Source of the DNA: Cloeon dipterum
Taxonomy: Eukaryota > Arthropoda > Insecta > Ephemeroptera > Baetidae
Reading direction: 5' to 3'
DNA: 64,000 nucleotides
NCBI RefSeq assembly: GCF_949628265.1
Contig: NC_088787.1
Span: 34,646,844-34,710,843, forward strand
Translations under genes and position numbers: made by a program
Part shown: piece after piece, positions 1 through 64,000 of the stretch
Layout: each line of letters begins with the position of its first letter
Position numbering within the stretch: position 1 is the first letter of the stretch
Notes under the pieces: model-generated
The model's database searches: none
Seen by the model: the letters and a program-made list of their open reading frames with translations, nothing else
What the model was told of the DNA's origin: nothing

Positions 1-3000
1 ATATAATTCTCAATGTAAACATGCCAAGGGTGGTTGCCGGTCTGAGCTATGATTCCGCCCAAAATATGTCTAGTCGGTTGCAAATCTTCAGAAGAATCAA
101 CAATTCCGCGTCTCCTTCTCGTTGACGTCGGTTTCCTTCCACAGTTTGGGAAACTGAGGTTGTCTGATGCTTTGAATCCTTTTTAAAGATAAATAAAATT
201 GATATGAACCTTTATATGTTAAATTACCTCTTGGCTGTTTTGTTTGCGGGACCGGGCGTAGAGCAGGAATATCTTTTGTTTGCCTTGCGATGTCGTCAAT
301 GTATGGCAATAAATCAATGTAAAAATGGTAGTTCCGATAATATTTTACTCCTCTCAAGAAATACCGTCCTTTGTAGAATTTGATCAGATACTGAGAGTCT
401 GTGTGACATTAAATGAGCATTATTGAAATTGAGTTAGACTTATTTTTTATAAATCTTACTCATTTTGGTTAGCTTGACACACAGGATATTCTGGATGGGA
501 ATATTTTTAGTTTTCAAATCTTCCAATTGAGCACTGCTTAGAATCCTGTTACAGTTGCTTTGGCCCGTCACATTATATACTGTAAAATTTGACAAATACG
601 ACGCAAAAAATCATAAAGTTTACATTTTAATGGGTCTATAAATATCTCTCGAAATCAGGGAAGAAAATGTTAATCCTCTGAAGTGACAGAAAATGTGAAA
701 ACTAGCTCAAACAGCCTTTATTTGTTCATATTTTGTTGTAAATTGTATAAATTCATTTTTCCAAGAACTGAAATAGTTTCCATTACATTTCCTACTTGCT
801 GGGAATGGCTCAAAAGGATCAATATATAAATGCTTATATTATTATTGATTTTGATCCATCAATTTATCTCTGAAGACATTATTCCTTTCAAATGATTTTA
901 GATCAACTTTCGTGTGATACAAAATTGATTTTGACATAGAAAAAAGGATAAAACAAGACAAAATAACTTTAATTTAACATGCAAGCTATAAATATTTTGC
1001 ATATTATTAACGTTAGTAGGAATTTCATGCTGAGAATAAAAAAGTCATTCTTACGCCTGACATTGACTGTTAAAAAATATGCAATACACACACGCGCGCG
1101 CGCACATCACACATAAACATGTTTATTAAATAAATTGAAAAGGTGGACATTGATTATTAGGAAGTTAAAATACTGCCAATAAATCTAATCGGCGCCCAGC
1201 ATTTAATTTGTTAAAAAATATACGACTTGTTAAATTTTAAAGGTCGTTAATTTCTAATTAAAATAATCTTCAAATAGTGGATCTGAAAAACTTACTTGGG
1301 ATATATGGTGGAGGATCCTATAAAATTAAATTCAAAATTAATCTACGACACTGCGAAAAGTAGTTTGAAAATACGGAAGATATTGACAATTCAAAGTATG
1401 GTGATTCTCTTTGAAGTTGCAAGTCCATTACGTTGTCACGGTTGAACAAACAAATGGGAGTAACGAGCTCACTCGGCATTTTCTCAGTAATCCAAATCTT
1501 GAATTTTAAATCAGCCGTTGGATGTATGTCAGTGTCAATTACATTCAGCACCTTTAATAATTGAAAAAGACATGAATAAACAAGGTGATAGCAATGGTTA
1601 TGCTGAAAATGATAAAATAATTACTTTGACGGAATTTCTGATGCATTCCTCTTGTGTTTTGCCCAAACAATAGCTCGGAATGACCCGTAGATTAGTTGTA
1701 TCATTTGTTATCCAAGGACAATTATTACCTAGACAATAAAATATCTTTGTCGCTGATGATCTTAGGAAAGATATTCATTTTACCCAGTCCAAGAAGAGTC
1801 CTTTGAGAGATAGCGATAAATGGATAGCAAAGTTGTCTAGTACTATTTTGTTTAACAAAAACGATCCATTTGTTCCAAGATGCTTCGTTTCCACAGTTCT
1901 GGCTACTCAAGTTTTCTCCTTCGTCAAAATCTGCGAGGGAAAATAAAATGTAAGTTCGAGCTAGCAAAGCCGAGTGGTGACTTTAATTATTGACAGGTTT
2001 ACTATATTCCATTTCGTATTAACAATAACTTATTTAAGGATCCGTCAAATTAAGTTCGGCCGAAAATGTTTGAAAATTTCGATCATCTAAACTAAATAGG
2101 GCAACAAAATATTTTTGGAGAAAAGTGGCACGCGCCGCTTGGCCCTGTGGGCGCCCGACGGGCCGCTCCGATGAGGGCTCGTGGTCGAAATTTTAGGAAA
2201 ATAAAACCACCGCTGGCACCCGCGCACTCATCGCAATCGCAACGGACGGCTCGAAAACACGGAAAATCGATTTTTAATTTTTCTAAGAGCTCAAAATATT
2301 CCAAATTCAGTATGCAGACGCGCGTTGGTCATTCACGGTGGGTGGCATCCCATTTGGAGTCCGTGTTTTGAAACAATCGCCAATAATTTCCGATTTCCTA
2401 TTTTATTCATTAAAAATCACGTTTTTTAATTTTTAAATCGATCTTGTTGAAATATGCACTTGGGATCGGGTGGTACTTGGCCTCAAAAGATTGTCAGATA
2501 AATTGCGTGTAAATTGACCGTGAGTTTTGCTCGATTTTGTTCCCCATTCGCGAGTGCGCGCGCGAGTTTTCGCAAAAATTCCACCGCACCGCTCAAGCCC
2601 TTCGAACGATTTTGATAAAATTTCCACAAAATGGTTTAATAAGTGAGTTGGCTAGGCGACATATCCGACTAAACCATGGGTCCCGGTGTAAAAAATTTGA
2701 AATTTTTCATAAATTTTGCCGAAAGAATTTCGCTGTTTTTATAAAAATGGTTCGTATTTGAAAAACCGCACACGGGTGGACACGCACCACCGAGGCGCAT
2801 CATCTGGTGCAGAAATCACCGCCCGCCGGTCCTCGGGGCCCCAGCCAGGCCCCGAAAACCAATATTTTGAAATATCAAAAACCGCGTTTTTTCACCTTTG
2901 AAAATTCATAGCTCGGCTCCTATGAGACGCACGACCAAAAACCAATGATGGCTGTTCTCGCCGAAAATTCCGCGTCTGTTGGGCTAAACCTCCATCCCAA

Positions 3001-3927
3001 CCCGGGACTTCCACCCCCCAAAAATCGACGCAAAAAGTTACAGTTTGTTATAATTTTTTACTTAATGCTCCAATGGGCCCGAGGGTGATTCTGACTAGAG
3101 TGCTTATAACGAGAGTGAGATGGCTAGGCCGACCGACGCGACTGTGGCCTGCGCACTGCCGCATCCCTATCTCTCCCCATGTTAAAATGCGCGCACGCGG
3201 TTGGCGCTACAGCTAAATTCATGAAACCACCCGCGGACTTATTGGTGTCAATCGAACGCGCACGAGTCGTTTTATTATTCAACTCGGAACCGAGCCTGAA
3301 AACAAAAGCGCTTTCGAGAATTCCACCGCTGGAATCTGCCCATTTCCTGACAACAAGTGAATTTCACTTGTTGTCTGGTTGCCATGGTGATGCGTGCTTC
3401 GCCGACAGCCGCTGGCGCTCGGGTGCGATCGTCGCTGTCGGAGCTCGCAGCGAAACGAAATGGTTAGATTTCAGCGGTGGAATTCTCGAAAGCGCTTTTG
3501 TTTTCAGGCTCGGTTCCGAGTTATATGATAAAACGACTCGTGCGCGTTCGATTGACACCAATAAGTCCGCGGGTGGCTTCATGAATTTAGCTGTAGCGCC
3601 AACCGCGTGCGCGCATTTTAACATGGGGAGAGATAGGGATGCGGCAGTGCGCAGGCCACAGTCGCGTCGGTCGGCCTAGCCATCTCACTCTCGTTATAAG
3701 CACTCTAATTCTGACCCTCGAACACTTCATTGGGCACCGCCCCGCGTCGACCAGCCGGGGTTGGCGTCCATCAATGCTGATTTTTTTTTACCCAGAATTT
3801 TGGGGGAGCGATTTAGAAGTTAAGTAAGAAACTTACACGGAGCTGGAAAGTAGGGGTCGGTCTCATTGTCTGCCGTTTGTGCGGCGCAAAGCGCGAGGCC
3901 GAGGAGGACGAGAAGTCCAAGCCTCAT
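1..3927 (-). CDS. SP1: secreted two-domain S1 serine protease homologue (3' end beyond left edge)
   Basis: First of three tandem paralogues, read right to left. Exon 1 (about 3837-3927) encodes a signal peptide, MRLGLLVLLGLALCAAQ. Later exons lie near 1785-1930, 1647-1730, 1363-1549, 1292-1313 (a micro-exon), 470-590, 229-400 and 1-180. Domain 1 has the chymotrypsin-fold landmarks: an IHP segment, VTPICLF, and a terminal FYIDLLPYIDDIA helix. It lacks the TAAHC histidine and the GDSGG serine, so I infer a pseudo-protease domain. Domain 2 starts with HILGG followed by HPWHVYIE and runs off the window, so its catalytic state cannot be judged here. Intron 1 holds a hAT-type MITE. Extracellular location follows from the signal peptide. 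Substrate and pathway are unknown; an immune or clotting cascade role is only a family-level guess. Confidence 0.8.
2040..3836 (-). repeat. SP1 intron-1 segment shared with SP2 intron 1 (about 8,690-9,925)
   Basis: Apart from the MITE, this non-coding stretch aligns with SP2 intron 1. Shared blocks include the GATGAGGGCTCGTGGTCGA block near 2170 and 8818, the CGCAATCGCAACGGACGGCT block near 2231 and 8896, and the cacgcaccaccgaggcgcat block near 2780 and 9480. It shows that whole genes, introns included, were duplicated. The block is GC-richer than its surroundings. No coding sequence is recognised in it. Confidence 0.75.
3096..3707. mobile_element. hAT-type MITE with long terminal inverted repeats
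   Basis: The first and last 47 bases are perfect inverted complements, starting TAGAGTGCTTATAACGAGAG, and the arms remain complementary for more than 200 bp around a short spacer that holds its own small palindrome (about 3352-3381). It is flanked by the 8-bp direct repeat ATTCTGAC (3088-3095 and 3708-3715). The matching place in SP2 intron 1 (about 9795) has a single ATTCTGAC and no insert, which is a true empty site. An 8-bp target duplication with TAGAG ends is typical of hAT transposons. No transposase is present, so it is non-autonomous. Open frames inside it are products of the inverted arms. Confidence 0.92.
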
Positions 3928-6105
3928 CGTGATTTCTTCTCTGCGCGCGATGGACCAGGGCTGCTGCTGCGACCGTCTCCCACGGCACTCCCAGTCTGAA
4001 TAAATCATCAATCGTTAGCACTTAAAAATATACTTTCGGTCACTTGACCTCCAGTTGGCGATTGACCTCTCTCGCTAAAGTGCGTCATACCGTTATCGCC
4101 ACTAATTGTGTAAACAAGCGGGGCAAACATTTTCTCTTCTTTGGTAGCTGAATTAATATTTTAGGTCCATCATTGGGGACCTAATAAACACACACCTCAA
4201 GAAATATATTATCCCCTTTTCCCAATAATTATTTTAACATTTTTACATTGCAAACACTGCACTTTGTGGTTAAGTTGGCTCAGCTCCAATTTTCTGTCTC
4301 TGTTGCGAGGAGAGCGTGGAAGCAAAGTTCAATATCAAGCCAGCCGGATTCGCGTCTGAGGCCTTTGACCTCTTGTTTTCATCTCGAGTGCACGTGATTT
4401 CATGGCCAAGAGCCAGTAGGACATCAGTTCTGGCTGAACACGTGCTCAGCAAACACAGTGTCGCGTGTTGTGCCCCAACGCACGTCAGCAGACCCAACGC
4501 GAAACAATAGCTTCATTTTTATGTATATAAAATATGCTTTTTCCTAATTTTACCTCTAACGTAGAGCGAGCCTTGGCGTCTTCCACGCCTGATAATTCCT
4601 TTTTCCAATCACTGACTGGTCCAAGTGGTGTCAAATTCATCCCCCGAGCCTTCGAGGCGTCTTTCGCCAGCATAAGGAAGAGAGACTAGAGTCCAGGTCC
4701 AGATTTTCCTTTTTAACCTCTGCTCAGCACATCCCGTGGGCAACGACTTCATATTCTGTAACAAACGGCTGCTATCTTTTTGCTGAAGACGTGCAGCAGG
4801 TGCGGAGTAGATATTTCTTTGGAGCAGGTAAAAAATGCTCGCTCTTCTCCCGCGCAGCTGTAATCCATGGGAAATAACACAAAATCGTTTGGAATGCGCG
4901 GAGTATCTTTGTCGATTTCACTTAGACAGAGAGGCAAGCTGGTTAATGCTAGATAACAGGCAGGCTCATCAAGTCATCATTCAACGCACGCTACTTTGGT
5001 CGCTGATGGGGAACAGACCCCCTAGTTTTAGTCTTATAATATTTCAGGAAAATTTTATTGAAACCAAACTATAAAAATTTAACAATGCTCTCGTTGATAT
5101 GAAATTATTATCCCTCTGGAAATTGTCTGTAATGCAATAATTGCTGCCAGAATTGCAACCAATTTTTTTTATTTGCAACGATCCTTTTAGTTAATTTTAA
5201 ATAAAAAAGTTTTTAAAAGAGCTGAGAGCTCCTAACACGGGAACTATCGTATTTCCACACTGTGCCGTTGTTGAGGATTCGCGTCGGCTAAAATTAATAT
5301 TTAAATTGGCAATAGAAGGCGATACTTGTACTTTGGCCGTCTGTCTCGGCGTGAAGAGGATGAACGAGGCCGAGACTTGAGCCAGAGTCCGCCACGGCGC
5401 CCCACCGATGACTTTTTGACCTTGTTGTCATTCGCGCAGCTCTCTGTGCAAAAGCTCTTTTGGTGCTCACTAAACCTACCTTTTTTCTTATCCAATTTGT
5501 TGCATTTTGGCAGAGTAATGAGTAATACCATTAATTTCACGATATTAAGGCAAACTGCGTTGATTCTAGGCCCTGGAAGCGCTGGTTCTAAAATTTTTGA
5601 TAATTTCTACGGTAGAGGCAGTCGATTTAGTAACAACAATTTGTCCAATTGTGTATATTAAATTAATGTTAGTAAATCAAAGCGCATCTTATTTGGTAAG
5701 CGCAAAAATGAACTAAAATACAGAAAAGATAATAAAAAGCAGTCTTCTGATAGCAAACGTGAGACACGTACGTGCTGTATAATTCTTCAAATTTTTCCTT
5801 CAAGTCCTATTTATCTGCTTTCTTAAATTATCAGCATCATTTCCTAATGTAAAGACGGGAGACCAGGCCACAGACGAAAGGTCACGGACTAGACCTCGTT
5901 CTCTTCTCTCAAATTTGTGAAAAAAGCCTAAAATAATTTCACCTTTGTGGGTTTCATATTAAAAGCCGAGCAATCAAAATTTTAAAAACAATTTATTCTG
6001 AACAACCCATAGAAAAAATATTTTGATAAGAGATTATAATATGCTTTCTATCTACATTTTTCTATTGAATAACTATCAATCCCTTTGACAAACGTCTTTT
6101 CGCTT
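3928..6105. repeat. Intergenic DNA between SP1 and SP2, duplicated elsewhere in the cluster
   Basis: No gene is recognised. The part at 4,260-4,700 recurs near 10,370-10,790, with two CACGTG boxes in 4,260-4,460 and a TATATAAAAT motif near 4,523. The part at 4,780-5,950 recurs at about 13,720-15,090. A sub-block at 5,280-5,480 also has a weaker relative near 18,560-18,660. Short open frames here differ between copies by frame-changing indels, which argues against coding. The two parts lie in one run here but are separated by about 3 kb upstream of SP2, so that interval was inserted there or lost here. Confidence 0.65.
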
Positions 6106-9100
6106 TTAATTTCGGAAAGAAATTTCCGGGGTGTTTTCCACGATCCAGTCCACGTAACTTGCCACGTCAACGAACAAGGAATATTGATTTGGGTGACACA
6201 ACGATCTTTCTTCGCCCTCAAACTCCACCATTTTCGATATTCCAAAGCTGACAATGCCCCTGATGAACCAACGGCCGTTTTTTTCCACGGAAAGGCTGCC
6301 ACCGCTGTCCCCGTTGCAGGTGGTCGTTCCTGAATTCATTAATAAAATTGAGAAAATCTCATTAATTGCTAATTGAGGGGTGTACTAACCATTCATGTAG
6401 CCGGCGCAAAAGTTGTCCCCCGGCACCAAAAATTTCCCAAAAAACCGCCTGCTTGACAAGTAGCACTCTTTGTGACCTCTAATCGGCAGTCGAGCCTCTT
6501 GCAGTATGTCTGTGCGCGTGTGGTTGTCGACAAGCCCGAACCCAACCGCCTTCAGAAGAAAATAAACCAAAATTAAATCTATTTTTCGAATTCACGTACA
6601 ATTTATACCATAGCTTCAGTTCCAGCCACGCGATTCAAGTTAGAGTCAGAGTCGTCGTTCCACAGGCAAATCGGTCGGACGTGGTCGGTTATGTTAATTT
6701 TTTTGTTCAAAATCATGAGTCCGACGTCACTGTTGAACTCCTTAGAGTCATATTTTGGGTGCACGATCAGACTGCTGACCTAAAAATATTTTCAAAATTA
6801 TTATAGATGAGAAGAATTTACATGGAAGTTAAAACCTTTCTTGTCTGAACACCAGGAGCTGTTCCTTGTCTTTTATCATACATCCCAAGATAAACTATGA
6901 AGTCCTCTGCTTCTGATCCATAAATGCAATGTGCAGCTGGAAAGAATTTTTTAAATCGAATTCTTGAAGTTAATCTTTTCTTTGGTTCACTACCAGTCAA
7001 AACTGCTGTCGGCGAAATCACTGTCCCGCCACAGGTTGCTCCAGTTTCCTCATTCTCAATGTAAGCATGCCAAGGATGCTCGCCTCTCTGAGCTTTTTTA
7101 CCTCCTAAAATTTGTGTACCCGGTTGTAAAGAAGAATCGTGATTTCCGCGTTTCTGTCTTTTTGACGTTCGTTTCCTTCCACAGTTTGGGAAACTGAGGT
7201 TGTCTCGTGCATTGAATCCTTTTTTAAAGATAAATAAAGTTGCTATGAACCTTTTTATGGTTAATTACCTCTTGGCTGTTTTGTTTGCGGGATCGGGCGC
7301 AGAGCAGAAATGTCTTTTGCGTGTCTTGCGATCTCGTCAATGTATGGCAATATATCAATGTACACTCCTTCTTCCCGTGAATATTTTAAACCTCTCAAGA
7401 AATAGCGGCCCTTGTAGAAATTGATCAGATTATAATAGTCTGTATGGCAATTAATAATCATTATTGAAATTAAATGAGATCAATTTTTGTATGAAACTTA
7501 CCAAAAATATCGTTTTCTTTGAAACACAGAATATTCTGGATGGGAATTTGATCAAATTTCAAATCTTCCAATCCAGTACTGCATAGAATCCTACTACAGT
7601 TGCTTTGGCCCGTCACATTTGCTGTAAAATTTGACAAATACGAAGCAAAAAGTTATGATACGTCATAAAAATTACATTTGAAACGGTCTTTAAATATCTC
7701 TATAGGGAAGAAAATGTTCATGCTGAGAATAAAATAAACATGTTTATTAAATAAATTGATAAAAATTCGTTTATGGTGGACATTGATTATTTTTAAGTTA
7801 AAACATTTCCAATGAATCTAATCGGCGCCCAGAATTTAATTTGTTAAAAACTATACGACATGTTAAATTTTTAAGGTCTTTAATTTCTAATTAAAATACT
7901 GTCAAAAATATTATTCAAATAGTGTATCTAACAAACTTACTTCGGATTGGAGATACCTATAAAATTAAGTTCATAATTAATCTAAGACAGAACAAAAAGT
8001 AGTTTGAAAATATACGAACCCAAAGTGGTGACCATTCAAAGTAGGGCGATTCTCTTTGAAGTTGCAAGTCCATCACGTTGTCACGGTTGAATAAACAAAT
8101 GGGAGTTACGGCCTCACTCCGCATTTTCTCAGTTATGTATATCCAGATTTTATAATTTATAAACATCCAGATTTTATAATCAACTGTTGGATGTATGGCA
8201 ATTTCAACTGTATCCAGCACCTTAAATAATTGAAAAAGACATGAATAAACAAGGTGATAGCAATGGTTATGCTGAAAATGACAAAATAATTACTCTGACG
8301 GAAGCTCTGATGCATTCCTCTTCTGTTTTGCGCAGACAATAGCTCGGAAAGACCCGTAAATCAGTTGTATCAATTTTACTAAAATAGCAAGTAACTAGAC
8401 AGTAAAATATCTTTGTCGTTGATAATCTTAGGAAAGATATATTCATTATACCAAATCCAAGAACACTCCTTTGAGAAATAGCTATTAATTGAAAGCAATT
8501 TTGTTCAGTACGTATGTTTCTAACGAAAACGACACATTGGTTCAGAGTTGTTACGTTTGCACAGTTCTCTCTACTCAAGTTTTCTCCTTCGTCAAAATCT
8601 GTGAGGGAAAATAAAATGTAAGTTCAAGCTAGCAAAGCCGAGTGGTGACTTAAATTATTGACAGGTTTACTATTCCATTTTGTATTAACAATAACTCATT
8701 TGGGGAATTTCCCTTTGATCCCTCAAATTAAGTTCGGCCAAAAACGTTTGAAAATTTCGATTATCTAAACTAAAGAGGGTAAAATATTTCTTGTGAAAAA
8801 TGTCAAGCGCCGCTCCGATGAGGGCTCGTGGTCGAGGATAGCACGAGCGGTCGAAATTTTCGGAAAATAAAACCATCGCCGGCACCGCACTCATCGCAAT
8901 CGCAACGGACGGCTTGAAAACACGAAAATCTATTTTTAATTTTTCTATGAACTCCAGAAGTCCCAAATTCGGTATGCAGACGCGCGTTGGTCTTCCACAG
9001 TGGGTGGAACAGGTGGCATCCTTCTAGGAGTCTGCGTTTCGAAATAATCGCAAATATTTTTATTTCCAATGTTATTCATATGGGGAAAGTTAAAAAAATC

Positions 9101-10016
9101 ACGTTTTTTAATTTTTTTTAAATCAATCTTGCAAAAATATACACGCTGGATCGGGTGGTACTTGGCCTAAAAAATTTGCCAGATATATTTCGTGTAGATT
9201 GACCATGAGTTTAGCTCGATTTTGTTCCCCATTCGCGAGGTATGTCGATATGGCCTCCGCCGTGTTCGCAAAATTCCACCTCCGCTCAAGCGAAACTCTT
9301 CGAACGATTTTGATAAAATTCTCTCAAAATGGTTGAAGTTTGATGGCATATCCGACTAAACCTCGGGTTACGGTGCAAAGACAATTCCGAAAATTTTGAC
9401 TTTTACAAAAGTTTTGCCGTAAGAAATTCGCTGTAATTCGAAAAATGGTCCGTTTTTGAAAAACCGCACACGGGCGGACACGCACCACCGAGGCGCATCT
9501 CCGGGTGCACCAATCACTGCCCGCCGGCCCTCGGGGCCCCGGCCAGTCCCCGAAAACCAATATTTTGAAATGTCACAAACCGCGTTTTTTCACCTTTAAA
9601 AATTCATAGCTCGGCTCCTATGGGACGCACGATCAAAAACCAATGATTGCTGTTCACGCCGTAAATTCTGCGTCTCTTGGGAACCACTGCCATCCCAAGT
9701 ATCCCAAACCGCCCTCTCCACCCCCCAAAAATCGACGCAAAAAGTGACAGTTTCATGTAATTTTGTTCTTAATGCTCCAATGGGCCCGAGGGTGATTCTG
9801 ACCCTCGAACACTTCATTGGGCACCGCCCCGCGTCGACCAGCCGGGTTTGTCGTCCATCCACGCGGCTGTGGCGATTTTTTTCACCCAGAATGACGGGGA
9901 AGCGATTTACAAGTAAGAAACTTACACGGTGCTGGAATGTAGACGTCGGTCTGATTGAGAGACGTTTGTGCGGCGCAAACCGCGAGGCTGAGGAGCACGA
10001 GAAGCGCTCGCCTCAT
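6106..10016 (-). CDS. SP2: secreted two-domain S1 serine protease (domain 1 inactive, domain 2 complete)
   Basis: Complete paralogue. Exons by eye: 10016-9926 (signal peptide MRRALLVLLSLAVCAAQ), 8598-8452, 8394-8294, 8220-8020, 7956-7941 (16-nt micro-exon), 7621-7502, 7439-7269, 7218-6994, 6936-6836, 6779-6609, 6549-6390, 6329-6106; phases agree across the junctions I checked. Domain 1 keeps the fold (IAIHP, VTPICLF, VYIDILPYIDEIA) but has no histidine box and no GDSGG. Domain 2 has a QILGG start, HPWHAYIE, AAHC (His), NSDVGLMIL (Asp) and CNGDSGGS (Ser). The S1 position before CNGDSGG is Thr-Thr rather than the Asp of trypsins, so Arg/Lys specificity is not expected. The residue before ILGG is Gln, unlike the usual Arg or Lys. 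The family resembles modular or gastrulation-defective-like proteases only loosely. Confidence 0.88.
8690..9925 (-). repeat. SP2 intron 1: empty-site counterpart of SP1 intron 1
   Basis: Non-coding, homologous to 2,040-3,836 and useful as a control: at 9,795 it reads straight through ATTCTGACCCTCG where SP1 carries the MITE. Several indels separate the copies, so the duplication is not very recent. Nothing else is recognised in it. Confidence 0.7.
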
Positions 10017-13000
10017 CTCGCGATTTCTTCTCTGCACGCGATGGACCAGGGCTGCTGCTGCGACCGTCGCCCACGGTACTTCCAGTCTGAATAAATCATC
10101 AAGTGTTGGCACGAAAAACGATACTTTCGGTCACTTGACCTCTAGTTGGCGATTGACCTCTCTCGCTAAAGTGCGTCATTCCGTTATCGCCACAAATTGC
10201 GAAACAAGCGGGCCAAAAATTTTTGATCCTAACAAACTTAATTAATATTTTTGGTCCATCATTGGGGATTTAAAAAACGCACATCTCAAGAAGTATGCCC
10301 TATCTTTACAATAATTATTTTTACATTTTATTGTTGTAAACACGTTCCTTTTGTGGTTAAGTTGGTTCAGCTCCAATCTTCTGTCTATGTTGCGAGGAGA
10401 CGAGGAGAGCGTGCGGAGGCAAAGTTCAATATCAAGCCAGCCAGATTCGCGTCTGAGGCCTTTGACCTCTTGTTTTCATCTCGAGAGCACGTGATTCTCA
10501 TTGCTAATAGGACATGAGTTTTGGCTGAACACGTGCTCAGCAAACACAGCGTCGCGTGTTGTGCCCCAACGCGCGTCAGCAGACCCAACGCGAAACAAGA
10601 GCCACATTTTCATGTATATAAAATAGTGCGCTTTTCCTTATTTCACCTCTAACATAGAGCTCGCACCGTTTGGCTTTGGCGTCTTCCACACCCATGGTGG
10701 CGTTTGCCACCTTATTATGTCCAAGTAGCAGTTTAAAAAATCTTTGGGAGACAGAGAGAAGAGAGACTTGAGTCCAGACTGAAGGTCAGTCGGCGATATC
10801 CTTTAATTGCTGCGTGAATTTGCTGCGAAAGTTTCAGGGAAAATGAGACGCAATACAAATTTTTACCGCATAAGATAAACATTTTAAAACTTGTCACAGC
10901 AATAAATTCACAAAATATTTAAATCAGTTTTTTCTTTAGAAAATCTTAAAATTTCTTCCGATCGGACCGTAAAAATAAAGAAATGTTCGTCTCGCTTCTT
11001 TTAAATTAATTAAATACATAGATCAAAGCAAGGAAAAGCAAGAAAATTGGGTTGAAAAGCAAGCAATGCACGCGTAACTTTGGGAAAAAGCGGGAAAAAT
11101 TGAAAATCGCTTTCGAGCAAGAAATGGCAAAAGCGAAAATGCATTAGGTCCTGTAAATCAACATCCAAGAAAGCTCTAACAACCCAAACCTTCGACGAAT
11201 TCTCTCTATTTGTTAATTCCAAAACCGGCCTCCTCCGGCAATATTACAAAGGTCAGGAAATTTATCGCTGCCGAGAGTTAACTTTCTCAACAGCGAGCGG
11301 GCTGAGCACATTCGGCAGCTCTCACCTCGCTTCTCTCAAGCGTTCAAGGCCTTAAAAAAGCTCATAAGGCCACTCTCGGGATAAACAGCTGCATTTGAAA
11401 AAAAAACTGCGTGTCTGCCTGCGTGTGTTGAGCAAAATTGCGAACATCATCCATTCTCTCTGACGAAACTAAAATAGAATATTGTGCCGCTTTGGATTCG
11501 CAAGTCTCGACGCAGGGAGCGTGACTATAATTGACTCAATTGAATGCACTTTGAAATGAAAAGTGATTACCAAATATTATGGAAAACTCCTAGAAAATTC
11601 GAATGTCAGTAAATGAACCAATATTTAATTGGTTTATTGATACGAGCAATTTACAAGATGAATGAAATTTATACACAAATTCTGCGGCGGCGCCGTATTC
11701 TGCTCTGCTTGCTCGTGGGAGAGCCGCTGGTCCGGGGCGAGTCCGATTAACAAATTTTGTTAATTTAAATAATTCCCGACGAGCTGCCGGTCACAACGAG
11801 GAGACCTAGGGATGACCAAGACGCAGAACTTCCAGACCTTCTAGACCTGCAAAGTTTATTGTATTAGCTGGATGGCATTAATATTAATAAAGCCCATAAA
11901 TGCAGTGCCCTTGTAAATAATTTTAGTCGAATTTTAATTCTCCCCTTTTTTTTATTAATTAGTTTAGTTCAATGATTTTATTAGAATATAATACATATTT
12001 ACTTCCCAAGTGAGACAAAAATAATTGTCCACTGATAATAATCCCAGCCCATCCAGCTTAAAATTAGTAATGGAATAACGTAAATATTTTAAAAATAAAG
12101 GCACTTAAATGTAAAGAGAATCAGATATAAATTCACCGCACTTAGTCGGAAGGCGATTTTGCTAGCTCGGTCTGGCTGGGAAGGCACGTGGTCACACGGC
12201 TGCCAGCCGAGACCTCCCCGCTCCCGCCCCTCTTAACTCAGGTGCTCACCTGATGAAGGAGAAGGTCGCCACTGCAGCAGGAGTCCACCCTCCACTTCTC
12301 CCTGCCAGTGCGACCGCACGACGCTTGAGGGGCGGCAGTCAGCGAAGGATATATAAAGGCCAGCAGCACGTCACTCGAGGCAGAACGAGCTGTCATCTCC
12401 TTCAAGAGGTAGCTGCCCACCTGGAAAGGAAATTGGACCTTCACCAGACGGATTACTTGGCATAGGATCCCTTACCTGATCGCCAGGCTCCGCCAGATCT
12501 TCCATCCGAATAGGTGCGACCGCTTCGAGTAGTGTTGGGCCCCTCGTTGATTCTCTGCTCTCTTTCAATAGGAGATCTGTTGATAAGTCCTTCCTTCGGT
12601 GTAGCCCCCTGCAGCCGGAGTGACCTGGTAGGCGACCGACTGTGGCAGGCAGCCCTAGGAAGAAAACTAGCTTCAGTGAGGAGGGAACACACCTACGTCA
12701 GTCCTTACCTGTGAGTGTTAACCTCCCCGGCAATTTAGAACGGCCTGATCACCCGCGTTTATTTTGTTCGCAGGAGTGCTCGAGGACGGACCAACCCTTG
12801 ACGTAGCCTACGACCTGGAAAGCAGAGAGAAAAGATTAGAGCACCTAACTCAGGTAAGCGACTCTATTTACGACCAGCCTAGTACTCGGCTGATCCCTAA
12901 TAGACTCACAATCTGAAGGCACAATAAATCCGTCACTCACCTTATTTCTTCGGTCTGTTGTAGGATCACACTTCGGCCCAAGTAGAAGACGCGCGGCCGC

Positions 13001-13690
13001 TATCCACCAGTAGACAAGAACGGCAATCAGCACAAAATACACTGTCGCTGAAACATACACAAACACACAGACATTAGCGCGACGAGAAAACCACGACTTG
13101 TCAGACAGACCGAACAAATAAAATCGCCTAACGGCTAATAGCGGAATTATTGGTTTTTAGTGCGGCTCTGCCGCCAGCGACTCACCTCTTGACCACGAAT
13201 CACCCGAATTAGAGAATTTCTAACTATCCAAACAGATAGACTTTTGTTGCCTCTCTCCGCTCCACTTTTCCAGCGAGTGGCGCGAGATCCACGTGGGAGA
13301 GCGAAGCACCGCTATCAATTTTTCTGTCGTTTTTCTCGCTTGACTACATTAATTCTGAACCGCCTGTAATAATTTAACGGCTGCGGCAGCGAGCTCTGCT
13401 TGGCTCGTCACCACTGATATTGTCGCAATTTTGTGACAATTCTTGCACAGTAGATATTTCAGTTTCCAAAAAGATTTTTAAGTTAAATTAATTAAAAAGC
13501 CTCATTAATTAATTAAAACATTTAGAACATCAATTTCCATCGGAAAGAAATACAAAAAACCTTAAATCAAAGCAACTAATTTATCATTTTTTTATTTTTT
13601 CGTTAATGTTTTCTCATACTTCATATTCATTTTCTGGGGAATTTTCCTTCTGTCTATTGTGTTTGTTTGATTTTTTTAAATTCTGGAACC
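10017..13690. other. Intergenic stretch upstream of SP2 with a GC-rich promoter-like block
   Basis: 10,360-10,790 repeats the SP1 upstream block. 10,815-10,880 closely matches 49,560-49,622 beyond the Polinton. The part at 12,160-13,330 is GC-rich and unlike its neighbours: it has a TATATAAAGG box at 12,349 and an 81-nt segment (12,773-12,853) with good acceptor (TTTGTTCGCAG) and donor (CAG/GTAAGC) signals. Minus-strand donor-like CAGGTAAG motifs also occur near 12,475 and 12,708. No continuous coding frame runs across these signals. It could be a non-coding first exon, a diverged LTR, or the remnant of a gene. 10,880-12,160 and 13,330-13,690 show nothing recognisable. Confidence 0.4.
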
Positions 13691-15152
13691 AGCTTAGCCT
13701 GCTATTTGTTGAGGTCGAGGCTGAAGACGTGTAGTTGTATAAATATTTTTGGAGCAGGTAAAATAAAATGCTCATAGTCATTCTCCCGCGCAGCTGCATG
13801 CCAAGGGAAAAAACTGAAAATAGTTTGGAATGCGTGGAGGGTCTTTGTCTCGCGTTCACCCTGACTGAGGGTTGAGCTGGTAAAAAATGTTAGATACAGG
13901 CAGGTGCCATAACTCAGAGCCCGCTACTTGGGTGGCTGGCCGGGAAGAGGCCCCCTACCCCTGGTCTAGTCTTTAAATATATCAGAAAAAAATATTGGAA
14001 CCAAACTATTAAAATTTAACAATGCTCTAATTGATATGAAATTATTTTTCTGTGAAGCAATCGCTGCCAGAATTGGTAATGCCCTGTATTGATACTAATT
14101 TTTTAAATTTGGCAAGAGCCTTTTAGTCAATTATAGATAAATTAGTTAATAAAAAAGCTAACGTGGGAGTTATCGTATTTCGACACTGTGCTGCCGTTGA
14201 TGATTCGCGTCGGCTAAAATTAATATTTAAATTGGCAAGAGAAGGCGATACTTGTACTTTGGCCGTCTGTCTCGGCGCGAAGAGGATAAAAGAGGCCGAG
14301 ATTTTGTCCGCCACGGCGCCTCACTGATGACTTCTTGACCTTGTTTTCATTCGCGCAGCTCTCGGCGCAAAAGCTCTTTTGGTGCTCGAGTTGCTGATCA
14401 CGTACTCGCAAAACTTACTTTATTTCTCATCCAATTGTTTTGCATTTTGGCAGAGTAATGAGTAATACTATTAATTTCACGATATTAAGGCAAACTGCGT
14501 TGATCCTAGACACTGCAAGCGCTGGTTCTTTAACTGAATTATATTTTTGAACAAACAATCATAGATTTAACCAAACGAGGTTAAAAAAACGTAAACCTGA
14601 TGATATTTTATGTAGGAAATATTGAACAAAAGATTTTGATAATTTGTAAGGCAGAGGCAGACGGCTTAGTAGCAACAACTCTATGAGGAAATATAAATTT
14701 AGTAATAAATGTTGAATCGAGTAAAATAATATATTAAATTATATACGTATACTAAATTAATGTGCACAAATAAATTAAAAATATGGTCTTCTGATAGCAA
14801 ACGTGAGACATGCGCTATTTAATTTTTCGAATTTTTTCTTCAAGTCCTATTTTTCAGCTTTCTTGAAATATCATCATCATTACCTACCCATGCGGTACGT
14901 GTGTAGCTGCAAAAACAGGAGAGTTGATTCTCACCAGACGATAAAGGCAGAGGAGACCAGGCCACGGACGAAAGGTCACAGATTTGACCTCTTTTCTCTT
15001 CTCTTCTCTCAAATGTGTGATAAGCACAGAGTAGGATCGCCTAAAATAATGTCGTCTTTTTGGGTTTCATATTAAAAGCCGAGCAATGAAAACTTTTAAA
15101 ACAATTTATTCTGAACAACCCATAGAAAAAATATTATGATAAGAGATTATTA
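13690..15152. repeat. Second copy of the SP1 upstream block
   Basis: Aligns with about 4,780-5,950. Shared pieces include the GCGTCGGCTAAAATTAATAT block (5,282 and 14,208), the AGTAATGAGTAATA block (5,515 and 14,455), and the ACCAGGCCACGGACGAAAGG stretch near 14,957. A 10-base length difference in the only shared open frame (minus strand near 5,340-5,540 and 14,220-14,411) changes the reading frame, so I regard the block as non-coding upstream DNA. Confidence 0.6.
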
Positions 15153-18100
15153 TTAATTATATCTAAATTTTTTTATTGAATAAATATCGGAAATATCAAT
15201 CCCTTTTTCCCTTTTATAATTTCGGAAAGAAATTTCCGGGGTGTTTCCCACGATCCAGTCCACGTAACTTGCGACGTCAGCGAACAATGCATATTGATTT
15301 GGGTGACAGAAGGATCTTTCTTCGCCCTCAAACATGACTTTTTTCGACATTCCAAAGCTGACAATGCCCCTGATGAACCAACGGCCGTCTTTTTTCACGG
15401 AAAGGCTACCTCCGCTGTCCCCGTTGCAGACGGTCGTTCCTGAATTAAAAGGAATAATACTTAGAGAATTACCTAATGGCTAATTGTGGAGACTCCTTAC
15501 CGTTCGTGAAGCCAGCGCAAAAATTGTCCCCTGGCCGCAAATATTTCCCAAAAAACCTCCTGCTTGACAAGTAGCACTCTTTGTGACCTCTAATCGGCAG
15601 TCGAGCCTCTTGCAGTATGTCTGTGCGCGTGTGGTTGTCGACAAGCCCAAATCCAACCGCCTTCAGTAGAAAATAAACCAAAATTAAATCGATTTTTCAT
15701 ATTCATTTATACCATAGCTTCAGTTTCAGCCACGCGAGCCAAGTTAGAGTCAGAGTCGTCGTTCCACAAGCAAATCGGTCGGACATCGTCGGTTATATTA
15801 AATTTTTTCTTCAAAATCATGAGTGCGACGTCACTGTTGAGTTCCGCAGGGTCATATTTTGGGTGCATGATCAGACTTCTAACCTAAATGTTTTCAAAAT
15901 TATTATGGATGAGAGTAATTGACGTGGAGGTTGAAACCTTTCTTGTCTGAACGCCAGGAGCTCTTCTTTTTCTTTTATCATCCATCCCAACTGTAACTCT
16001 GAAGTCCTTTGCTTTTGCTCCGTGAAGGCAATGTGCAGCTAAAATAAATTTTTAAATGGAAGTCATGACATTCACAATTTCTTTGCTTTACTACCAGTCA
16101 AAACTGCTCTCAGTGAAATCAATGTCCCGCCACAGGTTTGTCCAGTCACCTCATTCTCAATGGAAGCATGCCACGGGTGGCTGCGTATGTGAGCTACGTT
16201 TCCGCCGAAAATAAGTTTACTCGGTTGGAAATCTTCGGAAGAACCTTCATTTCCTCGTCTTATTCTTGTTGAAGTCTGTTTCCATCCACAGTTTGGGAAA
16301 CTGACGTTTCCGGGGTTTTTGAATCCTTTTTTAATATATATATATAAATATAGTATAAAATTGATGTGAGCTTTTTTGCGTGTGAAATTACCTCTCGGTG
16401 GTTTTGTCGGAGGGATCGGGCGTAAAACAGAAATGTCTCTTGCGTGTCTTGCGATCTCGTCAATGTATGGCAATATGTCAGTGTAAAAATGTTCTGTCCG
16501 ATAATATTGAACTCCTCTCAAGAAATATCGTCCTTTGTAAAAATTGATGAGGTAATCGTCTTTGTGGCATTAAAAGGGACCATTATTAACATTGATCGAG
16601 ATTAATTTTTGTATAAATCTTACGATATCTGCCACTCTTGACACACAGGACATTCTGGATGGGAATGTCATAATTATCCAAGTAACTCCAATCATAGCTG
16701 CTTAGAACCGTTTTGCAGTTGCTTTGGCCCGTCACATTTTCTTTTAAATTTGACAAATCGTGTAAATGACATTAAAAATGGGTTTGAAGGCGTCTAAAAC
16801 TATCTCACTGATGAAAATATTTAGTGTCCGAGTGATTCGAAACCGTGAAAACCAGCTTTTTAATTGAATAAAATCCAGGCTTGCTGGGGAAAGTCTCACA
16901 TGAGATGGTTATAGTAATATGTATTTGATTAAATCGCGTTAATTTTAATTGAACACAAAGACATTAATGTTACTCATATTTTTCGTACAAACAACTTTTA
17001 AATAAGAATTAAATATGAGAATAAAAAATAAATTCTCACCTCCGACGCTTACTTGTAAATAAATATGCAATAATATAAAATATCATCAGTATTAGTGGAA
17101 TTCAATTAATATGGGTAGCTAGAACAGCCGAAATTTTAATGAGCCCAGTAGTTGAGTAAAAACTGTTTTAAAACAGAGATGCAAAGTATTTTTATTCTTA
17201 GTAAAATTATCCGATATCTGTATTGAATTTTCCTGTAATTAATTTCAAATCAAAGTGGTCCAAAAATGTTTCTAAGGTTACAATCTAACAAACTTACTTG
17301 GGATAGGTGGATTATCCTATAAAATAAGATTTATTAATTAGTCTAAGGCCGAAAATTGATTTAAAAATACGAACGTTCCATGCTGACCATTCAAAGTAGG
17401 GCGATTCTCTTTGAAATTGCGAGTCCATTGCGTTGTCACGGTTAAACAAACAAACGGGAGAAATCACACTTGGCATTGTCTCCGTTATCAATATCTTGAA
17501 AGCGAATCCTTTATATGGTTGTGTAGCAATGTCAATTAGGTCCAGTATCTTTAATCATTGAAAAAATATATTGTATGCACTAGGTGAATGTAACGGTTTT
17601 GCTAAAAATGGTAAGTAATTCATACTTTGGCTGAAACACCGGAGCATTCTTTGCTTGCTGTGCGCCCATGACAATAATTCGGAAACACCTCTAGAAAATA
17701 CGTATCACTTTGATCGAAGAGAGGGCAAATACCTGGACAGTAAAAATCTTTGTCGTTGATAATCTTATAGGAGAGATATTCATATGTTACCTAATCCAAG
17801 TAGAGTCCTTTGAGAAATTGGTATAAAAAAATAGCAATGTTCTCCAGTATGAGAGTGTTTAATGAAAACGGCCGATTGGTTCCAAGCTGTTTCGTTTCCA
17901 CAATTCTGGCTACTCAAATTCTCGCCTTCGTCAAAAACTGTGACGGAGAAATATGCAAGTTCAAGATAGCAATTAGGTCTATTAACACCAAGTGGCTGTT
18001 AATTAATTCAAGGGTTTATATTGTCTAGTTATTTAAAATTGCGCTCGGCCAAAAATCTTCTACTATCAAAATTTAAGAGGGCAAAATAAAAAATTGAGAA

Positions 18101-18193
18101 ATGCTTACACGGAGCTGGAAAAAGAACATCGCTGTCAGACGTTTGTGCGGCGCAAAGCGCGAGGCTGAGGAGCACGAGAAGTGCTCGCCTCAT
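15153..18193 (-). CDS. SP3: secreted two-domain S1 serine protease (third paralogue)
   Basis: Same exon order as SP2. Exon 1 is 18193-18109 (MRRALLVLLSLALCAAQ signal peptide). Exons follow near 17,945-17,790, 17,740-17,660, 17,550-17,370, a micro-exon at about 17,320-17,300, 16,740-16,625, 16,570-16,390, 16,325-16,095, 16,038-15,935, 15,880-15,715, 15,665-15,500 and 15,440-15,153. Domain 1 lacks the catalytic His and Ser boxes. Domain 2 has LIFGG at its start, HPWHASIE, AAHC, a conserved Asp exon and CNGDSGGS, so the triad is intact. The S1 position is Thr-Val. The C-terminus is longer than in SP2 by about 20 residues. The gene ends about 560 bp from the Polinton. Confidence 0.87.
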
Positions 18194-18748
18194 CTCCGTG
18201 ATTTCGTCTCTGCGCGCGATGGACCAGGGCTGCTGCTGCGACCGTCGCGCACAGCACTCCCAGTCTGATTAAATTATCAAGTGTTAGCATTAAAAACGAT
18301 ACTTTTGGCCATTCCACCAGTTTTCGACTGACCTCTCTAATTGTATGCGCGTCATTCGGATGACCTTTTGAGTTATCGCCGGCGCGCGATATGTTTTTAT
18401 TTAGGCTTGTGGCCATAGTAAGAAAAATTATTTGAATTTTCTTAACTGAAAGGCCTTTTCATTATAGTTAGAAAGGAAAATAATTGGACACTTTGAACAC
18501 ATTCATGTTAAACTTAAAGGTTGAAATTTTGTTTAAATACCGCTATTCAAACAATTTTTACGTCTGGCTTGTTGGGTGTTGGGTGGGCACGTGATCAGCG
18601 ACTCGCGAGCACCAAAAATGCTTTTGCGCTAAGGTATGCGCAAATGAGAGCAAGGTCAATCATTTTTATTTAAATTGGTAGATGAAATTATCCCTGTTTT
18701 CTGCATACAAAAATCAATTTTGTTAGTTGCTCGCTTTTTACTGCAGGA
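18194..18748. other. SP3 upstream host DNA, left flank of the Polinton
   Basis: AT-rich and without a recognised gene. 18,560-18,660 resembles the block repeated at 5,280-5,480 and 14,200-14,420 in inverted orientation (cacgtgatcagcgactcgcg, then gagcaccaaaa). It belongs to the SP duplication unit that the Polinton interrupted. Confidence 0.5.
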
Positions 18749-18754
18749 GAGGTT
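18749..18754. repeat. Polinton target-site duplication, left (GAGGTT)
   Basis: GAGGTT lies immediately before the first terminal base and is repeated exactly at 49,017-49,022. Six bases is the normal target duplication for this class. Confidence 0.95.
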
Positions 18755-19300
18755 AGAAGAAGATAAGAGGGATAAAACCTAGCTTAATAAAGCGGTTCTA
18801 TCCCTCGGACAATTTATTTTTTCGATGAGTGCTGTGTATGGGTTAATAATATTGCAGTAGAGCGGTAAAGGGTGTGCGCTGGGAGGGCGCTCGGGATAGA
18901 CTGACAAAAAGCAGCGAGGAGAAGCCGAGCGAGAATGACCTGAGCGTTGTGTATGGATTTATAACAAGCATTGTTGAGAGCGATAAAGGGAGCGCACTGG
19001 GAGGGCGCTCGGGATAAACTGACAAAAAAGCAGCGAGGAGAAGTCGAGCATAAAGCTGAATGAAACTTTGAGCGTTGTGTATGGATTTAGAACAAGCATG
19101 AGAAGGTAGCGATTGACAAAACTCCCTGCAGCGTTGAAGGAATAAGCTGGATGAAACTAACTGTTGTTGGAAGAGTCCAATATTAGGAGAAACTGACAAA
19201 ACACGCAAAGGAAAATCCAAGCGTGCTTCAGTTTCATGAAGCTGGATAAAACTAACTGTTGTTTGGGGTAATCGAGGCGGTAGAGCTGTGTGAGGGAGCA
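18755..19300 (+). repeat. Polinton left terminal inverted repeat
   Basis: Inverted copy of the right end. It contains internal near-repeats built around GACAAAAAGCAGCGAGGAG, GGGAGGGCGCTCGGGATA and AGAGTCCAATATTAGGAGA. The left arm is shorter than the right arm because it has fewer copies of these units. A long negative-strand frame here is only the repeat translated. Confidence 0.9.
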
Positions 19301-19335
19301 TGACCTAGATTATATTTGGATAAACGTGACAAATA

Positions 19336-22300
19336 CCCGCACAGAAAATTATATTCCAAAAATATCCGGAATAATCTTGGGCTATTCGATTTTTATCCGA
19401 AAAGATTAATCCAAAAAAATAATCCAAGATTATTCCACGATTATTCCAGGTTAGCCACAGAATGTTTAAAGTTCACCCTTAAAATTAATCATCAGGAATA
19501 TCCCTAGAATATTCCTGGCGGTGAAAATTAAATAACCATGAATAAATATTCCAGGAACATTCTTTTGGATCATTCCAGGGTTAACCCAAAAAATTAATCT
19601 TATTAAATGTTCCAGAAATATTCTTTTGGATCATTCAAGGGTTAACCTAAAAAATTAACCTTGTGAATATTCCAGGAATATTTATTCAAGATGCCCACTA
19701 GAATAATTAACTACTTCCCCATATTTTTCGAGCGGTTCTTAATTATTTAAAATTAAATACACGCATTCCACGTTTCTATTGTAGGGTACCTACATTCCGT
19801 CAAACAATGACCATTCTGCAACACACAAATTCACACAACAGACTAATCACATTGTTTGACGAGCATATATAAACCGACGCGACTCAATTCAAAGAGAGAG
19901 AATTCCTGCAGCAGCCTAGACGACCGGACCAACCCTGATTGTGAGGACAAACTGGACGAGGACCCTGTAAGACGTAAAGATCGCCATCGCAGCAGGACGA
20001 TGTAGCTTCCGTCCCCGATGTTGTTGATCGCATGCCTGGGCTTAAGCGGTACCACACTTCGGATGCTGCACCCCGCTTCACCGAAGTCCCTGACAGACCC
20101 ACTCGGACGCGTCCCGAGTCTTTATTCCGTCCCATTCTCCGAGCCTCACAATTCACATATATTCAGCCACGCAGCCCAGTCTACACATTTCCGATGTCGT
20201 CCCATCAACCACAAGTCGCAGTCCACACACGCAGCCCACAACAACAACTTTAATAAAATTCATAATATAGGAAACCACTGCGCATCGTTATTCCTTCCTA
20301 TATATTTGGTGACCCCCGACGATAGACGCTGGATGAAGACAGCCAATTCTCAAGAATTTTTCAAACTGGAAGAGGCCGCTCAACAATTAACAAGAATCAA
20401 CAATTAGTTCAAAATGCATCGCGGCCCTCAACAATCAGGTATTTAAATTCATCCAGACAAGAACACGCAGAATTCTTCGATCAAGACCTGGCAAGTGAGA
20501 TTCAAAATTTTCCACCTGCATACGACTTCCAGTCTCAGTAAGGGGCGTATGTAGGGTACCTACATTCCGTCAAACAATGACCATTCTGCAACACACAAAT
20601 TCACACAACAGACTAATCACATTGTTTGACGAGCATATATAAACCGACGCGACTCAATTCAAAGAGAGAGAATTCCTGCAGCAGCCTAGACGACCGGACC
20701 AACCCTGATTGTGAGGACAAACTGGACGAGGACCCTGTAAGACGTAAAGATCGCCATCGCAGCAGGACGATGTAGCTTCCGTCCCCGATGTTGTTGATCG
20801 CATGCCTGGGCTTAAGCGGTACCACACTTCGGATGCTGCACCCCGCTTCACCGAAGTCCCTGACAGACCCACTCGGACGCGTCCCGAGTCTTTATTCCGT
20901 CCCATTCTCCGAGCCTCACAATTCACATATATTCAGCCACGCAGCCCAGTCTACACATTTCCGATGTCGTCCCATCAACCACAAGTCGCAGTCCACACAC
21001 GCAGCCCACAACAACAACTTTAATAAAATTCATAATATAGGAAACCACTGCGCATCGTTATTCCTTCCTATACTATAAATTATTCAAACTTGTACGCGCA
21101 AAAAAATTCTCGTAAATATTTATTTATAATTTTTTGATGTTTTACTTAATTAAAATATTACAACCAAACAATTTTTATTATTCAACTAAAATTCATGAAG
21201 CCCCAGAGTCAAAAATTGAAATTTTGCTATAAATTCATTTTAATAAACTTAATTATTATCACTAAAGCCAAATAAATTGTCCTAATTAAATTTAACGACA
21301 AACGGGCAGATTTTTAAATACAGATCTGGTCATGACGAAGGACAAAAAGGGTTAAAAGAACGATTTTAGTCTGCGCGCGGTAGCGGCGGCTGCACAAGCA
21401 TGCACGCGCTTGCATGGAATGCCTTCTGCCTGCCTGTGTTATGGAGCGGGGGAGGGGGCGACGGGCAGCAGGACAGAGAGGCAAGAACAAGCAGGCGACT
21501 TCCACTTCCATAATTCCTGCTTCGCTCTCTTCTCTAGTCTAACGAAAGAGTCAAGCGAGTCGTCAACGGCCGTTCAAAGTTTAAGTTCAAAGTGTTTTAA
21601 CGGACATCGGACATCGCTAGACGCCAAAAGTGATAGTGAAGGACAATCGGACAGCCGGCGGTTCGGACGGATTGCCTGGATCGGCTGGACAAGGACGCGT
21701 CGGACGCTTATTTGCCAACGGCTGCCGCGATCCTCAGTTTTGAGTTAGGCCTCAAGATAAACGATACCGGCGTGTTAGAAAATTTTGTACATGGAAAAAT
21801 TTCAGTTTCTGCCGGACTTCATTGTCACATCTCGCCAGTTCTTATGAGAATCCAACATAAAAGTATTATGGGAGTCTTGCAGGAACTGGCGAGTTGTGTA
21901 GCCCGGCGGAAACTTTAACTTTTCCATAATTTTTCGTAATATGTATGTAATTGTTTGGATAAAAATAAATTATGCTATATTTCAAGTAATAAAGAATAAA
22001 GTTTTTGCTATTTAAATCAACAATCCTAAATAAAAGCAAAAAATAAAAATAAAATAATAAATAATATTCCAGGGTTATTCTCTATGAACAATCTAGGGTT
22101 AACTTTAAAAAATAATCCAGGGATAACTTATGTCACGCTTATAGTTGTTCAAAGAATAATCGAAAGGTTAACCAAAATATTGTTCCAAGAATAACCCAGG
22201 GTTAATCCAAGAGGCAGAAAATAATTCTTCTCCAAGGATATTCCTGGGTTATTCCAGGAATATTTTTTCTGATTAACCAAAAAGGTTAACCTTGAACAAG

Positions 22301-22414
22301 AAAAAGCGTGACATTAGTTAACTTTAGGACATAAAAAAGTCATTCCTGGCGGTTAATCTTTGGTGAAGATGGTATAGCCCAGGGTTAACTTTGGAACATA
22401 TTTTTCTGTGCGGG
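19336..22414 (+). mobile_element. Transposon copy A (CCCGCACAG family), carrying a nested LTR element
   Basis: Starts CCCGCACAGAAAATTATATT and ends with the imperfect complement, flanked by the dinucleotide TA on both sides (19,334-19,335 and 22,415-22,416). Without the nested LTR element it is about 1.78 kb and matches copy B (23,632-25,438) in inverted orientation almost throughout. The interior is full of short TTCCAGGAATATTC-like and GGTTAACC-like repeats. No transposase frame is visible, so it is non-autonomous. The GC-rich centre (21,380-21,720) has short open frames shared with copy B. The superfamily is not assigned. Confidence 0.88.
19780..21072 (+). mobile_element. Miniature LTR retrotransposon (TRIM-like) inside copy A
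   Basis: Two apparently identical 523-bp repeats (19,780-20,302 and 20,550-21,072), each starting TGTAGGGTACC and ending TTCCTTCCTATA, surround only 247 bp. The internal part starts with a primer-site-like TTTGGTGACCCCCGACG and ends with a purine tract AGTAAGGGGCGTA, the expected positions for PBS and PPT. It is flanked by the 4-bp duplication CTAT (19,776-19,779 and 21,073-21,076). Copy B shows the matching unoccupied site near 25,000. There is no gag or pol, so it needs a partner for movement. The match between the repeats implies recent insertion. Each LTR has a TATATAA box (for example near 19,865). Confidence 0.9.
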
Positions 22415-22416
22415 TA

Positions 22417-23072
22417 GAGTTTCATGGCCGAGGAGAAGAGGTTTAAAAAACCTTACAAACTCTTTGTGTTTCAGTACGTGATATGTTACAATAGTATATC
22501 TGGTTTAGAAAATTCTCACAGAAAAGGAATAAAGTGTTTTAGGGTCTTTCCAAGCAAAAAATTATTTGGGTCACACAGCTTGAACGACAAGGAGCCGAGG
22601 ATTAAGAAAAAATCCTAAAGATCCTCAGAGAAATGAACAAGTGTTTTAGGGTCCTTCCAAACAAAACTTGTGTCCCGCAGCTTTGGGTCGAACGTGACGA
22701 GTATAAGGAAAAACTTTAAGCTGAACATAAAACATTGTCCAACGGATCAATGCATCAATTACATGCATGGTGTGCGGGAAGAGAGAGCTGGAATGTGACT
22801 GTGTGTTAGGAAAAAACGACTCCTAAGCCTTAAGGTGTGGGGTGGGGGAAAAAGGCGTTCCCAAGCTAAAATTTGTGGTAGGGGTGAGTGTGCAACCAAT
22901 AGTATGAAGATATACAAGTGAGGAATGCAATTGGTCGAAGCAAAGGTCCAATAGGGGTGGTAAGTTAAGGGTTGATACTAAAGGTGATGTTAATTTCAGG
23001 GTAGGAGTGGGGGGGCGTTAACGGAGACTATGTTATATAAACTGTGGAATTACACACACACACACCATCTCT
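22417..23072 (+). promoter_or_regulatory. Promoter region of the coiled-coil gene
   Basis: No gene is seen. Two imperfect direct repeats sharing AAGTGTTTTAGGGTC-type cores lie near 22,520-22,600 and 22,630-22,705. A TTATATAAAC box at about 23,033 lies 40 bp before the start codon at 23,073, separated from it by a short CA run. This fits a TATA promoter driving the downstream many-exon gene. Confidence 0.5.
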
Positions 23073-26000
23073 ATGAGAGACACTGAAGCTATGGCCTGTC
23101 CTGATTTAGCACCGTGGGAAACGCAGACTGCCGATGAAGTCGTGGCTGAGGTGAGACAAGTCAGGCTAACAGACACTGAGAGAGCTGTTTCATCAAACGT
23201 TGAAGAAGAACTACAGCAAGATGGAAACAACTTCGATCCTCTCAGGGTTGGCGCGCAAGAGCCTTGCCAAGCCGAAAACTCTGTACAGCAAAACGTGAGT
23301 AAAATATATTCAAAATATTAAGGTTCTGACTTATACATGAGTGTGAACAGTATTTTTCTCAGTGTTGCGCATATTATTTAATACCTATATTTTTTAAAAT
23401 TTATATTTGAGTCGCAACAATCTAAGTTTCGAATTGTCCATGTACTCAAAGTGATCAGTTTTGAATAACAAGACGAAATCTGTTGTAGGAGACCGCCGCA
23501 TACCAATTGGACTGTTTAGCCGAGTTAGATCAATTTTTAAACGTAGTAGCTCAACAGTCACTTCAAAATAATGCTCTGCTACAAGTTCCGTCGCCCCACC
23601 AGCCAATTCAAGATCGTGGTGAAGAAATCATCCCGCACAGAAAAATATGTTCCAAAGTTAACCCTGGGCTATACCATCTTCACCAAAGATTAACCGCCAG
23701 GAATGACTTTTTTATGTCCGAAAGTTAACTAATGTCACGCTTTTTCTTGTTCAAGGTTAACCTTTTTGGTTAATCAGAAAAAATATTCCTGGAATAACCC
23801 AGGAATATTCTTGGAGAAGAATTATTTTCTGCCTCTTGGATTAACTCTGGGTTATTCTTGGAACAATATTTTGGTTAACCTTTCGATTATTCTTTGAACA
23901 ACTTTAAGCGTGACATAAGTTATCCCTGGATTATTTTTTTAAGTTAACCCTAGATTGTTCCTAGAGAATAACCCTGGAATATTATTTATTTTATTTTTAT
24001 TTTTTTGCTTTTATTTAGGATTGTTGATTTAAATAGCAAAAACTTTATTCTTTATTACTTAAAATATAGCATAATTTATTTTTATCCAAACAATTACATA
24101 CATATTACGAAAAATTATGGAAAAATTAAAGTTTCCGCCGGGCTACACAACTCGCCAGTTCCTGCAAGACTCCCATAATACTTTTATGTTGGATTCTCAT
24201 AAGAACTGGCGAGATGTGACAATGAAGTCCGGCAGAAACTGAAATTTTTCCATGTACAAAATTTTCTAACACGCCGGTATCGTTTATCTTGAGGCCTAAC
24301 TCAAAACTGAGGATCGCGGCAGCCGTTGGCAAATAAGCGTCCGACGCTTCCTTGTCTAGCCGATCCAGGCAATCCGTCCGAACCGCCGGCTGTCCGATTG
24401 TCCTTCACTATCACTTTTGGCGTCTAGCGATGTCCGATGTCCGTTAAAACCGTTAAAACACTTTGAACTTAAACTTTGAACGGCCGTTGACGGTTGACGA
24501 CTCGCTTGCGCTTGACTCTTTCGTTAGACTAGGGAAGAGAGCGAAGCAGGAATTATGGAAGTGGAAGTCGCCTGCTTGTTCTTGCCTGTCTGTCCTGCTG
24601 CCCGTCGCCCCCTCCCCCGCTCCATAACACAGGCAGGCAGAAGGCATTCCATGCAAGCGCGTGCATGCTTGTGCAGCCGCCGCTACCGCGCGCAGAATAA
24701 AATCGTCCTTTTAACCCTTTTTTGTCCTTCGTCATGACCAGATCTGTATTTAAAGATTTGCCCGTTTGTCGTTATATTTAATTAGGAAAATTTATTTGGC
24801 TTTAGTGATAGTAAATAAGTTTATTTAAATGAATTTAAAGCAAAGTTTCAACTTTTGACTCTGGGGCTTCATAAATTTTAGTTAAATAATCAAAAAATTG
24901 TTTGGTCGTAATATTTTAATTAAATACAACATCAAAAAATTATAAATAAATATTTGCGAGAATATTTTTTGCGCGTACAAGTTTGATAAATCTATAAAAA
25001 CGTGGAATGCGTGTATTTAATTTTTAATAATTAAGAACCGCTCGAAAAATCTGGGGAAGTAGTTAATTATTCTAGTGGGCATCTTGAAGAAATATTCCTG
25101 GAATATTCATTTGGTTAATTTTTTAGGTTAACCCTTGAATGATCCAAAAGAATATTTCTGGAACATTTAATAAGATTAATTTTTTGGGTTAACCCTGGAA
25201 TGATCCAAAAGAATATTCCTGGAATATTTATGCATGGTTAATACAATTTTCACCGCCAGGAATATTCTAGGGATATTCCTGATGATTAATTTTTAGGGTG
25301 AACTTTAAATAATCTGTGGCTAACCTGGAATAATCGTGGAATAATCTTGGATTAATTTTTCGGATTAATCTTTTCGGATAAAAATCGAATAGCCCAAGAT
25401 TATTCCGGATATTTTTGGAATATAATTTTCTGTGCGGGATGTGTCCTTCATCGTCCGATGTTGCGGGACCTCAGCTAGCTTTGCACACTGAAGAGAATTC
25501 TGCGATATCAGCAGCACCAGAAGATATGGAACACGAGCCAGAGCGCCACGACGAAGCTCAACTACAACCATTACAAAATGAACCTCTGCTGCAAGGTCCG
25601 TTGCCCCACCAGCCAATTCAAGATCGCGTTGAAGAAATCATGTGTCCTTCATCGTCCGATGTTGCGGAGCCTGCTGAAGAGGCTTCGGTATCAGCAGAAT
25701 CAGAAGATATGGAGCACGAGCCAGAGCGCCACGATATTTCAAGTCCCGACGGATCGTCCAATCAGAACAATAAAACAGCGTCTAAGGAGCAAGCAGATGA
25801 CGTGCCTCCCTCCGTTACAGACGAAAATAAATGTCTGTTCCCGAGGAAGCTCAATATTTTCCGTGAGAAGCTTGAAGAGAATCGAGATCCAAGAATGGAC
25901 GCTAAAATTCCACGGCCCCTAAAAAGCCGTATAGATGATCTGAAGCAAATAGTAAGAAAACATAGCTTTGATTCGGAAAAAGAGATTGAAGAGATTGAAA

Positions 26001-28374
26001 AATCAAAACAAACAAGGATTTATCAAATTGAGCGAGATTACAAAATGGCAATAAGCAGAGTAAAGGCGAATGGTATTTTGGAGAGACAACGAGAATTCGA
26101 AAAAAACTTGGGTGTTGCTGAGGCAGCGTTGGAAAAGAAGAAAAAAGAAATTGAAGTAAGAAGAAAGGACGGCGACAAAGCGAAAGAAGATCTCGCACAT
26201 TTAATGGGAGTTAAAGAAGGTATCGATGGTGAAATGAAGAAATTAGACGAGAAGCTGAGCGGTATCAGAAAGGAGATGGCAGAAAAGGAGGAGACCATCA
26301 AGCAAATCAATCTGCTGAGTTCGTCGCGTGAAGAACAGGACGTAAATTTAAACAAGACCGGAGTACTAGATTGCGAAAAAAGCTACAAAGAAAAAATTGA
26401 AGAAGTAAATGTAGAAATGTAGAATTTAAATATATGAATCTAATCAAATTAATTTCAGCCTGGGCGCGAGAGAACAACAAATATGGATCGGCTCAACATA
26501 GAGTTTGACAAAATAATCAAGTACATACGGCATCAACAACAAAAGGATCTGGAGAGGGTTCAACTAAAGCTCAAGGACCTGGAAAACGAACTCGCCTCTA
26601 GCTCTAAAAAGGTGAAGAAAAATTTAATTTCATGTTTAAAATATTAAATCTCAATTTATAGAGCTCATCGTCGTCTGAAAGCGAATCGGACAGCAACGTC
26701 GATATCTTCGCCGAAAATGATGAGCCTAAAAATAAGGTAGAAATAAATAGAAAATGTTTAAAAATATTAAATCTCAATTTATAGAGCTCATCGTCGTCTG
26801 AAAGCGAATCGGACAGCAACGTCGATATCTTCGCCGAAAATGATGAGCCTAAAAATAAGGTAGAAATAAATAGAAAATGTTTGACAAGATTTTAATAAAT
26901 GTATATATTTTCAGAGACCGAAGGTTACGGGAAAACTGTCAATGCACACGGCGAGAGGAAATGAACCCCAAGAAAAAAAAAACAAAAAAGGTAAAAAGAA
27001 AATTTAATTATAGTTTAAAATTTTGTAACGTCAATTTATAGAGATACCTGACGTCTGACAGCGAATCCGACCATGAGCCCATAAAAAAGGTGATACTAAA
27101 CAGAAAATATTTGACAAGATAATAATTAACGTATATATTTTCAGAGATCGAAGCCCATAGGGAAATCGACTACACACACAGCTAAAGTGTCAAAAGAAAA
27201 TGTTAAGCCTAAGGTAAGATGAAGAAGAAATTTATTTTCAATTATTTTAATATATATATATATAATTTCAGAAAACATGGCTTGATGATGATTCGGAGGA
27301 CGATATGTTTAATCCGAAAGCGTCTACTTCTGCCGTGAGTTCATTTACATATTTAAATATATCGCCATTATGACTAAAAATTTTAACAGGCATGTAAAAC
27401 AACCATCCAAAATTATCTGGCGCCCAAATCATCAAATCAGGCCAATACTGTAAGTATATATATATATATATAATCTTTTAAAATTTAGTTATGGTAACTT
27501 TTATTAAAAGATGCTGAAAAAAAAGACGGTTGAGGATCGAGCAAGTACCGTTGATACAACGATCCGTTCATCAGAAAAAAAGAAGATACAGACTGAATCG
27601 TTCGAGCAACAGATCGATCATCTTGATGTAATCAACAGCGTTCTTACAGCTATAATGACGCATGGAGTGAGAAAAAAAATAAAATGCGTATTTACATCAT
27701 TTTCATATTTATTTTTAGGAACTGAACGATCAAACACAAGAATACGAAAAATTGAGAGCTTGTGTCAAACAGGTTTCTTCTCTACAGAAGGTACTTGATT
27801 TAATGTTTTTTTATTCGATTTGAGTCTCATAAAATATTTTACAGGCGAAGAACACAATAATTTCAAAAGCTGTCACTATCGTCAAAGGAGGAGGGTCCAA
27901 CAAAAAGAGATGTGCTGAAGAGGCTGCATTGAGAGGGATAAAAGAAATGCGGAAAAATCTGATGGTAAATATTAAATTATATACAATAAATTGCATATTG
28001 AATATATAAAATTTACATTCTAGCCCAATAAAAAATGGTCCGAGGTAACAGGTTTGCTAAACAACTTCTCCATGGTAAGTTTTTAAAATATAACAATATT
28101 AGGTCATAAATTTAATGATATTTTTTCAGAACGTGGCCAAACTCTTCAAAGACGCTTCTTCACTATTCCGTGTTGTACTGTCTGCGCTGAAGGATGCCTT
28201 AGAAGATGGCATATATAAAAAGCTTTCCGCCTACTGTGAGGTAAATATAAACAAAATACCACTACAACAGGTTATATAATATAATTTCTGTTAAAGGTTT
28301 TCCCCAACGAAGCTGCAAACACCCCGCAACAGGTAACGAAGAAAACGAAATGTAACAGAAGTTCAAATAAATAG
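23073..28374 (+). CDS. Many-exon coiled-coil protein gene in the Polinton, interrupted by copy B
   Basis: Exons by GT-AG: 23073-23294, 23489-23631 then 25441-26404 (one exon split by transposon copy B), 26459-26611, 26662-26736, 26785-26859, 26915-26990, 27042-27089, 27145-27213, 27272-27334, 27390-27449, 27511-27666, 27719-27790, 27845-27964, 28024-28074, 28130-28240, 28297-28374. Most introns are 45-60 nt, in phase 0. The protein is acidic and Ser/Glu-rich early, with a tandem CPSSSDVA/PHQPIQDR repeat, then a long Lys/Glu coiled coil, then small basic segments. Exon 26915-26990 is 76 nt, one base too long in an A10 run, breaking the frame. I recognise no enzymatic domain. The last exon has a strong internal donor (CAG/GTAACG at 28,332) that could join it in frame to polB at 29,076. 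Confidence 0.72.
23632..25438 (-). mobile_element. Transposon copy B (CCCGCACAG family) inserted in a coding exon
   Basis: 1,807 bp, reverse orientation relative to copy A. It lies between GAAGAAATCAT and ATGTGTCCTTC. The host exon contains a second repeat unit near 25,635 reading GAAGAAATCATGTGTCCTTC without interruption, so the target duplication is exactly AT and the termini are CCCGC...GCGGG. A 2-bp duplication is unusual; the CACTA and ISL2EU-type groups are candidates, but no transposase is present to decide. The insertion brings stop codons into the coiled-coil gene. Confidence 0.9.
26662..26859 (+). repeat. Tandem exon duplication in the coiled-coil gene
   Basis: A 123-bp unit of intron plus exon is repeated, giving two identical 75-nt exons (26,662-26,736 and 26,785-26,859) encoding the acidic SSSSESESDSNVDIFAENDE peptide. 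The copies, including intron sequence, are nearly identical, so the duplication is recent. Confidence 0.85.
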
Positions 28375-29075
28375 CATCGTGGTATAAAAATATTCATAGC
28401 TCAACGCATGTCCATTTTGCGACAAAAAAGGTTACTTTTATAAAAACAGTGATTGCTTGATCGTAATGTAAATTCGCTAAATATTTTTAACATAACTTTT
28501 AACACAAGTAAATTATTTCTTATACAAAGATGCGATATTGAGATTTAAATTACGTTTAGAAAATTACTATTTTTTTCATGCCAGAAACTGGCAATTAAAA
28601 CTAGAATCTATGTTGAGCTCTGTATTATTTATATTTACCACGACCTAGAAAAAAGTCCTATATTTCATTACTCTCATTATAACATTTTTAAAATTATCAA
28701 TAAGATTATTACTAAAATTGTTAGTGATCGATAATCAGAGAACTTAATATATTTTTAAATTTAAACTCGCGAGCTGCAAAGACAGAGGCATTTGTACATC
28801 ACAGCAGTTTGTATTCCTATTAACAATGATCACACTCCAACTCGTTAACCTGAGGAATTAAAATCACCTTTTAGAGAAAATTTATTCTTACAGCGATGCA
28901 CACTATCAATTTAGCCATTAAACTAGAATGTTTGTTGAGCTATGAACTATTTCATATAACACGAAAAATAGAGATGCTTACTGGGTCAATTTTGCTTTTA
29001 TACAAGAACTAGCTTTCACATAAAGTCGTCTGAGATATAAAATATTTATATACTAAAAAATTTTTTCACTCGCAG
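28375..29075 (+). other. Spacer or intron between the coiled-coil gene and polB
   Basis: AT-rich, no open frame of note. It is bounded on the left by the donor CAG/GTAACG (28,333) and on the right by a TTTTTTCACTCGCAG acceptor ending at 29,075, so it can be read as a 743-nt intron. No TATA box was noticed before 29,133. Confidence 0.5.
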
Positions 29076-32000
29076 ATCGGGCTAGGCGCGCCAACTCAGG
29101 AAAATACCTCAAATGCATACAGAGCACACGAAATGCAACGTTTAGCAGAGATCATCAATGGTGCACGTGAATTGAATTCAAACGATTCGCAAATAGAGGA
29201 GGTGGTAGATTTAGAACCTGTTGAAGGTCCCCGAGATGGAACAAAGACATTCAAAATAACAAGTAGGGCGATTCGCACTCTTGAGCAATTCCAAATGCGT
29301 TATACTAAATGCAAAGTCGAAGTCGTCAATACCAATCCACAAATATCTTTTTTGGCGGCTCTCGTAGATAGTGTCGAGTACATGATTGAACATGTGCACA
29401 ATTTAGATTTTATTGGATTCGTGATATCAACCAATCAAGACCAAACATTGACAATACCTTTCATTCGGCGGGGTCAATTCAGCCCTGAATTTATTTTAAA
29501 TCATGTTCAATCATTTGCTCAATCTGCGAGAGAATTTATTGCCACTAATATTTTTCAACTTGACGTTATAGTAGCACCCGATCTTCATGGGGAGGGAAGC
29601 CGGTTTAAAGAAAACCAAAACGTTGCTGAAAAAAAATCTTGTGTGACGTCAAAAAACTATCAAAGAAATCAATTTCTCTCAGATGCATTACTCCATGCGA
29701 ACTATGATGTAAACCTACAGCAGAAAATGTGTGTTCTGTATGCTGTTGTTACAGGGATGAAATTTTGCGAGTACAAGGAGAACCTGAAAATTGCGAAAGA
29801 TGACCGTAATACATATCAAAGTAGAAAGGCTGAACTAGAAAAAAAGTGGAGAGAGGACACCAAGCAAAGGAGTCGAGAATTTGTAAATGACGTGATGTGG
29901 TTCCTACTAAATTTAAACATGTCTCTAGAGAACGGAGCAGGTACGGCACACCTTAAAAGAATTCAAGAGCTTTTGGGCAACGATTATAAATTGATAGTAT
30001 ATTTTGGGCACTCAAACACAGCTCGTTCATTTGGCAGAGCTTATATGTCTGGTGATGAATCTAAGAAACATATTTATCTAGCATACGATTCAGAGACCCA
30101 TCACTATAACATGATGAAAAGCCCTGCAAGTTTTCTCTTGAGAAAAATTTTCTGTGTTTATTGCGAACAAGGTCATTTTAACGAACGCCACAGCAACTGT
30201 CGTGGCTCAAAATGCTCAAAATGCGGTCTTGCTTGTAAATCGGACGCTCCTTTGCAAGAGAAAAGAAAATGTAGTGATTGCAACTTCGATTTCTCGACTA
30301 AAATGTGTTTTGAAGGGCACAAAAAGCATCTGAAATGTGAAGAGAGGAAAATTTGCGGAAAGTGCTGTTTGCTAATCGATTTCAAGCTTTTAAAGGGAAA
30401 GAAACATATTTGTAACACAAGGTATTGTCAAAATTGTGAAAAATTCAAAAATCTTCCACACAACTGCTACCCCACCGAGAAAAAAGTCAACCAAAAGGTG
30501 CCCATTGGGTGCCCGCGTTCGGTCACCCGGCTACCCCGCGTGGGCACCCAGATGGGCACCCATTGGTTATACCGCATGTCCAACCCTTCGGGCACCCGCG
30601 AGTGGTCATGCCCAGAATTCGGTCACCAAATGGGCACCCATTATATGACCTTTCACAGAATCTCCTTTTATGTACATTTAAAGTATACCTGAATTCAGGG
30701 AGCGTAATAAATGAGAAGCCGAGAATGTTCGTTGACCAAAAGCTAACCATCGGGTGCCCGGCTGAGGTTACCACCAGTGGGCAGCCAATGGTTACCTTTT
30801 GGCTACCTTTTATCTAGGGCTGTCAGGTGGCAGGTCGATTGACTCTGTTCGTTAAAAAAGATAAATATGTAGCGCAAAATGACAGCCCTAGGTAAGAGGT
30901 AGCCAAAAGGTAACCATTGGGTGCCCGCTTGGGGTTACCCTCAGTGGGCAGCTAGATGGGCAGCACTTTTATTGGATGATATTCATACAACAATTAAAGT
31001 ACAATTAAATAATACATTTTTTACATCAAATTTGAAGATCCCTATTTTTAAAAATCCCCGAAAATCAAATTATGTGAATGAAGGGTGGACTGTAACTCTT
31101 TACTGGGTTAGGTTATCACCTTGAAATTTTCATTTTCTATCCTAGTTTTCCACCATGAACAACTTATCAACCTACAAAAAATTCGCAGGGCAAAGGTCTA
31201 GGTCACCTTTTGCAACCTTTACTCAAAAATTCAAAATCAAGGGATGATACAACCCTTAGATCTTTTTGGGGTTCAGGGCTGAATTGTAGCCCTTGAAATT
31301 CTACACAAGCTCACCAAGTTTCAAAGGCGCAACAGTAGTTTTGCTGTAATTTGAATTTGAAAATTAAAATCCGGCTCGATGCCGCTCGATCGAGCACGGC
31401 CTTTAGTCGGCGAGTTCGCCCATCATTCGTCGAGAATATTTTTACCCATTCCATTTATTTAGACACATCAAGAGGGCCCAGGGTAGACATGCTAAGGTCG
31501 ATACCGACCTTCAGGGTCTTTACCTGACGTGACCCTGAGATAATTTTTTTTAAAATATCAAATTTCATCAAGCTTGGTGTCTTTCCGTAGGTTATCACCA
31601 GTCTACAGATCAAATATAAAGCCAAAACTGCCGATTTCAAATTTTAACACTTTTTAACATCACGTCAGGATTAATGGCTTCCACAATTATTTCAAGAATT
31701 GGTTTCAGGATTGTCATTTGGCGGTTTAGGCTGTATTTTTGAGCTGTACAGAGGCCAAAACCTATAAAAAGACACCATGATTGAAGAAATTGGACATTTT
31801 CCAAATTATCATCTCAGGGTCTCGTTCGGTTCAGACCCTGAAGGTTGATTATGACCTAAATGTGTCTATCCTTGGTCCTCTTGTCGTGCCTAATCAAATG
31901 GAATGGATTAAAACATCATCGCCGAATGATAGGCGAACTCGCTGACCGAAGGCCATGCTCGATCGAGCGGCATCGAGCCGTATTTCAACTTTCATTTTCA

Positions 32001-35000
32001 AATTACAGCAAACATTTTTGGTACTTCTAAAACTTGGTGTGCTTGTGCAGATTTTCACGGGCTAACCCCAAAAAATCTGAGAGGGCTATCATCCATTAAT
32101 ATTGAATTTTCAAAAAAGAAAGGTGACCATGACCGTTGACCTGCGAATTAAAAGTAGTTCACAATTGAAAACTAGGTTTGGCAGTGAAAATTCGAAGGTT
32201 ATACCTGATGCAGTTAAGTTACATTCCACCTTTCAATAACAGAATAATCAGTTACAATTAAAAAAATAAATTATCAAGTGTAAACAACTATTTTTCAACA
32301 CCAAAAAAAAGCGTACAATAGACTGCGGAGAACTGCACACTTACAAATTAATAAGACTTAATAGTTAAAACGTTTAAAACCATAACATATTAATTTTTGA
32401 GGTTATGCAGTTACAGAGCAAATAATATTGGATGATTATAACAATTGTACGAGTTTACCAGCAGTTGGGAATTCCCCCTTGGCTGCCATTAATTGGCGAC
32501 AGCTATTACTTTTGATTTAATAAGATTCCACAGAGAAAGAGGACACGGTCCTGCAGCTGTGCATTCAACATTCAACCCTTAAAATAATTATATTTGATGT
32601 GCTGGACACCAATCGTCTTCGAAGTGTAATTACATTTGTTTTCAATGTGCTGATGTTTCTAGGGTGATTGGCGTAACTGATTTTCGTTTTAAGCACATTA
32701 AAATGAATTATATAAGTCCAGAAGGCACAGCAGCAGCATTTAATAAAAAAACTCAATGAGAGGGAATTAAAATTAGAAGTATACCAGTGGCACCATCTGT
32801 TGCTATTGGCTTGAAACATTTAAGGCTTTTGCAATTGTTATTTTTTAAACTTATGAGATCATTATCAGAACAATAATTTTAAAAATTTAGTTGTGTCCAC
32901 AATAATTAGTTGTCTGGGAAATTATAGAAAATTTCATCTAGAGAATGTAAACCGAAACTAAAAATATGCCGCAAACACAGACTAAATCATAACAATAGTT
33001 ATTGGATTCAGTTGCTGCAAACATAAGTTGAGTGAATTTACTAACGTATTTGAGCAGAACATATATTTATGAGTCTTGTTAAAAATTATATTTAAGATTA
33101 AAACACAAAAAACGACATTAAACATACAAAGAAAACCGGTAAACCAAAAATCCACTCAATGTGCCTACTCATGTCGTCCAGCGTCCCAGCACTTATCCTG
33201 TAAACATGGGCGTTGCTTTTCATCTTTGGGGTCCATGGTTCCATCCAATTCATGTCAGCCGAAAATGGAAACAAAACAGCAGACAAACCCTGCAAAATAA
33301 AATACAAAGTATTAATTATCTACTCAATAATATCGCCGGGAATTCAACTGCATACCTGCGGATACTATGCGGCCGGAGTTTTGTGAACTTGTCCAGGCTT
33401 GTCATCCGGATGGCCATCGCGTTCAGGCAGCTATTCCCAAGTTCCCAACCAGAGGACATCAAAATAATCAATCAGGGCGGGACACGGTGCAAGCCTGATG
33501 ACACAAGGATGATTTTGAAGCAATTTAAAACGAATATGTATTTTGATATGTGTCTACGCGCGCGTATTTTTGTACACCGCCGCGCCGTACGCAAATCTAA
33601 TGTAAATTCAATGATACCTTACCTTTCGGAACATCAGGAACACCTACAATCCATCCAAGAACCCGCTGATGTTGTCCATTTGTCGAAAAGCAACCGAAAA
33701 CACGGCGAAATTCTCGGCTAAAAATGATGATGCAATCCAGCGCGTCTCAACCATCATGCTTGTTTTCAGTCACTGAGCCAGAGGCAGCCGCAGCTGGTGC
33801 TGCTGCCGACAGTGGCGCCACACGAGTGTAACAAAGAAACGCGCGCGCGATAATGCTGAGCTAAAATTAGTGCTCAAAACGAGATAATTTAAAGAGTTTG
33901 AAATGCTAATTAGTGTTATAACGGTTATAACCAAATAAATTTTTAAAAAATAATTTTTACGAAACACGAACTCGAGAATTTACGGTGGTTCTCAGGTTGC
34001 CCATTGGTTAACCATTGGGTAACCCATTTTGGTTATCAAAGTTTTTTTTTTATTTATTTGTGTACTTAAGCTACTTTTAAAAAATATTTTCCAAAATAAA
34101 TTAAGACCTGCGGTGACGAAAATCTGACCAAATTTGAGTGTAAAACGAGTAAAGTAAAATGGTGCCCGCGCATCGGTTAACCATTGGGTAGCCAAAAGTT
34201 GCCCCTTTTTAGCAATCATATTTAAATGCATAAAAATTTATTTTTCAATCCTACAATAACCATAATAATATTTTTTCTGTGCCCAAAATTTTACGAAAAC
34301 AGTTCATGAACCGGTCACACCGCATGCAGTTATCCTATCCGAGTTACCCGAAAGCTGCCCGATGGCTGCCCACGACTGGGCACTGGCAATTTTAGGTGAT
34401 CCCAGCCAAATATAAAAAAATTCCAACCAAGCCAGGTTCAGGGTCATGCCTGATATGCAAAACCACCATTAGTTTAATTTTTTTTAGGTGACCGCAAGTG
34501 ACCATAGTAAACTGCTTGCCCGCTACGAGTATCCGAAAGGTGCCCGATGGGTGCCCAAGACTGGGCACGGGCAATTTCGGTGATCCAAGCAAACTTTCGA
34601 CAAAAATTTAATGAAACATGATTCAGGATCATGCCTGAAATGCAAAATCACCCTTAGTTTTAATTTTGTTAGGTGACCGCAAGTGACCCCCTGCCCGCTC
34701 TGGGTAACCGAAAGGTGCCCGATGGGTGCCCAAGACTGGGCACTCAAAATTTGCATGATCCAAGCAAAATTTCAAAAAAATTCCAAAGAAACATGAATTA
34801 GGATCATGCTTGAAATGCAAAATCACCCTTAGTTTTAATTTTTTTAGGTGACCGCAAAGTGACCATAGTTAACCGCCTGCCCGCTCCGAGTATCGGAAAG
34901 GTGCCCGATGGGTGCCCAAGACTGGGCACTGGCAATTTCGGTGATCCGAGCCAAATTTCGAGAAAAATCCGATGAAACATGATTCAGGATCATGCCTGAA

Positions 35001-38000
35001 ATGCAAAATCACCCTTACTTTTAATTTTGTTAGGTGACCGCAAGTGTCCCCTGCCCGCTCTGGGTAACCGAAAGGTGCCCATCGGGTGCCCAAGGCTGGG
35101 CACTCAAAATTTGCATGATCCAAGCCAAATTTCAAAAAAAATCCAATGAAACATGAATCAGGATCATTATTTAAATGCAAAACCACACTTTGTTCAACTT
35201 TCGTCAGGTGACCAAAAAGTGACCGCGGTTACCCCTCTGCTCGCTGGGACATGCGTAAACCAAGGCCTAATAGATTTCTCGAGGAGAGAGAAAGCAACAC
35301 GTTAATCACGTTTGCAGATTTCGAATGTACGCAGCACGATGAGGTGCATGCGAAAAATCGCGATGGGGTACGTAGAATCCATAGAGTGAATTTGGTATGC
35401 TCCCAAACTGTTTGTAAGAAATGCCGGGACAGGGAGATTAGCGAAGACGACCAACAATGCGAAGTGTGTGGAATACGCGAATTATGTATTTCGAATATTA
35501 ACGATCATAGCTTGAACGTCGTAAAAGCGTTTCTCGAGGTGCTTAATGAAAAAAGCAGTGGGACACATCGGCCTGGCAACTCGAAGCGTAGATTAACAGA
35601 TCACGTGTGCCTGTTTCATAATCTTAAAGGTTATGACGGTATCTTAATCATGAGCGAAATACTACGTACCAACAAATGGAATGTGAAATCTGTAATACTA
35701 AATGGATTAACTGTAATGCAGCTAGAGATTGTTCACATCGAGTCAGGCGTAAGAATTTCATTTAAGGATTTCATTAATTTTGTACCATGCAGTCTTAGCA
35801 AATTACCAAAAGCATTCAAACTAAGCGGCGATTTAGCAAAAGGTTACTTTCCCCATTTGTTCAATCGACCGGAAAATTACGCGTACAGAGAAAAAACGTT
35901 ACCTCCGATTGAGTTCTATGACCCTACAAATATGGCCGTTTCTCAATACGAAGCCTTCAATTGTTGGTATGAAAAAGAAGTGAAACGTCTAGAGGAATCA
36001 CCTGAGGAGGTCTTTGATTTCTCAACTGAGATAGTAAAGTACTGTAAAAACGATGTGACAATTCTGAGACAAGCTGCATTGCAATTTAACTCATTCTTCG
36101 AGCAATATGCCTGCAGTCCATTTCTTGAATCTGTAACAATTGCTTCTCTTGTAAGCCTTTTGTACAGAAGGAACTTTTACAAACCAGAATCAATAGGTTT
36201 GATACCGAAAAGCGATTCATTTAGAACTGACCAGAGTAAAGAAGCTTTGATGTATTTTAGATATTTAGAGACCGAACTCAATTTGGTCAATCTCAAGCAC
36301 GCTGGGAATGGGCAAGAGCAAATTGTCGGAGGATATCCTGTTGACGCATTAGACACAGCAAATAATACTATTTACCAATATATGGGTGACTACTGGCATT
36401 TCTGTCGAGATTGCTATCCAGACGACGAAAAAGCCAACTTTGAGGCTAAAAAACAACACGAATCTGGACTGGCCAGAAGACAGGCTACATTTATGCGAAC
36501 CAAAGCGCTGGAAAATTTGGGATACAGGGTTGTAGATATGTATGGATGCAAATTTAAAGCATTATTGAAAGATCAGCCACAAGTTAAGGAGAAATTACTG
36601 AAAGATCCGATTGTTCAAAAGGGTTATTTGCGTGCAAGGAATTGCCTTAGCGGTGGTCGTACTAACAGTGTCATTTTATTGCATGAATGCGGTCATGACG
36701 AGGAAATTAATTATTACGATTTTACTTCCCTCTATCCGACCACCCAGAAATACTGTGAATATATTGTAGGCCATCCTACCGTCTACACCTCGAATTTCCC
36801 TAGTCTCGAATCTGTAAAGGGATTTGTTTTCTGCAGAGTGTTACCCCCAGATTCTCTTTATCACCCTGTCCTACCCCAAAAAGTTGGAGATAAACTTTTG
36901 TTCCATCTATGTAAGATATGCGCTGTTGAAAAAAACCACGACACTCCTTACTGCACGCACACCGATGACGAAAGATCATTTGATGGCTCTTGGAGTTCGT
37001 GGGAGCTGAACTTGGCCAGGAAATTTGGATACAAGATCACTGAAATTTACGAAATCTGGCACTATGAGAAAACAACAAAGTACAAGAAGGATGAAGATGA
37101 AGGCCTTTTCACCAGCTTTGTGAACGCTTTCCTGAAATTGAAGCAGGTGAGTTTCTCTTAACTAATATGTGCAGCATAGCTTAATTCATTCGTTTCTGAT
37201 TTTAAGGAAGCATCCGGTTGGCCGGTAAACAATATGTCTAACGAGGACAAGAAAAAATACATCGAATCATACGCTGTCGAAGAAAACATCGAACTGGACG
37301 AAAGCAAAATCGAGAAGAATGAGGTCATAAGAACCGTAGCAAAACTCTGCCTTAATTCGCTATGGTGAGCAATTATAACTAGCTAAACTATTTGGGATAA
37401 TTTATATTTGTGCAACTTGTTATAGGGGAAAATTCGGTCAAAACGTAAGGAGTAAATCAGCAGTTATTGGTGAACGCAGCAGGCTTCTTGAACTTCTCTC
37501 AGCTCCTAACGTGACTGTCACTAATATTATGTGTGATGCGACATCAAAAGTTGTGGTTCAGTACAATGACGACCAGGATACTCTGAATAATGTTAATGTC
37601 TTGGTAGCAGCGTTGACTACGAGCCACGCACGAATTATGCTATACCAACTTTTACACATTCTAGGTAAGAATGTTCTAGCATTTGACACCGATAGCGTTA
37701 TTTACACTCAAAAGAAAGGAAAACCTTTCCTGAAGACAGGCCGTTTCTTGGGATGTTTGACAGATGAAGTTGCCGAATACGGTGAGGGATCAAAAATAAC
37801 CAAATACGCGTCTCTCGGTCCTAAAAACTATTGTTTTGTCGTGCAAAAACCAGACGGAACTTGCAAAGAAGTGAGAAAATGTAAGGGTATAACATTAAGA
37901 CAAAATAATATCAAGGAAACTAACATGGAATCAATAGAAAAATTGCTTAACGGAGAGGTTGACGAAATCAATATTCAAATTTACAACAAAATTCAAAGAT

Positions 38001-38182
38001 CATCAGATTTCCAAATTTATTCTGAAAATGGTACTAAGAAAATGCGATTGGTCTATGATAAAAGAGCTATGATTTCCAAATATGAAACAATTCCTTGGGG
38101 CACCAAGAGAGGTGCAAAAGAACCCGTCCCCGATGAAAATATCGTGATTGATGACTGGAATATTAGAAACCATATCCCTTGA
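29076..38182 (+). CDS. polB: Polinton protein-primed family B DNA polymerase, split by an insertion
   Basis: Coding parts: 29076 (acceptor TCACTCGCAG) or ATG 29133 to about 30497; about 35260-37146; 37207-37364; 37426-38182. The first part ends in a Cys/His-rich region (about 30,150-30,475) with repeated CxxC pairs. The second has the 3'-5' exonuclease motifs: FADFEC (Asp and Glu), HNLKGYDG and YCKNDVTIL. It also carries polymerase motif A, YYDFTSLYP. Motif B, KLCLNSLWGKFGQ, spans the second intron and motif C is FDTDSVIY. All catalytic residues I expect are present. Parts one and two are separated by about 4.7 kb of repeats, and the simplest junction does not keep the frame, so this copy is probably inactive. 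The frame is open upstream to an acceptor, allowing fusion to the coiled-coil gene. Role: replication of the element. Confidence 0.92.
31079..32243. repeat. 1.2-kb foldback (inverted-repeat) element inside the polB insertion
   Basis: The two arms are about 80-85 percent complementary by eye. Left CTCGATGCCGCTCGATCGAG (near 31,376) pairs with a segment near 31,960-31,980; left TAGTTTTCCACCATGAAC pairs with the region near 32,165. The arms meet near 31,680. No open frame is recognised. It resembles an old, diverged non-autonomous foldback transposon. Confidence 0.7.
32244..33989. other. Unassigned DNA in the polB insertion with a possible gene fragment
   Basis: At 33,098-33,730 both strands have open frames. 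On the minus strand, acceptor-like TTTTATTTTGCAG near 33,300 precedes a frame with a hydrophobic stretch (WIFGLPVFFVCLMSFFVF), and a donor-like CCGCAG/GTATGC lies near 33,356; the frames on the two sides do not join cleanly. It may be a decayed fragment of a captured membrane-protein gene, or chance. Nothing else is recognised in the stretch. Confidence 0.25.
34488..35210 (-). repeat. Tandem array, about 180-bp units, right end of the polB insertion
   Basis: Starts of units (GTGACCGCAAGTGACC or variant) fall near 34,490, 34,673, 34,849, 35,035 and 35,208, giving a period of 173-186 bp. Each unit holds a GTGCCCGATGGGTGCCCAAG core and an ATGCAAAATCACCCTTA segment. Because unit lengths vary and are not all multiples of three, the repetitive open frames on the minus strand are not taken as protein. 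Confidence 0.85.
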
Positions 38183-38497
38183 ATTGGACATGTAATACTT
38201 CTTTGTTTATTTGTGTAAATTTATATTAAATCAGATTTGTACAGTGTAAATTAATAATAAAATGACCACCTTTTTTTCAAATGCACATATGTATTTTGTT
38301 TCACTGATATCCAATAAAAAAGAGTTTCAAAGTAGCTGCTTTGGAGAATTTCTTATTCAAGTTGAAATTTGTTAAATATTTAAACTTATTTGAGAAAACA
38401 TTGTCAAAGTAATCTTCTTTTATTATGTAGGTGTTAGGAAAATAAAAAAAAATTTGTCTTCAATTTTGAAAGAAAATTTTATTGGTTGCAATACAGA
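38183..38497. terminator. Convergent 3' ends with poly(A) signals
   Basis: polB (plus) and the 259-residue gene (minus) end facing each other. AATAAA occurs at 38,256-38,261 for the plus strand, and its complement TTTATT at 38,478-38,483 for the minus strand. No gene is seen between. Confidence 0.6.
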
Positions 38498-39277
38498 TTA
38501 TTTGTTTACAAAAGTATACATGCAGAATCTCTTTAGTTCGTAGAAGAGGCGAATATAGTCGATGTTCGGTTCTTCTGAGGTTGGAATAAATGTCAATTCT
38601 TCGCTTCTCAGGGCTGTTAGATATTCCTCGAGCTGATTCAGATCCAACGCCTGATCCAGGTTGAAGTTTTTGGCCACAACGTCCTTAAGAGATTGATACA
38701 TCGAGTTGATTTCTCCAGAAATGTCATCCAGGTGATTGTAGACGTGACGAAGCAGAGGATGGATGGAATACAAAAATTTCCAAGTGTGGTGGTTGATGAG
38801 AAGGTTGATGCTTTCGCCAAGTCCGCTCTGTGTACGTATGTACAGAGATTGGTGATTGTAGTGAACACCCAGTTCACCAATCTCTCGTTGTCCAAACTGA
38901 ATGGATTTGATGTGTGAGCGCTCACGCACAGGCGAATTGAAATGCTCGTTGATACTGGTGAATGTATCAAGGAACATTTCTGTTGCACTTGGATTCAGCT
39001 TCACACCAACAAATCCAGGCTTTCTGATCACCAGTGTCGGCTTGAAGTTGTATTCCGGATCAGCTGCTAGGACAACATGTTTCGTTGCTCCCTTGTTGAT
39101 CGGCCAAATATGTCTCAGCACACAATCGGTCCGGTCGTGACATTCGTATGATTTTGCTTGAGTCTTCTCTGGGAATGCAGAATCCTTGTTCCCTTTACCG
39201 CTTGAAGGATAAGGCTTGAATCGGCTATTGAACATCTTCTTGGAGGCCATTGCTACAGATGACGTTCCTGCTGTCAA
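38498..39277 (-). CDS. Polinton 259-residue protein of unknown function
   Basis: Intact single-exon frame; the start at 39,277 follows a TATAAATT box (complement near 39,317-39,324). Residues 1-50 are basic and Ser/Lys-rich, with a short Cys/His patch (CHDRTDCVLRHIW) near 45-58. The rest looks globular. The segment near 125-175 (KSIQFGQ, then SLYIRTQ, then NHHTWKFLYSIHPLL) loosely recalls PC4-like single-strand DNA-binding folds, but the match is too weak to name. It lies between polB and the capsid-maturation block, so a DNA-binding or replication role is a guess. Confidence 0.75.
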   Translation of the reverse strand: MTAGTSSVAMASKKMFNSRFKPYPSSGKGNKDSAFPEKTQAKSYECHDRTDCVLRHIWPINKGATKHVVLAADPEYNFKPTLVIRKPGFVGVKLNPSATEMFLDTFTSINEHFNSPVRERSHIKSIQFGQREIGELGVHYNHQSLYIRTQSGLGESINLLINHHTWKFLYSIHPLLRHVYNHLDDISGEINSMYQSLKDVVAKNFNLDQALDLNQLEEYLTALRSEELTFIPTSEEPNIDYIRLFYELKRFCMYTFVNK

Positions 39278-39385
39278 GACTCAGACGTGACTGATAAAAT
39301 TCCTACTCTGATGCTTAATTTATACCATGGAGTCCTCCATGAAAAGAGTGGGGGCAAGTTAAAAGAGTGAGGAACATTTTTAAAT

Positions 39386-39850
39386 CTAGAATTCAATTTT
39401 CAAATTGTCAACAAGTGCTTCGGTAGCGTCTGCAATGAAGGCGTCATTAGCTTTCTTATCTGCGCCCAAATATTTTTTAAATGGTTTTATGTACCCCATT
39501 TTTTGGGCTAGAAATAATAAAACATAACCGCCACAAACTGTCGAGTCGATTTCTTGATAGCATCGTGAATTATAGCTGAAGCTACCATATTTATTTATGA
39601 ATTTTACGTGTGAATCGATAAAAGGTTCTAATCCATACGAATCAAAAAACTGTGGTTTCCCTCTTTTCGGAGCGTAAAAGGCAACCCAATGGCCTATCGG
39701 AACACTAGCGTTTTCAGTATGTAAAATAAAAGCCATAGGTTTACATCTATCTCTAGGTATTCGATCTGCAGAATAAACACCTACGCTGTGCCTATTATTT
39801 GTTAGGTCATTTATTTTTCTCAAACAAGTTTTTAATGTCTGGCTGTCCAT
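39386..39850 (-). CDS. Polinton adenain-like cysteine protease (PRO)
   Basis: 154 residues, typical length for Polinton proteases. The His sits in GHWVAFY (residue about 54), an Asp in FFDSYG (about 70) and the nucleophile in STVCGGYVLLFL (about 109), in the order of the adenovirus/Ulp1 clan. Expected role: cutting capsid precursors during particle maturation. Its start lies inside the end of the next gene upstream (39,807-40,307), overlapping by 44 bp in another frame. No lesion seen. Confidence 0.92.
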   Translation of the reverse strand: MDSQTLKTCLRKINDLTNNRHSVGVYSADRIPRDRCKPMAFILHTENASVPIGHWVAFYAPKRGKPQFFDSYGLEPFIDSHVKFINKYGSFSYNSRCYQEIDSTVCGGYVLLFLAQKMGYIKPFKKYLGADKKANDAFIADATEALVDNLKIEF

Positions 39851-40307
39851 CTATCCAATTTTTTATGAACGTTGCTGCAGCTTCAGCACAATGTGTGGCG
39901 TCTGAAAAATGCAGCTTGCAGGGTGGACCAATATTATTTTTTCTAATGCTTGGACAGCCGTAAAAACTTATATCTACAACGGTTCGGTTTAAAATTTGTG
40001 AAAGATATAAAGATTTCTCAGATCCTTTAGTCAATATGTGATCAAATTCTTTGGCAATCTCTGAGAAATGCAGAATGAAATCTGACAATTTACAACTTCC
40101 TACACTAAAAGGAATATGGTGATATTTGAAAGTGTTCCAATTTATTATTTTCTGATCTTTAGCATTGAATTCATGTAGAGGCTTTGTTGATTTTATCAAA
40201 TATTTTGAGGCTATTCCCTTTCCTAGTAAATATACCTCCTTGGGTAAAAATCCAAATTCAGTAGTGCTGTAACCTTGCACCTCTACGATCAAGAACATTT
40301 TGATCAC
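39807..40307 (-). CDS. Polinton conserved protein, 166 residues, unknown function
   Basis: Intact frame starting MIKMFLIVEVQGY. An early IVEVQG segment, then FLPKEVYLL, a central HIPFSVG, ILTKGSEKSLYL near residue 96, CPSIRKNN and a late THCAEAAATFI resemble a family of short nuclease-fold-like proteins I associate with insect mobile elements; this association is from memory and unproven. It is placed between capsid protein and protease genes, with a 44-bp overlap into the latter and 22 bp from the capsid gene stop. Confidence 0.7.
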   Translation of the reverse strand: MIKMFLIVEVQGYSTTEFGFLPKEVYLLGKGIASKYLIKSTKPLHEFNAKDQKIINWNTFKYHHIPFSVGSCKLSDFILHFSEIAKEFDHILTKGSEKSLYLSQILNRTVVDISFYGCPSIRKNNIGPPCKLHFSDATHCAEAAATFIKNWIDGQPDIKNLFEKNK

Positions 40308-40329
40308 TAAATATTAAATCAACGATCGT

Positions 40330-41628
40330 CTACCTTTTATACTGAATTAGAATCTCGCGATTTCTGTCAATTTCAATCATATCGGGTATTTCTGAGTGAC
40401 ATATCACGTTAACAACGTAGGGCAATGCAGCAGAAAAAGTTATTTCCAATCTTACGTTTCCTTGCTGCGGCGGAGAGGAATAATCTGACGACGCGCTCTC
40501 GTTCGGTGATAAATCATAAGCGTATAAAGCGTAACCTTGGGAAAATTCTGATCTATCTACACAATAACCATCATCAATCAGACTATTACCCGTCCCTAAA
40601 AACGAGAACATGAAAGGTATTACGCAGTCGTCTCGAGCATAGTTTAATCTGTATGGACTTGAATTGACAATTTTCCCGTTGACAGATAGTGAGATTTGGG
40701 AAACATTCAGATGCTCAAATTCAAAGCAGTTTTCAACAAGCGAACCAGAGACGGCGGAATTTTTACAAAAGCCAAAAATTACTCGTGAAGGTATTCTACC
40801 GAGGAATAAATTTTCGAATGACTTTTGGAAAACCCCAGCGGGTATAGTGTAATTGTGCATCTCGACTCTTTTGTAGGGATATTTAGCTGTGACAGTTTGC
40901 AATAGATTAGCATGTGCCAGCATTATTGTTGGATTAACTTGGACCTTTCGCACAAATAAGGCGGCATCTAATAGTTCTATTTCAGGATTTAATCCGGGTG
41001 CTGCAACGCAGACCAATGATGCTGGATTTCTAGTATGAGTGTATCTCAAATCAATCTCATTTAACAAGAGTTTTCCACAATTACACACATCTACGTGTAG
41101 TCTACCCATCAGCTCAACTGGTTTGCTCAGTCCTACATATTTCATACGGTTTACGTGGCTTTTTGATGTGAGGTCGTCGAATTTACCAGCTTCGTCAATG
41201 AAATATAGAGATCCAGTTAGATGACTCTTTTTTGCAGTTTCGTTGTAATTGAAAAGATTTTCAATATACGAGCGGTAATGATTCATGCCGGAGCTGTTTG
41301 ACACTGTAGTTTGGTTGAATTCTAGTTTCACGTCGCTAAACAATGAGTTTAATAAGTTGTTTACTACCGAGTAAGCACCATCAGCGGCAACGAATCCACC
41401 CCCGGTGGTACCATTAATTATCCTCATCTTTACATAAAGCATTGTCTTCGACATATCTATATATGAATCGCCTGTGCCTGTCACGTTGAAGATGATAGGT
41501 CCATTATTATCGAGTGCCTGAATTGGTTTATAATACTGATAATCTCCAGAGAGCACACTTGTCTGAACAGTCAATGGTTGAAAAATATCTAGTTCGGAGA
41601 CCATCGTATCTGCAATATCAGAACCCAT
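40330..41628 (-). CDS. Polinton double-jelly-roll major capsid protein
   Basis: 432 residues. The N-terminus VSELDIFQPLTVQTSV followed by a GPIIFNVTGTGDSYIDM stretch is the hallmark of the F54H12.2-like Polinton capsid family (often called PY). The length suits a two-jelly-roll protein. Expected role: main shell subunit of a virus-like particle. No frame lesion is visible. It sits 12 bp after the small basic protein gene, in a compact minus-strand block that runs from the ATPase to the protease. Confidence 0.9.
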   Translation of the reverse strand: MGSDIADTMVSELDIFQPLTVQTSVLSGDYQYYKPIQALDNNGPIIFNVTGTGDSYIDMSKTMLYVKMRIINGTTGGGFVAADGAYSVVNNLLNSLFSDVKLEFNQTTVSNSSGMNHYRSYIENLFNYNETAKKSHLTGSLYFIDEAGKFDDLTSKSHVNRMKYVGLSKPVELMGRLHVDVCNCGKLLLNEIDLRYTHTRNPASLVCVAAPGLNPEIELLDAALFVRKVQVNPTIMLAHANLLQTVTAKYPYKRVEMHNYTIPAGVFQKSFENLFLGRIPSRVIFGFCKNSAVSGSLVENCFEFEHLNVSQISLSVNGKIVNSSPYRLNYARDDCVIPFMFSFLGTGNSLIDDGYCVDRSEFSQGYALYAYDLSPNESASSDYSSPPQQGNVRLEITFSAALPYVVNVICHSEIPDMIEIDRNREILIQYKR

Positions 41629-41640
41629 CTTTGCTATATT

Positions 41641-42102
41641 TTAGAATCCAAATAGATCTTTCCTCTTTCTCTTTTTTGATACTTTTCTTTTGATTGTTTT
41701 TGCCTTCAATTTCTTATTCTTTGCGCGCGTCTGCTTTGCTCGCTTGCCGTTGCTTGAATGACCCTTCCCTAAAGGTCTCTTCCTTTTATATCCGAGCCCT
41801 AAAAGACTCTGCACTGTTTTCGAGCCTTTTTCACCTAGATTCTTACCAGCGTTTACCATGTTTGTAGTTAAACTTTCCTTCAAATTCTTTTTATTCAATG
41901 TGTCTTTTAGTATGTTCACGCCTGTATCCAGTAGCTCCGATCCTACTGATTTGAATCCTGATTTTAAATATGGGAAAATGCGTCTGAAGAGTCCAACAAG
42001 AGTGGATCCAATGCCCAGTCCCTTTTGATATCTGTGTAATTTGGCTCCACCACCAATTCCTCTGGCCTGAGCCTCGTAATAAGCATAATATTTGTTTTCC
42101 AT
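41641..42102 (-). CDS. Polinton small basic protein with glycine-rich amphipathic N-terminus
   Basis: 153 residues. The first third has RGIGGG and GIGSTLVGLFRRIFPYLKSG, a glycine/hydrophobic segment common in Polinton minor virion proteins and reminiscent of adenovirus membrane-active or core peptides. The last 45 residues are very Lys/Arg-rich (KLKAKTIKRKVSKKRKRKD), suggesting DNA binding or nuclear targeting. Function is inferred from composition and position only. 3 bp separate it from the penton gene. Confidence 0.8.
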   Translation of the reverse strand: MENKYYAYYEAQARGIGGGAKLHRYQKGLGIGSTLVGLFRRIFPYLKSGFKSVGSELLDTGVNILKDTLNKKNLKESLTTNMVNAGKNLGEKGSKTVQSLLGLGYKRKRPLGKGHSSNGKRAKQTRAKNKKLKAKTIKRKVSKKRKRKDLFGF

Positions 42103-42105
42103 TGT

Positions 42106-42906
42106 TTATACACGCCTCAAGAGAAGCACTAACGTTAGAGTTCCCTGAATGAATGGGGCCTGATTACCGTTTTCATCCTTTATATAGAAATCGATGCTTT
42201 CGAATTTATTTTTCGTCACGGGCCGAAACATTATTCTATTAAAAACTTCCTTGTTTTGCATCCCGAATTTCGAATTTTTGCGATTGACAAGAAATGACCT
42301 TAATATTTTCTCCTTTTTGTTATTGCAAATTTGATCTTCGATTAGATCCGTAGTGATCGTCAACACTTGACTATAACCTCGTGTGATATCGGCAGTGTAA
42401 GTAGAATTGAATTGCTTTGATAAGGCGTGATACGTGACGCCTCTTTGAAATCCTAGAATATCTGCAAGCTTGTCAGAAAACGTATACACAGCACGAATAT
42501 ATGGCGCCGTATACTTCATAGATGCAATTTCGTCTTTAAAGTGCATGACAAAGAATTGTGCAGTGCCTTTATTTAATTCATCGATCAACTCTCTGGTAGT
42601 TTTATATCGACCTGGAGGGATGGTAATTTTCATAGTCTTTTTTACTTCAAAATCCGTATCCCATTTTTTAAAGGACTTGTCGTCTTTATTTTTCGAGAAA
42701 TCAAATTTATGAACGAGAACGAAGCATTCATCTTGAATTACATTTTTAAGCGTATCGGGATAATACACTTCGCACAAGCCTACTTCATACCGACCAGTCA
42801 GCTCGACAACATTTCCCAAGTGAACTCTGAATTTAGACGTTGTATTTTGTTCGTTAAAGTGACAAGGAGAATCGCTACTCAGCGTCAAGTACATGTTCTC
42901 ACTCAT
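42106..42906 (-). CDS. Polinton minor capsid (penton-type, single jelly-roll) protein
   Basis: 266 residues. FRVHLGNVVELTGRYEVGLC near the start, followed by YYPDT and the IPPGRYKTTRELIDELN segment, matches the conserved Polinton minor capsid (PX-type) family. A late short strand TLTLVLLLRR fits a jelly-roll end. Expected role: five-fold vertex protein. Its ATG overlaps the stop of the integrase chromodomain frame by 4 bp. Confidence 0.88.
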   Translation of the reverse strand: MSENMYLTLSSDSPCHFNEQNTTSKFRVHLGNVVELTGRYEVGLCEVYYPDTLKNVIQDECFVLVHKFDFSKNKDDKSFKKWDTDFEVKKTMKITIPPGRYKTTRELIDELNKGTAQFFVMHFKDEIASMKYTAPYIRAVYTFSDKLADILGFQRGVTYHALSKQFNSTYTADITRGYSQVLTITTDLIEDQICNNKKEKILRSFLVNRKNSKFGMQNKEVFNRIMFRPVTKNKFESIDFYIKDENGNQAPFIQGTLTLVLLLRRV

Positions 42907-44004
42907 GCTGCTTTCAGGTCTGTAGCTCTAACCCAAGAATTAAATTTCGCAGGATAACCTTTCCACTTGACAAGCAGCTTCTTACTGCGACCAATCCCCT
43001 TGCTTTCAAGTATTTGTTCAATCTTGAACTCTGTACTAGCATCAATTTTAACTCTTTGTAATTCGTTCGCGTAAAATACTCCTGTGATTTTTTTCTCCAA
43101 GAGAATCTTCCAATTCGTAGACTTGTGGATTTCTTTTTATAATTTTCCTGACAATAAAATATTCGGTGGTCCAGTTTGACATGTATCCTTTTGAAAACTG
43201 CTTCTTCGAACTTACTATCTTAACACAGTCTCCAATTTTGAAAATTGGCTTTCTTCTGTCAGTTATGATCAGTTTTTCATATCTTCCTTTTCCTGAATAA
43301 AGATAGTCCCACACTTCTTTTGAATTCAAGGTGGTCACTTCATTTGGTGCTTTACCTATTGAAGAATGTTTCGAATTATTGTAGCTGTCGACAATACTCT
43401 GGATAATATCAACATATCTTTTTTTCCCAAAGTGTGTAAAATATCTATAAAGTTTATTCTTTAATGTTCTGATAAATCTTTCCACAACTGCGCATTTCGT
43501 TTCTTCGTTATCCGTAGTGATTTGGTGAATGTGGTTCTTATCTAAAACATCTTTTACGTGTTTGTTTAAAAATTCAAGACCTCTGTCGTGCCTGCATTTA
43601 AGCGGTATTCCTAAAGTTTTGAATGAATGCTCTAGAGCTACTGCCACTGTGGGACCGCGTTTATCTTTTATCGGCTCAACAAAAGCTCTTTTGGAAAAAA
43701 CGTCAATTACCACCAGGAGATATCTATTATTATCGTTATCCGACGCGATATTTTGAAACTCTGCTAAATCACATTCAAACTGATAGTATAATGTCGGAAC
43801 ATAATATCTATTCCTTTTAAATTTTCTAATTACGGGTTTGTGTAAAGTATAAACATCAACTCCCTCAACCCACTTTTTAACAGTTTTGTATGGTACACCA
43901 GAGTAGACAGAGAGTTTTTTAATGCTACTAAATCCAGCCGGACTCTTCACATCAAAGTAAATTTTGCTTAGCTTTTCGGAAGTTGCTTCTCGTACGGTGC
44001 CCAT
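42903..44004 (-). pseudogene. Polinton integrase (DDE core plus chromodomain) with a one-base frameshift
   Basis: The 5' frame (44,004-43,048) has an N-terminal helix-turn-helix-like part and the rve core with Asp in QFECDLAEF, Asp in CRHDRGLEF and Glu in AVVERFIRTL. The 3' frame (to 42,903) encodes a chromodomain, YxIEQIL-type start and KKLLVKWKGYP core, as usual for Polinton integrases. The two frames meet at a run of seven A (about 43,095-43,101): one A too many puts the upstream frame out of phase. This may be decay, an assembly error, or (less likely) programmed shifting. The gene's start overlaps the neighbouring 235-residue frame by 37 bp. Function: insertion of the element. Confidence 0.9.
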
Positions 44005-44675
44005 CTTGTTTCAATTCTCTTTTCAGCAATTTTGTTACCTTTTGGTGTGGCAGCCTGTGGCAAACTGGTCCGTTTTGAAAGATTAGTTGTCTTTATAGCA
44101 TTTTTGCAATCTGTGTTATCAACATAACTCACAGGAATTCTAATATCTTTTAGAAGATTGACAAAAACAAGCCATCCCTTAGGAGGGGCCTCGAGCTTAC
44201 TATTTGTTAAAGTGTGACTGATAAGCTCAACTATATTTCCCACTTTACCACCGTCGATTTTGGCTGCTCCCAAATCACTCCACTTGATTCGTGCATATTT
44301 TGAAAGCAGCTGATAAATTCTCTCTGCTTTTTTTCTTTTTGCTACGGCTGTTATTCCTCCGAGAAGAGAATTCATTTTTGATATTTCCTTGCTCTCTGAA
44401 TTTTGTTCATCTTCGTCTTCAGAAATATCATCATGCGGCAATGAAACTGTGAAATCTCTTTTAGTTCTTTCCTTCAACGACATAAATCTCTGCAAGATTT
44501 GTTCATATTTGAACCATTTATCTATATCGTTTAAGGATTTGTCGTTCAAAATCTTTTTAATTTCATTATCCATAAGGTTATAGTCTCCTGCTGGAGCTGG
44601 AGCTTTAGGAATTTCAGAGTAATTGATGTTATGGTTCTCGTATGGAACCAAAATCATCTTCTTAGCATGCATCAT
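43968..44675 (-). CDS. Polinton conserved protein, 235 residues, unknown function
   Basis: Intact frame. It begins MMHAKKMILVPYE, an opening seen in other Polinton proteins, followed by a helical part, an acidic patch (DDISEDEDEQ near residue 85), and a basic C-terminus. ILVPYE and the central LSKYARIKWSDLG segment look conserved. Overlaps the integrase start by 37 bp and the next gene's stop by 4 bp, so it is part of the same tight block. Likely a virion or assembly protein by position; no enzyme motif seen. Confidence 0.78.
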   Translation of the reverse strand: MMHAKKMILVPYENHNINYSEIPKAPAPAGDYNLMDNEIKKILNDKSLNDIDKWFKYEQILQRFMSLKERTKRDFTVSLPHDDISEDEDEQNSESKEISKMNSLLGGITAVAKRKKAERIYQLLSKYARIKWSDLGAAKIDGGKVGNIVELISHTLTNSKLEAPPKGWLVFVNLLKDIRIPVSYVDNTDCKNAIKTTNLSKRTSLPQAATPKGNKIAEKRIETRWAPYEKQLPKS

Positions 44676-45001
44676 TGTAAAAGCTGAGTTAGAACGGTGG
44701 ATATTACGGGTATCAACAGTGGCAATAAAAATCCACCAGCCTGTTTTATGATTTTGTTTCTCTTTTTCTTAAACGACACTTTCTTGTTAGCTAAATATCT
44801 GACAACCTTTTTGTGCGGAGCTAGTTTCTTGAACTGACGCTCTGTGAGGCTTACGTTGTTATTTAAGGTATTTATAGCACACTCACAAATGCATTTAATT
44901 ACCTCATCGTCTGCGCTTTTTAATATTTCACATCTCCTCGATGGTCTGCTGCGGGCAATTTTCCGTAAAATTCCCGCGTGATGTTTTAGTCTCTCAACCA
45001 T
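44672..45001 (-). CDS. Polinton small conserved protein, 109 residues
   Basis: Basic N-terminus, then ICECAINTLNNNVSLT, a Lys-rich middle, and a hydrophobic end, GGFLLPLLIPVISTVLTQLL. This order (CECA motif, basic middle, GGFL hydrophobic tail) is common in Polinton small proteins of unknown role. A membrane or capsid-interior function is suggested by composition only. Lies 37 bp downstream of the ATPase gene. Confidence 0.8.
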   Translation of the reverse strand: MVERLKHHAGILRKIARSRPSRRCEILKSADDEVIKCICECAINTLNNNVSLTERQFKKLAPHKKVVRYLANKKVSFKKKRNKIIKQAGGFLLPLLIPVISTVLTQLLQ

Positions 45002-45038
45002 GGCTGATAATGGTTAGATTTATAATTTGTTGTTCTTT

Positions 45039-45731
45039 TTATAGTCGTTTATTTTTCGGAACGTAACAAATGGTTTGCTCGTTTGGGAATATTCGTGTTC
45101 TGATGCGATACGAGTCTTCGCAGCCTTGTGAAAAATCAAACACAATGTAACCATGAGGTGTAGATGTAGCATCGCGATAAGCTTCGATGATATAATTCGA
45201 ATTTAGAGGTTCGACCTGCCGTGCTAGATGTGCTATCTGTCCTCGATCGCGAGGATTGTTAAAAACTACCATGTATTGAGAGTTGAGAGAGACGTCACGC
45301 GAGCCTTTTCCTTGATGAAAAACATTTTGTATCAGATTAAAAACTGATAAGGATCTATGGTGACTCCCTTTACTAAATATTTCCAATGTTTCTTTTTCGT
45401 ATTTGCCCATTAGATCATCCAATATAACCAACTTTGGACCCGAATCTACATCCGATATTTCATCAATCCTCGGAACACCCTCAAAAAAACGTATCGGAAC
45501 TTTGGTTATTCGTTGGAGTTCGGTGTGCATTTTTTGCGATATTCCATGACACCAAACAATTTCGACAATTGGTGTGTCTATCATCGATTCGATGTAACTA
45601 ATGAATTTCGTCACGAAAAATGATTTTCCACATGATGTAGGACCTGACACCGTACAGGTGAAAGGATGCATCCAGGGCAAAGTCATGATTGAAACTACAG
45701 CTTTTTTTATTTTAAGAGAGTATTTATTCAT
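45039..45731 (-). CDS. Polinton FtsK/HerA-like DNA-packaging ATPase
   Basis: 230 residues, usual length. Walker A is SGPTSCGKS (about residues 29-37); Walker B is KLVILDDLMG (about 100); the downstream QNVFHQG and NPRDRGQ segments match the sensor region of this family. Expected role: pumping the element's DNA into capsids. Start chosen at the first ATG; 14 bp separate it from the gene upstream. No lesion visible. Confidence 0.93.
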   Translation of the reverse strand: MNKYSLKIKKAVVSIMTLPWMHPFTCTVSGPTSCGKSFFVTKFISYIESMIDTPIVEIVWCHGISQKMHTELQRITKVPIRFFEGVPRIDEISDVDSGPKLVILDDLMGKYEKETLEIFSKGSHHRSLSVFNLIQNVFHQGKGSRDVSLNSQYMVVFNNPRDRGQIAHLARQVEPLNSNYIIEAYRDATSTPHGYIVFDFSQGCEDSYRIRTRIFPNEQTICYVPKNKRL

Positions 45732-45745
45732 TGCACAAAGAACAT

Positions 45746-46869
45746 CTAAAAAAGAGTCTGGTTGTCGTTCGTCACATTTCTCTGAATGTATTCACACACT
45801 CTAATGGGTGGTGGGAGATTTACCGAGGTTGCATCGAAGAATAAGCCCTCGCCAACAAGTTCATACTCAATGTTTTCGGCAATGCGGTCAGAAACAGCAG
45901 CGATATTTTTGTACAGAACTTCGTGACCGTAATGACGACTTCTAGAGGCATTTCTCTTAATGACGCGCTTCAATTCCCTTTTAATGATTACTTCAGACGT
46001 CAAGTGACAATTGCAGGCAGGCGTGCGGTGGGTTTTACGGCGACAGTAACGACACCGCTTTACCCTGCGCATGGTTGAAGCAACAACGTCGCGAATTACC
46101 CCATTGTATGCGTTTTCCATTGACTGGAACCAATCGTCGATCTGAGGGATCGTGTCGTTTGCAATGTTGCGAACAGCTAGAAATTGAGTGTTTGAAAGCA
46201 CAACTCGATAAGGCCGTTTCACATGTGTATTATTATAGTCATCATCATCATCAGGTAATTCGTACTCAGTCAGAGTGAACCAGAGATTTCCATAATCATC
46301 ATCGTTCACTTTCAAGTTAACGCCGCCGCTCGTGAATGATTTGCCAGCAACAAATCGGTTTGTATTGACTTCAAAGAATGAGTTTTTTAGGTTTGTGCTC
46401 ACGTCTGAGAACGAGACAAGACGTTCGTGACATTTGATGAAGAAATGCGACATCACGTATCCATTGCTGGCTACATTGTGTACAAGCCCACAACTAACAT
46501 TTGATGAAATCTCGTATGTGACATGGCTAACAGGGAAATAATTTTTCCTCCTTTCAATGTTCAGACGATCGTACACTTTGCTGACAGGACACCGATCGGA
46601 CGCTTTGTTGAAGAACAACTCGTAGGCTTCGGCTAGATTGCGCGTTAGTTTTCTTGGTTTTTCTCGGCCGCGCCAAATCTTCTCAAAGCCATCACCGAAT
46701 TTGAAGATGCACTTGGTATGAAGGGTATCAAGAACGTCGGCATCGGCGTCAAACACAATCTTAACCTGAAAAATAAAATAAGCAATAATATTAGTTCCAG
46801 TCTGCAATTTATCACATGTTTGATATATATATGGTGTATACACTGTACCTCGTCTGCATCGAGTGCCAT
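45746..46869 (-). CDS. Polinton cargo protein with a CxxC/CxC zinc-like motif, unknown function
   Basis: Two exons: 46849-46869 (MALDADE) and 46765-45746, joined across an 83-nt GT-AG intron, giving about 346 residues. The last base triplet of exon 1 and first of exon 2 are in phase. The middle is mixed alpha/beta by appearance with an acidic run (LPDDDDDYNN). Near residue 250-275 a basic zinc-like motif, RCRYCRRKTHRTPACNCH, could bind metal and nucleic acid. I do not recognise the family. It is transcribed divergently from the BIR gene, with 182 bp between start codons, so the two may be co-regulated. Confidence 0.75.
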
Positions 46870-47051
46870 CTTTTAGCGTTGGGTGCTCAGGGTAGTGTTC
46901 CACGGTATACTACAAATTTCTACGACGATGCTCCTACTTTTATTAACCCCCCACTCCATTTACCCCACCACTCCATTTACCCCACCACTCCATTTACCCC
47001 CACCAATTTTGAGTCAGTCAACCTTTTTCCATTTCAGCGTTAGTATCGAAA
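46870..47051. promoter_or_regulatory. Bidirectional promoter region with 18-bp tandem repeats
   Basis: Lies between the start codons of two divergent genes. Three copies of CCACTCCATTTACCCCAC-type units occupy about 46,948-47,002. No clear TATA box for the plus-strand gene was seen. The repeat could be a regulatory or simple-sequence expansion. Confidence 0.5.
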
Positions 47052-48089
47052 ATGACGCCGTCCTATGTAGAGTCCTCTGCGCTCATGCGTTTCCTTCATT
47101 TCGAAATTCCCTTCGTTAACAAGTACAGGCAGTTTGCCAAGCAATTTGCTCTCTCAGGCTTTCTTGCCACTGATGAAGATCACGTTCATTGTGTTTTTAA
47201 CAGTGATCATTCTTTCAAGTTAGATGATTGCGAGAAAATTTTGACTGACCATGAGTCGTGCGCTGAAGAGAATAATTCAAACATTGATGATTTTCCTCTA
47301 GAGGGCGACCTTTCATTTTATTTTGAGACAGATCGCACTTTCTCTTTTCTTCATTGCCAATTACCTGCTTCCCTCATTGATGCCTTACCTACTGCTAGAA
47401 GCTTGTCTGAACGTGGATTATATTTTTCACACACAGATAAATCTATCATGTGTCAGTTTTGCGATTTAAAAACTAAAACTTGGCGCAAAGGTGAATCGGG
47501 TACGATTGCTCATTTTCGATACAGCTCGTACAAGTGTCCGCTTGGAGACATACCATGCGGAAATATAGCGCTTGATGTAGAAATACGACCACGAAGATAT
47601 GGCTTAGTCCTCTCCGAAAAGAATGATAAAGGTAACAAAAAAAAATCTTGCTAGTGATTCGTTAATTTATTTCTCTTCTTAATTTCAGATCGCTTTCGAG
47701 GCATCCCACTTAACTTGGACATGTCAGCATACATCGATAGACTCGCTACTTTTGAAACTCATTCAAAACAGCACTCATACCATGTTGATATTGCGAGAGC
47801 CGGTTTCTTCAAGCATCCTGTGTTCGGCGATTTAACTTGTTTCCACTGCGGCGGAATTTTGAGGAATTTGTCGAGCAAAGATGACCCATGGCTTGAGCAC
47901 GCTAAATGGTTCTCGCACTGCTTCCACGTTCAAGACGAGCGAGGCGTAAATTACATCAGAAAAGCTATTAAGCTGAGACTTGGATTTAGACGTGAATTCA
48001 ACGAAATTGTTTGTGTCAAAAACCAATACAACAATGCCACTATTTCTCTGCCAGATACAGTTTGTAGCGTTGTAAGACTCTCAACTTAA
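47052..48089 (+). CDS. Polinton-carried IAP-like protein with three BIR domains, no RING
   Basis: Exons 47052-47631 and 47689-48089 (GT-AG intron, phase 1), 326 residues. BIR3 (about residues 215-280) has the full zinc signature: C-x2-C (CFHC), 16 residues, His, 6 residues, Cys, plus a RLATF start and DDPWLEH core. BIR2 (about 115-175) also fits C-x2-C-x16-H-x7-C (CQFC ... HFRYSSYKC). BIR1 (about 8-70) keeps the fold pattern but has only one of the first cysteine pair, so it is degenerate. There is no RING or CARD. BIR proteins of cells and insect viruses block caspases or act in cell division; an anti-death role here is inferred from family and context. It is the last gene before the right TIR, a typical place for cargo. 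Confidence 0.88.
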
Positions 48090-48169
48090 TAAACACACAT
48101 AAAAATAACACCTCCCCGCCCTTTTCATTTCTTAAAAATACCAATTATTTTTATTCAGCTGTGCTCGAC

Positions 48170-49016
48170 TCATGGTTTCTCCTCACACACAGCACGGACT
48201 CTCAAACAACAGCTTTCTCGAAGTCAACTCTTGGAAACAGCAGCAGCAAGTTTTATTCATCTTAATGGAAATGCAGCGCGCTTGGATTTTCCTTGCTGCA
48301 GCGAGTTTTGTCAGCCTCTCCTAATATTGGACTCTTCCACCAAGTTTTATCCAGCTTAATAGAAATGCAGCGCGCTTGGATTTTCCTTGCTGCAGCGAGT
48401 TTTGTCAGCCTCTCCTAATATTGGACTCTTCCACCAAGTTTTATCCAGCTTATTCCTTCCAAGCTGCAGGGAGTTTTGTCAACCTTTAACGCTCTCATGC
48501 TTGTTCTACACAACGCTCAAAGTTTCATTCAGCTTTATGCTCCTCGCTGCTTTTTTTTGTCAGTCTCTCCTGAGCGCCCTCCCAGCGCGCTCCCTTTATC
48601 GCTCTCAACAATGCTTGTTATAAATCCATACACTGCGCTCAGGTCATTCTCGCTCGGCTTCTCCTCGCTGCTTTTTGTCAGTCTATCCCGAGCGCCCTCC
48701 CAGCGCACACCCTTTACCGCTCTCCTGCAACTCCTCGCTGCTTTTTTGTCAGTCTATCCCGGGCGGCCTCCCAGAGCACTCCCTTTATCGCTCTCAACAA
48801 TGCTTGTTATAAATCCATACACAACGCTCAGGTCATTCTCGCTCGGCTTCTCCTCGCTGCTTTTTGTCAGTCTATCCCGAGCGCCCTCCCAGCGCACACC
48901 CTTTACCGCTCTACTGCAATATTATTAACCCATACACAGCACTCATCGAAAAAATAAATTGTCCGAGGGATAGAACCGCTTTATTAAGCTAGGTTTTATC
49001 CCTCTTATCTTCTTCT
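48170..49016 (-). repeat. Polinton right terminal inverted repeat with extra tandem units
   Basis: Complement of the left end, expanded by direct repeats. A unit of about 68 bp (agcgcgcttggattttcc) occurs near 48,276 and 48,370, and a unit of about 150 bp is repeated near 48,630-48,760 and 48,780-48,930. Frames read through it are repeat translation, not genes. Confidence 0.88.
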
Positions 49017-49022
49017 GAGGTT
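49017..49022. repeat. Polinton target-site duplication, right (GAGGTT)
   Basis: An exact copy of 18,749-18,754 directly after the terminal TCTTCT, marking the right boundary of the element. Confidence 0.95.
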
Positions 49023-49995
49023 GTATCTCTAAAATAAATAGAAAGACAAATTTAGCGGCTGTTACAATGACATTAAATTGACAACCTTTGTTTTGCGATC
49101 GTTTTAAGTTATTTTGACATAAATTGGAGATATTGCAAACGACGAAGGGATTTTTGATGCGATTTAATTGCAGGAATTAAACTGATGGACCCCTAATTGC
49201 CGATGTATTGTCCGACTAGTCATTTATTGTAGTATTTCCCTATACCATCATTTTGTAATATACTCGGAATAAATTTTAATTTGCTTGGATTTTTCTGTCT
49301 AAAGGTGGGCACCTACTCATCTGCTGCGCGACTTTTGAGATGGATGATAGCAAGTCACGTGACAAAATATGCTGGTCTGCTTACGATGTGCCCAGATGTG
49401 CCCGCGCCCGCAACTGTTCAACAACTAGATGTAAAAACAAAACATCGCCGGTGCGAAATGGTTCGCCACTTTTATTTATTTTAATTCGCTTTGAACCCTT
49501 GAACGTTTGTGATTTTTGAAAATCGAGTATAATTAATTAATTCACCAACTTGTTTATTTCCTGCGAAAGTTACAGGAGAAAATGAGACGCAGTACAATTT
49601 TTTACCGCACAAGATTAAAACTTAAATACCTGTCAATGAAATGTATGCAGTCAAGAGCGTATTCAACGGCTAATTTTCATTAGAGGGTTGCGGGAAGCGT
49701 GTTAAAATTATGAAACAATGAAAGACTGCATGAGGTCTTTTGTTTCCTTAAATTTAAACACTTTAAATGTTTTGGCAATGACGAATTTATTCATAGGGTA
49801 TTTTTAATAATTAATTTTTTAAAATTTAAGACATCAAGTAGGGTGAAAGCAAAGCAAGGGACTGAATTTTACTGCGACACACGCCATTTTAATTAAATCT
49901 TTCACCTATATAGTGAATACATCTTGACAAAAACAACAATTTTCCACTCAATAAATGGGATTAAAATATCATTTTGAATCTACAAACTCAAAAAT
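49023..49995. other. Host intergenic DNA right of the Polinton
   Basis: No gene recognised. 49,560-49,622 is a near copy of 10,815-10,880 (CTGCGAAAGTT-ACAGG then AAAATGAGACGCA), suggesting this is the interrupted remainder of the third protease upstream unit. The rest is AT-rich and featureless. Confidence 0.45.
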
Positions 49996-52900
49996 TCAAT
50001 GCAGAGATTCACACACGATGTTTGAAATGAGCTGAACAGCCTGCATTTTGTAAGGTGGGGAAAAGCTGAGTGCGATTGCGTAGTTGGTTTCGAGTGTATC
50101 ATTGGACAAAAGGTCCTCGGCCCAAGTAAAATTGAATTCAGCCTCCGAATAGCACCACGCGGGCCGGTCCAGCTTGCCGAGGCGCGAGGCAGCCACGCCG
50201 AACAGAGTACCAGACGCGTATTGAAATGCTAAAATGCGTTTGTGAGATTGGAAATAGCTAAAATTATATTGAAATCTCACTCAGATTACTCTGGACCATG
50301 CAGTCGTACTTTTCCTTGGTGTCGATTGTCGCCAGTCGCATGCCATGGCTGCAGCAATATTCTAAATTTGATGCTAAGGTTCTCTGAAATTTTAAAAGTC
50401 TTCCATTATGTAGAGAAATAATATATTATTTTCTGAATAATTCATTAAAATTTCTTACAAACCATCTGTGGCGAAGTTTCTGAGCACACCAATCGATTCT
50501 TGAGGGTCGAATTAGGTAAAGTGGTTATTTTTTCCGACCAAAAAGTGCAGCGCGACGTGCGAAATTTTTTTCCCGCCAGATCTATATGAACGTATTTGCG
50601 AGAGAAATGCGCATGCGTAAGAGCTGGCTGGATCTGTCAAAGAATTAATTCGTACAGGTGGTCTCTCTGCAAGTGCTCAAACCAGCTCTCACGCATGCGC
50701 ATCTCACATATATATTTTTGGCGGGAAAATAGTCTGCACTTTTTGGTCGGAAAAAATATCTACTTTACCTAATTCGACCCTAAAGGATGAGTTAGTTAGT
50801 TGGTGAGCTCAGAATCTTCGTCAAAGACGGTCTTTAAACCTTTAAAGCTCTAAAAAGATTGCACATACCGGTGAGGTTCCGAGTATCAAAAATTTCTTAT
50901 TGCATGCACGCTGAAGAAACAATTTCAATCCAGGCCCTAGGGCGCGAAATGGAACTAGAAATAATAACAAAAAAATAGTGTTTAATCAAATCCAAGATAT
51001 CAGCACAAACCCGGGGAATCTGCAATTGATTTTGGCTCAGCCTGTAATGAACAAGTTGCACTATTATATTAAGTGTAAATATTTAATTTGGTTACATACT
51101 CTAGCGTAGCAATTGTATTCCGGACGAATGCCCTTCACAGGAGGAAGTATGATTGGCGACTCCTGAGATAAAATACACTTTGAATATTTCGGTTGGAGCC
51201 AAGTGAAAATCTAAATACCGTCAGAGGTAATTCCATCACGTCTAAGAAATCCCCGAATAATTTCGGTGAATTTTCCTGGCCGCAACTAAGTAGACTGCTG
51301 CATTTATCGCACGGATCCATTCCCTCTTTTTGAGCCAATTAAAAAAAAGAAACGTATAAAATTAGAAATTATTACTTGCTGCATTGGTGCAGTAGTCCAA
51401 AGTTGAGGACATATCCAGCATTTTCTTTGTGTCATCGTTAGATATAGCGTGGAAAGAAGCAAATACTCTGTCTCCTTCTAGGTTTCCATCAACAAACTAT
51501 AGAGAAATAATAGCTTTCAGATCTTTGACTATTTTTTAAACGATGCACAAACCAATCCAGTCGCCTCGCCATAACATTTTAGGAAACATTTCTGCCTCAA
51601 TTCAGTCGGCGTTGAGTTAAAACAGTGCTTTACTTCACCTGAAATTAATTGTTACAGGGGAATAAAAGAAAATGTCATTTCGTATTTTTCCAGGACTTGA
51701 AATTAAATATTAAGCTTGAAACTAAAATAAAGGAAAAGGTGATTAAAGAATTTAACTAAGGAAATTTATAAGTCTAATTAATAACAATTTCGTATCAAAT
51801 AAACAAATAAATAATGCTCTAAAGCAGTGAGATCCAAATTTATTCTTATAGAAATTCCCGATATCGGAATAAAAACACGGTCCAGAGTCCTTTTAACAAT
51901 TTTTTGGCCCCTGCTTGAACATTATTAATGGTTTGGGGCAGTTTTCCAGTAGTAAAATTAAAAAAAAACCGCGGTTGATTTTTAAAAAAAAATATTCAAC
52001 GCGGAGAAATAAATTATCTCACTCTCCGTCATATTAAACTCAGCAGCGCACTCCGTCTCGACCGTCCCCGCGTACGATGTAGTTTGAGCTCTCCCCTGTT
52101 TAATAAAATATTTGGATTTTACCTGCATGCCAAACTTAAATACAATACCTCGCACACGTATCTCATTTTTGAAGTACAAATTTCGTCAAACAAACGCCCG
52201 TCTGTAGACACGGCCAGACAAGACCCATTCGCGGATGAAAGATCGGGTTGTCCCTTTGCCCACCTTGCATTTTCGCGTAGGAGTCTGTTGGACGAGCAGA
52301 AGCCAAAGTTATATCTGCAACCTTGGTCGGTCGCGGAGGTCCAGAAATTTTCCCCTCTTATGCTTGCGTCTGCGGTTAAAAAAATTCATTTTAATTATTT
52401 ACAAAAAATTAATCGTAGTAAAAGGTTGAACTGTTGAAAGCGCCGACCAAAACCGAGTACATGAAATTCTGGTGCAAACTGAGCAGCTTCAAACCCACGT
52501 CGCAACACGCGGCAAAAGAATCTGCGAACTATATAATTATTTGTGTTGTCATAAACTCATGTTTTTTTCTTGTTTCTCAGCACAAACAGTTCGAGAATCG
52601 TTTGGGTGGCTGATCAAAAGCACTCGAGAATCGTTTTTAATCAAAATTCCATGTCGCGTTGGATCTATGGTGGATTCATTAAATATAATGGCGTTGGCAA
52701 AAGATTTGGAATTTACCAATTAAATAATTTGTGGCTTTATCTGCCAGTATTTGAAATAAATTAGCCTGTAACTATATATTAGACAGCTATGTTTAATCTA
52801 ATCCTTGATTTTTAAACCTTCTTTTTGCACGAGTTTGGGCATCTCGGAGAGGAACAGGTTCTTGGAATAATTGGTCCCTGTATTTTAAAATTATGTTATA

Positions 52901-55900
52901 TTAATAAATAACCGTTTTTGATGAATTTTCTGAGCACACCAATCGATTCCTCAGGGCTGAATTAGATAAAGTGGATATTTTTTCCGACCAAAAAGCCGAG
53001 CGGGACGTGCGAACTTTTTTCCCGCCAAAACAATATGAATGTATTTGCGAAGAACTGCGCATGCGCGAGAGCTGGTTTGAGCACTTTCAAAGATCCCGCC
53101 TTTACGAACGACGTCTTTGTTAGATCCAGCCAGCTCTGACGCATGCGCACTTCTCACATTCAAATTGTTTTGGCGGGAAAAAGGCTAGCACGTCGCGCTG
53201 GACTTTTTGGACGGAAAAAATATCCACTTTACCTAATTCGACCCTCAAGAATCGTTTGCTGTGCTCAGAAAGTTCGTCAAAGACGGTCTATTACTCCCGC
53301 GATTAATTTTGCAACTTCCTACCTGACATGAAAGCACGCTAAGTACCGCACAGTTCTTGTCTAGAAGTTGCACGGCTTTATTTGCCTTGGACATTTCCAT
53401 TCGAACGCAGTTTTCAAACGCATTTTTCGCGTAGTTCGGCTCATTTGGCGCCCAGTTGGTAGTGATGTTGCTTCCGCTGCTGCACCAGAAGTAACTTGAA
53501 TTAGCCTCTTGCGTCCTCCTTAATCCAAACGTCCAGTAAAATCTGCTTATTCTGCTCTTGTAGTCTGATAAAAAAATTTAAATTAATTTTATGGAGTTTA
53601 ATATGTGTTTGTGCTGCGGACAATCATCATCAATCAAAGAATTGAGGCATTTAACGTCTGTTGCTAGCTCCAAACCAATAGGCTTCATTCCAAGTTTGCA
53701 ACATCTCTCCATATTTTGCTCCCAGGTAACCTTGAAGATTTATTTATTTTAATTTATTAGGGTTTTTAATTGATGTTTTTACGAAGCTCCTTCCGAAAAG
53801 GTACAACTTTCCGCACATTTCCACCCAAAATCCATGTGATGATAAATCTAATTAGGAATGCGTTAAAGTAATGAAAACCGGATTTTTTTAGAGAGTATGC
53901 TTATTGATTCCTGAAGGTCGAATTAATATAGGTTTCACTGCCAAATCAGTGGAAACGTAAAATCCGTTACATTTTCGGTCTGAACTTCTCTATATAAGTC
54001 GGACCTTTCAGAGAGATGGGTTCTTTTGCTTGGCTCGCAGTCAGATCGAGACAGCAGCGCCACATCGACAGCAAATACAATTAGGCGACATGCTGTGGCG
54101 CTGCCGTCTCGATCTGCCTGTGAGCCAATATTGAGGTAATTTCAGACCAAACTCCGCTAAAGTATTGCTAAGTTTTCGTTACATTTCTGCCGATTGAATT
54201 GTCTAACCTAATTCGACCCACATGAAAGTTTAAGGTAAAATTAAATTACAACCTTTGATGGTCCCATCAATATTAAATAAGGACATCTAGAATATTTCCT
54301 TTGTCTAATTAGTTTTTTTGCTAAAATAATTCTCATACATCTTTATTGCATGTTGAATCGCATGAAGGAAGAACCTGAAGGGGAAATTGACAGAGATTTG
54401 AAAGAAATTTGGAGGCACAGATACAGATTTTACCTTTGGGGCTTGAGTGGTTGTTGTTGGTGGTTTGGTGCCTGCCGCTTTCCAAGGGGAAAAATATTCA
54501 TCGCTTATTTTCCACTGTATGGTTGCTGCTTCTGTTGTGGACTGCAAAAAGTACAATTTGACTCGCCTTTCAGTTATCAAGTGTCTATGAAATTGAGGTT
54601 TTCATTTCTAAAGCAACATAACAGCCTATCTGACTGAGAGCAATGAAACTACAGAAGCGCCGAACGCAACATTGAACTACAAAAATTTTCAATGTCATTT
54701 GGAAACGTTACATCAAAGTGTTGAAATTTGAAAAGGAATTCAACAGATTAAAATTGTGATTACCTCTGTAACTGTTGACGGTACGCTGATTTGAGTCTTT
54801 ATGGTGCTGCTGTTTTCTTCAGCCTGTTGTTCAAAAAGAAAAATTAATTGTCATTTTATATGAGAGTTATTTTATATAGGTCATCAAATGTGGGCAGCTG
54901 GCTGCTAGTAAAAGGAAGTGACGATGATTACGTATATGCCCTGCATCCGTTTGGAGTTATGATGGGCTAGCTGTGTCTGCTGCTAACCAAACAAATTGGG
55001 AGGCATATAAAATTTACCATTGGGGCATTAGTGGTTGTTGGTGGTGGTTTGGTGCCTGTCTCATTCCAAGGGGGAAAATATTCACTTATTTTCCATTGTA
55101 TGGTTGATGAATCTGTTGACGGCTGGGTTTCAACAACACTTCTTGAGATTGTACTGGATGGAGTAGTTATTTCACTGCTGGTTTGAGTCTTTATGGTGGT
55201 GCTGCTGCTTTCTTCAGCCTAAATTTTGTTCGAAAAGAAAATTTAATATCATTTTAGATGAGAGATATTTGATATAGGGCATGAAACAGCGCTCGGTGTG
55301 GGCAGCTGGCTGCTGATAAAAGGAAATGACGATGATGATGACGTATATTCCCTGCATCCGTTTGGAGTGATGATGGGCTACCAACAGGTTTCTGCTGCTA
55401 GCCAAAGAAATTGGGAGGTACGGAATTTACCATTGGGGCATTAGTGGTTGTTGTAGGTGGTTTGTCTCTCCAAGAGGAAAAATATTCAGTTGTTTTCAAT
55501 TTTATGGTTGCTGCTTCTGTTGACGGCAGGCGGGTTTCAACAACACTTCTTGAGATTGTACTCGATGGAGTAGTTGATCCACTGATTAGAGTCTTAATCG
55601 TTCTGCTGCTTTCTTCAGCCTGCGTTTCGAAAAGAAAATTTTAGATGAAAGTTATATAATAATAGAGGGCTTCAAACAGCGTTCGATGTATGCAGCTGGC
55701 TGCTGATAAAAGGAAGTGACGGTGTAGGCCTTGCATCCGTTTGGAGTGGTGATGATGGGCTAGCAACAGAATTTTGCTGGGCGAAAGAGAAATTCAACAG
55801 CTGAATATATCTCTGTTGAATAACGTAATACCACCAAGGGAGCACTGGTTTCGTCTTGAGAACTGATAAAATCTCTTAGCTCGGTTGTTATTTCTGATAA

Positions 55901-56422
55901 AATCATTGATTCAGTAATGTCTTCTGATGTTAAATCCACAGAGGTTTTCTGGAATTTTCTTCAGTTGATAGTTAAATGTTAAAATTTAACCCAGTAAACT
56001 TGCTTTGGGGGCACCGTTGGAAGTTGATGAAGTTGAACGGACAACTTTCCTTTTCTGTGCCTAATTTTAAAAATTCTCAACCTTAAAAGATGCTGAAAAT
56101 CTTACAAATGTGCTGTGGGTTTGCACAGTCCTTCTCGCAAAGGACAAGTTTGATCTCGGATTTGTACATGAATTCTTCCCGCAGCACTTGATTATATAGC
56201 TCTTTCTCCTATGCGCTTTAGGATGTTTTCGATTTACTGAAAATTATTTTTCTGAATACACGAATCGGGCTGAATGACTTGCATACCTCTGCGTCTTTTG
56301 GCACTTTCAATAGAAATCTAGAATCACAATAAATTATTTAGATTAAGGAATTTATTTTAAAATATTACCACCAAAACGACAAGCACCACTAGAAATATTG
56401 CAAATATTTTTCCTCCGACCAT
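49996..56422 (-). CDS. LEC1: secreted multidomain C-type lectin with an OBP-like domain
   Basis: Signal exon 56422-56369 (MVGGKIFAIFLVVLVVLV). An exon near 56,100-56,220 carries a basic CCGKNSCTNPRSN motif. 54,300-56,050 holds Thr/Pro-rich mucin-like exons. CTLD1 (about 53,300-53,860): MCGKLYLFGRSF, CCKLGMKPIGL, WCSSGSN, NWAPNEPNY, FENC; EPN is the mannose-type motif. A GPIIPRTCSSP exon follows. CTLD2 (about 52,150-52,700): ACCDVGLKLLSL, FWTSATDQGC, WAKGQPDL (QPD, galactose-type), MRYVCEV. OBP-like domain (about 51,222-52,094). CTLD3 (about 49,996-50,960): CCSHGMRLATIDT, YDCM, RLGKLDRPAWCYS. Extracellular. Sugar recognition is inferred; the calcium WND site is degenerate in CTLD1. Introns carry three short MITEs. 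Exon borders in the Thr/Pro part are uncertain. Confidence 0.82.
50461..50842. mobile_element. MITE (GGTCGAATTAGGTAAAG family), copy 1, in a LEC1 intron
   Basis: The arms are inverted complements: AGGGTCGAATTAGGTAAAGT near 50,506 and its complement near 50,765, with outer CTGAGC-containing arms, and an inner pair around GCGCATGCG. About 380 bp, no frame. Outer ends ACC(A/G)TCT are matched on both sides; the target duplication is not clear. Confidence 0.75.
51222..52094 (-). other. Odorant-binding-protein-like domain of LEC1
   Basis: Four exons give the insect OBP spacing: C1-x25-C2-x3-C3-x42-C4-x9-C5-x8-C6, within the classical ranges (C2-x3-C3 and C5-x8-C6 are invariant in the family). Key pieces: ECAAEFNMT, KCFLKCYGEATGL, LDYCTNAA, DPCDKCSSLLSC. 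One additional cysteine (HCF) precedes C2, and C5+3 is also Cys. OBPs bind small hydrophobic ligands; ligand here is unknown. Confidence 0.85.
52909..53290. mobile_element. MITE (GGTCGAATTAGGTAAAG family), copy 2, in a LEC1 intron
   Basis: Closely related to copy 1, with the same arm order: outer TTTCTGAGCACACCAATCGA, then the GAATTAG-ATAAAGTGGATAT arm, CCGACCAAAAAG, and an inner inverted GCGCATGCG part. About 380 bp. Open frames on both strands in it mirror each other and are not genes. Confidence 0.75.
53892..54235. mobile_element. Related MITE, copy 3, in a LEC1 intron
   Basis: Shares the AGGTCGAATTA terminal arm and its complement TAATTCGACC (near 54,212), but has a different centre, with a TCGAGACAGCAGCGCCACA arm near 54,045 and its complement near 54,100. 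About 340 bp; no frame. Confidence 0.6.
54930..55790 (-). repeat. Tandemly duplicated intron/Thr-Pro exon units in LEC1
   Basis: At least two full units of about 410 bp and a partial third share GCAGCTGGCTGCTGATAAAA (near 54,895, 55,300 and 55,690), TTTACCATTGGGGCATTAGT (55,012 and 55,426), and TTTCAACAACACTTCTTGAG (55,128 and 55,541). They expand the mucin-like linker. Frames inside differ by small indels, so not every unit need be used. Confidence 0.75.
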
Positions 56423-57197
56423 AATGATTGCGAATGCTTTACTGAAATGAGAGAGTGAATTGATTGATGGATGATTCATCTGCGCAACTCGTGGAACTGT
56501 TGCGTTTGAAATGATTTTATCGCAATATTCTGATTGCGCGATACATATACGTTTCCAATGGATTTTTCATAGAATTTGAAATTGTATGAATCGCATTCAT
56601 TTCAAATGACCAACACTGAGGTTTTCTGGACCCTGCTTGATAAGTTTTGTTGATGTAACTAATGAATTTCAGCATATTCTCTAGTTAGATTAAAGATTAA
56701 TCAGATCTGCTTTGCACGATATACAAATTAGAGACTGTATAAAATTTTTTGGGCATTCCACGCTCGCCGTTTTATATTTATCGTGCTAAATATTTTCCAC
56801 AATATTTTAGGTATTCCATGAACTTCGTTTATACGCAGGCATTTCAATTTCGGGTGAAACACGGGACAGCGACTAAAATTCAATCTTTATCAAGTTCAGA
56901 AAGTTGAATACCAACCCAAAATTCAAAACACGACAGATGTTGTACAATTTTTTGTGTGTGCTTGTGTGCTTTTTTTCCTTTTGGTCCTGATTGGGGATGA
57001 ACGTATTTTTTATTGGGATTTAAACATTCCTGTTCTGCGTCTAAAAATAGTAGCAAGGGAATTATGAAATTTCGGAATCAATATACGTAAAAAAACAAGT
57101 TTTATTTCAACCTCCAAACATTATTTTGCAACAATACCGTAAAAAAGTTATTAATCAATAGCAACAGCAATATTTCTCCGTACGTTTTATTTATTAA
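56423..57197. other. Intergenic DNA between LEC2 and LEC1
   Basis: AT-rich, 775 bp. It must hold the LEC1 promoter and the LEC2 3' end. No clear TATA box or repeat was seen; nothing else recognised. Confidence 0.4.
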
Positions 57198-60100
57198 TTA
57201 ATCAATTGGTTCGCAAATTACACTTTTAGTAGTTTCCACTGCTTGCATAGTGTACGGGGGAGTAAAACTCAATGCAATCGCGTAGTTGGTTTCCAAGGTG
57301 TCAGTCGACAACTTGTCCACCTCGACGGTAAGATTGAATTCAGCTTCTGAGAAGCACCATGCGGGCCGGTCCAGTTTTCCCAATCGCGTGGCTGCCACGG
57401 CAAACATCGTTCCAGCGCCAAAGGAGCCAGCTGAAAATAGAATTCAATTATCAACAAATCAAAATGGGTATTAAATATCACTTATGTTTTTCTGGACCAT
57501 GCAGTCGTACTCTGCTTGTGTGTCAATTGTGACTAGCCGCATACCAAAGTTACAGCAATATTCCAGATTTGAAACAAACGATCGCTGGAATTAGTGGGAG
57601 GAATCAGAAAATCTGCAATCACAGAACTAATGACATACCGATTCGTTCGATTGATATATGTAATATTTTCTATTGCACGCCTCTGACAGTTTAAATTTCT
57701 GTCCACCGACATTCATGGTCAAATTAACTTGAAACACAATTCGATAATTTCAACAAATCGTGAATTGATATATTTATCATACCATTTAAGACCGTCAATC
57801 TAAGTATTAGTTCTGCCTGCAATGAAAGGTTTTTCAAATTTGGTAAAAAGAAACAATTTCAAAGTATCGCTGACCATGCCAACGCACTCGAATTCCGGAC
57901 AAACGCCTTTCGTCAATGGAGACAAAATGAGCGGAGATTCCTTAAAATATTAAAATTAATAAAAATGGTAATAAATTGTTGCTTTCATACTGTTATTGAT
58001 AGCTCCATTAAATTTGCGAATCCGTCAAATAATAAGCTAGGCGAATTTTCTTGAGCGCAACTGAGAAGACTGCTGCTCTTGTCACAAGGATCCATTCCCT
58101 CTTAAATATGTACATGTTTGAAAACTGTTCCATTTTTAAATTATAGAATAATTATATTACTTGCTGCATTGCTGCAGTAGTCCATTGATGCAGACATGTC
58201 CAACAGCTGGATATCATTCTGAGTCAATCTTTGGAAAGCAGAAAATATCGTGTCTTCTGCCAAGTTTCCATTTTCAAACTAGAGAAAATACAAAACTCGA
58301 TATAAATTTTTAAACTATATAAAATCATAAATTATACCAATCCAATCTCTTCGCCGTAGCATTTTATGAAACATTTTTCCCTCAAGTTGGACGGAGTCGA
58401 GTTTAAAAGCAAACTTGCTTCAACTAGAGAGAAATTCGGATTTGATAATATTTTATTAATAATTGCAAGCACCACCCACTCGCAGTCAATCCGTATTCCT
58501 TCGCGCATTCACTTTCAACGGACTTGAAAAACGAGACTGTCGGAGTTCTTCCCTATTTTTAAATTTGCTTAATTCAAACTCCTGGTGAAAAGGGACAAGA
58601 GAAACCTCGCAAACGTATCTCATCCCAGTGCTGCACCTTTGGATGTGCAAAAGCCCTTCAGGGGACACCGCCAAGCAAGTTCCGTCCACGTTTGTCAGGT
58701 TGAGCTGTCTTGGTGCCCACCTGACCAAAAATTGAGAAAAAAAAATTAAAAATCAGATATAAAAACCTGGCATTATCGCGGAGCAGTTTGTTGGTCGAGC
58801 AGAAACCAAAGTTGTTTTTGCAACCTTGGTCGGTGGCAGATGTCCAGAATTGTCCAACAGAAATACTTGCGTCTGACCAAAATTTTATTTTATTTAAAAA
58901 AAAATCGATCATCTCATTTTGTCAAACTTTTAAAGGCGCTGATCAGAATTGAGTACATAGTGTCCTGGTGCAAACTGAGCAGTTTCAATCCCACATCGCA
59001 ACACGCAGCCAACGATTCTGTAAACTATATTTTCTCTAGATTATTAATATACAAGACGTTTCAACTCAATTTGCGACCTACAGTTCTTAAATCGGTTGAA
59101 TGACTGATCATGAATACGCGTGAATCGTTTTTGATCCAAATTCCATGCTTGTCCGCGTCTTAAAAATAAAACAAAATCGAACCTTTTGTAAAGAAAAGAT
59201 GATATATTGTCATTTACCAATCAAGTATCTGGTTGTATTGTCTGCCAGTATTTTAAATAAATCATCCTGTAGCCAAACTCAAAATTAAGGGACATTTTTT
59301 AATGAGGTCTTTTTCGATCAAACCTTCTTTTTGCAAGGAATAGCTGGGCAGCCAGGAGAGCTACAAGTTTGTGGAATAATCGGTCCCTGCGAAATGATTT
59401 GTAATTCAATAGAATGTAATAATTAGTAATTAATTGATAACCTGGCATGAAAATACGCTTAGTACGCCGCAGTTTGCGTCAGAAAGTCTCACGGCTTTCA
59501 GTGTTGGAGCCATTTCCAGCCGAATACAGTTTTCTGAGGCGTTTTTTCTGTAATTTGGCTCTCCCGCTGCCCAATTTCCGGTTATATTTCTTCCGCTACT
59601 GCACCAGAAATAGAAGGATTGAGCGTCTTGTGTACTCCTCAAACCAGACGTCCAGTAAAATCTGCTCATCTTTTTCTTGTAGGCTTTCAAAACGTTGCTT
59701 TTTTATTGTTTTTCACAAGTTTTTAAACTCTTACAATTATTATTAATCAAAGAATTGAGACATTCAACGTCGGTTGCGAGCTCCAAATCAATTGGCTTCA
59801 TTCCGAGTTTGCAGCATCTCTCCACATTTTGCTCCCAGTTTACCTTTATGATGGTTTCATTCTTTCACTATTTTTAAAATTATAAAAAAACTAACATAAC
59901 TTCTGCCAAAAACGAACAGCTTTCCACACATTTCCACCCAAAAACCGTAAGACGACAATTCTAAAAATTGGATTTTATTATTTATCATGACGAGATGGAA
60001 CGTTTTTCTTACCTTTAATTGACCCATCCAGGTTAAACAAGGTGGTCTATAATTTTTTTGTTCTAGTAGTTAAAAAAATTGAGTTAATCTGTTACGTCTT

Positions 60101-61526
60101 TGTTGCACGATGAGACACATGTAGGTAAAGGTAAAACCTTGTGTTACGGTGTTAAAATATTTAAATGAAGAAAATTTTAGAGCAGGAAGAAAATCTTATT
60201 ATACCATTGGGGCTTTGGTTGTTGAAGGTGGAGGTTTGGTGCCGGCCGCTTTCCAAGGAGAAAACGTTTTACTCACAGTTGTCCATAGTACCGTTGCTGC
60301 TTCTGTCGTTGTCTATGGAACAATTGCGATAGTTTTTATTGATTTTAAGTTTTTCTAGTAATTCTAAGTTGGAAAGGGAATCATTATAGAATGAAAGTCA
60401 TAAGATAACTACAGTTGAAGTGCTGGTCGTGACAGTAGTAGTGAAGGTGGTAGTAGAATTGGGTCGGGTAGTGGTGGTTTCAGTTTGCCGTGCTATTGTC
60501 GTCATTGTTTCACTTGTTCGTCTAGCCTGTGTGGGAAAAGTAAATAAGTAATGAAATCATTCTATAAATAATTTCAAATGATTTCTTCTGATTATAATAA
60601 AAAGTAAATTAAAATCCAGTTTGAAACCTCCATTGTTGTAGTCTGAGCAGTACTGATTGGGGTTGTTGACTGACTCATCGTTTCAACAATTATTGGAGTT
60701 GTCGACGTTCCATTTAATCCTTCTACCGGGACCTGGAACATTTGCGCAATAATTTCGAACATACAGCGCTGAATTTTGGAGCTACAAACAGTGTCGTTTG
60801 TTGTGGGAATCATGGAAAATGTTGTTGCAATCGCCGTATCCGTTTGGAAAGAGAAAGCAGACGTAGCAACAGATTTATCCTAAATAACGAATGAAACGAA
60901 AAATTCTTCATTTTGTTTGAAATTTTTGAAATCACTGATTGAGATGCTTCATAGTTAGTTGTTTCCAATTCTATCGCAGTGTGTCCAGACTTTGTAGACT
61001 CAGTGATGAAGTTTGATGGTGACTCCTTAGAAATGGTCTTTAAATCTCGATACAATTAATTTTATTGATAAATTTTAAAATAATTATACCTCAGTTATGA
61101 TGTTTTTCGGAGTGGGAGATGGCTTTGTCGTGGAGAAAGACTTACTCGTCTTTCATTAAATAATTATTTAATTTTGTCTTGATTAGGAAACTAAAACTTA
61201 CTCTCACGGAGGTGGTATTTGCAGTCCTTATTCTTGCAAGGGACAAGTTCGATTTCGGATTAGTGCAAGAATCTTTGCCACAGCATTTTATAATGTAGTT
61301 GTGTCTCCTGTTTTTGCTGCGTTCTCTGCGTTGCTCTTTGAGTTTCAATTATTTAGTTTTATTTGCTAAAAATTTGAATCCGTTATTTACTTCTATTCAA
61401 TTTGATGCCTTCAACGCATAGCTGAAAATAAAGATAAAAATGTAATATTATTTATCATAATTCAGTGTAAATTACCACCATGAACAGGAGAAACAGAACT
61501 ATCGCGGCTTTACTCCCAAAAATCAT
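57198..61526 (-). CDS. LEC2: secreted multidomain C-type lectin with an OBP-like domain
   Basis: Same plan as LEC1. Signal exon from 61,526 (MIFGSKAAIVLFLLFMV). An exon near 61,200-61,347 has CCGKDSCTNPKSNLS. Thr-rich exons lie near 60,180-61,060 (for example TPIIVETMSQSTTPI). CTLD1 (about 59,430-59,960): FWVEMCGKLFVFG, WCSSGRN, NWAAGEPNY (EPN), SENC. A GPIIPQTCSSPGCPAIP exon near 59,330-59,392. CTLD2 (about 58,590-59,170): ACCDVGLKLLSL, FWTSATDQGC; here the sugar motif is WAPRQLNL, so QPD is lost. OBP-like domain about 57,994-58,560. CTLD3: CCNFGMRLVTIDT, YDCM, RLGKLDRPAWCFS. Complete within the window; no frame lesion found in the exons I checked. Confidence 0.83.
57994..58560 (-). other. 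Odorant-binding-protein-like domain of LEC2
   Basis: Cysteine spacing C-x26-C-x3-C-x41-C-x9-C-x8-C, matching the insect OBP signature. Pieces: ECAKEYGLTAS, KCFIKCYGEEIGL, MDYCSNAA, DPCDKSSSLLSC. The extra cysteine seen after C5 in LEC1 and LEC3 is Ser here, so it is not part of the conserved six. Confidence 0.85.
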
Positions 61527-61789
61527 GACTGCCTCTGTTTTCGTGCTTCCAACAGCGACAACAACTGCTATACCATCCACAGTAGAGGAACCATAACTTC
61601 CTGCCAAAATTGTGACGTTGGTCCCATTCAGCGTGACGCAGTGGAAAATTTTTATCATGACCAAAATTCCTGTCCTAGAAATTTCACATACTCGAGTTTG
61701 GGCATACTCATTAATCGAGAATTGAGGTTAATTTTATATTCCGGTGCTCAGGAAGAATTTATCTGCATAGCAATTGAAAAAATATCGCG

Positions 61790-62095
61790 ATGCGCTAGTT
61801 GGGTACGCCCTTAGTGTTCGAAGCCGCCAACAGATGGCTCCACCGTAGACTTTCTTAAAATTTAATTTTAAGGCACTTTCCGCTACGATTTCAGACTCAA
61901 TCCTCTGCTGCTGTGCATTCTTCACTTAATAAGCTTTCTTTTGACGTGCTGAAAACCAAAATCGGTTCAGACAATCGTGAAAAACTGTGTTTTGTAACTT
62001 AAAATTATTTTTATAGCATACGGTGGCGCCATTTGTTGGCGGCTTCGAACACTAACAATAAGGGCTTCCTCAACTGCTGTATTGGGACTTTTTCA
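61790..62095. mobile_element. Short inverted-repeat element between LEC3 and LEC2
   Basis: TTAGTGTTCGAAGCCGCCAA (near 61,811) and its complement (near 62,037) form arms of about 50 bp that continue imperfectly outward. About 300 bp, AT-rich centre, no frame. Typical of a MITE; the target duplication is not resolved. Confidence 0.65.
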
Positions 62096-62175
62096 TTAAT
62101 TTTTAAAATTGTTTATTCATAATTAAAATGCAATTCGTTGTCACACATCATTGATTTTCTTTATTGTTATGATTT

Positions 62176-63690
62176 TTATATTAAAGATTCACACACCCCG
62201 TTAGTCACGGACTGCACTGCTTGCATGCGGTAAGGCGGGTCGAAACTAAAAGCAATCGCGTAGTTGCTTTCCAGGGTGTCATTCGACACTTTGTTCTGTG
62301 CGAGCGTGAAATCGAATTCGGCATCCGAGTAGCACCACGAGGGCCGATCCAGCTTGCCGAGGCGCGATGCAGCCACTGCGAACATTTTTCCAGTGCCCAA
62401 CAAGGAAGCTACAAAATAAAATAAGTCAGGATGATTGAAACAGATTAAAAAAAAAAATCTAACCGATTCCACTCTTGATCATGCAGTCGTATTTTTCCTT
62501 GGTGTCAATCGTGGCCAGTCGCATACCGTAGCCGCAACAATATTTCAAATTGAAATTCATAGATAGCTATTTAAAGGAAATAATTTAGTGATTCTTTCGG
62601 CAAAAAATATATACCTGTGAAGGTGTTGTATAAACAAAAAAATTGCGGTTGCACGCATGCGTCATTTGGCCTTTATATAAAGCAGTGAAGTTATGGATAC
62701 TGAAATCTATAGTAAAAATGGTGTAAATTATTGTGTTTGAAATTATTCGTATCAGAATCACTCGTCATGGTCGCTATCATAGTTTTTAATTCAGCCTGCA
62801 CAAATATTTGTGATGCTTTTTTACAATTAATTTATTTAATTTCAAAAAACCTTCTCAATGCATTCAAAATCAGGACAAACGCCTTTCTCAGGTGGAAGAA
62901 TGAGTGGCGTCTCCTGCATTAAGAATTATTCGAAATAGAAAAGTTACAAAATTAAACGAACTGTTATGGCTAATTCCATCGATTCCACAAATCCACTAAA
63001 AGAATCAGGGGAATTTTCCTGGCCACAAGCAAGAAGGCTGCTACATTTATCGCAAGGATCCATTCCCTCTTCAATTTTATTAGAGTTTATTAGCCAACGG
63101 TTTTTTATTTAAACCTTACTGGCTGCATTGGTGCAAAAGTCCATTGTGGATGCCATGTCAATTAATTTATCAGAGTCGTCCGACGATATTCTTTGAAATG
63201 AGGCGAATATTTTGTCTTCTGCCAGATTTCCATCGATAAACTAATTTTGTAGCTTTTTAAAATAATTATTTTTTTTAAATTTGATTGGAATAACCAATCC
63301 AGTTCCCTCGCCGTAGCATTTTAAAAAGCATTTCTCATTTAAATCGTTCGGCGTGGAGTTAAAAACGGTCTTTACTTGATCTGGAATTTATTAAAAACCA
63401 AAAATTAAAAAACCAAACATAACTTTTTAAACGCACTTCCTGTTAAATTATATTCCTTTGCGCATTCTCTTTCAACGGCATCCAATAATGAGCTAGTTTT
63501 TGCTCTCCCCTAATTAACACAAAATTTATAACTAATATTCAGTAAAGAAAATTCCAACGCACCTCGCAAGCATATCGCATTTTCGTGTTGCAATCTTCAT
63601 CGTACAAAAGTCCCTCTGAAGACACGACTAAACATGTTCCGTTTATTAATATCAGATCCGGCTGGCCTTTTGCCCATCTAAAAGAATTTT
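62176..63690 (-). CDS. LEC3: C-type lectin with an OBP-like domain (5' part beyond right edge)
   Basis: Third paralogue; only the C-terminal half is in the window. The CTLD2 end is at about 63,555-63,690 (WAKGQPDL, a QPD motif, then MRYACEV). OBP-like domain about 62,963-63,512. CTLD3 about 62,176-62,890: THACNRNFFVY, CCGYGMRLATIDT, YDCM, RLGKLDRPSWCYS, ending NGVCESLI. Very similar to LEC1 over this part, and all splice signals I checked are intact. Signal peptide, Thr-rich linker and CTLD1 should lie beyond 64,000 if it follows its neighbours. Confidence 0.83.
62963..63512 (-). other. Odorant-binding-protein-like domain of LEC3
   Basis: Spacing C-x25-C-x3-C-x42-C-x9-C-x8-C. Pieces: ECAKEYNLTG, KCFLKCYGEGTGL, MDFCTNAA, DPCDKCSSLLAC. 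Intron positions match LEC1 and LEC2, so the fusion predates their duplication. Confidence 0.85.
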
Positions 63691-64000
63691 AATTATAGCC
63701 GTATGGTGATCCACTATTGGCCCAGATTTATTTTTCCCGAATTACGATTAAGGAAATTGCAGCGGGGGCCAGATGTGCGTTAAAATTGGTTCGCACTGCG
63801 CAGATCCAAGATGGCGTCTGAATGTGGGAAACAAAAAGCTCTCTTTGGATTGCCGTACGAGTGTAAAGAGTTTAATTTTACGATCCAAAAGACACAATTA
63901 GTACAAATTATGTCACAATATTGACGAAAACTTGCTTCTTTTCGAGCATTTTCACGAGACAGTTTTTTCCCGCCATACTCCACTGGACGCCATATCTGCG
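63691..64000. other. LEC3 intron and right-edge sequence
   Basis: Contains CAGATCCAAGATGGCGTCTG near 63,801 and, at the very end, a partly complementary GGACGCCATATCTGCG, suggesting another inverted-repeat element of about 220 bp reaching or crossing the edge. No coding sequence recognised. Confidence 0.35.

What the first reader, a model, noticed from the sequence alone, without database searches (positions are those of the whole stretch)
49996..63690. C-type lectins with an embedded odorant-binding-protein domain, in three tandem paralogues
Each gene encodes, between CTLD2 and CTLD3, a stretch with the exact six-cysteine insect OBP signature (C2-x3-C3, C5-x8-C6, other spacings in range). 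The same intron positions occur in all three copies, so this is a fixed architecture and not an annotation join. A secreted protein that couples sugar-binding domains to a hydrophobic-ligand carrier fold is unusual; I know of no standard family with this order. It suggests a receptor-like or scavenging protein for glycolipids, pheromone glycoconjugates or microbial surfaces.
Basis: partly seen in the sequence, partly recalled or inferred. Interest (0 to 1): 0.87.

Follow-up and report, generated by a model that had tools for sequence, protein, structure and literature searches.

The report
Lectin proteins carrying odorant-binding domains
A mayfly genome holds a large family of secreted lectin-type proteins with an insect odorant-binding domain built into them, which suggests that many of this species' unusually numerous 'odorant-binding protein' genes are really parts of larger fused proteins.

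Summary
Observation confirmed and enlarged. The window is from the mayfly Cloeon dipterum. Tandem minus-strand genes encode: signal peptide, CCGxxSC motif, Ser/Thr-rich stalk, CTLD1, CTLD2, OBP, CTLD3. There are five tandem copies, not three; one is cut by the window's right edge. The OBP segment passes Pfam PBP_GOBP (35-47 bits, cut-off 22), has the six-cysteine signature and is under purifying selection. Database gene models in Cloeon and in Neocloeon triangulifer join the same domains.

The larger result is genome-wide. Of 172 loci matching OBP last-exon queries, 165 (at least 163 distinct) have a CTLD exon just upstream on the same strand; the other 7 could not be examined. The published record repertoire of 191 OBP genes in this species (PMC7250882; 'lectin' absent from its main text) is therefore probably mostly these chimeras. 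Shared introns and correlated CTLD/OBP divergence point to one fusion followed by radiation. One OBP exon that looks stand-alone was also seen.

Function is inferred: a secreted carrier whose lectin domains hold an OBP pocket at a glycan surface, perhaps on gills. No transcript reads were seen, and no structure could be predicted.

The parts
49996..56422 (-). Copy C: whole gene, 26 modelled exons, 887 aa (LOC135936209 = P0003 covers all but the N-terminal part)
   Evidence: Exon model; RefSeq model
56106..56422 (-). Copy C: signal-peptide exons (56422-56369, 56317-56287) and CCGxxSC exon (56236-56106)
   Evidence: N-terminal hydropathy peak and motif; signal peptide judged by eye
54339..55619 (-). 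Copy C: Ser/Thr-rich stalk exons and linker; the list of stalk exons may be incomplete
53323..54286 (-). Copy C: CTLD1 (4 exons)
   Evidence: profile comparison
52149..52765 (-). Copy C: CTLD2 (4 exons; second/third exon junction 52588/52528)
51219..52095 (-). Copy C: OBP module, exons 52095-52023, 51638-51553, 51496-51376, 51325-51219
   Evidence: PBP_GOBP 35.3 bits; exons
49996..51041 (-). Copy C: CTLD3 (4 exons); preceded by linker exon 51162-51100
57198..61526 (-). Copy B: whole gene, 26 modelled exons, 866 aa
59442..60046 (-). Copy B: CTLD1 (4 exons)
   Evidence: no Pfam match; profile comparison of the family
58606..59266 (-). Copy B: CTLD2 (5 exons)
   Evidence: Lectin_C 21.4 bits, just below cut-off
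57991..58552 (-). Copy B: OBP module, exons 58552-58480, 58423-58338, 58278-58161, 58100-57991
   Evidence: PBP_GOBP 46.7 bits; exons
57198..57816 (-). Copy B: CTLD3 (4 exons)
   Evidence: no Pfam match; profile comparison of the family
62176..63677 (-). Copy A, the part inside the window: last CTLD2 exon 63677-63563, OBP, linker 62913-62851, CTLD3; the gene starts at 66728 outside the window
62962..63509 (-). Copy A: OBP module, exons 63509-63437, 63380-63295, 63240-63120, 63068-62962
   Evidence: PBP_GOBP 44.6 bits; exons
62176..62795 (-). Copy A: CTLD3 (4 exons)

Best explanation
SHOWN: the genes encode proteins with an N-terminal hydrophobic signal-like peptide, a Ser/Thr-rich stalk and an OBP module between CTLD2 and CTLD3. 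The OBP module is bounded by phase-0 introns and has been inherited together with the neighbouring CTLD2 through a large radiation in C. dipterum; the architecture is also present in Neocloeon. INFERRED: a single exon-shuffling insertion of an OBP in an ancestor of these baetid mayflies, then tandem and dispersed duplication. INFERRED: the protein works as a glycan-tethered carrier of hydrophobic ligands. The CTLDs hold the molecule at a glycan-rich surface (mucus, cuticle, biofilm) and the OBP pocket binds small hydrophobic molecules there. The likely site is the chemosensory surfaces of the aquatic nymph, where the literature places many OBP transcripts of this species (head and gills).
For: Architecture and splice phases in five tandem copies. 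OBP by Pfam and by solved structures. Six-cysteine signature in 65 of 65 modelled or database segments, which overlap each other. CTLD exon upstream of the OBP last exon at 165 of 172 loci, 7 unexamined; chance expectation by local shifts 3.4 of 171, at most 9. Shared OBP introns in 42 and 44 of 44 models. CTLD2 and OBP distances correlate, r 0.885, 59 genes, 0 of 5000 permutations. OBP dN/dS 0.11-0.20 in the 7 of 10 tandem pairs with finite dS. At least one EPN/QPD/QPN-type motif in CTLD1 or CTLD2 of 11 of 12 proteins. PMC7250882 (abstract and passages): 82 of 167 OBP genes expressed in gills, 25 gill-specific.
Against: No transcript read, structure, ligand or glycan was tested. A literal WND motif was found in none of 12 proteins and a WND-like one in 7 of 12; P0012 has neither motif, so sugar binding may be lost in some. 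CTLD3 keeps no recognisable sugar motif in the window copies and evolves faster. That the published gill-expressed OBPs are these genes is not shown: the supplements could not be read.
Confidence: 0.5

Rival explanations
1. Immune recognition: the proteins are secreted pattern-recognition molecules. The CTLDs bind microbial surface sugars and the OBP module binds fatty-acid or lipid parts of microbial envelopes; the large, diverse gene family reflects contact with microbes rather than odour detection.
For: Multi-CTLD secreted proteins are common immune lectins in insects (recalled). Large arrays and the fast CTLD3 in younger copies (dN/dS 0.64-0.96 in 6 pairs) fit diversifying contact.
Against: The literature reports OBP-family expression in HRP-positive, probably neural, gill cells (PMC7250882, passages), if those are the same genes. 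The OBP segment itself is conserved rather than fast.
Confidence: 0.25
2. Structural or adhesive mucin: the OBP module is a mere disulphide-braced spacer without ligand, and the protein is a component of mucus, cuticle or egg coat.
For: Ser/Thr-rich stalk (S+T 0.22-0.38 in 10 proteins); degenerate WND motifs; extra cysteines in the OBP of A, C, D and E.
Against: The OBP keeps PBP_GOBP scores above cut-off even in three divergent subfamilies (28.5-45.3 bits) and low dN/dS, more than a spacer needs.
Confidence: 0.17
3. Two neighbouring genes, a lectin and an OBP, wrongly joined.
For: No transcript reads were inspected; database models are automatic predictions. One stand-alone-looking OBP exon exists at C3:3625495.
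Against: The last CTLD2 exon ends in a splice donor, not a stop; the first OBP exon has no start codon or signal peptide and is in phase. The same arrangement recurs at more than 160 loci. Joined models exist in two sets of Cloeon records and in Neocloeon, where 6 of 10 are named isoform X2.
Confidence: 0.03

Closest known systems
Classical insect odorant-binding proteins (Pfam PF01395 PBP_GOBP)
   Same: HMM score above the curated cut-off, six cysteines with C2-x3-C3 and C5-x8-C6; solved-structure matches named OBP or PBP (9 of 11, 21 of 24; the rest bear only Anopheles gene numbers)
   Different: Here one module of a 650-890 aa protein with three CTLDs and a stalk, instead of a small single-domain protein; a seventh cysteine in A, C, D, E and an eighth in C
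Multi-domain secreted insect C-type lectins such as immulectins (recalled)
   Same: Secreted, tandem CTLDs, EPN/QPD-type motifs
   Different: Those carry no OBP (recalled); here CTLD1 and CTLD3 are too divergent for Pfam in the window copies and WND is not kept
D7 salivary proteins and two-domain or dimer OBPs of flies and mosquitoes (recalled)
   Same: Precedent for OBP-fold modules in larger secreted proteins
   Different: Those join OBP-like domains to each other, not to lectin domains

Membership tests
Insect OBP (PF01395) | PBP_GOBP profile above the curated cut-off | tested here: met
   Copies A-E 35.3-46.7 bits against 22; 15 of 15 database proteins scanned
Insect OBP (PF01395) | Six conserved cysteines in OBP spacing | tested here: met
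   65 of 65 overlapping segments
Insect OBP (PF01395) | Six-helix fold with hydrophobic cavity | not tested
Insect OBP (PF01395) | Small, single-domain soluble protein of about 120-170 aa | tested here: not met
   OBP is one module of a 740-887 aa protein in the complete models of B, C, D; so it is an OBP domain, not a classical OBP
Insect OBP (PF01395) | Binds small hydrophobic ligands | not testable with these tools
   Needs a binding assay
C-type lectin domain (PF00059) | Lectin_C profile above the curated cut-off | tested here: inconclusive
   CTLD2 met in C and E, below in B and D; CTLD1 and CTLD3 of B no match; profile comparison links all three CTLDs
C-type lectin domain (PF00059) | Calcium-dependent sugar motif: EPN or QPD together with WND | tested here: inconclusive
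   EPN/QPD-type motif in CTLD1 or CTLD2 of 11 of 12 proteins, WND-like in 7 of 12, literal WND in none
C-type lectin domain (PF00059) | Binds glycans | not testable with these tools
   Needs a glycan array

The most novel reading that the evidence does not exclude
The largest OBP repertoire reported up to 2020 for an insect, that of C. dipterum, is for the most part not an expansion of ordinary odorant-binding proteins but a radiation, in baetid mayflies, of well over 150 stalked lectin-OBP-lectin chimeras. They would form a separate class of chemical-capture protein for aquatic surfaces, in which lectin domains pin a hydrophobic-ligand pocket to glycans, and the OBPs seen in the sensory gill cells would be such chimeras.
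Probability: 0.5. Interest if true: 0.88.

Novelty: new variant of a known kind. Interest (0 to 1): 0.78.

Why it matters
OBP counts are used to compare how insects smell, and the C. dipterum record was read as support for gills as chemosensory organs. If most of those genes encode lectin-OBP chimeras, the count, the family tree and the function need re-reading. A new architecture that couples glycan recognition to hydrophobic-ligand binding also makes it testable what OBPs do in water. A heptageniid mayfly was reported with only 10 OBPs, all 135-252 aa (PMC13205551, section 11), which suggests a lineage-specific invention, provided that survey would have seen chimeras.

Tried and rejected
Annotation join of neighbouring genes: rejected on splice phases, recurrence and database models. 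Chance cysteine pattern: rejected by profile scores and solved-structure matches. Pseudogene drift: not for B, C, D (open frames; dN/dS). Copy E's hand model lacks its last exon because an end anchor was not found, but the database model P0002 is complete. Copy A has a one-base shift in the first CTLD2 exon, outside the window; an alternative donor gives an open path, so its status is open.

Led nowhere: the PF01395 search of the own genome gave one match, C3:3625495, and none in the window, since exons are split. A mosquito OBP query gave nothing (uninformative). The query with the stand-alone exon found itself and two weak places at E 0.33, so stand-alone OBPs were not counted. NCBIfam gave nothing for three proteins. 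Eight paper searches (three of them with zero papers) listed no title or abstract start that tells of such a fusion; two of the listed papers were opened, in passages and sections.

Caveats on counts: one search scored 150 of 167 candidates, 150 of 155, 150 of 644, so counts are lower bounds. The queries came from the fused family, so stand-alone OBPs would be under-found. In 2 cases two OBP hits share one CTLD partner. At C3:13742279 a CTLD1-type exon and a CTLD3 exon but no CTLD2 were seen. The 12 regions were chosen because exon queries had hit there. Of the 20 models, 8 span over 5 kb and may chain neighbouring copies, and 2 hold an in-frame stop. The 65 segments overlap. 27 of 150 CTLD hits had no OBP-exon hit downstream; not followed up.
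Full report
WHERE IT IS. The window is G000:C2:34646844-34710843 of a 190.1 Mb assembly in 10 contigs. The protein search returned the window's own genes as Cloeon dipterum records: copy D = LOC135937576, copy E = LOC135936163, copy C = LOC135936209. The organism is the mayfly C. dipterum, family Baetidae; Neocloeon triangulifer is of the same family.

GENE MODELS. I read the minus strand and 30 kb to the right of the window and built exon models by hand. Five tandem copies were found: C 56422-49996, B 61526-57198, A 66728-62176, D 81770-75975, E from 88112 down to about 82380 (coordinates above 64000 continue beyond the window; E's last exon is missing from my model). All modelled introns are GT-AG except one GC-AG in D. 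Order in each: two signal-peptide exons, an exon with CCGxxSC, Ser/Thr-rich exons (my list of these may be incomplete), a Pro/Cys linker, CTLD1, linker, CTLD2, four OBP exons, linker, CTLD3. CTLD1, CTLD2 and OBP start and end at phase-0 introns and CTLD3 starts at one, as expected of modules movable by exon shuffling. The database models agree with mine except at the junction of the second and third CTLD2 exons, where theirs is better.

IS IT AN OBP. Pfam PBP_GOBP (cut-off 22 bits): copy C 35.3 and D 38.8, E 36.4, OBP segments of A 44.6 and B 46.7. Among solved structures the segment of copy E matches 11 sequences at E up to 1, best 3.8e-5: 9 are named OBP or PBP and 2 bear Anopheles gene numbers only. 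A 13-sequence family profile matches 24 at E up to 0.01, best 2.6e-9: 21 named OBP or PBP, 3 with Anopheles gene numbers only. The six cysteines fit C1-x25-C2-x3-C3-x41/42-C4-x9-C5-x8-C6; a seventh, three residues after C5, occurs in A, C, D, E but not B, an eighth only in C.

ARE THE OTHERS LECTIN DOMAINS. CTLD2 scores against Lectin_C (cut-off 22.6): C 22.7, D 16.8, E 32.1, B 21.4. CTLD1 and CTLD3 of copy B give no match; CTLD1 of the paralogue P0006 does. Profile-profile comparison gives 99.8 % for CTLD1-CTLD2, 94.9 and 95.8 % for CTLD3 against CTLD2 and CTLD1, and 0.1 and 0.3 % for OBP against CTLD2 and CTLD3 as control. An EPN/QPD-type motif is present in CTLD1 or CTLD2 of 11 of 12 proteins; a WND-like motif in 7 of 12, literal WND in none.

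RELATIVES. The first, copy D, found 6 proteins, all C. dipterum. The second, the OBP region of P0002, added Neocloeon triangulifer P0007. The third, a 12-sequence alignment, found 17 proteins at E up to 1e-5, 7 Cloeon and 10 Neocloeon, nothing else. The 15 scanned by id pass PBP_GOBP (5 of 5; 10 of 10); the other two, P0001 and P0003, are copies D and C, scanned as my translations. The search needs shared five-residue words and length limits, so absence elsewhere is weak evidence. Of the 10 Neocloeon proteins 6 are named isoform X2, which suggests transcript support (from general knowledge of such records; I saw no reads). P0008 and P0011-P0014 reach from the N-terminus to CTLD3 and carry the CCGxxSC motif and a Ser/Thr-rich stalk. 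In 10 of 10 proteins checked the motif is present. Strong hydropathy peaks are N-terminal only in 7, absent in P0011 and P0014, and copy E's truncated model has one more at 588-589.

GENOME-WIDE COUNT. Twelve further regions (20 stretches), chosen because exon queries had hit there, were read. A spliced aligner written for the purpose (it reproduces P0006 but for its first residue) gave 20 models, each covering CTLD1 at 0.94 or more, CTLD2 0.97, OBP 0.96, and CTLD3 at 0.51-1.0; 8 span over 5 kb and may chain neighbours, 2 hold one stop. Exon scans of the whole genome gave 150 OBP-last-exon hits and 150 CTLD-core hits, both at the scoring cap. Of the 150 OBP hits, 103 have a CTLD hit on the same strand 477-2563 bp upstream (median 557); 0 of 150 have one downstream within 3 kb on the same strand, and 0 of 150 on the opposite strand. 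A second OBP query (131 hits) added 21 loci, and copy B came: 172 loci. By coordinates 118 of 171 pair with a CTLD, with 116 distinct partners; random local shifts give 3.4 on average and 9 at most. With copy B the total is 165 of 172, at least 163 distinct; the remaining 7 are unknown. The loci lie on contigs C1-C5, many in arrays (23 at C4:33.58-33.84 Mb, 14 at C1:40.54-40.70 Mb).

ONE ORIGIN. In 44 modelled loci an OBP intron lies 12 residues after C2 in phase 0 in 42 of 44, and one lies 4-5 residues after C4 in phase 1 in 44 of 44. A further intron right before C2 is found in most of the other models but not in the window's subfamily. Pairwise distances of CTLD2 and OBP correlate with r 0.885 over 59 genes and 0.837 over 32 non-redundant ones; 0 of 5000 permutations reached either. 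A single fusion followed by duplication predicts this; repeated fusion does not.

SELECTION. Among the five tandem copies OBP dN/dS is 0.11-0.20 in the 7 of 10 pairs with finite dS; CTLD1 0.09-0.26, CTLD2 0.12-0.24, CTLD3 0.16-0.38 (10 pairs each). In four younger copies (6 pairs) OBP gives 0.21-0.56 and CTLD3 0.64-0.96. Synonymous sites are near saturation in the older pairs, so these values are rough.

STAND-ALONE OBP. At C3:3625495 an OBP exon has no CTLD core in the 3.2 kb held. My queries came from the fused family, so stand-alone genes were not counted, and they may be more numerous.

LITERATURE. 'Lectin' occurs 0 times in the main text. The Parafronurus youi study (PMC13205551; section 11 and passages seen) reports 10 OBPs of 135-252 aa, kept irrespective of length. 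Eight searches of the paper library listed no report of a CTLD-OBP fusion; the library lacks most subscription papers. That the 191 published genes and my 172 loci are largely the same is an inference from number, species and method; I put it at about 0.85.

MECHANISM. Shown: architecture, shared descent, constraint. Inferred: secretion (peptide judged by eye and hydropathy), glycan attachment by the CTLDs, hydrophobic-ligand binding by the OBP pocket, action at nymphal sensory or mucous surfaces (0.5). Immune recognition (0.25) and a structural role (0.17) remain open; wrongly joined neighbours 0.03. No structure could be predicted: 14 refusals because the queue was full.

VERDICT. Both domains belong to known families; their combination, its scale and what it implies for the published OBP count appear new: a new variant of a known kind, of high interest.

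Noticed in passing
window 29034-48089: ORFs that look by eye like a Polinton/Maverick or adintovirus-like element: DNA polymerase, integrase, packaging ATPase, protease and capsid-like ORFs, and BIR-like ORFs (names recalled, no search made)
   Followed up: no
window 1-17000, minus strand: Tandem trypsin-like serine protease exons (GDSGGSL motifs) in several copies (by eye)
   Followed up: no
introns at window 50830-50450 and 53300-52900; also in copies D and E: A repeated element of some 350-400 bases with similar ends sits in several introns of the lectin-OBP genes (by eye), possibly a small transposon
   Followed up: no
L002, 64681-64632 in coordinates continued from the window (copy A): The first CTLD2 exon of copy A is one base longer than in the other copies and shifts the frame; an alternative donor in the linker gives an open path
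   Followed up: partly
L001 (C3:3625495): An OBP exon that looks stand-alone, without a CTLD core in 3.2 kb
   Followed up: partly
G000 C2:8.30-8.33 Mb, C3:8.76 Mb and others: 27 of 150 CTLD-core hits have no OBP-exon hit within 3 kb downstream: lectin-only relatives, or chimeras with a diverged OBP
   Followed up: no
L018 about 6730-7955 (C3:13.742 Mb): A copy with a CTLD1-type exon, an OBP exon and a CTLD3 exon but no CTLD2 found
   Followed up: no
N-termini of copies B-E and of P0004, P0008, P0011-P0014: A conserved basic stretch followed by CCGxxSC soon after the signal peptide, in 10 of 10 proteins checked, of unknown role
   Followed up: partly
window 49996-63690, CTLD3 exons and younger paralogues at C3:2.43 and C5:25.45 Mb: CTLD3 evolves much faster than the other domains in young copies (dN/dS 0.64-0.96 in 6 pairs), possibly relaxed or diversifying
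   Followed up: no
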